A DNA stretch of 64,000 nt from Austropuccinia psidii. Taxonomy: Eukaryota; Basidiomycota; Pucciniomycetes; Pucciniales; Sphaerophragmiaceae. Below the pieces are notes generated by a model, which was not told the DNA's origin, searched no databases, and worked only from the letters and a program-made list of their open reading frames with translations. The position numbers and the translations under genes are program-made. Below are positions 1 to 64,000 of the stretch, in pieces; position 1 is the first letter of the stretch; the number at the start of each line of letters is the position of its first letter. Location of the stretch: contig JALGQZ010000002.1 in assembly GCA_023105745.1 (NCBI GenBank), positions 41,027,997 through 41,091,996 of the forward strand. The letters are read 5' to 3'.

Positions 1-1
1 A

Positions 2-1513
2 GACAAAAATTGCCATATCTTAAGCCAACTTCTAATGAAAGACTGCAAAGATCCATCACTTTCATCAAAACTAGATGAAATATGGAAAAAGGCATATGAT
101 GAAGGAAGATTTCACCTCCTTGATGGAATCCTTTACCATAGAACAAAACACACATGTGTTATGGCCTTAACAGATAGAACACTAATAAACACTATTTTAC
201 ATGAGTGTCATGATAGTGTTGCATCTGGACATCTCTCAGAAGATAGGACACTAGAGAGGGTGAAAACCTGCTCTTGGTGGCCAAATTGGAAGAAAGATGT
301 TGCAGAATACTGCCAAACCTGTGACAGATGTCAAAAAGCCAACAGAGCCACAGGAAAGAAATTTGGAATGATGATCCAAATCCAAGAACCAAAATCCCCA
401 TGGGAAATAGTTCATATGGATTGGGTAACAGCCTTACCTCCAGGAGGAGACAGGAGTTATAATGCATGCCTAGTGTTAGTTGACAGGTACAGTAAAACTC
501 CCATGTTCTTACCATGTCATAAAGATGACACAGCTATGGATACAGCCATAATGATATGGAATAAAGTCATTAGCCACACAGGTTTATTCCAAAATATTAT
601 AAGTGACAGAGACCCAAAGTTCACTTCAGCATTATGGACAAATCTCCATAACTTGTTTGGGACAAAATTGTCATTCTCAACAGCTTATCATCCTCAAACT
701 GATGGTCTAGCAGAAAGAATGATACAGACCCTAGAGGATATGATCAGAAGATTCTGTGCTTATGGGCTTGAATTCAAAGATTCTGATGGTTTTACCCATG
801 ATTGGTGTACACTAATACCAGCACTTGAACTGGCATATAAGACATCAATCCATTCTTCTACTGGCAAAACACCAGCAATGCTAGAGAAAGGTTGGAATCC
901 AAGACTTCCTTATGACACCCTCAAAAAGGACTTAGTGGATATACATCCAACAGCAAGCAGTTTCAAGATAATGCTTGACAAAGCAAGACACCATGCAAAC
1001 AGATGCATGCAAGATTCTTTTAAATATGCAAAAGAAAGATGGGATAAAAGTCATAAACCACCTGATTTCAAAATAGGAGACTTGGTTTTAGTATCAAAAC
1101 TTAATTTCAATAACATAAAAGGCCCAAAGAAATTGAAAGATTCCTTTGCAGGACCATTTATGATAAAAGCACTCCATGGACCCAATGCTGTGCAATTAGA
1201 ACTCACAGGTGAACTAATGAACAAACACCCAACTTTCCCTGTAAGTCTGATAAAACCTTACAGTTCAAGTGACAAGGAGTTATTTCCACTAAGAAATAAA
1301 CCCCCACTTGAGATTCCCCCCTTGGAGGAAGGAGAGGAAAAGAAAATAGTAAAAGTCCTTAAAGAAAGAAGGACAAGAAACAAAAAAGAAAGGGAATACC
1401 TTGTAAGGTATAGAAATTCAACTCAGGAAGATGAATGGCTACTTGAGAAAGATATAACAAATGCTGATAAATTACTAAGAAGATTCAGACATGAAAGAAA
1501 ACCTGAAAAATAA
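2..1513 (+). CDS. Pol C-terminus: integrase with chromodomain (5' partial)
   Basis: The frame is open from the window edge; the first ATG is at 35, but the frame clearly continues upstream and this is the tail of a Gag-Pol polyprotein. Numbering from that ATG, an HHCC zinc-binding region (HECH ... CQTCDRC) lies at about 55-100. The DD35E core follows, with Asp129 in HMDW, Asp191 in SDRD and Glu227 in LAER. The last 55 or so residues form a chromodomain-like tail (REYLVRY, EDEWL), as in chromoviruses, where it directs insertion by binding marked chromatin. It differs from the copy at 47756-50782 by four residues by eye and has no internal stop. Product: nuclear integrase joining element cDNA to host DNA. 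Confidence 0.93.
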   Translation, partial: DKNCHILSQLLMKDCKDPSLSSKLDEIWKKAYDEGRFHLLDGILYHRTKHTCVMALTDRTLINTILHECHDSVASGHLSEDRTLERVKTCSWWPNWKKDVAEYCQTCDRCQKANRATGKKFGMMIQIQEPKSPWEIVHMDWVTALPPGGDRSYNACLVLVDRYSKTPMFLPCHKDDTAMDTAIMIWNKVISHTGLFQNIISDRDPKFTSALWTNLHNLFGTKLSFSTAYHPQTDGLAERMIQTLEDMIRRFCAYGLEFKDSDGFTHDWCTLIPALELAYKTSIHSSTGKTPAMLEKGWNPRLPYDTLKKDLVDIHPTASSFKIMLDKARHHANRCMQDSFKYAKERWDKSHKPPDFKIGDLVLVSKLNFNNIKGPKKLKDSFAGPFMIKALHGPNAVQLELTGELMNKHPTFPVSLIKPYSSSDKELFPLRNKPPLEIPPLEEGEEKKIVKVLKERRTRNKKEREYLVRYRNSTQEDEWLLEKDITNADKLLRRFRHERKPEK

Positions 1514-2893
1514 AAAAGTTAAGCATTATTGAGCTTCAAGACTAACAAAGTCTATTGAAGAGGTAGGACAGTGGATGATACCCTAATCACAAATATCAGA
1601 TTGTGGTACAATCTTTTTTGGTGGTAGGGAATGTGAGCCTTTGAGATATGACCACATACCCAATAAGGTCACAAAAAGACTCAAAATAATTAGACTTTTT
1701 ATATTAAAATTACTTAAAATAATTATACATTAAAAATAATTAATTAAATATACAAAAAATACCATAAATTGGTACAAAAATTGGTTTAACTTAAAAACCA
1801 ATGAATCAACTTGTAAAATAAATTATACCATTGGATTCCCCATGGAAAAATACACATATACCATTTTTATGGCATATCTGTAAAGTCAATACTTAAGGAA
1901 TTATAAGGTATAATACCTTATAAAAATCATAAAACCTTATTTATCTCAAGACCTAATGAAACAACATGTGAAATAAATTGTACCAGTAGATTCCCCATGC
2001 GAATCCACACATAAAACAATTAATAAGCTAATTTCCAATGTTAATACTTAAGGAATTATCCTGAATATATGCACTTTTTTGGTCAACGCATATATTCAAG
2101 GATCATAGCTAATATCTTCTAAACTATACATGATAGAATGATGAACCAAAAATAAAGTTACCACGTAATTACTGTAAGAACACAGATATGAGCTTTATTT
2201 TACAAATTATAAACAAGGTTAAAACCTATGATGAATTATTGATAAAAATCAACAGAGCTGTTGACCACTTTGTTGTGAAAGTGTTCCAAACTAAAAAAAA
2301 AAGTACACAGTTGGATTCTCCTAGTTCATTCGTGAAGAACGATGTAATTTTTATTATTAAATTCAGGGTATAACCCCCTGAAATCAAGGTTTGAAGTTTA
2401 AAATATTGAATTTTGACAGAAAAGATGAGTTACCAGAAAAATCATCAAAAATAGAGTTTTGATGATGTAATTAAAAGCTCTTGGCAGCATAATGAGGTTA
2501 TGCCAGGCTATCAGAATTCACTCTCTGAATTGCTGTAGCGTGTAAATCTTAAAAGTTATTGAGGATCAAAGTTTGAGCTTAATTTGAGCAGTTATGATCA
2601 CATACTGTAACCTTAATTTAAGTTTAACAGTCTTAAGATTGATAAAATTGGTGAATACTATTAGTTTAGAATTAAAACTAATAAAATCCACGAAATTTGG
2701 GGTTCTGCCAAGCCTCTGATGTCATCAAACTTAGAGTTATAGTGATAACTCTAAATAATAGTGTAATAATGATGTAATATGGTTTGATCATGATGTAATC
2801 ACCCTCAAACCTTAAAATATTGATCAATTCCAGTGGATATGATCAGTACACGTCTACTAGAAGCCTGTTGGACTCTAGGAGGGAGGTATTTAC

Positions 2894-2901
2894 TATAAAT
2901 A
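2894..2901 (+). promoter_or_regulatory. TATA box of Family I LTR (copy 1)
   Basis: TATAAATA within a block conserved in all four Family I LTRs of the window (TTTACTATAAATAGAG). It probably sets the U3/R boundary. In a 3' LTR it could drive transcription into flanking DNA. Confidence 0.6.
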
Positions 2902-3595
2902 GAGCTCTTTTTACTCTATTTACCCCTCAGACGCATCAAAAACATTAAATCAATTAAATAAAAGGTAATTTCTTTATTCTTTATATATAAAACTCTTATA
3001 TTATTAAAGACCAAAGACCATCTTGATATTAATCACTATTTTTACGTGATTAAATCAATTCTTTAATTGTTTTTGTCATAAATCTCTCTATAAACTCATT
3101 TCCACGTAAAATCAAGAATTTTAGTAATTTTCTTTATTTTTTATTGTAAATACAATTTGAAAAAGTTGTATTATATTCTTTTGGCGTAAAATATCTCAAA
3201 ATTATTATTTTAAGTGTTAAAAGTAGGTTATTTCATCTTATTATAATAATTTCTCTCTTATTATTAATCTCAATAATTCTTATTTAATATAAATAGTATT
3301 TATATTAATATATAACTTTGATATTAGTAATATTATTGTTATTAATTGTTTTTTATTTATAAAAAACAGTTTTTTACGCCTTTATTATTTGTTGGTAACA
3401 ATAATAAAGAGCTTTATAATATATTAATTATTTTATATTAATATATTATTTATAATATTATAATTTCATATAATATTAATTATATTATTATATTTATTTA
3501 ATAATATAATATTTTTTACGCCATAATAATAATATTTCTTTATTATTATTACTATTTTAATCTTATTTATTTCAATTAAAAGGACATTCAGAGTA

Positions 3596-3629
3596 CAATA
3601 AGTAAAAAATTAGTAATTTTTACTTATTG
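3596..3629. other. Perfect 13-bp inverted repeat near the LTR end
   Basis: CAATAAGTAAAAA and its exact reverse complement flank an 8-nt spacer, ending 20 bp before the LTR terminus. It is identical in both LTRs of copy 3 and imperfect in the old copy 2. It may be a hairpin in the element RNA (termination, polyadenylation or packaging) or a protein site near the integrase-bound end; the role is unknown. Confidence 0.6.
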
Positions 3630-3649
3630 TTTCATAGTCAAACCTTACA

Positions 3650-4843
3650 AATTCTCTTACTCCAAAAGTAAAAATTTACTCTTGTCAGTCGTCAAAAACA
3701 GTCTGACAACAGAAAAGCCAATTATGGAATCATTGAACCCTGATTTAGACCAAAGAGGGCTGGTTTAAGCCATTTTTAGCCATTTTAGACCCTTAAATCA
3801 GCCATTACTATAGCAATACCTGGTCTAGAGCCTTCAAAACATGTCAGAATGTGTGTAAGAGACGTAGAAACCAGTTAAAACTGTTTTTACTATGCTGGTT
3901 TTATCTTAAGGGTAGTTTTACCCTCTTGGCAACAGTTAAAACTACCCCAGTTGGTATCAAAACCTCATCATCAATTGAGTCCACAGACCCTGTAACTCAA
4001 TGCCAGGCCAAAAGTGATGAACATTTGCATGAATTTTGACATCCCATGCCTGTCAGCAAGGATTTAGGGGGTCTAGCTCCCCCTTAGAGCTGTAGTTCCT
4101 TTTTCCCCCCAAATTTAATCTTTCCAATTTATTTTTCCTTTAATTCCTCATCATGTATTATACTTATAATTTACATATGTAATTCAATTGAATTGTACAG
4201 TACAATACAGTAATAATTGATACCTCCTATGTAAATCAAAGTTAACTTATGTAATACATGCGCAGATTTTGACATTTCAATTGAATTCAACTGAAAATAC
4301 TTCAATTCCTCATAGCTTCTAAACTAAACACAACACCTCAATTTTAACACAAAAATTGATGGTTAACACCACATGTGGTGTGAATTGAATTGAAGTTTTG
4401 AGGATTTTCAACTTTTGAATTGAAAATACTAAAAACTTAATTTAAGCTTATTTAGAGTCCAGTTACAAGAATTTCACACAGAGGTGACCCCACTTGGTTT
4501 TTTAGGAGGAATCCAATGGTGAAATAATTTTTATATGTTTATTTATTGGATAAAAAGTTATAATAATTTTTATTTAACTTTTTTCCAAATTTATTTATTT
4601 TTTACAATTCTGTTAAAATTTCATTTTTACTTAATTTTTTCAAGTATAAATGTAATTTTATAATTCCAAAATTTAATGTAATTTTATTTTTAAATTGTAA
4701 TTAATTTTTTTATTTTGAATATAATTTTATATTTATATTTTGATTTCTATTTTAATAATATAAATAAATTTATCTTATTCATATTAATATGTTAATTTTG
4801 TATTTGTGGTCTTTTGGGTATATGAAATTGCCTCCAAGGCTCA
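3650..4843 (+). repeat. Family III LTR-like repeat, 3' part, split by Family I copy 1
   Basis: It matches 40825-41979 throughout and 60978-61145 at its start (CTTACTCCAAAAGTA, then a block about a value missing from all other families), and ends at the shared boundary AAGGCTCA. The 5' part should lie to the left of copy 1, outside the window. The end in CA and the TG start of the fuller copies suggest an LTR. No coding region is supported; the open frame at 3851-4039 is not conserved in the sister copies. Confidence 0.7.
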
Positions 4844-5101
4844 CAAAGAAGAGGAATTTACTTCAATCAAGTTTGGGCCCAGTGGTACCTTGGATTGAAT
4901 GGATCAACATACCAAGCTGGAAAATTGAAATGGGTTGGAGATAGATATATATTCATTGATGAAGACTTATGGTGGTCAGAATTTCCAGCAGAGCCAGAAA
5001 TTGAGGAAAGAAATAACTTTTTGAAAGCCCTCAAAGACCTTATTTTGGCCAGATTGCTCAACAGACACTCACCTTTCCCACTTGGGGGAGTTCAACCTTA
5101 A
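4844..5101 (+). CDS. Unrecognised short open frame A, Family II 5' region
   Basis: The frame is open from the Family III junction to a TAA at 5099-5101; there is no ATG near the start (TTG at 4895), so it is probably an interrupted or spliced reading frame. The protein is rich in Trp and acidic residues (for example KLKWVGDRYIFIDEDLWW), a composition more like real coding sequence than the surrounding AT-rich DNA. It could be part of the element's Gag, whose gene is otherwise missing upstream of pol. I do not recognise a domain. A pseudoknot-like motif follows 104 nt downstream. Confidence 0.4.
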   Translation, partial: QRRGIYFNQVWAQWYLGLNGSTYQAGKLKWVGDRYIFIDEDLWWSEFPAEPEIEERNNFLKALKDLILARLLNRHSPFPLGGVQP

Positions 5102-5204
5102 ATAAAATCAACAAAATCAAGATTTATTCTTTAAAAATGTATCAGTATCATCCATTAAATGTATCATTTGTTTCTTTTTTTATTATTCTATTTTTCTCTC
5201 AGAG

Positions 5205-5233
5205 GGCAGTGACTTCCTGCCTTAACAAAGAAG
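5205..5233 (+). other. Type B mini-pseudoknot 1
   Basis: Stem 1 GGCAG (5205-5209) pairs with CTGCC (5217-5221). The loop bases CTTC (5213-5216) pair with GAAG (5230-5233) across the A-rich linker TTAACAAA. This is the H-type layout, and both stems covary with those at 5623 and 5711. Function unknown. Confidence 0.6.
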
Positions 5234-5297
5234 GAATTCATCAATAAAGTATTTCTTTAAAAAAAAACTTACATTAAAAATATCAATCACCTCCAAC

Positions 5298-5607
5298 ATG
5301 GCCAATTACCCAATTTTTGGATCCTATGGGGAAGAATTAATAAAAGAAGGCCAAATTATTAATAAATATCCAATCATGAAAGCTGAAGATGATTATATCA
5401 ACAACAAAAACCTTTGGGACTTTAAGAATATTACATCCATATCAAGAAACCAAGGAATTTCTGAAGATTTTGGAGGTTTCCAACAAAGCCAATGATCAAA
5501 TTACTCAAGAATTAATGGACCAATTAAATTTCAAACCATCAAGGCCCATCTTGAAGACACATAACAGCTCTAAAAAATCAAAAATCAAACAGAATACTCA
5601 GATTTAA
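5298..5607 (+). pseudogene. Unrecognised open frame B, Family II 5' region, frameshifted
   Basis: A methionine-started frame (MANYPIFGSYGEELIKEGQ) runs from 5298 to 5495. A second frame, open 5389-5607, continues with plausible protein (EFLKILEVSNKAND). The join near 5455 implies a single-base indel or a shift, giving a product of about 100 residues with a lysine-rich C-terminus. It lies between two type B pseudoknots. I recognise no domain; it may be a Gag segment or an accessory protein of the element. Copy b does not reach this far 5', so conservation cannot be tested here. Confidence 0.4.
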
Positions 5608-5622
5608 ACTCAATTGATCACT

Positions 5623-5652
5623 AGGGAGTGACCTCCTTCCTTATCAAAGAGG
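5623..5652 (+). other. Type B mini-pseudoknot 2
   Basis: Stem 1 AGGGAG (5623-5628) pairs with CTTCCT (5636-5641) including one G-T wobble. The loop CCTC (5632-5635) pairs with GAGG (5649-5652) across TATCAAA. Same architecture as 5205 and 5711. Confidence 0.6.
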
Positions 5653-5710
5653 AAAATAATTTCTTATCAACCAAAATAACCAATTTCACTCACCCAAAAT
5701 AAAGCATCAT

Positions 5711-5741
5711 AAGGCAGTGACCTCCTGCCTTATCAAAGAGG
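5711..5741 (+). other. Type B mini-pseudoknot 3
   Basis: Stem 1 AAGGCAG (5711-5717) pairs perfectly with CTGCCTT (5725-5731). The loop CCTC (5721-5724) pairs with GAGG (5738-5741). This is the strongest of the three. Confidence 0.65.
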
Positions 5742-5877
5742 AATATCCAGATTCTTAACCCAAAATTATCATTCAAGAAACATTAACTCAACCCTCAAAC
5801 TATTTTTTATAAATAAATTTGATACTATTATCAATTCATCTTACCTTAACATCTCAAAATCCACCAAAATCCTACAA

Positions 5878-6336
5878 ATGGAGTCATGGCCATTACTTGA
5901 AGAAAGTCCCTGGTCAATGGACACAGATATCAGCTGGGTAGAAGAAAAAGCAGTCTGGACCAATTACAATAATTCCCAAGAAGAAAGTGAATATCCTGAA
6001 TGGTTCTTACAAACCAAGCCAGAACCCTGTCCAGATATCTCCACAATAATCCTTCCATATATTGAGTTTGAGGATATCTTTCAAAAAGAAAAACCACCAT
6101 CAGAAATTGTCATTCCTCATCCATGGAAAGAATTGCCTGGATTCAACCTTACAAAATATGAATTCTTGGAATTACTGACATGGGAAGGAATTGATGGGAA
6201 CCTTGGAAACCCATACCGGAATGAAATATTCCACATTAACGAACACTTCAGGAAGTCACTGTTTTGGAGGACCTGGGAAAGCCAAGAATGGTTAAACCTC
6301 CAGGATTTTAAGATTAAAAATAAAAAAATGCCCTGA
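5878..6336 (+). CDS. Unrecognised 152-residue protein C, Family II 5' region
   Basis: An ATG-started frame of 152 codons, much longer than expected by chance in DNA this AT-rich. The protein is acidic and unusually rich in Trp and Pro (MESWPLLEESPWSMD, WKELPGFNL, FWRTWESQEWL) and ends in a lysine-rich tail. It has no signal peptide or membrane segment and no domain I recognise. Position suggests a Gag-like or accessory product of Family II. Its stop codon (TGA, 6334-6336) lies inside the first copy of the type A pseudoknot array, which could couple its termination to the RNA structure (inference). Confidence 0.5.
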   Translation: MESWPLLEESPWSMDTDISWVEEKAVWTNYNNSQEESEYPEWFLQTKPEPCPDISTIILPYIEFEDIFQKEKPPSEIVIPHPWKELPGFNLTKYEFLELLTWEGIDGNLGNPYRNEIFHINEHFRKSLFWRTWESQEWLNLQDFKIKNKKMP

Positions 6337-9300
6337 GCAAGGAATTAAACTGCTCAATTTCATTTATAATTATTAATTATTGAGTTTACTGATATTATTA
6401 TACAGGGCTTCAAATATACAAAACAGTCTATGACTTAAGATTTGGAGAATTGTTTTCAAATAAATACCAAAAGGAGCCCTCATCATGGCTTAAAACTGCT
6501 TAGTTTTATTTTATTATTGAATTCTTGGTTCTTTTTTTTTCAACTCTAACATTATTGTTCTATCTTTGATACAGGTATATTTCAAAAACAAAAGCTATAT
6601 ATATATATATATTTCATGAATTAAGGAGGTTTAAATAAACCAAAAGGAGCCCTAAGCAAGGCTTTAAACTGCTATTTTATATTTTATGCTTTTATGTTGA
6701 ATAATAACCATACTAACACATTTGATTTGGCTTCCACAGGTATTCAACATTAATAGAATATTCCCCTTATTTCATAGGCTTAAATATGCTTTTAATATGA
6801 AGATGAGTCCTCAATAAGACTATAAACTGTTTAAGCTAATTAAAAAATTTGGCTTTGAAGATAAATAACATGCCATGAAACCCCAAAGGCCAAAATCAGG
6901 TGCCTGTACACAAAATATGGTCCTTGGCAAGACCATAAACTGCCCACCATTAGAAATCTCAACAAGGAATCAAGTAATTATCAACAAAACAATAGGTCAA
7001 TGGTCCTTGGAAAGACCATAAACTGTCCCTTCAAGGATCAAGAAATTCCTCAGGATATCATCAAGAATATCAACAAAAAGAAATAACCAATGGTCCTTGG
7101 CAAGACCATAAACTGACCATTAAGAATTGACAAACGGACTGAAAATACATGAAAAAAAAATCAACGATGGTCCTTGGAAAGACCATAAACTGACCACTCA
7201 AACTATCAAAAATAATTAGGAAAAAGTAATCAATGGTCCGTGGCAAGACCATAAACTGCATATTTAAATATTAAAAAAAAATTAACAAGGCTATAAAAAA
7301 GAAGAGTCCTGAACAAGACTTAAAACTGTTTATTTTTCTATATTTTTTTATTATTAAATTTATTTATTTTTTTTCAGTATTTTTGAGATTTGGTGATGAC
7401 ATTTTTTTAAAAAAAAAGAATAAAATAAATAATAAAATAAATAATAAAATAAATAATGAAATAAAATTAATAATAAAATAAATTAAAATCAAAAATAAGT
7501 CCTGAACAAGACTTTAAACTTTTGAATTTTTTTACCTGTTTTGTGTTAATGTTATTTATTACTAATTGTTTCTTATATATATAAAAATGAATGATGACAA
7601 TGATTACAATATATATATATATATATCAGAATGAAAATAAAATCCTTACTTATTTTTAATTTTCTTCAAGATTTTATTATATTTACTGATGTTTTTTTTA
7701 AAAAAATGCCCTGAGCAAAGCTTTAAACTTCTCACTTTTATTTTTTATCATTTATTAGATTTCTTATTTTAACTGACATATTAATTTCTTTACATTTTTT
7801 CATATATGAATCAATATATATATATAACAGAATGGCTTTACAATGAAAATTAACAAATAAGTGCTCAGAAGGACTTAAAACTGCTTATTTCTCTTTTGTT
7901 TCACTTTACAATATAATAACTGATCTTGTTTTATTTCACTATAGTTTCATTGACAACTATTTTCAGCTTTGACTATAGGGGATATAAGCAACAAGGCTAT
8001 AAAGAAAAATAAAAAGCCCTCAGTATGGCTATAAACTGCTGGTTTCTTCTTTATTTTATCTTTTTGACTGTTTAATTAACTAAAAATAATGATTTACCTT
8101 TTACAGGGCTTTAGAAAAATTATTATAAGGAAAAGCCCTCATCAAGGCTTTAAACTGATGATTTTTTCTCAAATTTAACATTATTTTATTTTTTATAACT
8201 AAATTGATTTAAAACCTCTGGTTATTGATTTCTACAGGAAATTCAAAAGGAAAACAATAAGAAAAGGCCTTTGAATTAAAAAATCACATAAAAAAATAGC
8301 CCTCAGTATGGCTATAAACTGCTTATTTTGTTTTATTTTTCATTCTTACTTTATTTTTTGGATATTAAATTAAAACTGATATATTTCATTTTTTGATAGG
8401 TTAAAGGGATATAAACAATAATATCCCTCAGCAAGACATTAAACTTCTGTAATCTTTTCATTTTCCCCTTGATATTACATGAAGCTGACATATTTTATTT
8501 TTATGTGCTACAGGGCTATAAATAATGAAAATGTCCTCAGCAAGACATTGAACTGCTGGACTTTTTGCATTTTCTCCTTAATATCAAATAAAGCTGAACT
8601 ATTTTGGTTTTGATGTGCTACAGGGCTACAAAAAATAGTAATATGCCCTGAGCAAGGCATTAAACTGCTCAATTTCATTTATAATTGTTAATTATTGAGC
8701 TTACTGCTATTATTATATAGGGCTTCAAATATACAAAACAGACTATAACCTAAGATTTGGAGAAGTGTTTTCAAATAAATACCAAAAGGAGCCCTCAGAA
8801 TGGCTTAAAACTGCTTGGTTTTATTTATTATTTAATTCTTGGTTCTTTTTTTCCTACTCTAACATTATTTTTCTATTTTCGATACAGGGATATTTCAAAA
8901 CAAAACAAAAATAGTATATATTTATATATATTTATATTTAGTGACTTAAGAAGGTCAAAATACAACAAAAAAAGAGCCCTCAGTATGGCTATAAGCTGCT
9001 TATTTTATTTTTTATGATTCAATTAGTTGACTAACCATGTTTTTTATTATAGAATGAGGGCCCAAAATCAAAGAGCCCTCAGCATTGCTCTAAACTGCTG
9101 GGTTTTCTTACTTTAATTAAATTAATTTTATGAATTTTTTTAGGCTAAAGGGCCATAAATAACAAGAAAATGCCCTCAGCATGGCTTAAAACTGCTTAGT
9201 TCTTTTATGAATTATAATTCTGCTTTTTGCATTTGCTAATTGATTCTTTATTTTGAAATTCTACAGGGCTATAAATAACAAAAGGAGCCCTAAGCAAGGC

Positions 9301-9750
9301 TTTAAACTTCTGTTTCTATTTTTATGCTTGTCTCTTGTGTTTTATAATATATCATACTGACATATTTGATTTGACTTCTACAGGTATTCAAAATTGAAAA
9401 AGAAAACACTTTCATGATTTTATAAGCTTAAGAAGATACTTTTAAGATGAAGAGGAGTCCCAAATAAGACTATAAGCTTTTTGATTCAATTTGCAACTTG
9501 GCTTTGAAGATAAATAAAAACCAAAAGTATCAACAAGGAATCAAGTAATTATCAACAAAACAATAAGTCAATGGTCCTTGGCAGGACCATAAACTGCCCA
9601 CCATTAGAATTATCAACAAGGACTCAAAGCTAAAACACAATCAACAAATGGTCCTTGGAAAGACCATAAACTCCTTATTTAAAGTATTCAAAAAGATTAG
9701 ACAAGGACTACAAAAGCAGGATAAGTCCTAGGCAAGACTATAAACTACCT
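6328..9750 (+). repeat. Array of 28 type A mini-pseudoknot motifs
   Basis: Copies start near 6328, 6473, 6645, 6803, 6917, 7000, 7090, 7167, 7233, 7301, 7496, 7706, 7859, 8013, 8134, 8297, 8421, 8531, 8643, 8788, 8973, 9072, 9169, 9284, 9451, 9571, 9647 and 9721. The consensus reads GYC-CT-NRGCA-A-GRC, a linker of 5-7 nt (usually ending TAAAC), then TGCTN. Stem 1 is 3-5 bp (AGCC/GGCT, AGTC/GACT, TGGTC/GACCA, ATGTC/GACAT, ATGCC/GGCAT) and the loop NRGCA pairs with the 3' TGCTN. Between copies lie 50-120 nt of T-rich DNA that often end in a CTGAY-like box and a pyrimidine tract with CAG. No coding region of note is seen in this stretch. Microsatellites occur at about 6595-6615, 7422-7492 and 7608-7627. 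Confidence 0.75.
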
Positions 9751-11114
9751 AAGGTTTCATTTCTTATTTTTTTTAATTTCCAATTTTATGTCATTATAAA
9801 CAAGAATTAGGGAGATTTACTGACTTGAATGTTCTGAACATGTTTTTTATTTTATATTTTATTTTATTTTATTTTTTATTTCAAACTAATTTATTTATTT
9901 TGACTAAGGATTAGGGTCATATCCCATTAATGAGCTCAAGAATATTCTATTATACTTTTCCTACTATTACAGCAAGAGCCATTAAGTTGGCTTGATTTTT
10001 CAACTCAATAATAACAATAATCAAAAAAAACTCTACATCAAGTATTATTGTTTTTAAAATGATCAATTTATTTGAAATATTTCTTCAATTACAAGAGAGT
10101 GATTGGAACTTGTTTGAAAAGAAGAAGTATTTGTGCCATGAAGGAATTAATTGAAATCTGAAGGAGTTATTTATATTAAAAACTCATAAATTGATGACAT
10201 AATTTGGGGAATTTACATATTAATAACACCTCAATGTGCTATTTATTTCAAATGGAATTTAAAAAGCCCCCCAAAATCAAGCAAGAGTTTTTTTAAAAAC
10301 CTTCAAAAATTCTTATTTTTCACTGTTTATATTTTTTCAACAACTCAAATGCATTTATGGGTAACAGAAAATCTGAACCATAAAGGGGATGGACTTCAAA
10401 TAAAATTCCGAGTCACAATGATGATTCCAAAAGGAAGAGTTGTGGCATCATAAGGGTCATTTTATGACTAAAGAATTCAAATTATGATCATTCAACTACG
10501 AAATATTAATCATAAATACTCTCAAGAGCACCAATTTTTACCTATTGGCACAAATTACCACCTTCAACCAAACAGTTTCATGATCTTACTTGTGATTCAG
10601 GTTTATTTCCTTTTGAAGTGTGATCTTTCCTCAGTTATATCAATTTTTAGGCTATTTCATACTTAAAATCAAACAAAAAAAGACTATTCAGTCCAATTTA
10701 AAAAAAGAAACTATGTTTATTTATTGTATTATTATTTATTCTCATCAAAATCACCATAAAAAATAAGGGGTGAGAAAAACTTATTTCTTACATTATCCCT
10801 TATAGTGGAAGTTTTGGGGGAATGAGAACATATCCTCTTCAAAATTCAAAAACCAACTCAAGATTTTTGAATGGAGAGGGGGGCCCTTATCCAAAACAAA
10901 TATTATTAAAAAAATATCAATAAATTAATATCAAAATCAATTTTAAAACACCTTATTATTACAATACTTTATTTTTCATTTCTTTATAACAGGTAAAATC
11001 AGGAATACAAAAGAACAAAAGGAAATTAATTATTTTGAAGAAATAGCAAGAGAATTGGGAAACAACTTATCATAGGAAAATTATTCAGAATACTGAAAAT
11101 GAAGAAGATTATTT
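9751..11114. other. Family II internal region without a supported gene
   Basis: AT-rich sequence conserved in copy b (25410-26740), so it belongs to the element. It includes the pair GTTTGAAAAGAAGAAG/ATTTGTGCCATGAAGG shared by both copies, the central polypurine tract, and no open frame conserved between copies. The 60-residue frame at 10484-10666 is not kept in copy b. Confidence 0.5.
10870..10883 (+). other. Candidate central polypurine tract, Family II copy a
   Basis: AATGGAGAGGGGG here is an exact 13-base copy of the 3' polypurine tract at 15141-15153, in the middle of the element. The equivalent place in copy b (26509-26522) keeps AATGGAGAAGGGGG. A second plus-strand priming site is known in lentiviruses and in Ty1; its use here is inferred. 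Confidence 0.5.
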
Positions 11115-11303
11115 ATGAAGAAAAGCAGGAGTTCCTTATGGATTGACCTTTGGACAACACAAGACCTTGGACACTTCTTTGATTCTGGAGTGAAACTCAT
11201 TTGCATTTCAAGAATAAGTGGTCAGGATTTATGGAATGAAGGATTACTCACTGGATTAACTATGAACTCAGGACTCACTCAACATGATGGCCCAACAAGA
11301 TGA
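11115..11303 (+). CDS. Conserved short open frame upstream of Family II pol
   Basis: A 62-codon frame (KKSRSSLWIDLWTTQDLGHF). The homologous frame in copy b (about 26745-26940) keeps most residues, although that copy is badly decayed, so this is ancestral coding sequence rather than chance. A DSG triplet (FFDSG) recalls the retropepsin D-S/T-G motif, but copy b has DPG and the context is not typical, so a protease call is only a possibility. It sits between the pseudoknot clusters and pol, where a protease or the end of Gag would be expected. Confidence 0.35.
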   Translation: MKKSRSSLWIDLWTTQDLGHFFDSGVKLICISRISGQDLWNEGLLTGLTMNSGLTQHDGPTR

Positions 11304-11358
11304 TTTAAACATGCAACTCAAATTGCCCTTGGGATTTTAAAGAAGCTTGAAGACTCAG

Positions 11359-11850
11359 GAGGTCCTCAGCATGACACTAAACTGCTTCCCCTGTAGACTT
11401 GGGCAGGGAAACTTATAAAAAACAACAGCCAAGAAGCTGAAGGGGATTGTCCTAGTCAGGAGAAGTGCTGAAGGACCATCTTTGTCCTTAGCATGAATAT
11501 AAACTTCTCCCTTTGTGTAACAGGAACAAGGGGCTTCAAAGGTGTTTATCATTATCAAATTGGCCAAAATGAACAAAGTGAAGTCTCAAGCCATCAATTA
11601 AGACAAGAAAATTCCTTATCAAGAAATAAAACAACAAGAATAATCTTGCATCAATTGGAAATCATGAATATTGAACAATAAAACAAGAGTCAAGTGGAAT
11701 CCAAACTCAAGCCCAAAGGAGCTCAAGAATCAAGATAAGCCCTTGGATTAGGCCAGGAAGTCCTTGCATGACTTAAACTGCAGGACTTGTATACCTGGTA
11801 TACAGGGGTTACACACCTAGTTGTAGGTCCTGTATGATCTTAAACTACAT
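11359..11850 (+). repeat. Second cluster of type A pseudoknot motifs (4 copies)
   Basis: Copies at about 11359, 11483, 11756 and 11824. The one at 11756 pairs AAGTC/GACTT and TGCA/TGCA. The one at 11824 pairs GGTC/GATC and TGTA/TACA, a full change of the stem-2 sequence that keeps pairing. The copy at 11483 has a weak stem 1. Relics of all four are found in copy b at about 26985, 27113, 27388 and 27447. The last ends about 110 nt before the pol frame. Confidence 0.65.
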
Positions 11851-11959
11851 TTTTTATGGAAGAAAGAAGAAAGAATAATTGTGAAGACCTCAAGATTTCA
11901 GGACACTAGCAAATTCTTAGAAATCATTAAAAGAAAGAAAGAAAGAAAAAAATAACTAA

Positions 11960-12721
11960 TTGAAGATGGATCACCAAATTTTAGCAGCCAAATGTAAATC
12001 AGTCCTGAAGAAGGTGAGACCAGTCAATGAGCCAATGCCTCAAGACCTTAACCCACCTTTGGAAAGACCACCTTTGTCAAGAGTTCCTTATGAAACACCG
12101 TTATCACTCAATCCACCTATATTTCAAGAAACCTTCAAAGTCACCCATGAAAGACTGCAAGCAGTTAATTTTGGCCAACCAGGATTGTTATCAAATGAAG
12201 AAATCGATTTACTCAAAAATGTTATTACCTTAAGGGAAAAAGCAATAGCTTTCTGTGAAGAAGAAAGAGGATTACTCAAACACTCATATGGAAAACATTA
12301 CAAAATACCAGTAATATCTCATGAACCTTGGCAGAAGAAACCAATTCCCATTCCCAAATCAATTTTACCTCAGTTTACTGAATTAATCAGAGAAAGAATC
12401 AGGCCTGGAATCTATGAGCAATCCACTTCAAGCTACACAAGCCCAATATTTTGAGTGGCCATATCCAATGGGAAACTCAGAATTGTCCATGACCTCCAAG
12501 AACTCAGCAAAGTCACCATCAAGGATGCTGGCTTACCACCTCACATTGAAGAATTTGTAGATGCATTTTCAGGAAGAGCATGTTATGGACTAGGAGACAT
12601 CATGAGAGGATATGATGAAAGAGAATTAAATGTCACTAAAAGACCCCTCACTAATTTTGAAACACCCCTTGGAAGGATGCAACTCACAAGTCTACCCCAA
12701 GGAGCCACCAAGCCCAAATGA
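11960..12721 (+). pseudogene. Family II Pol, N-terminal part and start of RT (nonsense mutation)
   Basis: The start at 11960 is the first long stretch of the pol frame; no protease precedes it in frame. It begins with a basic and Pro-rich leader (KSVLKKVRPVNEPMP), then the approach to RT (SYTSPIF, KLRIVHDLQEL, YGLGDIMRGYDEREL, LPQGATK), corresponding to RT motifs 1-4 of Ty3/Gypsy elements. A TGA at 12452-12454 interrupts the frame; copy b has TGT (Cys) there. The frame then ends at 12721 because a 19-bp segment present in copy b is deleted between two ACCAAG repeats at about 12709. Copy a therefore cannot make a working RT. Confidence 0.85.
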
Positions 12722-13716
12722 CCTGGATACTTCAAGAAGAAATACCAGAAAGTGTAGGAATTTTTATTGATGATGGAGGAATAAAAGGACCAAGATCACT
12801 TTACAACCAAGAAACACTACCAGAAAATCCCTCAATCAGAAGATTTATATGGGAATATGCAATAACCTTAGAAAGAGTTTTATTCAGGATTGAAGAAGAA
12901 GGACTTACTATCTCAGGATCCAAGTTTGCATGCTGTGTTCCAGCTTTGGACATAGTAGGGCATGTTGTATCATTCAAAGGAAGAACAATCTTAAAACAAA
13001 AGATCAACAAGATTCAAAATTTGTCAACACCTCTCAACAAAAAGGAAATAAGAGGATTTCTTGGTCTTTGTGCCTATGCAAGAATGTTTATTGAAAACTT
13101 TTCACAAGTTGCATCACCACTCAGAAGGCTCACCAGAGAAGATGTCGACTGGGACCGGGATCAAGAATGTGAAGAAGCTTTCCATAAGCTCAGAAGAATA
13201 GTTGGAGAAGAATTAACTCTCAAGAAATTGGATTATGACAAAAGATCAGGAAAGATTAAGCTAGCAGTAGATTCAAGCTACATTGCTGCTGCAGCAGTAC
13301 TCACTCAAGAAGATAAAGAAGGAAAAGACAGACCAGTATTATATGAATCAATAACTGTTTCAAAATTAGAATCAAAATACTCACAACCTAAATTGGAGCT
13401 CTGTGGAGTTGCAAGAATTCTCAAGAAGCTTCAGAAAATACTTTGGGGACAACATTTTGAATTACAAGCTGATGCCAAGGCCTTAATTGGAATGATCAAT
13501 ACCCCTTGCTTACCCAATGCCCCCATGAAAAGATGGGTGGCTTTCATTCAACTATTTTCCTTTGATTTGGTACACAAACCAGGGAAGAATTTCACTATGC
13601 CAGATGGGCTATCCAGAAGACCAAAAACTCAGAAGAAGAAGATGAAGATGCAACAGAGTTTGATGAAGAAGAAGATTGGATCAAGCCACACCCTGGATTT
13701 GGGGCTAAGAATGTAA
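12718..13716 (+). pseudogene. Family II Pol: RT catalytic part and RNase H
   Basis: It carries the RT active site as FIDD (residues 16-19 from 12718) instead of the usual YIDD, followed by the thumb and connection region (RGFLGLCAYARMFIENFSQV), then an RNase H-like domain (LAVDSSYIAAAAVL, KLELCGVARIL, LQADAKAL). It should copy element RNA into DNA and degrade the RNA in the hybrid. It ends in a DGLSRRPK motif, after which a single-base deletion (about 13632) shifts out of the acidic linker that continues in another frame (EEEDEDATEFDEEEDW). The ATG at 12718 is incidental: the frame is continuous with the upstream pol once the 19-bp deletion is taken into account. Confidence 0.85.
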
Positions 13717-13775
13717 ATTCACTCCATTTTTCAGGAATACAAGTACCAACCAAACAAGAAGGATTTTGGAAGAGA

Positions 13776-14366
13776 ATGCAAGAATACTTAAGTACAATGA
13801 AAAAACCACAATCAAGTAAAGATGAAGAACTTAGAAGGATAAAAAGAAGGTCATCCAGCTTTTTCTTGGAAGATGGCCAACTCAAAAGAAGAAATAATCC
13901 AAACCCTCAATTGGTGATATCAAGTCAAGAAGCTCAAAGCTACATTTTAAAGTCACTTCATGAAGACATTGGTCACAGAGGGGAAAATGAAACTTACAGA
14001 AGAATTAAAGCAAGATTTTGGTGGGAAGGAATGAAGAAATCAGTCAAGAAATGGGTTCAATCCTGCCTGGCCTGCCAAAAGAGAAGTCAAAACTTACAAA
14101 GGGAACAAGGAGAATCTACAGCAACATCAACAATCTTTGAAAGGGTCAGTATGGATGCAGTCCATATCAAATCTGGAAGATGGAAGTATATGGTTGTGGC
14201 CAGGCATGATTTTTCAGGATGGCCAGAAACAGTTGGACTAGTCAAATTAACAGCAAAAGCAGTTGCAGAATGGTTCACCTCAGAATGGATACGCAGGTAT
14301 GGCTCACCAAAAGACGTAACTGTTGATGGGGGCCATAGTTTGGAAAAGAATTGCAAGATGCAGTGA
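13776..14366 (+). pseudogene. Family II Pol: integrase N-terminal and core
   Basis: The HHCC zinc-binding domain is seen as His62, His67, Cys97 and Cys100 (numbering from 13776). The catalytic core begins with Asp127 in SMDAVH, and the second Asp is residue 184 in VDGG. The frame is lost just after this point through a single-base deletion near 14330, as comparison with copy b and the next frame shows. The coding sequence really extends upstream of the ATG, since the linker from 13634 is in the same frame. Role: nuclear insertion of element DNA. Confidence 0.85.
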
Positions 14367-15106
14367 AGAAAGCAGGATCAAGGATCAGAGTCACCACACC
14401 TTATTACCCAGAGTCTCAAGGAATTGTTGAAAGGGGTCATATAAAACTCAAAGATGCACTAGTCAAGATGTGTGGAGAAAATGGAGGGAAATGGAAAAAA
14501 TATTTACCACTAATTACATTGGCTGACAGAATTTCCACTAAAAGAACAACTGGTTTCTCACCATTTGAACTCCAATTTGGAAACATACCAGTATTACCAA
14601 TTGACATTGAAAAAAAAACATTTTTAGCAGTAGAATGGCACAAAATATCCACAACTGAGGAATTACTGGAATCCAGAGCTAAACAATTAGAAGGGAAAGA
14701 AGAAATGAGAAGGAAGGCAGCAGAAAAACTCAAAAAATCAAGGGAGGACTCAATGAAATATTGGGATAGAAGAATGGCACACCAACTAAGATCACCACTC
14801 AATCCAGGAGATTTGGTCCTGGTTTACAACAAAGCAATAGAAACTAATTGGGGACTAATTTTCAAAAACAAATGGAATGGACCCTACAGAGTAATCAGAC
14901 AAATAAACAATGGACCATATGAACTTGAGGAGCTGGATGGAACAGAATTAGCAAGAAGATTTGCAGCCTCTAAAGTCAAAAGGTTTTACCCAAGAGGAAC
15001 GTTGATGGACACAAAAGAAGAAACAGAAGAAGAACAAAGTGAAGAAGATGAATCAATAAATGAGGAAGAGGTAGTTGAGGTGACCACAGAATCAGATGAA
15101 GAATAG
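14351..15106 (+). pseudogene. Family II Pol: integrase C-terminal part
   Basis: It continues the integrase core with the catalytic Glu27 in VERGH (PESQGIVERGH), then the GPY/F-like module (GDLVLVYNKA, FKNKWNGPYRVI, DGTELARRFAASKVKRFY) typical of Ty3/Gypsy integrases. The C-terminus is very acidic (EETEEEQSEEDESINEEE) and no chromodomain is seen, unlike Family I. The stop at 15104-15106 is followed by 34 nt, then the polypurine tract and LTR. Confidence 0.87.
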
Positions 15107-15140
15107 GCAGCTCTCACCTGGAATGCTGGGGGAAGCATTA

Positions 15141-15154
15141 AATGGAGAGGGGGA
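15141..15154 (+). other. 3' polypurine tract, Family II copy a
   Basis: AATGGAGAGGGGGA directly abuts the TG of the LTR, the standard position for the plus-strand primer. Confidence 0.8.
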
Positions 15155-15528
15155 TGTGGTATGCCATACCATTTTTTTTCACCAGGCTCAAGCTCATAGT
15201 ACCCCATAAGAGCAGTAAATCCAGCCTACAGGCAGACTTACACTAAAGTTCTACACCAAAAGGTCAATTTTACAGCAAGAAGCTGGATTTAACTCATAAA
15301 ACCATGGCACAGGCACCAAAGGGAAGTGTATGTGTTTAAAAAAATTATTCAATTTCATTATGCATATGTAAAAAATCAGGTTACATATAATAAACTAGTT
15401 ACAACCAATAAGGTACCACCCTTTAAATTACACACTCCACCCAGATTTACACCACCCTTACAGCCACAGTACTGATGCAGCAAGAAAATGACACATGCAT
15501 TAGTTATACAGCCAACTTGCATTCAAAG

Positions 15529-16181
15529 TCACATGATGCAAAGCCCAGCCCCATGGAATTCCTGCAGCTCATTTACAACACAGCCACAGGAGTACCTTAT
15601 CTTATATCCACAGTAACCCCACTTTAAACCTTCAAACAGAATCAGATTTATTCACACCACTCATCACCTCATGCAAACCAAAGCTAGTTACAACAGGCTG
15701 CATGCAGTACACAATTTTAATTAAATCTCAACCACATGACTATGCACAGCATGTGTCAAACTCAAAAATCACATCATCTCATACATAAAAGTAAATTCAC
15801 CAGTGCAAGAAATTATCACCTGACTTCATTTTAAAGTTCAAAAAGAAGAAAAACAACCATTACACCTACATAAATTACACAGCCACTTCTACTAATCCTA
15901 AAATAGGACATATGCAAAGGAATTGCAAGGTCATCATGTGATACTGCATCCACCAACAGAATATCATGTGACAGGAAAGAGGCTGTGCACAACAAAAATC
16001 CCCAGCCAAAATTGAATCACCTCATGTATGAAAGGAAAATTCAGGAATATCACATCATAATTAGTTCACCAAAAGACAATCATGTGATAAATGGAGGCTG
16101 TGCAGAGAAAACAATTATCACCAAACCTTAAATCACTTGACCCATGCAAGAAAGGGCCTCACCAAAAATGGAGTCACATGA
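15529..16181. promoter_or_regulatory. U3 cluster of TCATGTGA / TCACATGA motifs
   Basis: Sites at 15529-15536, 15732-15739 (CCACATGA), 15934-15941, 15964-15971, 16080-16087 and 16174-16181, all upstream of the TATA box at 16248. Two of them are followed by GGCTGTGCA. The core CACATG fits the E-box form CANNTG, so a bHLH-type factor is one possibility. Which factor binds is unknown. Confidence 0.4.
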
Positions 16182-16247
16182 TGAAATCAAGAGGAATTAA
16201 AGTGGAAAAGACAGCTCCCATGGAGGGCCCCCTGGGCTCCCAAAAGG

Positions 16248-16255
16248 TATAAATA
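16248..16255 (+). promoter_or_regulatory. TATA box of Family II LTR (copy a)
   Basis: TATAAATA in a local GC-rich setting (AAAGGTATAAATAGAGGGG), conserved in the LTR copies at 31761 and 34812. Confidence 0.65.
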
Positions 16256-16393
16256 GAGGGGCTCTCTCCCCCCAAATTTCAAGTTCCCCCATGCAAATTA
16301 TATCTCATGCAACTTATATCCCCTGAAAATTGCAAGCACAGGAATAATTCATCCCTCACCTGGGAGGTAGTTCAGTATATTATAGTAAATTTA

Positions 16394-16502
16394 ATTACCC
16401 AGTAGCTAAGCTCAGTGGAAGTATAGTGTTGAAGATTACCCAGTAGCTAAGCTCAGTGGAAGTATAGTGTTGAAGATTACCCAGTAGCTAAGCTCAGTGG
16501 AA
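16394..16502 (+). repeat. 41-bp minisatellite in Family II LTR
   Basis: About 2.7 units starting at 16394, 16435 and 16476, each with CAGTAGCTAAGCTCAGTGG. The LTRs at 30662 and 34064 have only about 1.7 units of a 38-bp version (31898-31959 and 34945-35008). It lies downstream of the TATA box, so it should be in the transcribed leader. Confidence 0.85.
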
Positions 16503-17221
16503 TCTTATTATTATTAAAAAAAGACAATAAAAATTATCCATTACCCAAGATTAGGGTTACTACTCTATTAAAATATTTTAACTAGTAAAATTAACTTCAT
16601 TTAACAAGATTTAAAAATAACTTACCCCTTTCAAAAATCCAATATCAAACAATCTTACCTCTTAAATTTAACAAATACTATTTCATCTAATTATTAACAC
16701 TTTTAAAAAAAATAACAAACCTTTAAAAAATTATTTTCCTCTATTATAATTTTACCTTAACAAAATTACCTTTATCAACACTCATCCAGCTTTCCAGACC
16801 ACCTTAAAAAAACCCATATTACCAAAACTATATCACCAGGAAGAAACCACTCACCTCAATTTCACTCAAAAATAAAAATCAAAATTATACAGACAAGTAT
16901 TTCATTAAAACATCAAATTTAACCAGAATTACTGACAGTATTTTTAATATTATTTATTGAATAGGTCTGATCTGAGACTGCTGAATATTGTCTTCTGCAG
17001 TTTTAAAGCCACTTACTAATTTTATTTTGGTTTGTGAGCTCCAAGGAAGATTTTGTTCAGTATTTTAGGAGGGGCAGGCAATACACCCTTGCCACCCTTG
17101 GTTACAGGAGTTATTAGCAATTCAAAACTAGTTACCTGTGATTTCCCCCTCCAGGTACTGCCTCATTTTAATCCCACACAAGAGGAATTCCCACAATACT
17201 TATACTTATTTGTCTTTTCAG

Positions 17222-20001
17222 TGCTTGCAGAAAACCCAGAAGAGGATAATCAAGCCACTGTTGAGAGATTGGTGGAAGAAACTTTCCCAAGTTCTGCAAC
17301 ACCTACTGTCAATGAGAAAAAGAAAGCTAAGGAATCAGTCTTTCCAGGACCCACTATTCAGGACTCTGAAGGTGAGTAACTCCTTTTTAAGTGCCATGAA
17401 AGATTATTTTGTGTTCTGAAGTCCTTTGTTTCCTTAAATTTTCACTATGACTACTAGAAGAGGATCCCAATACTCCATCCAATCAGATGGAAGTGGACTC
17501 AGAAGTAGAATTCATCCCTCAAAAGGGAAAAGAAAGAGAAGAATCCCCAGTGTAACAGAATCCATACAAGGAAGTGCCATATCAAAAGACAAGTCCCATA
17601 ATGCCCATGATTTCTGAACCAGAATTGAAACTAAGTATGAGTAATTCCAACAGAGACAAATCAAATTCAGCGGGCTCAAATAGACATTTATATGAGCCAG
17701 TAGAAGAAGTATTACACAGTGTACAAGGACAAATATTGGGAAATGTTGCCACAAATCCACCAAGGAGTGATGAGCTCCTGGCATATCCTGAAAAAATTCC
17801 TCAAAGAGGAGGAAATAGTGAGAGACTCCAATGGATGGAATCCACTATCATCCAAACCCCAAATCAAGAAGATAAAGGAATACCATGCCAAAAAGAAAGA
17901 GGAAAGCAAGGAAGAAGCCCCAGTAGCTTCTACCAACAAGCCTCAAGCCAACCAACTTCCGCAAAAAGGGAAGAAGAACAATAAAAAGAATTGGAGGAAA
18001 TCATATTCCCCAAGTTACAAGATCCCAAGAATCCAAAAAGCTGCCATGGACAATGTCTTTAAAATGGTAAGAACCTTGATGGAATTCAAGGACAAAGGGG
18101 AACAAAGAATGAGACTCATTTCCCAAAGAAACAGCTTTGTCTCCTGATGTTGTGAATACTTTAACTGAAATTAAAAATAGTATCTTACCTCTTAAAGACA
18201 TTAAAAATAGTCTATTATCCTCACAAGAAATAAATAACAGCTTATCATCTTTAACAAAAAATCGTTGTACAAAACCAAAAAAAAATCAATAAAATTAAAT
18301 TTATGGTTGAAAATAACAAACCAAAAATTCTAATTGACAATACTCAAAATTTGATACAAGGACAACAAGAATTTTATAAATACATAAAAGATATTAAAGA
18401 AAAAACTTCAACAATCAATTACAATGTGAGCATTGGGAATTTAACAGAAAAATCAAACAAATTAAGTATTTCTGTTGAAACTTGTGAAGAAAAAACTTCA
18501 ATAAATCAAAAATTACCTTTAGACCATGTAAAAAACAGTGATTAAGCAAGAATGAATCTTAAGGACGACATTCAAAGTTAAATAAGACTTATTACTGAAA
18601 ATGGATGAAATAAATGATGGTGGCTTAAATATGCCAAAGTTATCAACCCCACTTTCTCGCATAAGAAGTCCTGTTAAGCCAAAAAAGAAAATAACAAACC
18701 CATTCATGACAGACTTGAGTCATCAAGACAATAAACAAACCTTAATGAAAAAAGAACCTCAATGTAAAGAATGGCCAATATTCACAGGTCAAGGTGAATA
18801 TGACCATATGTCAATAATTAAAACAAGTGATATGTTACAAGAAGATTATGTCATACCAGATGAATTAATCACTGCAAGACTAAATTCATTATTTGACAAA
18901 TCTGCAAAAAGATGGTATTATGGTATAAGAAAAACTAATGGTAAAAATACCAGGTCTTGGTGGAAAAATGAAATAATTACCCAATGCGAAAATGATGCCT
19001 GGAGGTACAAAATAGAAAATGCATTTAAAAATCCCTTCTTTGATCCAGATAAGGATAAACCTTTGACTTGGTTCTTAAAACAAGTTGAAAGGCTGAATTC
19101 ACTGTACCCATAAAAGTCACAAAAGATGGTGCACATGAAGATACTTGAGAAATTTGGAGGGGAATTAGAATATGCCCTGAGAATCAGGTTCATAGAACCA
19201 TGCTCCACAGAGGAGTATATCAATACAATGGAAGATATAGTTACAAGAACTAAAATTTGTAGAATTTGGAAAAAAGTGGACATCAAAAGTCCAAATAAAC
19301 CATTTATCAAGAAAGATAAATCAAGAGAGCCTTTCAACTCCAATACACCTAACAGTAATGAGCAAAGAAAATGCCATAAATTGGGAGGTATTGGACACTT
19401 AGGCAATAATTGCCTCAAAAAAGCAAAAATAAATGAAATTGTGGAAACAGATGACCACAATGACAAAGAAGAAGAATCATATTCTGAAAAAGACACTGAG
19501 GAGTCAGAAACTTCTGAAAGTGATGCAATCAATATAATTAATGCAAAAACTAATAATATTGGTTTAATATATGAAGTGTTAGATGTTACCTCAAACTTAC
19601 CACAAGTTGGAACATCTGATACAAGCCTGACAAACATACAAGATGCCAAACTATATAGAGCCAAACCAGAAAAAGGAATGGGATATACAGATGGAAAGTC
19701 AAGTATAAGCATTGTAATGGCTGAAAACCAAGAGGCAAAAGTTAACTTGGATATAGGCACATACTGTACATGTGTTGGTAAAAATTATTTGAAATCAATT
19801 GTACCATATTGGGAAGAAAAAATTATACCAATACAAGGAGTCAAATTTAGTGGTGCCAATGAAAGCATGAAGCCCCTTGGAATAATTAACATAACACCAA
19901 CTTTTCCTCACCCTTCACAATGTATAAGAGTGAAAGTAAAGTTTTTAGTAATGGAAAACTGTACCAGTAACCACTTTATACTTGGAAATGATTACTTGTG
20001 A
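17222..20001 (+). pseudogene. Family I Gag and protease relic (copy 2)
   Basis: It starts with a 150-nt leader exon (17222-17371: EDNQATVERLVEET, KKAKESVFPGPTIQDSE), a probable 86-bp intron (17372-17457, GTGAGT...CTAG) and then gag. The capsid-like part is open at 18601-19113 and 19126-20001. The zinc knuckle has lost its second cysteine (CHKLGGIGHLGNNC), and the protease active site reads DIG (19750-19758) where copy 3 has DTG. Stops occur at several places, including one where copy 3 reads Leu-Tyr-Pro-Glu (about 19111). It is not functional but is useful for working out the ancestral frames. Confidence 0.85.
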
Positions 20002-23000
20002 ATTTATGGAATAGATATATCAAATAAAAAAGACAGATATTTTACCATAGGAGACAATAAGAGGCAAAAATATGGGTTCTGAAATAACACAAAAACAAAT
20101 TACAGTCATAAAAAAGAAGAGAAAAACCCAGAAAAAGACTTTTTCATAAGGGACCAACTTGAAGAGGCATAATTCAATCAATAATTAACAGAAAAATTGA
20201 AAGAAAAATGGATTGACCTCTTATTCAAATATAAAGATTCCTTTGCAACTGACAAAGAGCCACTAGGTGCAATTACTGGACATGAAGTAGACATTATACT
20301 CAATGTAGAAAGGCCTTATCCACCTCTGTTAAGGAGACCAGCTTACCCAGCTAGCCCAAGAGCTAGAGAAGCCTTAGAGGTACACATTGAAGAATTAATG
20401 GACCCTGCGGTATTAAGGAAAGTAGGAACTAATGAACAGTTAAAGATCACTACACCTGTCATTATTACTTGAAATAATGTAAAATAAAGTATGGTAGGGG
20501 ACTTTAAAGCTTCAAATACCTACACTATCCATGACAGATATGCAACACCCAGAATCCATGAGAATTTAACATAATTTTAACAGTCTAAGCTCATTACAGC
20601 CATGGATGCTCTGAAAGGATTTCATCAAAATGGCTTGAAAGACAATACTACGAAACTACTGAGGATAATAGTCCACTTTGGGATATATGAATATCTAAGG
20701 ATGCCATTTGGTATAAAAAATGCACCTTCCCATTATCAAAGGATGATGAACACCATATTTCCTGAAGAATTATCAGAAGGATGATTAATCATCTATATTT
20801 ATGATATCATAATTTGCTCAGAAACTTGGGAAAGTTAATTAACAAGACCAGAAGGAGTACTAAAAAGACAGTCTAAGTGAATATGAAAATTTCCCTCAAA
20901 ATGTGTCATTTTTCATATAGTGAGCTTAAAGAACTAGGACATGTTTTATCTGGACTAAGCTTGGGCATAGATAAAAACAAAGTATCAGCTGTACTACTGA
21001 AACCAATTCCCCAAACCAAAAAGAAAAGAAATCACTTCTAGTATTTACTGTTTACTACAGACAGCATATAAAGGACTTTGCAAGAATTGCCAAATCCTTG
21101 TATAAACTCTGTTACCAACAGACAGCTTATGAAATGACTGAAGAAAGAGTCGAAGCATATGAGGAATTGAAAAATGCCCTCACAAATGCCCTATTTCTCC
21201 TAATTCCGGATTGGAAACTACCTTACAAACTATAAATTGATGCTTGTGGAGAAGGATTAGGTGCTACACTACACCAGACACAGATAATCAATGATAAACC
21301 TGTTGAAGGACAAATTTGCTTCATTTAAAGATAAATTAAATCAACAGAAGCAAGGTATGGAGAAAGAAAAATGGAATGTCTCTGCTTAGTGTTGGCTTAA
21401 AAGAAACTACATTATTATTTGGATGGTACAGTGTTTGATTTAAATACAGATTTTAATGCTGTAAAATCTTTTTTAAACATGAATACACCAAATAGACATA
21501 TGCTAAGATGGCAAATTGCTATCCAAGAATATAGAGGAAATATGACTATAGCTCATAAATCGGGAAAAATTCATAAAAATGCAGATGGTCTTAGTAGATG
21601 GGCTTTAGCAAATACACCTGAAAACCCAGCATGGGTACCACAGGAAGAGCACCATATAGAAGCCATATGTGTCACAGACATTGGCACAGAATTCTTCAAA
21701 AAAGTCAAAGAAAGCTATAAGATGGATAAGAGCTGTCATATCCCATGGCAACTTCTGATGAAAGAATGCAAAGACTCATCACACTCATCCAAACTAGATG
21801 AAATATGGAAAAAAGTGTATGATGAATGAAGATTCCATCTTGTTGATGGAATACTGTATCATAGGACCAAACACACATTTGTTATTTCCTTAACAGGTAG
21901 AGCCTTGATAAGTACTATATTGCATGAATGTCATGGCAGTGTTGCATCTGGACATCTCTCAGAAGATAGGACACTGGAAAGGGTTAAAACCTGATCTTGG
22001 TGGCCAAAGTGGAGAAAGGACTTTGCAGAATACTGCCAAACCTGTGACAGATGTCAAAAAGCAAACAGAGCCACAGGAATGAAATTTTGAATCATGATCC
22101 AAATCCAAGAATCAAAATCCCCATGGGAAATAGTTAATATGGATTTGGTGATAGCTTTACCCCCAGGAGGAGACAGGATTTATAATGAATGCCTAGTACT
22201 GGTTGACAGATACACCAAAACTCCATTGTTCTTATCATGTCATAATGATGACACAGATATGGACACAGCCATAATGATATGGAATAAAGTTATTAGCCAC
22301 ACAGGCTTATCCAAAATATCATAAGTCACAGAGACCCAAAATTAACTTCAGCATTATGGACAAACCTCCATAACTTGTTTGGAACAAAGCTATAGTTCTC
22401 AACAGCTTACCACCCTAAAACTGATGGTCTAGCAGAAAGAATGATACAGACCTTAGAAGATATGATCAGAAGATTCTGTGCCTATGGACTAGAGTTCAAA
22501 GACTCTGATAGCTTTACCCATGATTTGTGTACCCTAATACTAGCTCTTGAACTGGAATATAAAACATCAATCAATTCTTCAACTGGCAAAACACCAGAAG
22601 AGATGTTACAGAAAGGTTGGAATCCAATACTTCCTTATGATAACCTCTAAAAGGACTTAGTGGATTTACATCCAACAGCAAGCAGTTTCAAAATAATTCT
22701 TGACAAAGAAAGACATCATGCAAACAGATGTATGCAAGACTATTTTAAATATGCAAAAGAGAGATGGGATGAAAGTCATAAACCACCTGACTATAAAGTA
22801 GGAGAATTGGTCTTGGTATCTACTCTGAATTTCAATAATAGTAAAGGTCCAAATAAATTGAAAGATGCCTTTGAAGGACCATTTATGATCAAAGCACTAC
22901 ATTGGCCTAATTCTGCACAATTAAGACTAACCAGTGAGCTTATGAACAAACACCCAACTTTCCTTAAATGTCTGATAAAACCTTACAGCTTAAGTGACAA

Positions 23001-23236
23001 AGATTTATTTCCACTAAGAAATAAACCCCCACTTGAAATCTCCTCCTAGAAGAAGGAGAAGAAAAGAAAATTGTAACAGTCCTTAAATAAAGAAGGACAA
23101 GAGACAAAAAAGAAAGGGAATACCTTGTAAGGTATAGAAACCCAGCTCAAGAGGATGAATGGCTACTTGAGAAAAATATAAATAATGCTTATAAGATACT
23201 AAGAATTTTCAGACATGAAAGAAGACCTAAAGAATA
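20002..23236 (+). pseudogene. Family I Pol relic: RT, RNase H, integrase, chromodomain (copy 2)
   Basis: Open remnants at 20197-20472, 20602-20784, 21419-21829, 22094-22324, 22441-22650 and 22660-23049 align in order with the copy 3 Pol. The RT catalytic motif has become YIYD (about 20797-20808) in place of YIDD, removing one metal-binding aspartate. The integrase region holds a stop in place of the Cys-Ser-Trp-Trp segment and a deletion near 22310. Inactive. Confidence 0.87.
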
Positions 23237-23355
23237 AAAGAGTTAAGCATTATTCAGCTTCAAGACTAAGAAAGTCTAATGAAGAGGTGGGACAGTGGAT
23301 GATACCCTAATTAACTATATCAGACTGTAGTACAATACTTATTTGTGGGAGGGAA

Positions 23356-25282
23356 TGTGATCCTTTGAGATATGACCACATATCCAAAAAGGTCACAAGA
23401 AAGACTTTAAAAAAATTATCTTAAAATAAGTAAAAATACCATAAAAAAGCATAACTGCTTAATTAACTTAGAATATGATGAATAGAAATTTGAAATATAT
23501 TACACTATTAGATTCCCCATGGTGAAACACACATATATCATTTTTATGGAATATCTGTAAAGTCAACACCTAATAAGGTATAAGCTGAAAATGCCATAGA
23601 AAAACATAAATTCTATTTATCTCAGAAGCCAATGGAACAAAATGTAAAATATATTGCACCATTGGATTCCCCATGAGAAACTACACATAAAACAATTTTT
23701 TTTCATTTGTCTAAAGTTAATACTTAAGGAATTAAGCTGAATATATGCACTTTTTTGGTCAGTGCATACATTCATGGTTTTTAGCTCATATCTCCTTAAA
23801 TATACATGGTAGAGAGCTAAGACAAAAATAAAGTTAACACATAATGACTTTAAAAACACAGATATCAACTTTATTTGACAGTTTGTAAACATGGTTATAA
23901 CTTTTAAGGGTTTCTTGAACAAAATTGCTAGAGCTGTTGACCACTTTATTGTGAAAGTGGTCCAAACCTGCAATGAAGTGAATATTCAGGTTCTCATCTT
24001 TCATACGTAAATAATTATGTATTTTTTATCATAATATTCAAGGTAAAACCCCCTGAAATCAAGGCTTGAAGTGTAAAATAGTGAATTTCAACAGAAAAGA
24101 TGATATACAAGAAAAATCATCAAAAATAGATTTTTGATGATGTAATGAAATTCTCTTGAAATTTTTAACAAGCTATCAGAATTCACTCTCTGAATGGCTG
24201 TAGCATGTATAACCTAAATGTTATTAATGATCAAAGCTTAAGCTTAAAATTGATCATTTATGATCACTCACTGTAATCTTATTTTAAGCTTAACAGTTAT
24301 ATAAGTGATAAAGCTGATGAATACTATTATATTATGATTAATAGTAATAAAGACACAAAGGATTGGCTTCTTTCAAGCCTATGATGTTATTAGACTTAGG
24401 GTTATAGTGATAACTCTAAATAATGGTGTAATAATTAGATAAGAGGGTATGATAATGATTTAATCATCTTTAAACGTTCAAATGATGATCATTTCCAGTG
24501 AATACCACCAGTAAACGTCTACTAGAGGGCTTCTGGACTCTAGAAGGGAGGAATTTACTATAAATAGAGCCCCTTTTACTCTATTTTGCCCTGAGATGCA
24601 TCAAAAACAATAAAACATTAAATAAAAATGTAAAATCTTTATTCTTTATATATAGATCATTTATATCATCAAAGACCAAAGTTAATATTTATTATAATCA
24701 TCAATATTGACTTTATTACTCCATTTGTTTAATTCTTTTTTTATATTTCTCTATAAATCTCCTTTTCAAGGTAAAATTAAAAATATTTGTAATTTCTCTT
24801 ATTTTATTTTGTAAATAAAATTTAAATAAGTTTTATTTACATTTTTTGATGTAAAATCTTTCAAAATCATGATTTTAGGTGTTAAAAGTAGGTTACTTTC
24901 TCTTTTTTAATAATTTCTCTCTATTGTTACTCTTAATAATTCTTTTATTAATATAACTGGTATTTATATTAATATATAACATTAATATTGGTAATATTAT
25001 TGCTATTAATTACTTTTTATTATTGAAAACAATTTTTTATGCCTTCTTGTTTGTTGGTAACAATAATAAAGAGATTTAGATATATTAATTATTATACATT
25101 AATATATTTATTTTTATTATATTATTATATTTATTTAATAATATAATAATTTTAGGCAATAATTGGAATAATTATTTCTCATTATAATTATTATTTATTT
25201 TATTCATTTAATAAGGACATTCATAGTAAAATAAGTAAAATATTTGTAATACTTACTTATTGTTTCAAAGTCAAACCTTACA
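23356..25282 (+). repeat. Family I 3' LTR (copy 2)
   Basis: About 1927 bp, TGTGATCC to CTTACA, aligning along its length with the other Family I LTRs but clearly diverged. Preceded by the purine-rich TGTGGGAGGGAA. Many CpG positions of the young LTRs are TpG or CpA here. Confidence 0.9.
24559..24566 (+). promoter_or_regulatory. TATA box of Family I LTR (copy 2)
   Basis: TATAAATA preserved in the aligned position of the old LTR. Confidence 0.5.
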
Positions 25283-27574
25283 AACAAGGACTGTAAAGAA
25301 AGTAAACAAAGGTTCCTTGGCAAGACCATGAACTGCTTATATAAAGTATTCAAAAAGATTGAACAAGTACTACCAAAACAGGATAAGTTGTAGGCAAGAT
25401 TAGAAACTACCTAAGTTTTCTTTCATTTTATTTTTGATTTTATAGTTTTATTTCATTATAACAAAAGATTTGAAAGAACTACTGCCCTACACTGTTTTAA
25501 GAATTTTCTATTTTTTATTTTTTTATTATATTTCAAATGCATTTATTTCTTTAAATGAAAAATTAGGGGCATATCCCATTCAAGGCTTCAAGAATATTCC
25601 TTTTTATCTAAATTATATTTTTTCTGCTACTATTACACAAAGAGCCATTAGATTGGCTTAAATTTTCAACTCAAAAAAAATTAAAAAAATTCTACATCAA
25701 GTAATTTGTTGAAATAATCAATTTAATCATAATACCTCTTGAATTACAAGTAAGTGATTGGAGCTTGTTTGAAAAGAAGAAGAATTTGTGCCATGAAGGC
25801 ATTAATTGAACTCTGAAAGAGTTATTCATATTACAACCTCATAAATTGATGACATAATTTGGGGAATTTACATATCAATAACACCTCAATGTGTTTTTTA
25901 ATCCAAATGTAATTCAAAAGGCCCCCCAATAATAAAACAAGAGTTTTTTAACTGTAAATTTTCCAGTTTCACTGTTTATAATTTTTTAACAAGTCAGATG
26001 AATTTATGGGTAACAGAAAGTCTGAACCATAAAGGGATAGACTTGAAACAAAATCTCAGTCATAATGATTATTCCAAAAGGAAGTTTTTTCACATCATAA
26101 GGGTCATTATATGAATAAAGGACTCAAATTATTATCATTGAGTTATGTTATGATACCTACAAATATTCCCAAAACCTCCAATTTTCACTCATTGGAACAA
26201 ATTACCACCTTTAACCAAACAGCTCCATGATCTTGAATGTGAGCAGGATTATTTCTTTTAAAGTGTGATTTTTACTCAGATATATCAATTTTTAGGTTAT
26301 TTTATACTTAGAATCAAACAAAAAACTATTCAGTCCAACTTAGAAGATAAATTTTGGTACTTTAACATATTCTTATTTATTCCTATCAAAATCACTATAA
26401 AAAATAAGGGGTGGTTAAACTTATTTTTCACACTATCCCATAAAGTGGAAGTTTGAGGGAATGAGGGTATATCCTTTTCAAGCTTTGGAAACCAGCTCAA
26501 TATTTTTAAATGGAGAAGGGGGCCCTCATCCAAAGGAATATTATTAAAAAAACATTCAATCAAGATTAGAATAAACCTTAAATGATCTTACTATCATTAT
26601 TTATCATTTATCATTTATCATTCAATTTTTATAACAGGGATATCCCAGGAATACAGAAAAGCAAAGCACATAAGTTATATTGAAGAAATAGAAAGGGAAT
26701 TTGGAAACAAATTATTCAGAATACTGAAAAGAGGAAGATTATTCATGAAGAAAAGCAGGAGCTCCTTATGGATTGACCTTTGGACAACACAAGACCTTGG
26801 CCATTTCTTTGATCCTGGATTGAAAATCATTTGCACTTCAAGAATCACTGGTCAATATTTTTGGACTGAAGGATGACTCACTGGATCAATTATGGACTCA
26901 GGACTCACTCAATGTGTTGGGCCAACAAGATTATGTAAGACAATCAACTGAAATTGCCCTTGGAATTTTAAGGAAGCTTTAAGACTCAAGAGTTTCTCAG
27001 AATGACACTAAACTGCTTACCCTGTAGACTTGGGCAGGGAAACTTATAGAAAATAACAGCCAAGAAGCTTGAGGGGATTGTCCTAGTCAGGAGAAGTGCT
27101 GAAGGACCATTTTTTTCCTTAGCATGAAAACAAACTTCTCCCTTTGTGTAACAGGAACAATGGGTTTCAAAGGTGTTTATCATTATCAAATTGGCCACAA
27201 TGAAAAAATTAAGTTCCAAGCCAGCAATTAAAACAAGGAAATTCCTCATCAAGAAATAAAACAACCAGAAGAATCTTGCATCAAATTAGAATCATGAAGA
27301 TTGAAGAATAAAACAATAGTCAAGTGGAATCCAAAATTAATCCCAAAGGAGTTCCAGAATCAAGATAATCTCTTGGATTAGACCAGGAAGTCCTTTCATG
27401 ACCTAAACTGAAGGACTCTTATACCAAATATACAGGGGTTACACACCTAGTTGTAGGTGCTGTATGCCCTTAAACCACATTTTTTAGGGAAGACAAAAGA
27501 AAGAAGAATGGTGAAGAACTCAATACTTTAAGACACTAGAAAATTCTTGAAAAGTCTTGAAAATCACTAATTGA

Positions 27575-30500
27575 AGATAGATTACCAAATGTTTGCAGTC
27601 AAATATAAATCAGTCCTGAAGAATATGAGAACAATGAATGAGACAATGCCTCAAGACCTTAACCCACCTTTGGAATGACAAATTTTGTCAAGAGATCCTT
27701 ATGAAACACCCTTGTAACCAAACCCACCTACATTTAAAGAAACCTTCAAGGTCACCCATGAAAGACTGAAAGCAATTAATTTTGGCCCACCAGGATGGTT
27801 ATCAAATGAAGAAATCAATGTTCCCAAAAATTTATATACCTTAAGGGAAAAAGAAATATCTTTCTGTGAAGAAGATAGAGGATTACTCAAAATTTCATGT
27901 GGGAAACCTTACAAGATACCAGTAATACCTCATGAGCCTTGACAGAAGAAACCAATTACCACTCTCAAATCAATTTTACCTCATTTTATTGAATTAATCA
28001 GAGAAATAATCAGGACTGGACTCAATGAGCAATCCACTTCAAGCTACACAAGCCCAATACTTTGTGTGGCCAAAGAAAATGGGAAACTCAGAATTGTCCA
28101 TGACCTTCAAGAACTCAACAAATTCACCATCAAGGATGCTAGCTTACCACCTCCGATTGAAGAATTTGTAGATGAGTTTTCAGGGAGAACATGTTATGGC
28201 CTAGGAGACATCATGGGAGGATATGATGAAAGAAAATTAGATTTCACTATAAGACCCCTCACTACTTTTGAAACACCCCTTGGAAGGATGCAACCCACAA
28301 GACTACCCCAAGGAGCCACCAAGTCAGTAGCAGTATACCAAGCCCAAATGACCTGGATACTCCATGAAGACATTCCAGGAAGTGTAGGAATTTTTATTGA
28401 TGATGGAGGAATAAAAAGACCAAGATCACTTTAAAACCAACAAACACTGTCACGAAACCTCTCAATCAGAAGATTTATATGGTAATATGTCATAAACGTA
28501 GAATGAATTTCATTCATTATTCAAGAAGAAGGACTTACTATCTCAGGATCAAAGTTTCTATGATGTTTGCCAGCTTTGGATATAGTAGGGCATTTTGTAT
28601 CATTCAAAGGAAGAACAAGCTCAAAAAAAAAGGGAAGATAATTCGAAATTGGCCAAAACCTCACAACCAGAAGGAAATAAGAGAGTTTCTTGGACTTTCT
28701 GCCTATGTAAGGATGTTTATTCAAAACTTCTCACAAGTTTCATCACCACTCAGAAGGTTCACCAGAGTGGGTGTTGACTGGGACTGGGATCAAAAATGTG
28801 AAAAAGCTTTTCAAAAGATCAGAAGAATAGTTGGAGAATAAATAACCATCAAGAAATTTGATTATGACAAGGGAGCAGGAAAAATTAAGCTAGGAGTAGA
28901 TTCAAGCTACATGGGTGCAGGAGCAGTCCTTGCTCAGAAAGACAAAGAAGGAAAAGACTGACCTGTATCATATGAATAAACAAATTTTTCAAAATTGGAA
29001 TTAAAATACTTTGGGAATAACATTTTGAATTACAGGTTAATGCCAAGGCCTTAATTGAGATAATCAACACCCCTTGCTTACCCAATGCCCCATGACAAGA
29101 TGGTTGGCTCTCATTCAACTATTTTCCTTTGATTTGGTTCAAAAACCAGTCAGAACATTCACTATGCAAGATGGGCTATCCAGAAGACCAAAAAACTGGG
29201 AATAAGAGTATGAAGATGCACCAGAATTTGATGGAGAATGAAATTAGATCAAGCAACACCCTGGATTTGGGGCTAAGAATGTAAATCCACTCAATTTTTC
29301 AGGAATAAAATTACCAACAAAACGAGAAGGATTTTGGGAGAGGATTCAATAATACTTAAGTACAATAAAAAACTGGAATAAAGTGAGGAAGCAGAATATA
29401 GAAGGAATAAAAGAAGGTCACCAAAGTTTTTCTTGGAAGATGGCCAGCTCAAAAGAAGAAATAATCCAAACCCTCAATTGGTAATATCAAGTCAAGAAGC
29501 TCAAAGCTACATTTTAAAGTCCCTTCCTGAAGGCGTGGGCCACAGCGGGGAAAATGAAGCTTGTGGAAGAACTAAAGCAATATTTTGGTGGGAAGGAATG
29601 AAGAAATCAGTCAAGAAATGGGTTCAATCTTGCCAGGCCTGCCAAAAGAGAAGTCAAAGTTTACACAGGGAACAAAGAAAATATTTGGAAGGGTCAGAAT
29701 GGATTCAGTCCATATCAAATCCAGAGATGATTTTTTAGGATGGCCAGAAACAGTTGGATTAGTCAAATTGACAGCAAAAGCAGTTGCAGAATGGTTAACC
29801 TCAGAATGGATATGCAGGTATGGCTCACCAAAAGAAGGAACTTTTGATGGGGTGCCAGAGTTTGGGAAATAATTTCAAGATTCATTAAAAAAATCAGGAT
29901 CAAGGATCATAGTCACTACCCCCTATTTCCCAGAGTGTCAAGAAATGGTTGAAACGGGCCATAAGCAGCTCAAAGATGCACTAGTCAATATGTGTGGGGA
30001 AAATGGAAAAAATATCAACCACTAGTTACATTTACTGACAGAATTTTCACCAACAAAACAATTGGTTTCTCACCATTGGAACTCAAATTTTGAGAACTAC
30101 CAGTAATACCAATTGACATTGGAAAAACCTTTAAGCATTAGAATGACACAAAATATCCACAAATGAGGAATTATTGGAAGCCAGAGCTACAAAATTAGAA
30201 GGAAAAGAAGAATTGAGATGGAAAGTAGCAGAAAAACTCAAAAAATGAATAGAGGAATCAATACAATATTAGGATAGAATAATGGCACACCAATTAAGAT
30301 CACCACTTAATCCAGGAGATTTGGTCCTCGTTTCCAACAAATCAATGGAAACCAATTGGGGACTAATTTTCACAAATAAATGGAATGGACCCTACAGAGT
30401 AATCAGAAAAATAAAACATGGACTATTTGACCTTGAGGAGCTGGATGGAACACAATGAGAATTAATATTTGCTGCCTCTCAAGTCAAGAAGCTTTACCCA

Positions 30501-30610
30501 AGAGAAAAATTTCTAGACAGAAAAGAAGACACAGAATAAGAACAAAGTGAAGAAGATGAATCAATAAATGAGGAAGAGGTATCGGAGGAGACCACAGTAT
30601 CAGATGAAGA
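27575..30610 (+). pseudogene. Family II Pol relic (copy b)
   Basis: It matches copy a Pol from the N-terminal leader to the acidic tail. Open remnants include 28066-28434, which keeps the RT FIDD (GIFIDDGGIKR) and the complete GATKSVAVYQAQMTW segment deleted in copy a; 28479-28841 with RT thumb sequence; and 29433-29738 and 29585-29872 with integrase HHCC and core pieces. It has many stops, for example in place of the Asp-Arg-Pro of RNase H near 28960. It is valuable as an outgroup for dating the lesions in copy a. Confidence 0.85.
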
Positions 30611-30661
30611 ACAGGGAGCTCTCACCTGGAATTTTGGGGACAGAATTAAATGGGAGGGGGA

Positions 30662-32627
30662 TGTGGTATTCCATACCATTTTTTTCATCAGGTTTAAGCT
30701 CATAGTACCCCATAACAGTGGTTCATTCAACCCACAGGAAGACTTACAGTCAAAATTTACACCAAAAGTTAAGCTTTACAGTGAGAAGCTGCAGTTAATT
30801 CATAAAGCCATATCACAGGCACCAAAGGGAAGTGTATTTGTTCAAATAAATTATTCAATTTGATTATGCATATGTAAAAAATCAAGCTACATATAGCTAA
30901 CTAGTTACAATAAATAAGGTATCACCCTTTAAGTGACACACCCCATCCAGTTTAACACCCCTCTATAGCCACAGACTCATGCAGAAAGAAAATGAAACCT
31001 ACATCAATTACACAACAAATTTTCATTCAGCATAGAAAAGTCATATGATTCATAGCTCAACTCCATAGATTTTCTGAAACGCATTTAAAGCACAAGCCAC
31101 AAGCATATACCCCTTTTATATCCACAGTAACCCCACTTGAAACCTTTAAAATCATCAAAATTCTTTACACCACTTATCATCTCATGCAAGTCAAAACTAC
31201 TTACAATAGGCTGCATGCAGTACGCACTCTTATTTAAATCTCAACCACATGACAATGTACAGCATGTGTCAAACCAAAAAAATCACATCATGTCATAAAG
31301 AGCAGTAAATTCATCAGCGCAAGGAATTATCATCTGACCTCATTTTAAAGTTCAAAAAGAAGAACCACACGCATGACACCTGCATAAATTACACAGCCAC
31401 TTCTACCAAGCCTAAAAGATGACATATGCAAAGGAGATACAAGTTATCACGTGATACTGCACCCACCAACAGCCTATTGTGTGAAATTAAAAAGGCTGCA
31501 CAAAAAAAAAATCTCCAGCCAAAATTAAATACCTTCATGCATGTAAGGAAAATCCAGGTATATTATGTCATAATCAGCTCACCAAAAGATCATCATGTGA
31601 TAAATGGAGTCTGTGCAGAGAAACTATCATCACCAAACCTTAAATCACCTGACTAATGGAAGGATATTCCTCACCAAAAATCAATTCATATGATTGAATC
31701 AAGTGGAGCTAAAGTGGAAAAAGAAAGCTCCCATGGAGGGCCTCCTGCATTCCCAAAAGGTATAAATAGATGGATTTTCTCCCCCAAATTTCAAAATTCC
31801 CCCATGTACATTATATCCCTTTCAAATTATAAGCATAGGAATAATTCATCCCTCACCTTGGAGGTAGTCCAGTATATTATAGTGAATTTACTTTCCCAGT
31901 AGCTAAGCTCAGTGGAAGTAGTGTTGAAGATTTCCCAGTAGCTAAGTTCAGTGGAATCTTAGTAGTAAAAATAAAATATTATTCAGTACCCAGTATTAGG
32001 CTTACTAGTCTATTAGAATATTCTATCCAATCAAATTAACACCATTCATAAAGATTTAAAATTTACTTATCCCTTTGAAAATACAATATTAAAGAATCTT
32101 ACCTCTTAAATGAAACAGATACAATTTTACCTTCTTATTAACCCCTGTTAAAAAAACCAAACCTTTAAAATTATTTTACTCTATTGTAGATTTACCTTAA
32201 CAAAATTGACTTTCTCAACACTAATCAAATTTTCGAGGATACCTTAAATAGCCCATCTTACCACATCTATCACCAACATTAAACCACTCACCCCAATTTC
32301 ACTGAAAATGAAAATCTATACAGACAAGTATTTCATTAAAAATATAAAAATTAACCAAAATTACTGACATTATTTTTCATATTATATATTGAATAGGTCT
32401 GATCTGAGACTTCTTAATGTTATCTTCTGCAATTTTCAAGCCACATATTAATTTTATTTTGGTTTGTGAGTGCCAAGGAAGATTTTGTTCAGTATTTGAG
32501 GAGGGGAAGGCAATACACCCTTGCCACCCTTGGTTACAAGAGTTATTGGCAATTAAAAACTAGTTACCTGTGATTTCCCCCTGCAGGTACTGAATCAGTT
32601 TAATCCCGCAAAAGAGGAGTTCCCACA
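30662..32627 (+). repeat. Family II 3' LTR (copy b)
   Basis: About 1966 bp, TGTGGTATTCC to TTCCCACA, preceded by TGGGAGGGGGA (30651-30661). The part from 31013 is repeated in the tandem duplication downstream. TATA box at 31761-31768. The 76- and 70-codon frames inside it (31426, 31690) are not supported as genes. Confidence 0.87.
31761..31768 (+). promoter_or_regulatory. TATA box of Family II LTR (copy b)
   Basis: TATAAATA aligned with 16248-16255. Confidence 0.5.
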
Positions 32628-32924
32628 ATAATAATTGACCATACTTGAGAAAAGTGGTCTTAATGGAATTTAAACTGGATTGTTTGAGTTCATTCAATAT
32701 TATCTACTAGACAATGCTGTTATGAGTTTTTTGAAGAAAGCATAAGTGGAGAAATAATTCACCAACTTCATTGAGGCCTCTTTGGATTAAAACTGAAAAT
32801 GGTAAAAGAAACTAACAAATATATAAATAAATCAAAATTTTATTTAAAGAAAATTGACTTCATTTTAGCTTTTTTTGTGTATTGTTGGTTTTTTTAAAAA
32901 ACTATCTGTGCCAGATTTTTAAAG

Positions 32925-33035
32925 CCCCCTCAAGTGTCCAGGGTGTCCTTACGAGGTCTCTGATCACCCTGAAGTTTCCTAGAGTGATTGGAGACCCCTG
33001 GGTACTTCGGGGTGGTTCACACCCCCTGGAGCAAC
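32925..33035. other. GC-richer inverted-repeat block, unit 1
   Basis: In AT-rich surroundings, GGTCTCTGATCACCCT and AGAGTGATTGGAGACC form a long imperfect stem with a 10-nt loop. CACCCTGAAG and CTTCGGGGTG offer an alternative pairing. A B-box-like GGTTCACACCC follows. The same block recurs at about 36093-36203 in unit 2. It could be a decayed SINE or tRNA-like repeat; this is not resolved. Confidence 0.4.
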
Positions 33036-34063
33036 TTTAAAGCTAAATATAAAAAATTAATAAATTAATATTTATTAAAATGATTGAATCTTTTTGGTGG
33101 TGTTTCTTTGGCCTCATTCAATAATAAAAAGGTTAAAAAAACCATATTAATGATAAGTACTTTTTGTGATAACAAAATTATCTCTTTCTCAGAATAATTG
33201 AATGTATTGAATCTTTATTTTTTAATTTTTGGCCTCCTTTGATCAAGAATGTGCCAATAATAATTATGATCAAAATACTACTAGGAATAATAATAAGATC
33301 AATATTAAGAATATTATGTTTATCATTGGTATTATTATTATGAGTTGTAGTATTATAATATCAGTAATAATGAGATATCTCATCTTTTATATATATAATT
33401 TTTCTTTTATTTTGTACATATTTAATCAAAAAAAGACCATTCAAAAATAAAAATAAAATGATATACCACATCATGTTGTTCTATTTAGTTTTCAATTATT
33501 CAATATATATATATCATTTACATTTGGTGATATTTCAATTATGCTTACACTAGCTATAGCATGATTCGTAAGCCAAGGATGCATATGGAATTAAGATTTT
33601 TATGATTCAAAGAATGTTCATTTTTCAAGTAAGACTCCCTAGTTAGGGGAAAATAATCAAAAAAAGGCCCCAAAAACCTCAAAAAAATTCACTGTCTAAA
33701 ATGAGTAAAGAAACCTTTCTTAGGAAAGAATTACGACAATTGCAATGAAAAATTTGACTTCAGTATTTGAATAATTGGTCAATTTCAATTCTCTTTTTAA
33801 ATTTCTCCTAATGAAGTTTTTTCCCAAAAGAATTAGTGAAAATATCTTAATGGGAAATCTGTTACCACATTTGCAAAAAACCAAAAAAATGAAGAAAATT
33901 AAACACATTCCTTCCAGCTTTTGTGTTGATAATTTGGACTTCAATAACTCTACATAAAATTTAAGAAGAATTTCTGGTAGCAAAAAAGAAGTGTAATTTC
34001 ATAAAATTTGGTTTGATTTGAGCAAAGCAATTAATTAATTTGGTATTAAATTGGTAAGATGGT

Positions 34064-37000
34064 CAACAAACTTTCATACAACATAGAAAAGTCATATGAT
34101 TCAAAGCTCAACTCCATAGATTTTCTGAAACTCATTTAAATCACAAGCCACCAGCATACACCCCTTTTATATCCAAAGTAATCCCACTTGAAACCTTTAA
34201 AATCATTAAAACTCTTTACACTACTTATCATCTCATGAAAGTCAAAAATACTTACAATAGGCTGCATGCAGTACACACTCTTATTTAAATCTCAACCACA
34301 TGACAATGTACAGCATGTGTCAAACCAAAAAAATCACATCATCTAATAAACAGCAGTAAATTCATCAGTGCAAGGAATTATCATCTGACCTCATTTCAAA
34401 GTTCAAAAAGAAGAAACACACGCATGACACCTGCATAAATTACACAGCCACTTCTACCAAGCCCAAAAGATGACATATGCAAAGGAGATACAAGTTATCA
34501 CGTGATACTGCACCCACCAACAGCCTATTGTGTGAAATTAAAAAAGCTGCGCACAAGAAAAATCTCCAGCCAAAATTAAATACCTTCATGCATGTAAGGA
34601 AAATCCAAGAATATCATGTCATAATCAGCTCACCAAAATATCATCATGTGATAAATGGAGGCTGTGCAGAGAAACTATCATCACCAAACCTTAAATCACC
34701 TGACTCATGGAAGGATATTCCTCACCAAAAATCAAGTCATATGATTGAATCAAGTGGAGCTAAAGTGGAAAAAGACAGCTCCCATGGAGGGCCTCCTGCA
34801 TTCCCAAAGGGTATAAATAGATGGATTTTCTCCCCCAAATTTCAAAATTCCCCCATGTACATTATATCCCTTTCAAATTATAAGCATAGGAATAATTCAT
34901 CCCTCACCTTGGAGGTAGTCCAGTATATTATAGTGAATTTACTTTCCCAGTAGCTAAGCTCAGTGGAAGTAGTGTTGAAGATTTCCCAGTAGCTAAGCTC
35001 AGTGGAATCTTAGTAGTAAAAATAAAATATTATTCAGTACCCAGTATTAGGCTTACTAGTCTATTAAAATATTCTATCCAGTCAAATTAACACCATTCAT
35101 CAAGATTTAAAATTGACTTACCCCTTTTAAAATACAATATTAAAGAATCTTACCTCTTAAATGAAACAGATACAATTTTACCTTCTTATTAACCACTGTT
35201 AAAAAACCAAACCTTTAAAAATTATTTTACTCTATTGTAGATTTTCCTTAACAAAATTTACTTTCTCAACACTGATCAAATTTTCCAGGATACCTTAAAT
35301 AGCCCATCTTCTCACATCTATCACCAAGAATAAACCACTCACCGCAATTTCACGGAAAATAAAAAACTATATAGACAAGTATTTCATTGAAAATATAAAA
35401 ATTAACCAAAATTACTGACATTATTTTTCATATTATATATTGAATAGGTCTGATCTGAGACTTCTTAATGTTATCTTCTGCAATTTTCAAGCCATGTATT
35501 AATTATATTTTGGTTTGTGAGTGCCAAGGAAGATTTTGTTCAGTATTTGAGGAGGGGAAGGCAATACACCCTTCCCACCCTTGGTTACAGGAGTTATTAG
35601 CAATTAAAAACTAGTTACCTGTGATTTCCCCCTGCAGGTACTGAATCAGTTTAATCCCACACAAGAGGAGTCCCGACAATAATAATTGTTAATAGATTTT
35701 AAACTGGATTGTGTGAGTTGATTCAATATGATCTACTAGATGATGTTGTTATGAGTTTTTTGAAGAAAGAATAAGTGAAGAAATAATTCACCAACTTCAT
35801 TGAGGCCTCTTTGGATTAAAGCTGAAAATGGTAAAAGAAACTAACAAATATATAAATAAATTAACATTTTATTTAAAGAAAATTAACTTGGAAAAAAAAG
35901 AATGGTAATTACAGTCATTTTAACAATAATTTGGCCAGTGTGATAGAAATATTCCAAAAGATAGAAGAAAAAAGCCAAAAAAAACATAAAAAAATAATTA
36001 TAAAGATTGAAAAATTGAACAAAACTCCATTTTAGCTTTTTTTGTGTATTGTTGGTTTTTTCTAAAAAGTATCTGTTCCAGATTTTTAAAGCCCCCTCAA
36101 GTGTCCAAAGTGTCCTTACAAGGTCTCTGATCACCCTGAAGTGTCCTAGAGTGATTGGCGACCCCTGGGTACTTTGGGGTGGTTCACACCCCCTGGAGCA
36201 ACTTTAAAGCTAAATATAAAAAATTAATAAATCAATATTTATTAAAATGATTGAATCTTTTTAGTGGTGTTTTTTTTGGCCTCATTCAATAATAAAAAGG
36301 CTCAAAAACCATATTAATGATAAGTACTTTTTGTGCTAACAAGATTATCTTATTCTCAGAATAATTGAATGTATTGAATCTTTATTTTGTAATTTTTGGC
36401 CTCCTTTGATCAAGGATGTGCCAATAATAATTATGATCAAAATACTACTAGGAATAATAATACGATCAATATTAAGAATATTATGTTTATAATTGGTATT
36501 ATTATTATGAGTTGTAGTATTATAATATCAGTAATAATGAGATATCTCATCTTATATATATAATTTTTCTTTTGTTTTGTCCATATTTGATTAAAAAAAG
36601 ACCATTCAAAAATAATAATAAAATGATAAACCACATCATGTTGTTCTATTTAGTTTTTAATTATTCAATATATATATATCATTTACATTTGGTTATATTT
36701 CAATTATGCTTACTCTAGCTATAGCATGATTTGTAAGCCAAGGATGCATATGGAATTGAGATTTTTATGATTCAAAGAATGTTTATTTTTCAAGTACAAC
36801 TCCTTAGTTAGGGGAAAATAATCAAAAAAGGGCCCAAAAAGCTCAAAAAAATTCATTGTCTAAAATGAGTAAAGAAACCTTTCTTAGGAAAGAATTACGA
36901 AAATTGCAATGAAAAATTTGACTGCAGTATTTGAATAATTGGTCAGTTGCAATTCTCTTTTTGAATTTTTCCTGATGAGTTTTTTTTACACAAGAATGAG

Positions 37001-37229
37001 TGAAAATATCTTAATGGGAAATCTGTTACCACATTTGCAAAAAACCAAGAAAAATGAAGAGAATTAAAGACATTCCTTTCAGCTTTTGTGTTGATAATTT
37101 GGACTTCAATAACTGTACATAAAATCTGAGAAGAATTTCTGGTAGCAAAAAAGAAGTGGAAGTTCATAGAAGTTTGGTTAGATTTGAGCAAAGCAATCAA
37201 TTAATTTCGTATTAAATTAGTAAGATGGT
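34064..37229 (+). repeat. Tandem duplication, unit 2
   Basis: Direct repeat of unit 1, a few percent diverged by eye. It carries about 140 bp (about 35889-36028) that unit 1 lacks between similar ACTT/ACTC borders. LTR-derived part 34064-35678, with a TATA box at 34812-34819. The 158-codon frame at 34477-34953 lies wholly inside LTR sequence and is broken in unit 1 and copy a. Confidence 0.88.
36093..36203. other. GC-richer inverted-repeat block, unit 2
   Basis: Second copy of the block at 32925, with changes such as GGCGACC and TTTGGGGTGG that slightly weaken the stems. Confidence 0.4.
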
Positions 37230-37560
37230 TAGATGTGCTCATTTTAGAAATTTTCAAATAGCAGAAGATTTTCAAAATTTCTCATTATTCTCACTTGAAA
37301 TAATATTTTCTAATATTGGGGATATATATTCTCAAGTTAATCAGAATTTGTCACCTCTTTTATGTAAAATTATTCATGAAAATCTCAATCATTGCTTAAT
37401 AAATCTTGATCAGAGTAAGATTATCCGGAGATTAATTGAATTTATGAAAGATCTGTTCCTTTCCATTCTTTCATGAAGGAAAAAGAAATTCCTTCAAAAA
37501 AGTAATCTTGGTTCCAATTGTTAAATTAGCTAGAGCTTTTTATAAAGGTTTTTGAAAAGT
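37225..37560 (+). pseudogene. Unrecognised decayed open frame
   Basis: An ATG-started 83-codon frame (MVRCAHFRNFQIAEDFQNF) whose first codon spans the end of the tandem duplication. After its stop, another frame continues with protein-like sequence (VILVPIVKLARAFYKGF), suggesting an old interrupted gene. I recognise no domain, and chance cannot be excluded in this AT-rich DNA. Confidence 0.25.
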
Positions 37561-40221
37561 TATTCTTCATAATCATTAATATACTAAGTTTCTGTAGAGT
37601 CTATCTTACTGGATAAGATGAACCACTCATGCCTTAGTAAATGAAAAGATTCTTCATAAAAGAAAAGCCTTTTGACAGTAAAATCAATACTTTCATGAAA
37701 TTATATATAAGATAGCATAGATTTAAGAAAGGTAAAGCTCAAGTCCAAATGTGCTTCATCTTTCCTGAAGGGAAGTTCATAGCCCAGCAAGGCTGAGACT
37801 ATAATGAGGTTACATCACAGGCCTTTCTTTCTTTCATATTAAGTTCGATGTATAAAGAAACTACATCAATTGTTATCCTTCTTGTATCTATTCTTAAAAA
37901 AAATTAATTTTACAGAATCTGTATTCCCCTTTCTTTCTGTTCCAATGAAATCATCATTTGATCTGGAAATCAACAGTTCCACAAACTCTTTACATATGAA
38001 ATCCTTTACAAAATATTTTTGAATTTATTCTTTCTGTATAAGATAGAATTCAAAGGAGTTCCTTCAAAGAAACTATCCCTGAATTCTCATGATACACCCA
38101 CTTTAACTATAGTCCAATTTATAGATTTCTGGGAGAATAATTTACTTCCTCTAATAGAAGAATATTTCATTACCTATCCCTTGAGCTAATGCTAGAATAT
38201 CCCTCAATTAAGATTTATTATTTTGAATAATTTTATAATCATACTATATAAGCTATATATTTCTTTTAATTTGAAGTTAATAGATTTTCCTGAAACAACA
38301 TCTAATCTACACTATTTTTTGAGGAAAACATTTTACTTGCTTAACATAATTTTATTATATGACCATTTTTAGAAAAAGCTGAAAGATAATTTAATTTATG
38401 ACAAAATATTAATAGAAGAATAGTTTTGAAAATTAAAAAAAAGAAATTTTGTATCTTAATTTAACTTTTAATATATAACCTTTTGGAATTTGAGAACAAA
38501 TGAGACACATTTTTTTATCTTTGGGTTTTATTAGAAATTCCACCTTTTCATAACTAAATTATCACAAAAAAGTGTTTTTCATTTGTTTTTGAAAAAATCA
38601 TGGGTAGATTCTTTTTATGTTCACCATATCAAATACCTTGTTGTATGTATTTTTTCAAATGATACACATATTTTATCTGGTCAAATCCACACTGAGGGGA
38701 AGAGGATATTAAAATGGGTTTATACAATATTATTAGCTTTTTTACAATGGAGTTGTGAAGGACTTTATAATCAACTTATGAGCTTAAATTCTAGATAAAA
38801 GGAAATATTAAATTTTATAGCTGTTTAATATAGATTTTGAGCTTCATATTTACTAGCTTCACTTAGATTTTTCCCAAAGAAACTTATTCCCAAGGAAAAG
38901 GAATCAGATGAATTTTATTTTGAATCTAAATCAAAAATCTTAAAAATTCAGATAATATTTTATTATTGAGAGATGCTGATAAAGATTAAAAAAGAAATCA
39001 TTACTAATGTAATTTCTTTAAAAAATGGACAATAATAAAAATGATATTGTTTCTACACTTCAATTATAATTTCTCCAATTCATTTGTATTTTTATCTATT
39101 GTAGAAAAACTAAAATAGAAGAATTTTTCAAACAGGTATGAAACAAATCTGTAAATTTTCATTCAAATTAAAAAAGAAATTCACTTCATTGGGTATCATC
39201 TGTTTTATGTATTGTTTAATTCTATTTTATTCAAGTTTCTCTGCTATTTTAAAAACAAATTCTCAAAAAATAATTCTTAACCTATTGGAAACAATTCCAT
39301 TTTATCTGAAGTTTTCTCAATTCTTTTCAACTCAATATATTCAAATTTCTTCGAGCTTTGATAAAAGGAAATGTTCCCAATAATTGTTTAAAGAGAAATG
39401 TTCTTGAAAAATTAGACAAAAATAAATAATTTTTTCAAGGCAGAAATATTATGTTCCTGAAAGTGAATTTTTGATAAATAATTGAAAATAAAAAGAAAGA
39501 TCTAAAATTTTTACTGTTTATGTTGATCCATGAGTTTTCAGAACTAAGTTTCATAACAGATTGAAAACTAAATCATACATTTGTGAAATTTCCTCATAAC
39601 CCATACTTGGAATAGAAGGAAATTTGAAATATCAATCATTAATTCAATCAAAAATCTATGTTTCCTTACAAAAAACAATACCAATTATAAAACATGTCAA
39701 CACTTGTCAAAGGCTTTGAAGGCTTTCCAAGAATAATTATATGAATGAAAAAAATCTTATTAAGAGCTTTTATACAAGTAGTAATTACTTGGATATTTTC
39801 AAGAATAAAAGTAAAGCAAAACAAAATTTATTAAATAACATTACCTCAAAAGCATGCTATAAAAATTCCTTTTGAATTTTTCTTCAATGAAGTTTTAATG
39901 ATATTTTTCCCATTTATAAAGACTTCTTTTGAATCCTGTTCAAAAAAACCCTATTTTGTTTGCACATTGGAATATTCTTTTGAGAAACTTGGAGAAATTT
40001 GTATATATAATTAAGATTATTTATCTTCACAATTGGGGATATCAGAGAACTAAGTGAATTTAGTATGAGAATTTTAAATTGATATTCTTGCAGAAGATTA
40101 AATAATACAGTTTTATCTTTAAGAATTTAAGATTAGGTGTTTTTATCTTCAAAATTCAAGGGAATTTCAGCTTAGTTGATTCATATTTTAAATTATCAAA
40201 GCTGTGACATGTAATGTATGG
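37561..40221. other. Unassigned AT-rich DNA
   Basis: No gene, LTR or RNA gene seen. Short open frames (38583-38798, 39138-39383) show no recognisable domain. It may be old transposon sequence or true intergenic DNA. Confidence 0.5.
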
Positions 40222-41979
40222 TGTGGATATTAAATTTTCCTTAAAAATCAAGTACTTTTCCTGTCCTCAAAATTTGTAAAAGGTACTATTTGATTTAAGA
40301 AAGGAAATCTTAAGATTTTAAAGAGAAAATGGGCCAAAATAAGTGCTTTCAACCTTTTTAGTATAAAAAAATAATATTATAAATATTTTTTGTTTTACCA
40401 ACAACAAAATTTTATCCAAAAATATTCTACAAGAGATATTTATGGCTACAAAGTCAATTTCATCAAGAACAATTTCAATTGAAATTGATTGAATAAAGAA
40501 CTTTGGGAAATAGATATGAGAACAGGGTCTCTAAGAAGATTATTAAAGAGAAAACATGCCCAAAATTGAACAGAGTGAGTTTGGAAACAAGGCAAAACAT
40601 TTAAAAGTAATGAAAGATGCTTTAATTCACTTTTGGCATGGTTCAAGGGTAAAAACAATCATTATATTTATTCTTCACATGTTTGAAAGGCTTTCCAGTT
40701 ATTTAAAAATGGTTGTTGGAAGCTTTTATTAATTGGTTTAACAGTGTTTAAACCAATTATAAAAGGGAAAGATTCTAACAGGAAGAAAAAAGATGGACAA
40801 AGAAGACAGATTTTATAGCCACCTATTGTCTTACTCCAAAGTAAACTTTCCTCCAATATGTTTTGAGAAACACACTGACAGCAGAAAAGCCAATTGTAAA
40901 ATTATTGAACCCTTGTTTCGACCAAAATATGGCTGGTTTAAGCCATATTTTGCTATTTTTAGCCACTTTACTCCCTTAAGCTAGCCATTGATATAGTAAG
41001 ACTTGGTTTATTTCCTTAAGAACATGTCAGAATGTGTTTGAAAGACCTTAAAGCCAAGAGAACCTATTTTTACTCAGTTTTTTTAACTTAAGGGTAGTTT
41101 TACCCTTTTGGAAATAGTTAAAACTGCCCTGGTTTGTATCAAACCCTCAGCATAAATTGAGTCACAGACCCTGTGAAACAATCCCCAGCCAAAATTGATC
41201 AAATTTTGTGTAAGTTTTGACATCCTACACCAGTCAGCAAGGACTTTTGGGGAGTCTGGTACCCATTGGCCAAGATTCCTTCCCCCAAAATTAATATTTC
41301 CAATTTATTGTTTCTTTAGTTCCTTATCATGTACTATACATAGAACTTACACATTTAATCAAACTTAAAAGTTACAATACACAACTGTAATTACTAATTC
41401 CTCATATGTAAATTTAAGACCACTTATGTAGTATACATGAACATTTTGAAATTTCAATTGAAAACACTTCGATTTCTCAGAGCTTCTGAGCTACACTCCA
41501 CACCTCAATTTGGAAAAAAAATTGATTCTTAAGACCACATGTGGTGCAAATTAAATTAAGGTTTTGACAAATATCAGATTTTCATACAGAAATACTAAAA
41601 ACTCAATTTAAGGTTGGTTAGAGTTGAGTTGCAGAATTTTTACTCAGAGGTAACCCCACCTGATTTTTTATAAGGAATCCAATTGTGAAACAATTTTCAT
41701 GAGTTTTTTATTGGAAAAAATTGATGATAGTTTCTTTAAATGTTTTTCCAAGAAATATTTTAATTTTAATATTTTTGATGAAAACTTATTTTTACCTTAT
41801 TTATTCATGTAAAAATATATTTTCAATTTCAATGTAAAGTTATTATTAAATTTCAATCATAAATTTCATATTTATATCCAATATTATTTGAATATCAAAT
41901 ATTAGCTCATTACTTTCAATTATAAATTATCTCAATTATTTGTGCTCTTTTGGGTATATGAAAAACCCTCTAAGGCTCA
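40222..41979 (+). repeat. Family III LTR-like repeat, near-complete copy
   Basis: About 1.76 kb from TGTGGATATT to AAGGCTCA. The start agrees with the copy at 60350, the end with those at 4843 and about 53965. TG...CA ends and the absence of flanking coding sequence suggest a solo LTR. A matching 5-bp target duplication is not evident (TATGG left, TAGGT right), so the class remains tentative. Confidence 0.65.
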
Positions 41980-42230
41980 TAGGTAATACATGAAGAAAAA
42001 TGTTTCAATTGAGGGATATGTTTGATGCAAGTTAGATATGGCTTTGATCTGAGCTCCATTTAGCCTACCTTCTGGAAGCTCCTTTGTTATTTTACAGTGA
42101 GAGCTAGTGAACAAATTTAGAAAATCAATAACACAAAGCACACTGTCTAATGGTGACTGATTACTACTGTGTAAAAAAAGCTCAAATTACTCCAGTGATT
42201 TCAATTTTATAGATGAAGCAATTCAAATTT
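41980..42230. other. Short spacer and 5' insertion site of copy 3
   Basis: Unassigned 251 bp. Its last five bases, AATTT (42226-42230), are the left target-site duplicate of the element that follows. Confidence 0.7.
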
Positions 42231-44258
42231 TGTGAGCCTTTGAGATATGACCACATACCCAATAAGGTCACAAAAAAGACTCAGAACAATTATACCTTTA
42301 ATATAATTATATTAAAATTACTTAGAATAATTATACATTAAGAATAATTACTTAAATATACAAAAAATACCATAAATTGGTACAAAAATTGGTTTAACTT
42401 AAAAACGCATGAATCAACTTGTAAAATAAATTATACCATTGGATTCCCCATGGAAAAATACACATATACTATTTGTATTGCATATCTGTAAAGTCAATAC
42501 TTAAGGAAATATAAGGTATAATACCTTATAAAAATCATAAAACCTTATTTATCTCAAGAACTAATGAAACAACATGTGAAATGAATTGTACCAGTGGATT
42601 CCCCATGAAAATCCACACATAAAACAATTAATAAGCTAATTTCCAATGTTAATACCTAAGGAATTATCCTGAATATATGCACTTTTTTGGTCAACGCATA
42701 TATTCAAGGATCATAGCTAATATCTTCTAAACTATACATGATAGAATGATGAACCAAAAATAAAGTTACAACATAATTACTGTAAGAACACAGATATGAA
42801 CTTTATTTTACAAATTATAAACAAGGTTAAAACCTATGATGAATTATTGATAAAAATCAACAGAGCTGTTGACCACTTTGTTGTGAAAGTGTTCCAAACT
42901 TAGAAAAAAGTACACAGTTGGATTCTCCTAGTTCATTCGTGAAGAATGATGTAATTTTTATCATTAAATTCAGGGTATAACCCCCTGAAATCAAGGTTTG
43001 AAGTTTAAAATATTAAATTTCAACAGAAAAGATGAGTTACAAGAAAAATCATCAAAACTAGAGTTTTGATGATGTAATGAAAAGCTCTTGGCAGCATAAT
43101 AAGGTTATGCCAGGCTATCAGAATTCACTCTCTTAATTGCTGTAGCGTGTAAATCTTAAAAGTTATTGAGGATCAAAGTTTGAGCTTAATTTGAGCAGTT
43201 ATGATCACATACTGTAACCTTAATTTAAGTTTAACAGTCTTAAGAGTGATAAAATTGGTGAATACTATTAGTTTATGATTAAAACTAATAAAATCCACGA
43301 AATTTGGGGTTCTGCCAAGCCTCTGATGTCATCAAACTTAGAGTTATAGTGATAACTCTAAATAATGGTGTAATAATGATGTAATATGGTTTGATCATGA
43401 TGTAATCACCCTCAAACCTTAAAATATTGATCAATTCCAGTGGATATGATCAGTACACGTCTACTAGAAGCCTGTTGGACTCTAGGAGGGAGGTATTTAC
43501 TATAAATAGAGCTCTTTTTACTCTATTTTCCCCTCAGACGCATCAAAAACATTAAATCAATTAAATAAAAGGTAATTTCTTTATTCTTTATATATAAAAC
43601 TCTTATATTATTAAAGACCAAAGACCATCTTAATATTAAATCACTATTTTTACGTGATTAAATCAATTCTTTAATTGTTTTTGTTATAAATCTCTCTATA
43701 AACCCATTTCCACGTAAAAATCAAGAATTTTAGTAATTTTCTTTATTTTTTTTTTGTAAATACAATTTGAAAAGGTTGTATTATATTCTTTTGGCGTAAA
43801 ATATCTCAAAATTATTATTTTAAGTGTTAAAAGTAGGTTATTTCATATTATTATAATAATTTCTCTCTTATTATTACTCTTAATAATTCTTATTTAATAT
43901 AAATAGTATTTATATTAATATATAACTTTAATATTAGTAATATTATTGTTATTAATTGTTTTTTATTTATAAAAAACAGTTTTTTACGCCTTTATTATTT
44001 GTTGGTAACAATAATAAAGAGCTTTATAATATATTAATTATTTTATATTAATATATTATTTATAATATTATAATTTCATATAGTATTAATTATATTATTA
44101 TATTTATTTAATAATATAATATTTTTACGCCATAATAATAATATTTCTTTATTATTATTATTATTTTAATCTTATTTATTTCAATTATAAGGACATTCAG
44201 AGTACAATAAGTAAAAAATTAGTAATTTTTACTTATTGTTTCATAGTCAAACCTTACA
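42231..44258 (+). repeat. Family I 5' LTR (copy 3)
   Basis: TGTGAGCC to CTTACA, 2028 bp, with a TATA box at 43501-43508 and the terminal inverted repeat at 44205-44238. Several private changes (for example AACGCATG where the others have AACCAATG) distinguish it from both 3' LTRs. Confidence 0.95.
43501..43508 (+). promoter_or_regulatory. TATA box of Family I 5' LTR (copy 3)
   Basis: TATAAATA, the likely promoter of the complete element. Transcription would begin some 25-35 bp or more downstream, leaving a long (about 0.7 kb) R-U5 leader. Confidence 0.65.
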
Positions 44259-44260
44259 TT

Positions 44261-44278
44261 TGGGGGCCTGGCCGTGAT
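44261..44278 (+). other. Candidate primer binding site
   Basis: TGGGGGCCTGGCCGTGAT begins two bases after the 5' LTR. A TGG start complements the CCA end of a tRNA, and the first seven bases equal the proline-tRNA site used by murine leukaemia viruses (14 of 18 matches overall). The actual tRNA of this organism is unknown; self-priming as in Tf1 is the alternative. Confidence 0.6.
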
Positions 44279-44757
44279 ATTTACTTAAAAGACCTTTAAA
44301 AAGATTCTATTTGGGTTTATCCAATAATAAGTTATATTTATAATCATAAAATTATATAATAATTTTATATTTTATTGATTTTAAAAGCTATTGAGGCATT
44401 TGGAAAGCAATTGTACTGTCTTACACGTGGTTTTTCACATCCTTAGACTTGCAAGAACTTTCTTTGAGTGACTCTAGTGATTAAAAGAGATATTTTATAA
44501 ATTAAAAATAATTTTTATTATAATTTAAATTTTATAAGAATCATATTCATTTTTTATCTTATTCTTTAAAAATAAAAAATATATAAAAAATATTAAAAAA
44601 TATTAAAAACAAATAAAAAAGTTATTTTTATTCATTTTTTTCTTTATTTATTTCAATTTTTCAAAGATATAAAAGCAATTTCTACGTGGAAAATTGCCAT
44701 ATCTTGCCAAAAATAACACTTCTTATAAAAAGACTTATATTTATTTGTCTTTTTTAG

Positions 44758-44907
44758 TGTTTGAAGATAACCCAACAGAAGACAACCAAGCTACTGTTGA
44801 GAGATTGGTGGAAGAAACTTGTCAAAGTTCTCCAACACCAGTTATCACCAAAAGAAAGAAAGCTAAGAAATTAGACTTTCCAGGGCCCACCATTCAAGAC
44901 TCTGAAG
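44758..44907 (+). CDS. Gag leader exon (150 nt)
   Basis: A pyrimidine tract with TTTTAG precedes the exon and GTGAGC follows it. The exon encodes an acidic, Pro/Thr-rich stretch (EDNQATVERLVEET ... FPGPTIQDSE). The matching exon in copy 2 has exactly the same length and similar protein. No ATG lies in the exon, so an earlier exon or a non-AUG start is needed; I could not place one. Joined to 44994 it reads on in frame (DSEEEVPNTPSNQ). Confidence 0.55.
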
Positions 44908-44993
44908 GTGAGCACCTCTTTTTAAATTGCCATAAAAGAATTTTATTCTAAAAAACTTTTATTTTTTCTTATTCTTTAAATTATGACTACCAG
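44908..44993 (+). other. Probable 86-bp intron in gag
   Basis: GTGAGC at the 5' end and ACTACCAG at the 3' end. The aligned segment of copy 2 (17372-17457) is also 86 bp with GTGAGT and CTACTAG. Splicing joins GAAG to AAGAGG and keeps the frame. The intron persists in copies made by reverse transcription, so unspliced RNA must be the genomic form. Confidence 0.55.
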
Positions 44994-47280
44994 AAGAGGT
45001 TCCCAATACTCCATCCAATCAGATGGAGCTGGACTCAGAGGTAGAATTGATCCCTCAAAAGGGAAAAGAAAGGGCAATATCCCCAGTGGAACAGAATCCA
45101 CACAAGGAAGTGCCTTATCCCAAAGGCAAGTCCCAGAAATGCCCATAATATCTGAGCCTGAATTGGAACTAAGTATGAGTAACTCAAACAGGTACAAATC
45201 ACATTCAGAGGGCTCAAATAGACATCTACATGAGCCAGTACAAGCAGTATTACACAGTATACAAGGACAAAGACTGGGAAATGCTGCCTCAAATACACCA
45301 AGGAGTGATGAACTCCTGGCACATCCTGAAAAAGTTCCTCAAAGAGGAGGAGATAGTGAAATACTCCAATGGATGGAATCCACTGTCATCCAAACCTCAA
45401 ATCAAAAAAATCAAGGATTATCATGCCAAAAAGAGGGAGGCAACCAAGGAAGAAGCGCCAGTAGCCTCTACCAGCAAGCCTCAAGCCAACCCACTTCCCC
45501 AAGAAGGGAAGAAGAACAAGAAAAAGCATTGGAGGAAACCATATTCCCCAAGTTACAGAATCCCAAGAATCCAAAAGGATGCCATGGACAATGTTTTCAA
45601 CATGGCCAGAACCTTGATGGAATTCAAGGACAAGGAAGAGCAAAGAATGAGACAACCTCATTTCCCAAAGAAATAACCTTGTCCAAAGATGTTGTAAATA
45701 CTTTAACAGAAATTGAAAATAGTATATTACCTCTAAAAGAAATTAAAAATAGTTTATTATCACTACAAGAAATAAATAACAATTTATCTTCTTTAACAAA
45801 AATTGTTGTGCAAAACAAAAAAGAAATTGACAACATTAAGTTTATTGTTGAAAATAATAAACCAAAGAATTTGATTGACAATACTCAAAAATTAATACAA
45901 GGACAACAAGAATTGTATAAATACATAAAAGATATCAAAGACAAGACTTTGACAATAAATTATGATGTGAGTATTGACAATCTTACAGAAAAATTAAATA
46001 AATTAAGTATTTCTGTAGAAAAATTTGAAGAAAAGACTTCATCACACCAAAAATTACTTTTGGACCATGTGGAAAAAAGTGATGAAGCAAGAATGCATCT
46101 GAAACATGATATTCAAAGTGAAATAAGGCTTATTACAGAAAAAATGGATAAAATTAATGAGGCTAATTTAAATATGCCAAAGTTATCAACACCATTTTCT
46201 CATATAAGAAGCCCTGTTAAAACAAAAGAGGAATTGTCAAATCCTTTCATAACAGACTTGAGTCATCAAGACAACAACCAAGTCTTAATGAAAGAAGCAC
46301 CTCAATTGAAGGAATGGCCAACATTCACAGGAGAAGGTGAATATGACCACATGTCATTTATTAAAACAATTGACATGTTACAAGAAGACTATGCCATACC
46401 AGATGAATTAATCACTGCAAGATTACATTCATTATTTGAGAAATCTGCAAAAAGATGGTATTATGGCATAAGACAGACAAATGGTAAAAATACCTGGTCT
46501 TGGTGGAAACAAGAAATAATCACCAAGTGGGCAAATGATGCCTGGAGGTATAAGATAGAAAATGCATTTGAAAACTCTTTCTTTGACCCAGAGAAAGATA
46601 AACCTTTAACTTGGTTCTTAAAACAAGTTGAAAGGCTTAATGCACTGTACCCAGAAATGTCACAGAAGATGGTGTATATGAAAATACTTAAAAAATGTGG
46701 AGGGGAACTAGAACATTCCCTAAGAAGCAGGTGCATAGAACCATGCTCCACAGAAGAGTATATAAATGCACTAGAAGATATAGTGACAAGAACAAAAATT
46801 GGCAGGACTTGGAAAAAATTGGACATTAAAAGCCCAAATAAACCATTTATCAAAAAAGATAAATCAAAAGAATCCTTTAAGCCCAATACATCCAACAATA
46901 ATGAGCAACGAAAATGCCATACATGTGGAGGTATTGGACACTTAGCCAATAATTGCCTTAAAAAAGCAAAAATTAATGAAATTGTGGAAACAGAAAACCA
47001 CAATGACAAAGAAGAAGAATCTGACTCTGAAAAAGAGACAGAAGAATCAGAAAGCTCTGAAAGTGATGAAATCAATATAATTAATGCACAAATTAATAAT
47101 ATTGATATAATTTATGAAGTACTGGATGTTAACTCAAACTTGCCACAAGTTGGAACATCTGACACAAATCTGACAAACATACAAGATGCCAAAATGTATA
47201 GAACCAAACCTGCAAGAGGAATGGGATATACAGCTGGAAAATCAAGTATTAGTATTGTTATGGTTGATAACCAAGAATGA
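44983..47280 (+). CDS. Gag polyprotein, 765 residues, ending at a TGA before protease
   Basis: ATG at 44983; this ATG lies inside the proposed intron, so it may be used only on unspliced RNA or not at all. The first 230 residues are Ser/Gln-rich and low in complexity and overlap the better-conserved ORF1. From about residue 230 it is clearly coding: a helical, Lys/Leu-rich coiled-coil-like stretch (about 235-400), a capsid-like core (about 440-615: KEWPTFTGEGEYDHMSF, SAKRWYYGI, PLTWFLKQVERLNALYPE), then a CCHC zinc knuckle at 645-658 (CHTCGGIGHLANNC) and an acidic tail. Gag assembles the cytoplasmic particle and binds element RNA. The final TGA replaces an Ala codon seen in copy 2. Confidence 0.88.
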   Translation: MTTRRGSQYSIQSDGAGLRGRIDPSKGKRKGNIPSGTESTQGSALSQRQVPEMPIISEPELELSMSNSNRYKSHSEGSNRHLHEPVQAVLHSIQGQRLGNAASNTPRSDELLAHPEKVPQRGGDSEILQWMESTVIQTSNQKNQGLSCQKEGGNQGRSASSLYQQASSQPTSPRREEEQEKALEETIFPKLQNPKNPKGCHGQCFQHGQNLDGIQGQGRAKNETTSFPKEITLSKDVVNTLTEIENSILPLKEIKNSLLSLQEINNNLSSLTKIVVQNKKEIDNIKFIVENNKPKNLIDNTQKLIQGQQELYKYIKDIKDKTLTINYDVSIDNLTEKLNKLSISVEKFEEKTSSHQKLLLDHVEKSDEARMHLKHDIQSEIRLITEKMDKINEANLNMPKLSTPFSHIRSPVKTKEELSNPFITDLSHQDNNQVLMKEAPQLKEWPTFTGEGEYDHMSFIKTIDMLQEDYAIPDELITARLHSLFEKSAKRWYYGIRQTNGKNTWSWWKQEIITKWANDAWRYKIENAFENSFFDPEKDKPLTWFLKQVERLNALYPEMSQKMVYMKILKKCGGELEHSLRSRCIEPCSTEEYINALEDIVTRTKIGRTWKKLDIKSPNKPFIKKDKSKESFKPNTSNNNEQRKCHTCGGIGHLANNCLKKAKINEIVETENHNDKEEESDSEKETEESESSESDEINIINAQINNIDIIYEVLDVNSNLPQVGTSDTNLTNIQDAKMYRTKPARGMGYTAGKSSISIVMVDNQE
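45179..45676 (+). CDS. Gag N-terminal domain in the overlapping frame (ORF1)
   Basis: Open from 45179 (first ATG 45230) to a TAA at 45674-45676, in a different frame from the long gag ORF that overlaps it entirely. It is protein-like (KDKDWEMLPQIHQGV, RIPRIQKDAMDNVFN) with a basic Lys-rich middle. Against copy 2 it has about 19 changes in 132 residues and no stop, while the overlapping frame has about 22 in 89 plus a stop, so this looks like the ancestral coding frame. It ends next to TTTCCCA (45661-45667), where a -1 shift would lead into the downstream Gag frame. Confidence 0.55.
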   Translation, partial: VTQTGTNHIQRAQIDIYMSQYKQYYTVYKDKDWEMLPQIHQGVMNSWHILKKFLKEEEIVKYSNGWNPLSSKPQIKKIKDYHAKKREATKEEAPVASTSKPQANPLPQEGKKNKKKHWRKPYSPSYRIPRIQKDAMDNVFNMARTLMEFKDKEEQRMRQPHFPKK

Positions 47281-47796
47281 AAAGTTAACTTGGATACAGG
47301 AGCATATTGCACTTGTGTTGGCAAAAGTTATTTAAAAACCATTGTCCCAGAATGGCAAGAAAAACTTATGCCAATACAAGGTGTCAAATTTAGTAGTGCA
47401 AGTGAGAGCATGAAGCCCCTTGGAATAATTGATTTAACACTAATTTTTCCTCATCCCTCACAATGTGTCAGAATTAAAGTAGAGTTTGTAGTAATGGACA
47501 ACTGTACTAGTAATCATTTCATACTTGGGAATGACTACTTATCAATCTATGGTATAGATATCTCCAACCAAAAGGATAGATATTTTACCATAGGAGATAA
47601 CAAAAGACAAAAGTTTGGATTCTTAAATAACAAAAAACAAATCACAGTTATTAAGAATGAAGAAAAAATTCCAGAAAAGGAACTTTTTATATCTGAACAA
47701 CTCATAGAGGCAGAATTCAATCAAGAATTAACAGAAAAAATTAAAGAAAAATTGATTGATCTCATATTTAAGTATAAAAAATGCCTTTGCAACTGA
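47281..47796 (+). CDS. Aspartic protease region (after the TGA)
   Basis: It continues in the same frame as Gag immediately after the TGA. The active-site triad DTG is at 47293-47301 ([10 protein letters not shown]), with the second conserved patch FILGNDYL near 47520. It would cut the Gag-Pol polyprotein. It has no ATG of its own near the start, so expression requires readthrough or a revertant sequence. The frame ends at 47796 because of an extra A in the run at about 47775-47780; removing that one base would join it to the RT frame that begins with the conserved [10 protein letters not shown]. Confidence 0.85.
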
Positions 47797-50782
47797 CAAA
47801 GAGCCACTAGGTGCCATAATTGGACATGAAGTGGATATAATTCTTAATGTAGAAAAACCTTACCCACCTTTATTAAGAAGACCTGCTTATCCAGCCAGTC
47901 CAAGAGCTAGAGAAGCCTTAGAAGTGCACATTAAAGAATTAATGGACCTTGGAGTATTAAGAAAGGTTGGACATAATGAACAAGTAGAAGTTACTACACC
48001 TGTCATTATAACTTGGCATAATGGAAAATCAAGGATGGTAGGAGACTTCAGAGCCCTGAATACCTATACCATTCCAGACAGATATCCAATACCCAGAATC
48101 CATGAGACATTAACCCAATTGTCACAAGCTAAGTTCATCACAGCTATGGATGCTCTGAAGGGTTTTCATCAAAATGTCTTAACAGACAATGCCAAGAAAT
48201 TACTAAGAATAATAGTCCATTGTGGAATTTTTGAATACTTAAGAATGCCATTTGGAATAAAAAATGCACCTTCCCATTATCAAAGAATGATGAATACAAT
48301 ATTCCCTGAAGAATTATCAGAAGGATGGTTGATTATCTATATTGATGATATCATAGTTTGCTCAGAAACTTGGGAAAATCACCTTACAAGACTAGAAAGG
48401 GTATTACAGAAAATAGTCCAAGTAAATATGAAAATTTCCTTGAAAAAATGTCATTTTGCATACAGTGAATTAAAGGCACTAGGACATGTAGTATCTGGCC
48501 TTAGTCTAGGCATAGACAAAAATAAAGTAGCAGCAGTACTACTTAAGCCAATGCCTCAAACCAAAAAAGAAATGCAATCATTTCTAGGATTTGCTGGTTA
48601 CTATAGACAGCATATAAAGGACTTTGCAAAGATTGCTAAATCCTTGTATAAGCTATGTGACCAACAAACAGTCTATGAGATGACAGAAGAAAGAGTCAAG
48701 GCATATGAAGAATTGAAAAATTCCTTAACAAATGCCCCATTTCTTCTGATGCCAGATTGGAAACTACCCTTCAAACTGTACATTGATGCTTGTGGAGAAG
48801 GACTAGGTGCTGCACTTCACCAAACACAAATTATCAATGATAAACCAGTGGAAGGATCAATTTGTTTCATTTCAAGGCAGATAAAGCCAACAGAAGCAAG
48901 GTATGGAGCAAGCCAAATGGAATGCTTATGCCTAGTATGGGCTTTAGAAAAACTGCATTATTATTTGGATGGCACAGTATTTGATGTAATCACAGACTGT
49001 AATGCTGTGAAATCACTATTAAATATGAAGACTCCAAATAGACATATGCTGAGATGGCAAATTGCTATCCAAGAATATAGAGGAAATATGACTACTGTTC
49101 ATAAATCTGGGAATATTCATAAAAATGCAGATGGTCTTAGTAGATGGGCTCTAGCAAATACCCCTGACAATCCAGCATGGGTACCACAAGAGGAGCACCA
49201 TATAGAAGGAATATGTGTTACAGACATTGGCACAGAATTCTTTAACCAAGTTAAAGAAAGCTATAAGACAGACAAAGATTGCCATATCTTAGGCCAACTT
49301 CTAATGAAAGACTGCAAAGATCCATCACTTTCATCAAAACTAGATGAAATATGGAAAAAGGCATATGATGAAGGAAGATTTCACCTCCTTGATGGAATCC
49401 TTTACCATAGAACAAAACACACATGTGTTATGGCCTTAACAGATAGAACACTAATAAACACTATTTTACATGAGTGTCATGATAGTGTTGCATCTGGACA
49501 TCTCTCAGAAGATAGGACACTAGAGAGGGTGAAAACCTGCTCTTGGTGGCCAAATTGGAAGAAAGATGTTGCAGAGTACTGTCAAACCTGTGACAGATGT
49601 CAAAAAGCCAACAGAGCCACAGGAAAGAAATTTGGAATGATGATCCAAATCCAAGAACCAAAATCCCCATGGGAAATAGTTCATATGGATTGGGTAACAG
49701 CCTTACCTCCAGGAGGAGACAGGAGTTATAATGCATGCCTAGTGTTAGTTGACAGGTACAGTAAAACTCCCATGTTCTTACTATGTCATAAAGATGACAC
49801 AGCTATGGATACAGCCATAATGATATGGAATAAAGTCATTAGCCACACAGGCTTATTCCAAAATATTATAAGTGACAGAGACCCAAAGTTCACTTCAGCA
49901 TTATGGACAAATCTCCATAACTTGTTTGGGACAAAATTATCATTCTCAACAGCTTATCATCCTCAAACTGATGGTCTAGCAGAAAGAATGATACAGACCC
50001 TAGAGGATATTATCAGAAGATTCTGTGCTTATGGGCTAGAATTCAAAGATTCTGATGGTTTTACCCATGATTGGTGTACACTCATACCAGCACTTGAACT
50101 GGCATATAAAACATCAATCCATTCTTCTACTGGCAAAACACCAGCAATGCTAGAGAAAGGTTGGAATCCAAGACTTCCTTATGACACCCTCAAAAAGGAC
50201 TTAGTGGATATACATCCAACAGCAAGCAGTTTCAAGATAATGCTTGACAAAGCAAGACACCATGCAAACAGATGCATGCAAGATTTTTTTAAATATGCAA
50301 AAGAAAGATGGGATAAAAGTCATAAACCACCTGATTTCAAAATAGGAGACTTGGTTTTAGTATCAACCCTTAATTTCAATAACATAAAAGGCCCAAAGAA
50401 ATTGAAAGATTCCTTTGCAGGACCATTTATGATAAAAGCACTCCATGGACCCAATGCTGTGCAATTAGAACTCACAGGTGAACTAATGAACAAACACCCA
50501 ACTTTCCCTGTAAGTCTGATAAAACCTTACAGTTCAAGTGACAAGGAGTTATTTCCACTAAGAAATAAACCCCCACTTGAGATTCCCCCCTTGGAGGAAG
50601 GAGAGGAAAAGAAAATAGTAAAAGTCCTTAAAGAAAGAAGGACAAGAAACAAAAAAGAAAGGGAATACCTTGTAAGGTATAGAAATTCAACTCAGGAAGA
50701 TGAATGGCTACTTGAGAAAGATATAACAAATGCTGACAAATTACTAAGAAGATTCAGACATGAAAGAAAACCTGAAAAATAA
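47756..50782 (+). CDS. Pol: reverse transcriptase, RNase H, integrase, chromodomain
   Basis: Open for 1008 codons. RT: motif A Asp132 ([11 protein letters not shown]), [11 protein letters not shown] at about 162-172, catalytic YIDD at 195-198. RNase H: Asp344 (LYIDACGEG), [19 protein letters not shown]. Integrase: HHCC at about 572-615, then Asp645, Asp707 and Glu743 with 35 residues between the last two. A C-terminal chromodomain-like segment (about 952-1008) follows GPY/F-like sequence ([10 protein letters not shown]). All catalytic residues are present. The true frame joins the protease frame after the extra A. It makes cDNA in the particle and inserts it in the nucleus. Ends 118 bp before the 3' LTR. 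Confidence 0.96.
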
Positions 50783-50886
50783 AAAAGTTAAGCATTATTG
50801 AGCTTCAAGACTAACAAAGTCTATTGAAGAGGTAGGACAGTGGATGATACCCTAATCACACATATCAGATTGTGGTACAACCTTTT

Positions 50887-50900
50887 TTGGTGGTAGGGAA
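50887..50900 (+). other. 3' polypurine tract, Family I copy 3
   Basis: TTGGTGGTAGGGAA abuts the TG of the 3' LTR; the same tract precedes the LTR at 1632. It is less purely purine than that of Family II. Confidence 0.6.
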
Positions 50901-52928
50901 TGTGAGCCTTTGAGATATGACCACATACCCAATAAGGTCACAAAAAAGACTCAGAACAATTATACCTTTAATATAATTATATTAAAATTACTTAGAATAA
51001 TTATACATTAAGAATAATTACTTAAATATACAAAAAATACCATAAATTGGTACAAAAATTGGTTTAACTTAAAAACCAATGAATCAACTTGTAAAATAAA
51101 TTATACCATTGGATTCCCCATGGAAAAATACACATATACCATTTTTATGGCATATCTGTAAAGTCAATACTTAAGGAATTATAAGGTATAATACCTTATA
51201 AAAATCATAAAACCTTATTTATCTCAAGACCTAATGAAACAACATGTGAAATAAATTGTACCAGTAGATTCCCCATGCGAATCCACACATAAAACAATTA
51301 ATAAGCTAATTTCCAATGTTAATACTTAAGGAATTATCCTGAATATATGCACTTTTTTGGTCAACGCATATATTCAAGGATCATAGCTAATATCTTCTAA
51401 ACTATACATGATAGAATGATGAACCAAAAATAAAGTTACAACATAATTACTGTAAGAACACAGATATGAACTTTATTTTACAAATTATAAACAAGGTTAA
51501 AGCCTATGATGAATTATTGATAAAAATCAACAGAGCTGTTGACCACTTTGTTGTGAAAGTGTTCCAAACTTAAAAGAAAGTACACAGTTGGATTCTCCTA
51601 GTTCATTCGTGAAGAATGATGTAATTTTTATCATTAAATTCAGGGTATAACCCCCTGAAATCAAGGTTTGAAGTTTAAAATATTAAATTTTGACAGAAAA
51701 GATGAGTTACAAGAAAAATCATCAAAAATAGAGTTTTGATGATGTAATGAAAAGCTCTTGGCAGCATAATAAGGTTATGCCAGGCTATCAGAATTCACTC
51801 TCTGAATTGCTGTAGCGTGTAAATCTTAAAAGGTATTGAGGATCAAAGTTTGAGCTTAATTTGAGCAGTTATGATCACATACTGTAACCTTAATTTAAGT
51901 TTAACAGTCTTAAGAGTGATAAAATTGGTGAATACTATTAGTTTATGATTAAAACTAATAAAATCCACGAAATTTGGGGTTCTTCCAAGCCTCTGATGTC
52001 ATCAAACTTAGAGTTATAGTGATAACTCTAAATAATGGTGTAATAATGATGTAATATGGTTTGATCATGATGTAATCACCCTCAAACCTTAAAATATTGA
52101 TCAATTCCAGTGGATATGATCAGTACACGTCTACTAGAAGCCTGTTGGACTCTAGGAGGGAGGTATTTACTATAAATAGAGCTCTTTTTACTCTATTTTC
52201 CCCTCAGACGCATCAAAAACATTAAATCAATTAAATAAAAGGTAATTTCTTTATTCTTTATATATAAAACTCTTATATTATTAAAGACCAAAGACCATCT
52301 TAATATTAAATCACTATTTTTACGTGATTAAATCAATTCTTTAATTGTTTTTGTTATAAATCTCTCTATAAACTCATTTCCACGTAAAAATCAAGAATTT
52401 TAGTAATTTTCTTTATTTTTTTTTTGTAAATACAATTTGAAAAGGTTGTATTATATTCTTTTGGCGTAAAATATCTCAAAATTATTATTTTAAGTGTTAA
52501 AAGTAGGTTATTTCATATTATTATAATAATTTCTCTCTTATTATTACTCTTAATAATTCTTATTTAATATAAATAGTATTTATATTAATATATAACTTTA
52601 ATATTAGTAATATTATTGTTATTAATTGTTTTTTATTTATAAAAAACAGTTTTTTACGCCTTTATTATTTGTTGGTAACAATAATAAAGAGCTTTATAAT
52701 ATATTAATTATTTTATATTAATATATTATTTATAATATTATAATTTCATATAATATTAATTATATTATTATATTTATTTAATAATATAATATTTTTACGC
52801 CATAATAATAATATTTCTTTATTATTATTATTATTTTAATCTTATTTATTTCAATTGTAAGGACATTCAGAGTACAATAAGTAAAAAATTAGTAATTTTT
52901 ACTTATTGTTTCATAGTCAAACCTTACA
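50901..52928 (+). repeat. Family I 3' LTR (copy 3)
   Basis: 2028 bp, colinear with the 5' LTR without net length change. TATA box at 52171-52178; terminal inverted repeat at 52875-52908. At several variable sites it agrees with the copy 1 LTR rather than with its own 5' LTR. Confidence 0.95.
52171..52178 (+). promoter_or_regulatory. TATA box of Family I 3' LTR (copy 3)
   Basis: TATAAATA aligned with 43501-43508. Confidence 0.55.
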
Positions 52929-52933
52929 AATTT
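52929..52933. other. Right target-site duplicate AATTT
   Basis: Equal to 42226-42230, marking the insertion of copy 3 as a simple integrase event with a 5-bp stagger. Confidence 0.8.
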
Positions 52934-53089
52934 TGGGTTTTAACTATAAGTAAAAAAAGGGTGAGGATTTTATTCTGAATAAATTTCATGTGCTTTAGAT
53001 TTTCTTTTAAATGTTTTTTTTACTTTTTTGATGTTATCATGATCTACTGTGACATCATTGAGCTTCTTTTTCTCTCGTTTATATTGCAA

Positions 53090-53965
53090 AAAAACCTTCC
53101 CTAGTCAGTATCAAACTCTCATCATAAATCAAGCCTCAAGATCTATGTCTGAATTCCCTCCCAAAACAAATGTGCATTTGCATGTATTTTGAAATTGAAC
53201 ACCTTCCAGAAAAGAATTTATGCAATTCTGAAGCCCTTGAAGCCAAGCTTCCTTTCTATGACCAAGTTTAATCTTGCCAATTCATTTTTTCTTTAGTTTC
53301 CCCAAATTGATTATATTGAAGTTTTAAATATGTAATTAAATGGGAAAACTACAGCAAAAATAGTAATTCTTAAATTCTTATGTTAAATTTTAACACACTT
53401 ATGTAATACATGCAAAAATTTTAACCTTTCAATTGAAAATAATTCAATTCCTTATAGCTTTTAAGCAACACACCACACCTCAATTTTAGAAAAAAATGAT
53501 GGTTTACACCACGTTTGAGGTGAATTTAATTAATGTTTTGAATATTTTCAAATTTTTATAAAAACCAATTCCAAAAATGTAATTTAGGCTTATTTAGAAT
53601 AGAATTACAGAGATTTAATCCAGAGTTAGTCCAACCTGAATTTTGATGAAAAATCTAATTGTAGAATAGGAATCAAAATTTTATCTATTTTAAAAAATAT
53701 ATAATAAGCTTTAATAAAAAATTTCCAAAAATTACTTCATTTTTATGATTTTTGTTGAAATTTATTTTTCAAATCAATTTTTGAATTAAAAAGGAATTTT
53801 TGAGATTGTGACAAATCTTATGTTTTTTCATAAAATTCTCATTTTTGAATTTTTTTCAATTGAAATCATCTAATATTGCACCAATAATCATATGTTTCTC
53901 ATATATCTGCTATCTGTTGATTTTGTGGTCTTTTGGGTATATGAAAATACCTCTAAGGCTCATGA
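53090..53965 (+). repeat. Family III repeat, diverged 3' fragment
   Basis: Aligns with about 3940-4843 and 41125-41979, including CAAACTCTCATCATAAAT and the ending TTTTGGGTATATGAAA then AAGGCTCA. The left limit is approximate; 52934-53089 is unassigned. Confidence 0.6.
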
Positions 53966-56900
53966 TTTTGCTATCAAGCTTATGTGTTTTCAACTTCCAG
54001 GAGGATCAAATCTGGCTACAACATCTGTCCAGATGATTAGAAATTCCAGAGACTGTATAATCTTTATCATGGGGAGCTTCTTCACTTTTCAAAATAATAA
54101 TAATTGAATAAAAATGGGATAAACCCAAGAAAAATGGAAGCTTAAAATACAAGGAACATTGAACACCTTGAAAGCTTATTAGGGATATGCTATCAAGGGA
54201 GGTCATGAAGTATTGAATGAAAGATGTATGTAATAGAGACAAGAGAGACCTCTAGACTGGCTATTTTGAAAATAATGAACTTATTTTATTCTTGGAATTC
54301 TCCAATGGAACATCCCTATGGACCTTAACATTTGAAATTACCAAATTTATGGAATAGATGACAAAATAAAATGAGACCAATTATATACCTTGGCTTCACT
54401 TAGAAACATATTACCAGCAACAAAATGAATAAAATGGGTTTAATATGAATATTATTCATTTGGACAATAGAAAATGAGGTTGTATGAAGATTTTGCATTT
54501 TAAAAATGAGAAAAGGGGCTGCTAAAGTAGTATTATTTTTACTGTGGCTAGAAGTAAAGGAATAAAAACTGAGTAAAGGAAATACTAGCAATATCACCAT
54601 TTATCAATAATTAAATAGAAAAACCTTGAGAAAAGGAAATGGCTTAATTTAACTCAATAAATCTCTAAGGAATGTTAAAATTAATCAATGGCCTTTGAGC
54701 CATACAGAAATCTCCTAGTGTTACTTAAATATTCTTCAGTTTGGAGTTTGTTAAATAAGTCTTGCATAGAAATTTGACCTGCCTCAAACCAGTTATGAAG
54801 ACATATTGGAAAATCCAGCTATGCCTTTTTCAATTGGAGAGGAGGAATCCAAGATAAACAAAAAAAGAAAATATGAACCAATTATTTACTTTATTGGTGA
54901 TATAGAATGAAAAATCTATAATTTGAGAATTTCTTGATTTCTCAGATCAAGAGTGATTCCAGATTTTCCACTTCTCAGTTAAACATCCTATATTCAAAAA
55001 TCTCCAACTAGTATGAATAAAGATAATATGAAGATATTTGTAATTTTAACAAAGCTCCTTTATTATTTCTATTTCCAGGGGTTAATATCAGAATTAAACT
55101 TACAAATATATCTATTACTGAAGATTTAATTGAATCAAGATATTTTTATGAAAAGAAATTTCTTTTAAGAATAAATTAACTCTGGAATTTAAAGAGCCCA
55201 AAATGTTTGAAGCCAAATAGAAATCAGACAAGACAATAATCAATATAGTCTTCAATAATCCTGAAAAAAATAAGGATGAATTTATGCACCTAATATATGC
55301 AAAAGTTTCATGATGAAGGTCTAAATCTAGATTCATCAGCCAAAAAGTTCTCAGCAGAGAAAGATGAAAAATATCATGAGTAGGATGTGGAGGGAAGCAA
55401 GAAAGCTTTGAAGAAAAAAAGAGTATTTTATCTTTTACCTATCAATGTGGGAATATAATCAAATGGAGGGGTTTCATTCCCTACCGTTTGGACATCCTAA
55501 AGTTCACTTTTCACCCCATATTTGGAAATTATTAACAAATTCAAGTATGAAAAATGCAGTCTGATCCCAAATATAATCTAATTATGCTATAACCAACTGC
55601 ACCTCAATAGGAATAAAGGACGTTGAAACTCACTTTAAGGAAGAAAATATGAAGTTTTAAATGAATTCTGTATCTAAAAAATCAAATATACATCACAAAT
55701 TGTCCCTATTCATATTTTGAAGAAAGTTTGTAAAATAATAAGGAAATTAGTCATAGGAATCATAGAAAAGAATAATTTGTTGAGAATTGTAGCCCTATTA
55801 GACTCACCAGAGATTCATTTCTGTCTTAGTTGGAAATATGTTACTTTAAACATAAAAGCTGGTCATTTCAAGGGCTCAAGCCACAGCTGTTTGAATTTGA
55901 AAGCTTTGGGTTTAACTCAAGAATTTTTCTGAAAGCCACATAAATAACTACAAATATTTTGTAATGATTCTTAGAATTCAAAAATTTTTCAAAATAATGA
56001 AGATCATAGAACAATAGACTATATCAAATATCCAATCCTAATTGAAAAGTAAGTCCTCTGGTATGAACTGAAAATCCAAATCATCAGATTACATCGAATT
56101 ATTAGTACTTAACTTCTTGAAATTATCATTTTTAATGTAAATATTAGCTCACTTACAAGGAAAAAAATTGTTATTCATATTGAAAACATATTGTGCCTCT
56201 AAAGCAATTGAAAAATACAGCCTCAAAATACAGCCAGAAGGTGAAACTCATTGTAGCAATTACATTATATCAATGGGAAATTATTACATCAGCATCAGAT
56301 TGCCTTAATTAGAGTACATCCCTTCAGTATCATAGCCTGAACAACCCTGATATTCAATCGATAAATTTCATCACCTAATAAATGATTTCAATTGCAGAAG
56401 ACTGAACATCCTCATTATGCATAGACTCAATAGTTAGCACAGTACTGACATCCAACAAACTATAATCCCAGGCAAAAAATCTCATACCAATGACATGGGT
56501 ATGCATACACAGAACATCAAATTCACCTAAAGCAAAATTAACCTGAAATAATCAACACTATATTTTACTGGAAAAAATTTCAGAAGTCAGTTCAATTGTA
56601 TTAATGCACTGTCAAAATTCAATCATTATATAAATTTTGGAAAAAGATTCACAGCCTAGAAGGAAAAGTTAAGGTTGAAAAGGGGAAATAGGAGCCTTCC
56701 ATGAAGAACTGCTAGCTACCAAGATATCATAAGTTGAGGACCATGTGCCATTGTAGTGTGAAATACTATTTATTAGTAGTGATTCCAAGAGAAATGGATT
56801 AGATGAAGCCATCCCTAAATCCAGTAGGTAGTCTATCTATTATCAGTTTAGTCCTTCAGCCATCAGTTATTCTATCAATTATAGAACCACTATATGGTGG

Positions 56901-59900
56901 GTAGTCTTTCCCAGTAGACTAAAGAGAGTAAATATTTAACTCTCAAAATTATGACTAATAATAACTAATGATTATATTATTAGTCAGAATTCTTTATTCT
57001 AAGTATAGCTACTTGATATTAAAACTGTATCAATAATAACCACATGAAAAGATTTGGAGCTCACCTGAAAATTTCTTAAAATACCTCCACCTAAAACCTT
57101 GCCTATCTTAACTTTCTCTCCCAAGGCTATTGTATTGTTTTAAGTTCTAATTTATTTACAAATATGTTTCTCATAAGGCCTATACCAGAAAATTATTTAT
57201 AATAGCAGCATTAGACATCTTCTGAAAATCTATTCCAATTTCTTATTGTATTTCCAGTTTTATGAGTTTTCTCAAACGAATTCAGACCTTTGTCATTGAA
57301 ACTTGTGATATTGAATGTTAACCCCCTTAAATAATTATATCATAGCTATAGACTATTTCCCTGGAATAAGACATGAAGTCAAAAGGAAAATAAATATCAC
57401 TGATAGATTATGAATGCTTATCTTATAAAATGAACTCCTTTGAGCTAAATAATTTGACAAAGTATGCTATTTAGCTAGTAATAATTTATTCTTTGATCAC
57501 ATTAAATCTTTGGAGAAGTTCAAACAAGGTAAAGTTATTTATAGAGCTCAATTTGACTTCAAATATGAAAATGATCAAAGAAATATGATTCTGAAACAAT
57601 ATAAGTATATTTATTAAGAAATAACTCAGTCAAATGTATGCCATTCTTTATGTAAATTTATATGAATGATCTGTGTCAATGCGTAAAAACTTGTAAATAT
57701 GTTGTAAAAATAAAATATTCTGTTTCATATTTGACTTTTGCAAAACAAAAATTTGGCAAAATTCTTTTTGAGATATGTTTCAAAAATGAATACAGGAAAT
57801 ATCTTTTATAATTATATTCCTAAACTTGATTGAAAAACCATATTTTTTTGACAAGAAATTGTCTTGTTCAATATATTTTTTTCATATTATAAATATAGCA
57901 ACATAAAATACCACAGGATGGCAATACTTCTATCAAAGCCTGCATAAATAATAACCCATATTTTTTGAAGATAAAGTTGCCATTCATAAACATGGAAGGA
58001 GAGATATGGGAAAAAATTTCAATTTATTCAAACATACTCAGAAATGGTAGAGAAAAATGAATTTTATGGCTATGTATATTAGGGTTTGACAGCCTCAAAT
58101 ATGACCACAGCTCCAATCTCACTGAATAATAATTGCTAAATATTATAAGAAGAAATATTTATATATCTGAGTATTAGTAATACTCCAAGATATCAATATC
58201 TTGAAAAATTCAGAAATAATTTCATTCAGCTAACAAAAAGGAGATTGGTGAGAAAAAGGTTTAATAGGTATACTGACAAATAAAAACATACAGGATATTC
58301 AGGTGAAGGTGCAGATAAATGTTTCATATTAATTTGAAACAAGTAATATATACCTTCTTATATTACAAAAGGAAGACTAATTCAAAGATATACAGCATTT
58401 AAAGAGATTTATTCCCCTGATAATGAAAATCTATCCAGCTCCAATCTCTCTCATCAAATACACCAAATTAATTTTTCCTGTATTTTTCACTTTTACACTT
58501 ACATATTTTACTAGATTTCTCTCAAAGAATAATTTTTATCTCCAATTTAAATATTTCTATAGCTTGATTAATGAAATAAGTACCTTTTTATATTAATTTT
58601 TTCTAATTGTTATATTTTTTGGTGGGAGAACATAATTTGAAGATGGAAAATCCCATTAAATTTGAACAATATGTCATTTTCATTACCAATTTTTTCAAAA
58701 GAGTTATGGAAATACCTCTTTCACGATACTATATCTATATTTTGGAGACATTAAAAAAATTGTATTTCCATATTTTTTATGTTCAAAAATATACTTGTTG
58801 ATGGATTAAAACTATCTACCATATTCTTAGCTTAATAGTTTTTTGGAATATCTACTATTTTCTGAAATCTTATATGAAGAATTCATGTTTAGAAACAAAA
58901 AAACTCTTTCATATTTTTGAATATAACAGATTATTTTCTTGATAAATTTCTCCAGAAAGATCAATATTCAACCACAAATATGATGAAATCCTTTTCTCTT
59001 TTCATTTAGATATAGACCCTAAACAAAGGAAAATCCACAAGTATTCTTAAATACCATAACCCCATACTCTGCTGAATTCCAAAGATCAACTCATTTCCAA
59101 TATCTTTTATTCTATTCCATCACCAAATCATGCCAATTTAGGACCATTTGTTGAGTGAAGTGGTGAGCTCAGAAGAAAGGTTTTCTGCACTAAATTGATT
59201 TTTATCTACCAATTATGAGCTTTGTTTATTTTCAGCACAGCTTCAGTTGAGTATGTGCTCAACAAGATCTGTTTCATGGACTTCCCCTTCCTTTTAAAAT
59301 TGAATATTATAATGAAATTATGACTCAATCTCCTAGTTCTAAAAGCAAAAAGTGACCATTCTAAGTCTCATGAGCCACCAAATAGTGTATTTACTATTTA
59401 ATGGAAAAATCTTTGGTTGTTACCCTTGGATCATTGAATTATTCATTATTGGAGGATAATCTCCGAAACAAAATGGATGAATGGAAAAGATAATATATGG
59501 TATGAGAGGGCCATTTTAAAGACAAATAAGCTAATTTGAAGGAATGATAGAGTTTTGGTATGCAATTGTGATGTTTTTTGCTTATTTTGACGTTTTTTGT
59601 TCCATTTCTCAAAATATTGATGAACAACATGAAAGGACTTTGATCTAGTTTCCAAAAGAGGATTGATTGAAATTTCTAAAATTCAGTATAATACATATAC
59701 TTGGGAAACTCATTTCTTGGGATTAATTTGAGTAAAAGTATCTACATTATTTTTATATAAAGCTTTAATAGAATTTGAGCTCAATATTTCCTTGTTCAAA
59801 TAATATATTTAGTAGAACTTCATTTTTTCAAGGACTTTTAGAATGTATCATTGAGAAATTAATCCATTTTAACTGTAAGATATGAGAAAAAGATCTCTTT

Positions 59901-60349
59901 TAATTGATATAGTAATTTTTTGAAAGGTGAATGATTATTAAGAGATTGTGGAGGGCCTTTTAGTTTCTTTCAATGATCTATATGGCCAGTTTGAACCTAT
60001 TCCCAAGGGAAGTATTTTCCTTCTTTGTGGACTATTGGATGCTGTATTCTCCGGAAATAATTTTTCCCAAACTGATAATTTAGTTTTGTGGTTTAGTTTT
60101 TTCTAAAAAATATACTATGAATTTCAAAATAAAAAAACTTAATTGATTAAGAGTTTTTTTCAGTCTTTTTTGATAAATAATAGAAAACTCACAAACACAA
60201 AATCATTTTGTTCTAGTAACCCTTTTATTTTATTTCTCTTTTGGGCCTATATTCTTAAGATTTGCAACATTAAAATTGATATATATAGTAAAACTTAAAA
60301 ATGAAGGATTTTTCACATTAGAATACTTGAATAATTAAGCTTTTTAAGG
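53966..60349. other. Unassigned AT-rich DNA, 6.4 kb
   Basis: Uniformly AT-rich with short open frames on both strands (53892-54107, 55717-55932, 58607-58801 and others), none with a recognisable domain or a sister copy in the window. No LTR ends, tRNA or tandem repeat stood out. It may be very old transposon sequence. Confidence 0.5.
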
Positions 60350-61145
60350 TGTGGATATGAAGTGTTTATTGAAAATCAAATACTTTTCCTGTCCTGAAAA
60401 ATTTGTATAAGGTAAAATATGATTAAATATGATTAAATATGTTTGGTATTTTTAAGAGAAAATATGACAAATTCATTTTTTTTAACTTAATAAGTATAAA
60501 AAATGATATTATAAAGATTTATTGTTTTACCAACAATAAACATTTATCCAGAAATACCCTACAAGAGGCATTTAAGGCTACAAAAGAAATTTCTTCAAGA
60601 GCAATTTCGATTGGAATCACTCAAGAAAAGAAATCAAAGAAATAAATATAAAAACAAAGTCTTTAAAAATATTATTAGAGTGAAAAAATTCCCAAAAGTG
60701 ACCAGAGTGAATTTGGAAACAAAGTGACAGGTAACAGTGATGAAAAATGCTTTAATTCACTTATGGAGTGGTTAAAGGGTAAAAATGATTATAAATGTTA
60801 CAAAGAATAATTATAATAATTTTCTCAAGTGCTTAAAGGGTTGAAAATGATTGAAGAAAGGGGGTTGAAATCTTTTATTGTTTGGTTTAACAGTTATTAA
60901 ACTAATTATAGAAGGAAAAGTTTGTAACATAAAGAGAAAAGTGGGGCAAAGAAGAGATTCTTTTATAGCCACCAATTTTCTTACTCCAAAAGTACAATTT
61001 ACTCTTTTCAATCATAGAAAACACTTTGACAATAGAAAAGACAATTATAGAATCATTGCACCCTGGTTTAGACCAAAAAAGGGTTGTATTTAGCCATTTT
61101 TTGCTATTTTCAGCCAATTTAGACTCTTAAATCAGCCATTGCTAT
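60350..61145 (+). repeat. Family III repeat, 5' fragment
   Basis: Starts TGTGGATAT as at 40222 and runs through the CTTACTCCAAAAGTA block to AAATCAGCCATTGCTAT, where similarity stops. It supplies the part of the family that precedes the insertion point of copy 1. Confidence 0.65.
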
Positions 61146-61474
61146 CACCAGGGAAAATGTTGCATCAATCACCAGAAATTGACTTCATGTCCCCCCACTG
61201 TCAGTATAAGATCTTGCTTCAGTCACATTATAGTCACCGGATTTAGTGGGTCACATCACATCTGCATCAGGACAACATCAATTGTCACATGAGTATGTCA
61301 CTCCAAGCCCAAACCCATATCAACACCATTTTCAAGGTTTGGGTAATTACACCTCATGGTGCAAGCCAGCAGTTTGGCAGCTCATATTTGTGCATGAGAT
61401 GACTTCCACCCCTTTACCATGCCTACTCTCATGCATGAATTGGCTTCCACATCCCTGCCTAATCCTCTCCAACC

Positions 61475-61860
61475 CTTAAAATTTTTATGCTCCTGAACCA
61501 TCCTCAAGATATTCCTCTGTGGCAGTGCCCCTATATCCAGCCTGCCACTTAACATGCTCACACTCCCACTCCACCCTCACCCCTCCTTACAGCTCCTCCC
61601 ACCCGCCTAATCCTCTCTGCCGCTTACCATCCTTATGCCTCCAAAGCCGCCTTCACACTGGCCTAATCCTCAATGCTGCTTACCATCCTTACGCTCCTGC
61701 AGTGCCCTCAAGATGTGACTCCAATGCCTCCCTCACCCCTGCCTTATCTTCTCTGCTGCTTACAATCCTTACGCTCCCATGGTGCCCTCAAGATAAGCCT
61801 CCAACGCAGGCACCTCATCTCTGCACTCACCCCTGCTTACCATCCTTATGCTTCTGTATT
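61475..61860 (+). repeat. C-rich degenerate minisatellite
   Basis: Repeats of a unit near 75-80 bp around GCTTACCATCCTTAYGCTCC (61622, 61675, 61755, 61832) with GCCCTCAAGAT following in two of them. A strongly C-rich plus strand inside AT-rich DNA. From memory such blocks occur in LTRs of rust elements, which is not verified here. Open frames across it (61519-61914, 61673-61870) are probably by-products of the repeat. Confidence 0.6.
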
Positions 61861-62620
61861 AGACCCATAGGGTACAGTGGCTTGTTGGCGTACACAATGA
61901 ACACAGTCAAATAAATATGCTGAGTGGCCTTCTCTTCCAACAGGCTCTCAGGGGAAATTGGTGGGAATATTCACAATGTTGTGGTTAGGGTTTGAATCAT
62001 GAGACTCACAAATTAAAACGTAATAAGTCTACTATGTAAGAAGAGAATTGTGTCTCCTGTTTCCATGACAAAACCATTTTATTTCTTATCATTAAAATAG
62101 AACACTTTGCTTAGTCCTTACCTCATGAGAGTTTAATAGTTCAAAAGTTGACTTTAGTAGGTTTCTCACTAGTAAAATTTATTCAATTTCTCACAGTGAA
62201 GTGATTTCATTTGAATGATATGAACTAATTTGCAACACATCATCTCTATGAATTTCCCAACAAATCATATTTTGCAAATGCAATAAAACTTCAATCAATA
62301 TTGATGGAAGGTTGCAAGGCTGTTGATGGGCAGGTTTCATTTGGTCAGCTTGTGGTTCTAAAATGTTTTTTTTCTAGAAATTCACTAACTATTGAGCTTA
62401 TTTGAATTTATAGTTAAGCTCTTTCAAATTTTCCAAAATTCTCCAATATTGATATTACCTAAAAAATAATCAATTATCTTAAGCTTATTTTGCTTCCACA
62501 ACTTTCAGAAATCCTGCCCTTTTTCTTCAATTTTGATCTTTTTATTCTAGAACTTTCAATCAAGTTATCAATCAATTTATAATGATCTATCTACTTAATA
62601 AACAACTGAATTCAATGAAC
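61861..62620. other. Flank without a supported gene
   Basis: Continues from the minisatellite with moderately GC-richer sequence to about 62070, then AT-rich. It may include the rest of an LTR and leader of the element whose decayed frame follows. No ends could be defined. Confidence 0.35.
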
Positions 62621-64000
62621 AAAGAACTTCAGCCCCAGAGAGTGGAAGTGAAATCTCTGACATGGTCAGTAGTCATGAATTAGGAATTGAAGTAGAGAGC
62701 CAGTCACATGAAAATAATAAAGATACACCAGTTCTTCCAGAATGTGAGCATGCATCCATCTTGAATATTTGGAATCTCTCAAAACCTGATCTTGTGTCAT
62801 AGCCTTTATTTCAGCTCAGCCCCCAAGCTCTCAAAAACAAAATTTCAAAAGCTATGAGAAGGAAAAGACTGTTGAGCCTTGTGCACCAACAGAAGATTCT
62901 GGGCAAGATGATGTAATTTTCAGTGGGAAGGTTGAAATTATATCCAAGGAACGATTTGTCTCAAATATCGCTCAAACAATCCCAAGCCTGGAAAAAATTC
63001 AACATGATAGTAAGATTCCTGGCTATGTATGTCAAAAGATTGCTGAAGCAATGAGCCTCCTCAAAATGGATTTGAACTGTAAGTATATTACTATTTCAAT
63101 GAAAAGACGTTAAAAATGGCTGCTTAAAATATATGGGCAGGTGTGGAGGTGGGAGAATCTCTACCTGAAGCATCGTGAGTGTTAATTGGAGTTCCAGGCA
63201 AAGGTTTAGGAAAAAGACCGAATATAAATGCCACCAAAAAAACCAGCAAAAAAGGCCATACCTTTGAAGCTGCAAAAGATTCCTGGGATCAAGGTGATGA
63301 CATTTTCAATTTTGAAGTGGATCATATTGATAATGAACCTCTGCATACTAAAAGCCCCCCATACTCAATGAAACAATCCATGATGAAACCCCTCCTGCCT
63401 CTCCTCAAAATATTCAAGCCTTTCAAGAAAGGGAGACAATTAAACATGATACAATGGGTCAAGGTATGACTAATATAATACCAGACCCTGAGCACAAAGT
63501 CTCATCCTCAACTAATGTTTAAGGAATATTTGAATTCTGCATTGAAGATTTTGAAGAAATTTTGAATTATCATTCTAATATTACTCAAGAATCATGGAAA
63601 AGGGGGCTTGATAATATTAATAGTATTTACAAAAATCAATGGGAAAATTTACCAACAAATGATGCTGATACATTCCTGCCCATTGGTATTAATGTGATCA
63701 GTAACCAAGAGCTTAAAATTTTGGCATGGCTTGAGGAGCTTGAGATTGCAGATGATCTTTATCTTTCTGAATCATAAATTATGATTTGGCTGATGACTAA
63801 AGTGATATACATTGCAATATATAGGGTTAGATTTTCTTAAGGCAACAGAAACAGAAGCATTTTTTAATGATAACATTTGGAATCTCAAATTGATGAAGGA
63901 ATTGGCTCAACCTCAAGATAATCTCCTAAAATCTGAACACTCATTCTTCAAAATGGTTCAGAGCCTTCTTTACCCCTCCAATCCAATTAAACATTTTTGA
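62621..64000 (+). pseudogene. Decayed Gag-like or accessory ORF of a rust repeat (runs off edge)
   Basis: Protein-like pieces follow one another in shifting frames: SGSEISDMVSSHELGIEVES (from about 62640), NATKKTSKKGHTFEAAKDSW (63179 frame), ETIHDETPPASPQNIQAF (from 63358 in another frame, with a TAA at 63520-63522), NITQESWKRGLDNINSIY (63562-63777) and WNLKLMKELAQPQDNLL (63812-64000). Each is polar and low in complexity except the last two, which look like folded protein. A GTAAGT at 63078 could be a 5' splice site. From memory I associate such sequence with repetitive genes of A. psidii, but no domain is assigned. Frameshifts and stops suggest a relic. Confidence 0.5.

Follow-up and report, generated by a model that had tools for sequence, protein, structure and literature searches.

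Small RNA pseudoknots are known mostly singly, from RNA viruses and riboswitches. Those that stimulate −1 frameshifting in luteoviruses and poleroviruses have a two-nucleotide loop 1, a one-nucleotide junction, an A-rich linker and short stems. Small H-type knots also occur in tandem in viral non-coding RNA, as in the tobamovirus upstream pseudoknot domain and picornavirus leaders, and ToxI consists of tandem repeats of a pseudoknot of 30-odd nucleotides. The ToxI RNAs of type III toxin–antitoxin systems are paired with an RNA-cutting toxin (PMC5086642). The STAXI motif (RF01728) of Enterobacteriales, a simple pseudoknot with UUCG loops in two to three repeats, has no known function and may act as RNA or as single-stranded DNA (PMC2864571). 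The xrRNAs of flaviviruses and plant viruses use a compact fold against 5′-to-3′ decay without cofactors; the flaviviral ones occur in tandem copies and, by the cited account, act as a mechanical block to Xrn1, RNase J1 and Dxo1 (PMC5760640).

The array described here comprises about 30 copies of a 27-nt motif on the sense strand at 6329–9750 and 11361–11850 of a 64,000-nt window from the rust fungus Austropuccinia psidii (the whole stretch of DNA analyzed; position 1 is its first letter). It is almost certainly an array of compact H-type RNA pseudoknots. Read directly at 6329–11850, a unit runs from the 5′ strand of stem 1 through CT, the 5′ strand of stem 2 (five nucleotides, the last being A), A or T, the 3′ strand of stem 1 and NNTAAAC to the 3′ strand of stem 2. 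Stem 1 has 4–6 bp, loop 1 is CU, stem 2 has 4–5 bp, the junction is 1 nt, and the A-rich linker ends in AAAC. An anchor pattern with set loop bases and a set innermost pair in stem 2 matches 29 times on the + strand of 6300–11900 and never on the − strand; three of these matches (8468, 8577 and 11615) are not pseudoknot-like, and in a fourth (11487) stem 1 pairs poorly. Further units, given in an earlier sequence-only reading, lie outside the anchor matches, near 7232, 7861, 9453, 9571, 11756 and 11824. The roughly 32 knots claimed in that reading agree with our count by eye (about 30–33), and the stem-2 exchanges it listed at 8531, 9072, 6328, 8643, 8134, 6917, 9571, 7301, 6803 and 11824 are all present in the sequence. 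Imperfect units are frequent in the window copy: a strict rule requiring four of four inner stem-1 pairs and four of four core stem-2 pairs is satisfied by only 10, which, located by the first base of their CT loop, lie at 6652, 6810, 6923, 7309, 8019, 8138, 8302, 8536, 8648 and 9577. Strict matches number zero on the − strand of the array stretch, in the rest of the window and in 200 dinucleotide shuffles. The layout is that of beads on a string, with A-rich linkers. The features, with their basis in brackets, are as follows.

5713–6336, +: ORF preceding the array, with homologues in other copies and nothing matching in Pfam
6329–9750, +: main pseudoknot array, about 28 units, spacing roughly 65–210 nt (direct reading, anchor, covariation)
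6329–6355, +: unit, one stem-1 mismatch, stem 2 GAGCA/TGCTC (anchor)
6475–6501, +: unit, weak stem 2 (anchor)
6648–6674, +: strict unit (anchor, strict rule)
6806–6832, +: strict unit, AGTC/GACT and AATA/TGTT (anchor, strict rule)
6919–6945, +: strict unit, 6-bp stem 1 ATGGTC/GACCAT (anchor, strict rule)
7002–7028, +: unit (anchor)
7092–7118, +: unit (anchor)
7169–7195, +: unit, weak stem 2 (anchor)
7235–7261, +: unit, loop CG rather than CT (by eye)
7305–7331, +: strict unit (anchor, strict rule)
7498–7524, +: unit (anchor)
7707–7733, +: unit, imperfect in both stems (anchor)
8015–8041, +: strict unit (anchor, strict rule)
8134–8160, +: strict unit, CATCA/TGATG (anchor, strict rule)
8298–8324, +: strict unit, 6-bp stem 1 (anchor, strict rule)
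8423–8449, +: unit, decayed stem 1 (anchor)
8532–8558, +: strict unit, 6 bp and 5 bp (anchor, strict rule)
8644–8670, +: strict unit (anchor, strict rule)
8790–8816, +: unit (anchor)
8975–9001, +: unit (anchor)
9074–9100, +: unit (anchor)
9171–9197, +: unit (anchor)
9286–9312, +: unit (anchor)
9573–9599, +: strict unit (strict rule)
9650–9676, +: unit (anchor)
9724–9750, +: unit (anchor)
11361–11387, +: downstream unit, closer to pol (anchor)
11483–11509, +: downstream unit, poor stem 1 (anchor)
11756–11850, +: two more downstream units, AAGTC/GACTT with TGCA/TGCA, and TGTA/TACA (by eye)
11960–15106, +: broken pol region with RNase H and integrase zinc-binding domains and a weak integrase core (Pfam)
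15157–15557, +: opening piece of the 3′ LTR, which served as query, right after a purine tract

The pseudoknot assignment is carried by two crossing stems with compensatory change in both. Across the 29 anchor rows of the window, 77.4% of pair cells are complementary versus 67.1% after shuffling, and the covariation score of 0.380 (shuffled, 0.208) is reached by 0 of 500 shuffles, as is the score of an alignment of three young-looking copies. Two other measures, double-change pairs (8 versus 7.3) and further pair types (20 versus 19.4), show no excess over shuffles in the window rows, nor do they in the young copies. In the pieces of the young copies, the core pairs are intact in 243 of 248 cells (123/124 in core stem 1, 120/124 in core stem 2), figures inflated by the removal by eye of four rows as not knot-like (L051:2507, L051:2535, L054:3903 and L054:623), which left 31 of 35 anchor matches. 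The older window copy forms 184 of 208 on 26 of its 29 anchor rows, with rows 8460, 8569 and 11607 removed as not knot-like, and 195 of 232 on all rows. In a tree-aware test, excess co-substitution is greatest at S1(−2,9), S2(3,21) and S2(4,20) among the column pairs scored, although of the six branches at each of these only 4, 1 and 3, respectively, exchange one standard pair for another; none of the remaining eight column pairs is significant alone. Genome-wide, a loose core pattern has 11,551 exact matches in 1.015 Gb and its reversed control has none. At the free stem-1 pair −2/9, these matches comprise 3,408 C-G, 85 T-G and 71 C-A, which leaves 7,987 T-A, whereas independence would predict about 2,430 C-A mismatches. 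The covariation in both stems, in window and young copies alike, together with the tree-aware test and the mismatch deficit, bears out the earlier proposal that RNA structure is under selection here.

The array lies in apparently non-coding RNA of a Ty3-like LTR retrotransposon, between an ORF in the gag position and pol. As the sequence-only reading held, the host is an LTR element: RNase H precedes integrase in the window copy, reverse transcriptase is matched by Pfam only in copy b (27943–28434), and LTRs are paired in other copies, where matches form same-strand pairs, seven of them 17.4–19.0 kb apart. Codon-position rates of 0.16, 0.08 and 0.20 mark the upstream ORF as coding; coding repeats were set aside on the one unit tested (21 rows), which has no such pattern. 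Ten older loci show no convincing LTR pair at both ends by self-comparison within the fetched pieces; chosen by array similarity, they carry no information on retention. In several of them, anchor matches lie at roughly the same distance as unit 11361–11387, with positions compared unaligned. Knots are present in all three young copies, which were chosen by their LTRs, with only two good ones in the L054 piece, and units have been duplicated and turned over between copies. A second array, within an apparent LTR and with flanks unlike those of the first family, probably marks a second LTR family with its own array.

The motif, loops included, is also common in phages, and the array is thus particular neither to the window element nor to eukaryotes. 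When phages were searched with the stems only, loop 1 was CT in 86 of 103 hits and the linker was TTAAAC in 54. The link between rust and phage rests on the structural pattern, since BLAST with a rust knot returns nothing from phages at E 1. Phage knots are mostly single and mostly intergenic; only 12 of 265 fall inside an ORF. The knot begins within 20 nt after a stop codon in 148 of 265, and an offset of precisely 5 nt stands out sharply (0.38 of 265, against 0.03–0.14 at other offsets; 64 of the 145 knots with an ORF end within 20 nt); the next ORF starts 20–29 nt downstream in 80 of 265. The stretch 3′ of the knots is G-poor (14% G). The genes next downstream include ones for scaffold, capsid, SSB and lysin proteins: among ten downstream proteins picked by eye from 89, and so not a random sample, seven have a named PHROG (four scaffold, one major head, one SSB, one endolysin). 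A blastn search of 5,426 E. coli genomes with one phage knot gave no match, which would suit a barrier to RNase J, an enzyme that E. coli is not known to have. A tmRNA knot was rejected, as no tmRNA was found at the bacterial matches by ARAGORN on 13 loci or Rfam on nine; one locus set was covered at nine of its ten loci (L296 omitted).

Among described RNAs, the luteovirus and polerovirus knots share the two-nucleotide loop 1, one-nucleotide junction, A-rich linker and short stems; the short first loop, here two pyrimidines, and the A-rich second linker behind this likeness in the sequence-only reading are indeed there. Unlike those knots, the rust units are repeated, have a longer stem 2 and form an array with no enrichment of slippery heptamers and no coding frame in the tested unit. 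Recoding, offered earlier as one function, is not supported in its −1 frameshifting form, as heptamers lie 4–10 nt upstream of stem 1 in 29 of 226 rust units (0.13; control, 0.12) and 4 of 265 phage knots (0.02; control, 0.02). Tobamovirus and picornavirus RNAs carry a handful of knots, compared with 20–30 here, and the likeness is one of layout. ToxI, the partner of a toxin, shares the tandem repetition, and STAXI, as described, differs from the rust and phage knot in its UUCG loops and host range; RF01728 was not among the matches of Rfam scans of the array region, a phage knot and other loci. At E up to 10, Rfam gave five weak matches in the array region, all far below gathering score and some overlapping units, and none for one phage knot; two further scans at gathering score gave tRNAs only. 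Because Rfam models ignore pseudoknots, these misses are not absolute. In the largely open-access journal literature searched, no printed description was recognised as the motif. The xrRNAs have a ring-like fold around the 5′ end, whereas the module here is predicted to be a 27-nt two-stem knot, in arrays of tens, for which a decay-blocking role is proposed.

That role is our best explanation overall: tentatively, the array would act as a set of RNA decay barriers. Each knot might form a rigid roadblock of small size, its AAAC linker predicted to pack in the stem 1 groove and its CU in the stem 2 groove. It would halt processive 5′-to-3′ exonucleases (Xrn1-like ones in the fungus, RNase J in bacteria), so that downstream RNA would be protected or delimited. 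That the knots are such a compact roadblock is a still more guarded proposal. An array would place many barriers in series, and gain and loss of units would therefore be tolerated; phages would use the same module mostly singly, from stop codon to next start, partly ahead of genes for abundant proteins. Several observations count against this role. The rust array is internal to the element rather than at an end, 27 Vibrio phage records have weak matches inside a gene annotated as hypothetical (E 0.4), and there are matches at E 0.9–3 in plasmids of Acinetobacter and Klebsiella. Of the sequence-only reading, the selected H-type knot, the LTR element and the loop features stand and recoding is not supported; packaging and decoy binding, also named there, are possible functions.

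The 5-nt spacing in phages, which would fit an effect on translation too, also weighs against a roadblock. Frameshift and readthrough stimulators touch the ribosome at a spacing close to this. A ribosome with the stop codon in its A site would meet the knot, which could control whether ribosomes terminate, reinitiate or reach the next start, and knots in the retrotransposon could let or stop ribosomes crossing to pol. The position of the next phage ORF fits, and stop triplets in rust peak at the same offset of 5 (0.16 of 226, versus 0.01–0.14 elsewhere, in copies that are not independent). We consider this rather unlikely, however, as slippery sites are not enriched, the second array sits inside an apparent LTR and there is no conserved readthrough extension (median 18 codons; zero in 15 of 145, though above 280 in 9).

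Somewhat less probable is nucleation of a cooperative RNA-binding protein, with Gag or nucleocapsid packaging in the retrotransposon, an SSB-like protein in phages and the A-rich linkers as spreading zone, on the model of the T4 gene 32 operator. The beads-on-a-string layout, the knots in every LTR-chosen young copy (sparse in the L054 piece) and the low G content after phage knots would suit it, but a single common partner is hard to see for a motif beside different genes in phages of unrelated hosts, and the second family's array has different flanks.

A role in splicing, with each knot masking the weak donor of a small intron, is highly improbable. Of 172 rust knots, 43% have an apparent intron end (a CTRAY-like, branch-site-like motif and YAG|G) within the next 92 nt; shuffles give 7.5% and the reverse strand 4.7%. 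This observation also counts against the roadblock. GC or GT occupies the donor place in 47 of 66 units so followed, and in all seven in L051 and L052, but is equally common in units that lack the end (56 of 84). Donors for the spliceosome within the knot were rejected as not conserved: the place holds TC, GA, AC, AT or AA in 47 of 150 units, and stem 2 is compensated in several of these. Moreover, by eye the other array has no such 3′ ends, the one ‘exon’ tested is not coding and phages have no spliceosomes.

That the units have no RNA function, being only duplicated repeats or a peptide constraint (one frame, often open through the motif, reads roughly S/G/C-P-x-x-G/D-x-K-L-L), can practically be dismissed: their turnover by copy and the two covariation measures at shuffle level fit, but the tree-aware result, the genome-wide mismatch deficit, a covarying pair (−2/9) with one partner at a would-be synonymous third codon position, stop codons interrupting the frame in young copies (AGT CCT CAA TAA) and the mostly intergenic phage knots do not.

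More broadly, the same fold in a retrotransposon and in phages suggests a widely reused RNA device with a candidate function, although the shared loops may instead reflect convergence on a stable fold put to different uses. Possibly, a single uncatalogued RNA module, the 27-nt knot whose loops are fixed as CU and AAAC, serves mobile genomes in more than one domain of life: phages would set apart and protect messages for abundant proteins with it, and at least two LTR families of one fungus would carry arrays of tens, together seeding more than 10,000 genomic copies. An array of about 30 knots in a cellular retrotransposon, with thousands genome-wide, is a natural mutational library for pseudoknot folding, and the fold's preferred distance between stop and start in phages of several hosts opens its function to tests with simple reporters in bacteria and yeast. 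Should it prove to be a decay roadblock, phages and transposons would join the known settings of exonuclease-resistant RNA.

Our analysis shows a pseudoknot with conserved loops that is under selection in two kinds of genome and whose copies in the window array are on the sense strand. Each 27-nt unit of the array runs in a fixed order: stem 1 5′ arm, CT, stem 2 5′ arm (five bases, the last A), a single A or T, stem 1 3′ arm, a linker with AAAC as its last bases, and a stem 2 3′ arm that in the window units starts mostly with TG. An anchor pattern in which the bases of the loops and the innermost pair of stem 2 are fixed matches 29 times at 6300-11900 and counting by eye gives about 30-33 units, which bears out the roughly 32 copies of a recurring motif claimed in the sequence-only reading. 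Decayed units are present in copy b, the second Family II copy in the window, at 25316, 26996 and 27118, about the places that match the array. The window features are as follows.

6329-9750, + strand: main part of the knot array, from motif recurrence
11361-11850, + strand: the knot array again, downstream, from motif recurrence
~15140-15160: purine tract and LTR start

The array belongs to an LTR retrotransposon. RNase H and integrase domains lie in broken frames 3′ of it, a reverse transcriptase domain is matched in copy b, and an open reading frame (ORF) at 5713-6336, 5′ of the array, has relatives in other copies, with the second codon position the slowest (0.16, 0.08, 0.20); the array therefore sits between an ORF in the gag position and pol. 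The ORF matches no Pfam family above cut-off, and a diverged second copy of its domain lies further upstream in several loci (for example, L053:2238-3089). The one unit of the AT-rich array RNA that was checked is not coding. Within 92 nt 3′ of 43% of 172 knots (window 6380-9400 and rust loci L031-L050) there is a branch-site-like CTRAY followed by YAG|G, resembling fungal intron 3′ ends; the donor is not conserved. The LTR region of the window also holds an exact 41-bp tandem repeat (2.7 copies, 16394-16502). The stretch 17195-25284 seems to belong to another element family that breaks up Family II, and the homology of several copies also stops near 17195-17206.

Ten loci of the same genome, picked by array similarity, carry 11-24 anchor matches each, all sense, with unit number and order varying. 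An LTR query had 2,662 candidate places, of which 40 were scored; among these, seven same-strand pairs are 17.4-19.0 kb apart and three are separated by 22-29 kb, the two members of a pair scoring the same or almost the same. We take the paired-LTR loci, judged by spacing and query scores, as young copies. In 4-kb pieces chosen via the LTR pairs, three such loci, L051, L052 and L054, contribute 11, 18 and 2 aligned units. L051 also contains, at 873-1542 and between LTR matches 18 kb apart, fragments of a dihydroorotase gene that seem to include introns, a possible case of host-gene capture. Two array-bearing copies (G000:C10:112557-113810 and C11:58122-60165) lie within ~60-115 kb of a contig start, one of them with a near-tandem repeat of ~275 nt.

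The earlier claim that both stems show compensation, and hence selection on RNA structure, holds up in several comparisons. The 29 window anchor rows reach a covariation score of 0.380, versus 0.208 when shuffled, and none of 500 shuffles scores as high; when the 3′ partners are displaced by 1-3 columns, pairing falls from 77% to 28-41%. Core cells are paired in 195 of 232 cases in this copy, or 184 of 208 once three rows judged non-knots are removed. For the 31 rows of L051, L052 and L054 (35 anchor matches minus four dropped by eye), the score is 0.448 versus 0.236, again with 0/500 as high, core pairs form in 123/124 stem-1 and 120/124 stem-2 cells, and at five of the eight core pairs two or more standard forms are seen. 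Neither set shows an excess over shuffles in the number of double-change pairs or of pair types. Because kin copies can inflate covariation scores, we placed 330 distinct loop-anchored matches on a tree and counted the branches in which the two columns of a pair change together. The largest excess falls at (-2,9) in stem 1 and at (3,21) and (4,20) in stem 2, numbered from the C of the CT loop, with six branches each versus ~0.9-1.3 expected (p <= 0.002); the change is from one standard pair to another in 4/6, 1/6 and 3/6 of these, respectively, and none of the remaining eight column pairs is significant alone.

The whole genome (1.015 Gb, 84 contigs) contains 11,551 exact matches to the pattern GYCCTNNNNAWGRCNNTAAACTG (5,887 + 5,664) and none to its reversed control. 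At the free pair -2/9, these comprise 3,408 C-G, 85 T-G and 71 C-A, leaving 7,987 T-A by subtraction; column frequencies predict ~2,430 C-A if the two sides were independent, versus the 71 observed, although many matches are inherited copies and so not independent events. A second kind of array, GTCCTWGATAWGACCTTAAACTG, appears among the first 100 genome matches listed. At its locus, L304 (G000:C1:13837400-13839000), there are eight anchor matches, seven of them spaced 76-84 nt and six strict, that is, with all four inner stem-1 and all four core stem-2 pairs. This array starts ~200 nt 3′ of a purine tract like that before the Family II LTR, and thus probably lies in the LTR of another family.

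The pattern used on the whole genome also matches at least 120 IMG/VR contigs. In the 135 sites read, pairing in stem 2 at pattern-free bases is 85%, 96% and 97%; in stem 1 the fourth pair forms in 85% and the two outer pairs in only 35% and 53%, so that phage stem 1 is ~4 bp. Pair -2/9 in 131 distinct sites is T-A in 118, C-G in 12, T-G in one and C-A in none. In a reverse test, with a single combination of stem 1 and stem 2 fixed and every loop free, loop 1 is CT in 86 and CC in eight of 103 distinct phage sites; the linker is TTAAAC in 54, and six of the others have an unrelated linker. Under the strict rule there are 293 knots in the 2.09 Mb of phage loci and none in dinucleotide shuffles; as these loci had been selected with the pattern, only the contrast with the shuffles carries weight.

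The phage knots lie mostly between genes. With ORFs called mechanically, only 12 of 265 distinct knots fall within an ORF, 148 begin no more than 20 nt past a stop codon, and 80 have the start of the following ORF 20-29 nt downstream. In a fraction of 0.38 the distance from the end of a stop triplet to stem 1 is exactly 5 nt, versus 0.03-0.14 for other offsets. Rust units likewise peak at 5 nt (0.16; others up to 0.14), in copies that are not independent. BLAST with one phage knot matched phages of Lactobacillus, Moorella, Mycobacterium, Arthrobacter, Nostoc, Synechococcus and Paracoccus (E 6e-5 to 0.4) and, weakly, of Staphylococcus (E 1). Six knots in eight named-phage regions follow the rule when at least three core stem-2 pairs are required; in the Arthrobacter phage knot the linker is longer, and in that of the Paracoccus phage stem 1 has 3 bp. 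Stem 1 starts 5, 6, 6, 6, 10, 17, 24 and 48 nt past the annotated upstream gene, and the gene 3′ of the knot is an annotated scaffold in two regions, a tRNA gene in two, and in one a hypothetical gene followed by the major head gene. Among ten of 89 downstream proteins, picked by eye, PHROGs assigned four to scaffold and one each to major head, SSB, endolysin and a family of unknown function, with two unmatched. Knots also begin 4-9 nt past an ORF in eight of nine bacterial contigs examined. Queried with one phage knot, E. coli genomes yielded no match and plasmids 15 weak ones (E 0.9-3). Three bacterial contigs (L294, L299, L303), two of them (L299 and L303) titled Candidatus Saccharibacteria, share one conserved knot 7 nt past a small-ORF stop, followed by the inverted repeat CATGCTG/CAGCATG.

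By analogy with other compact knots, the fixed CU and AAAC loops would pack into the grooves to give a stiff fold. For such a fold, placed between phage cistrons, partly before genes for abundant proteins, and repeated in series in retrotransposon RNA, the best reading is a roadblock that would impede processive decay. In flaviviral xrRNA, as described in PMC5760640, one fold halts Xrn1, RNase J1 and Dxo1 alike. A close rival is that the knots act on translation, and the 5-nt gap to the stop codon suits an effect on the ribosome equally well.

Rfam returned five weak matches in the array region, all far under gathering, none for one phage knot, and only tRNAs in the other loci; we recognized no published description of the motif in a literature search. 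Other RNAs are already known to carry pseudoknots in tandem. There is a fair chance that the module common to the rust and the phages represents a new class of RNA.
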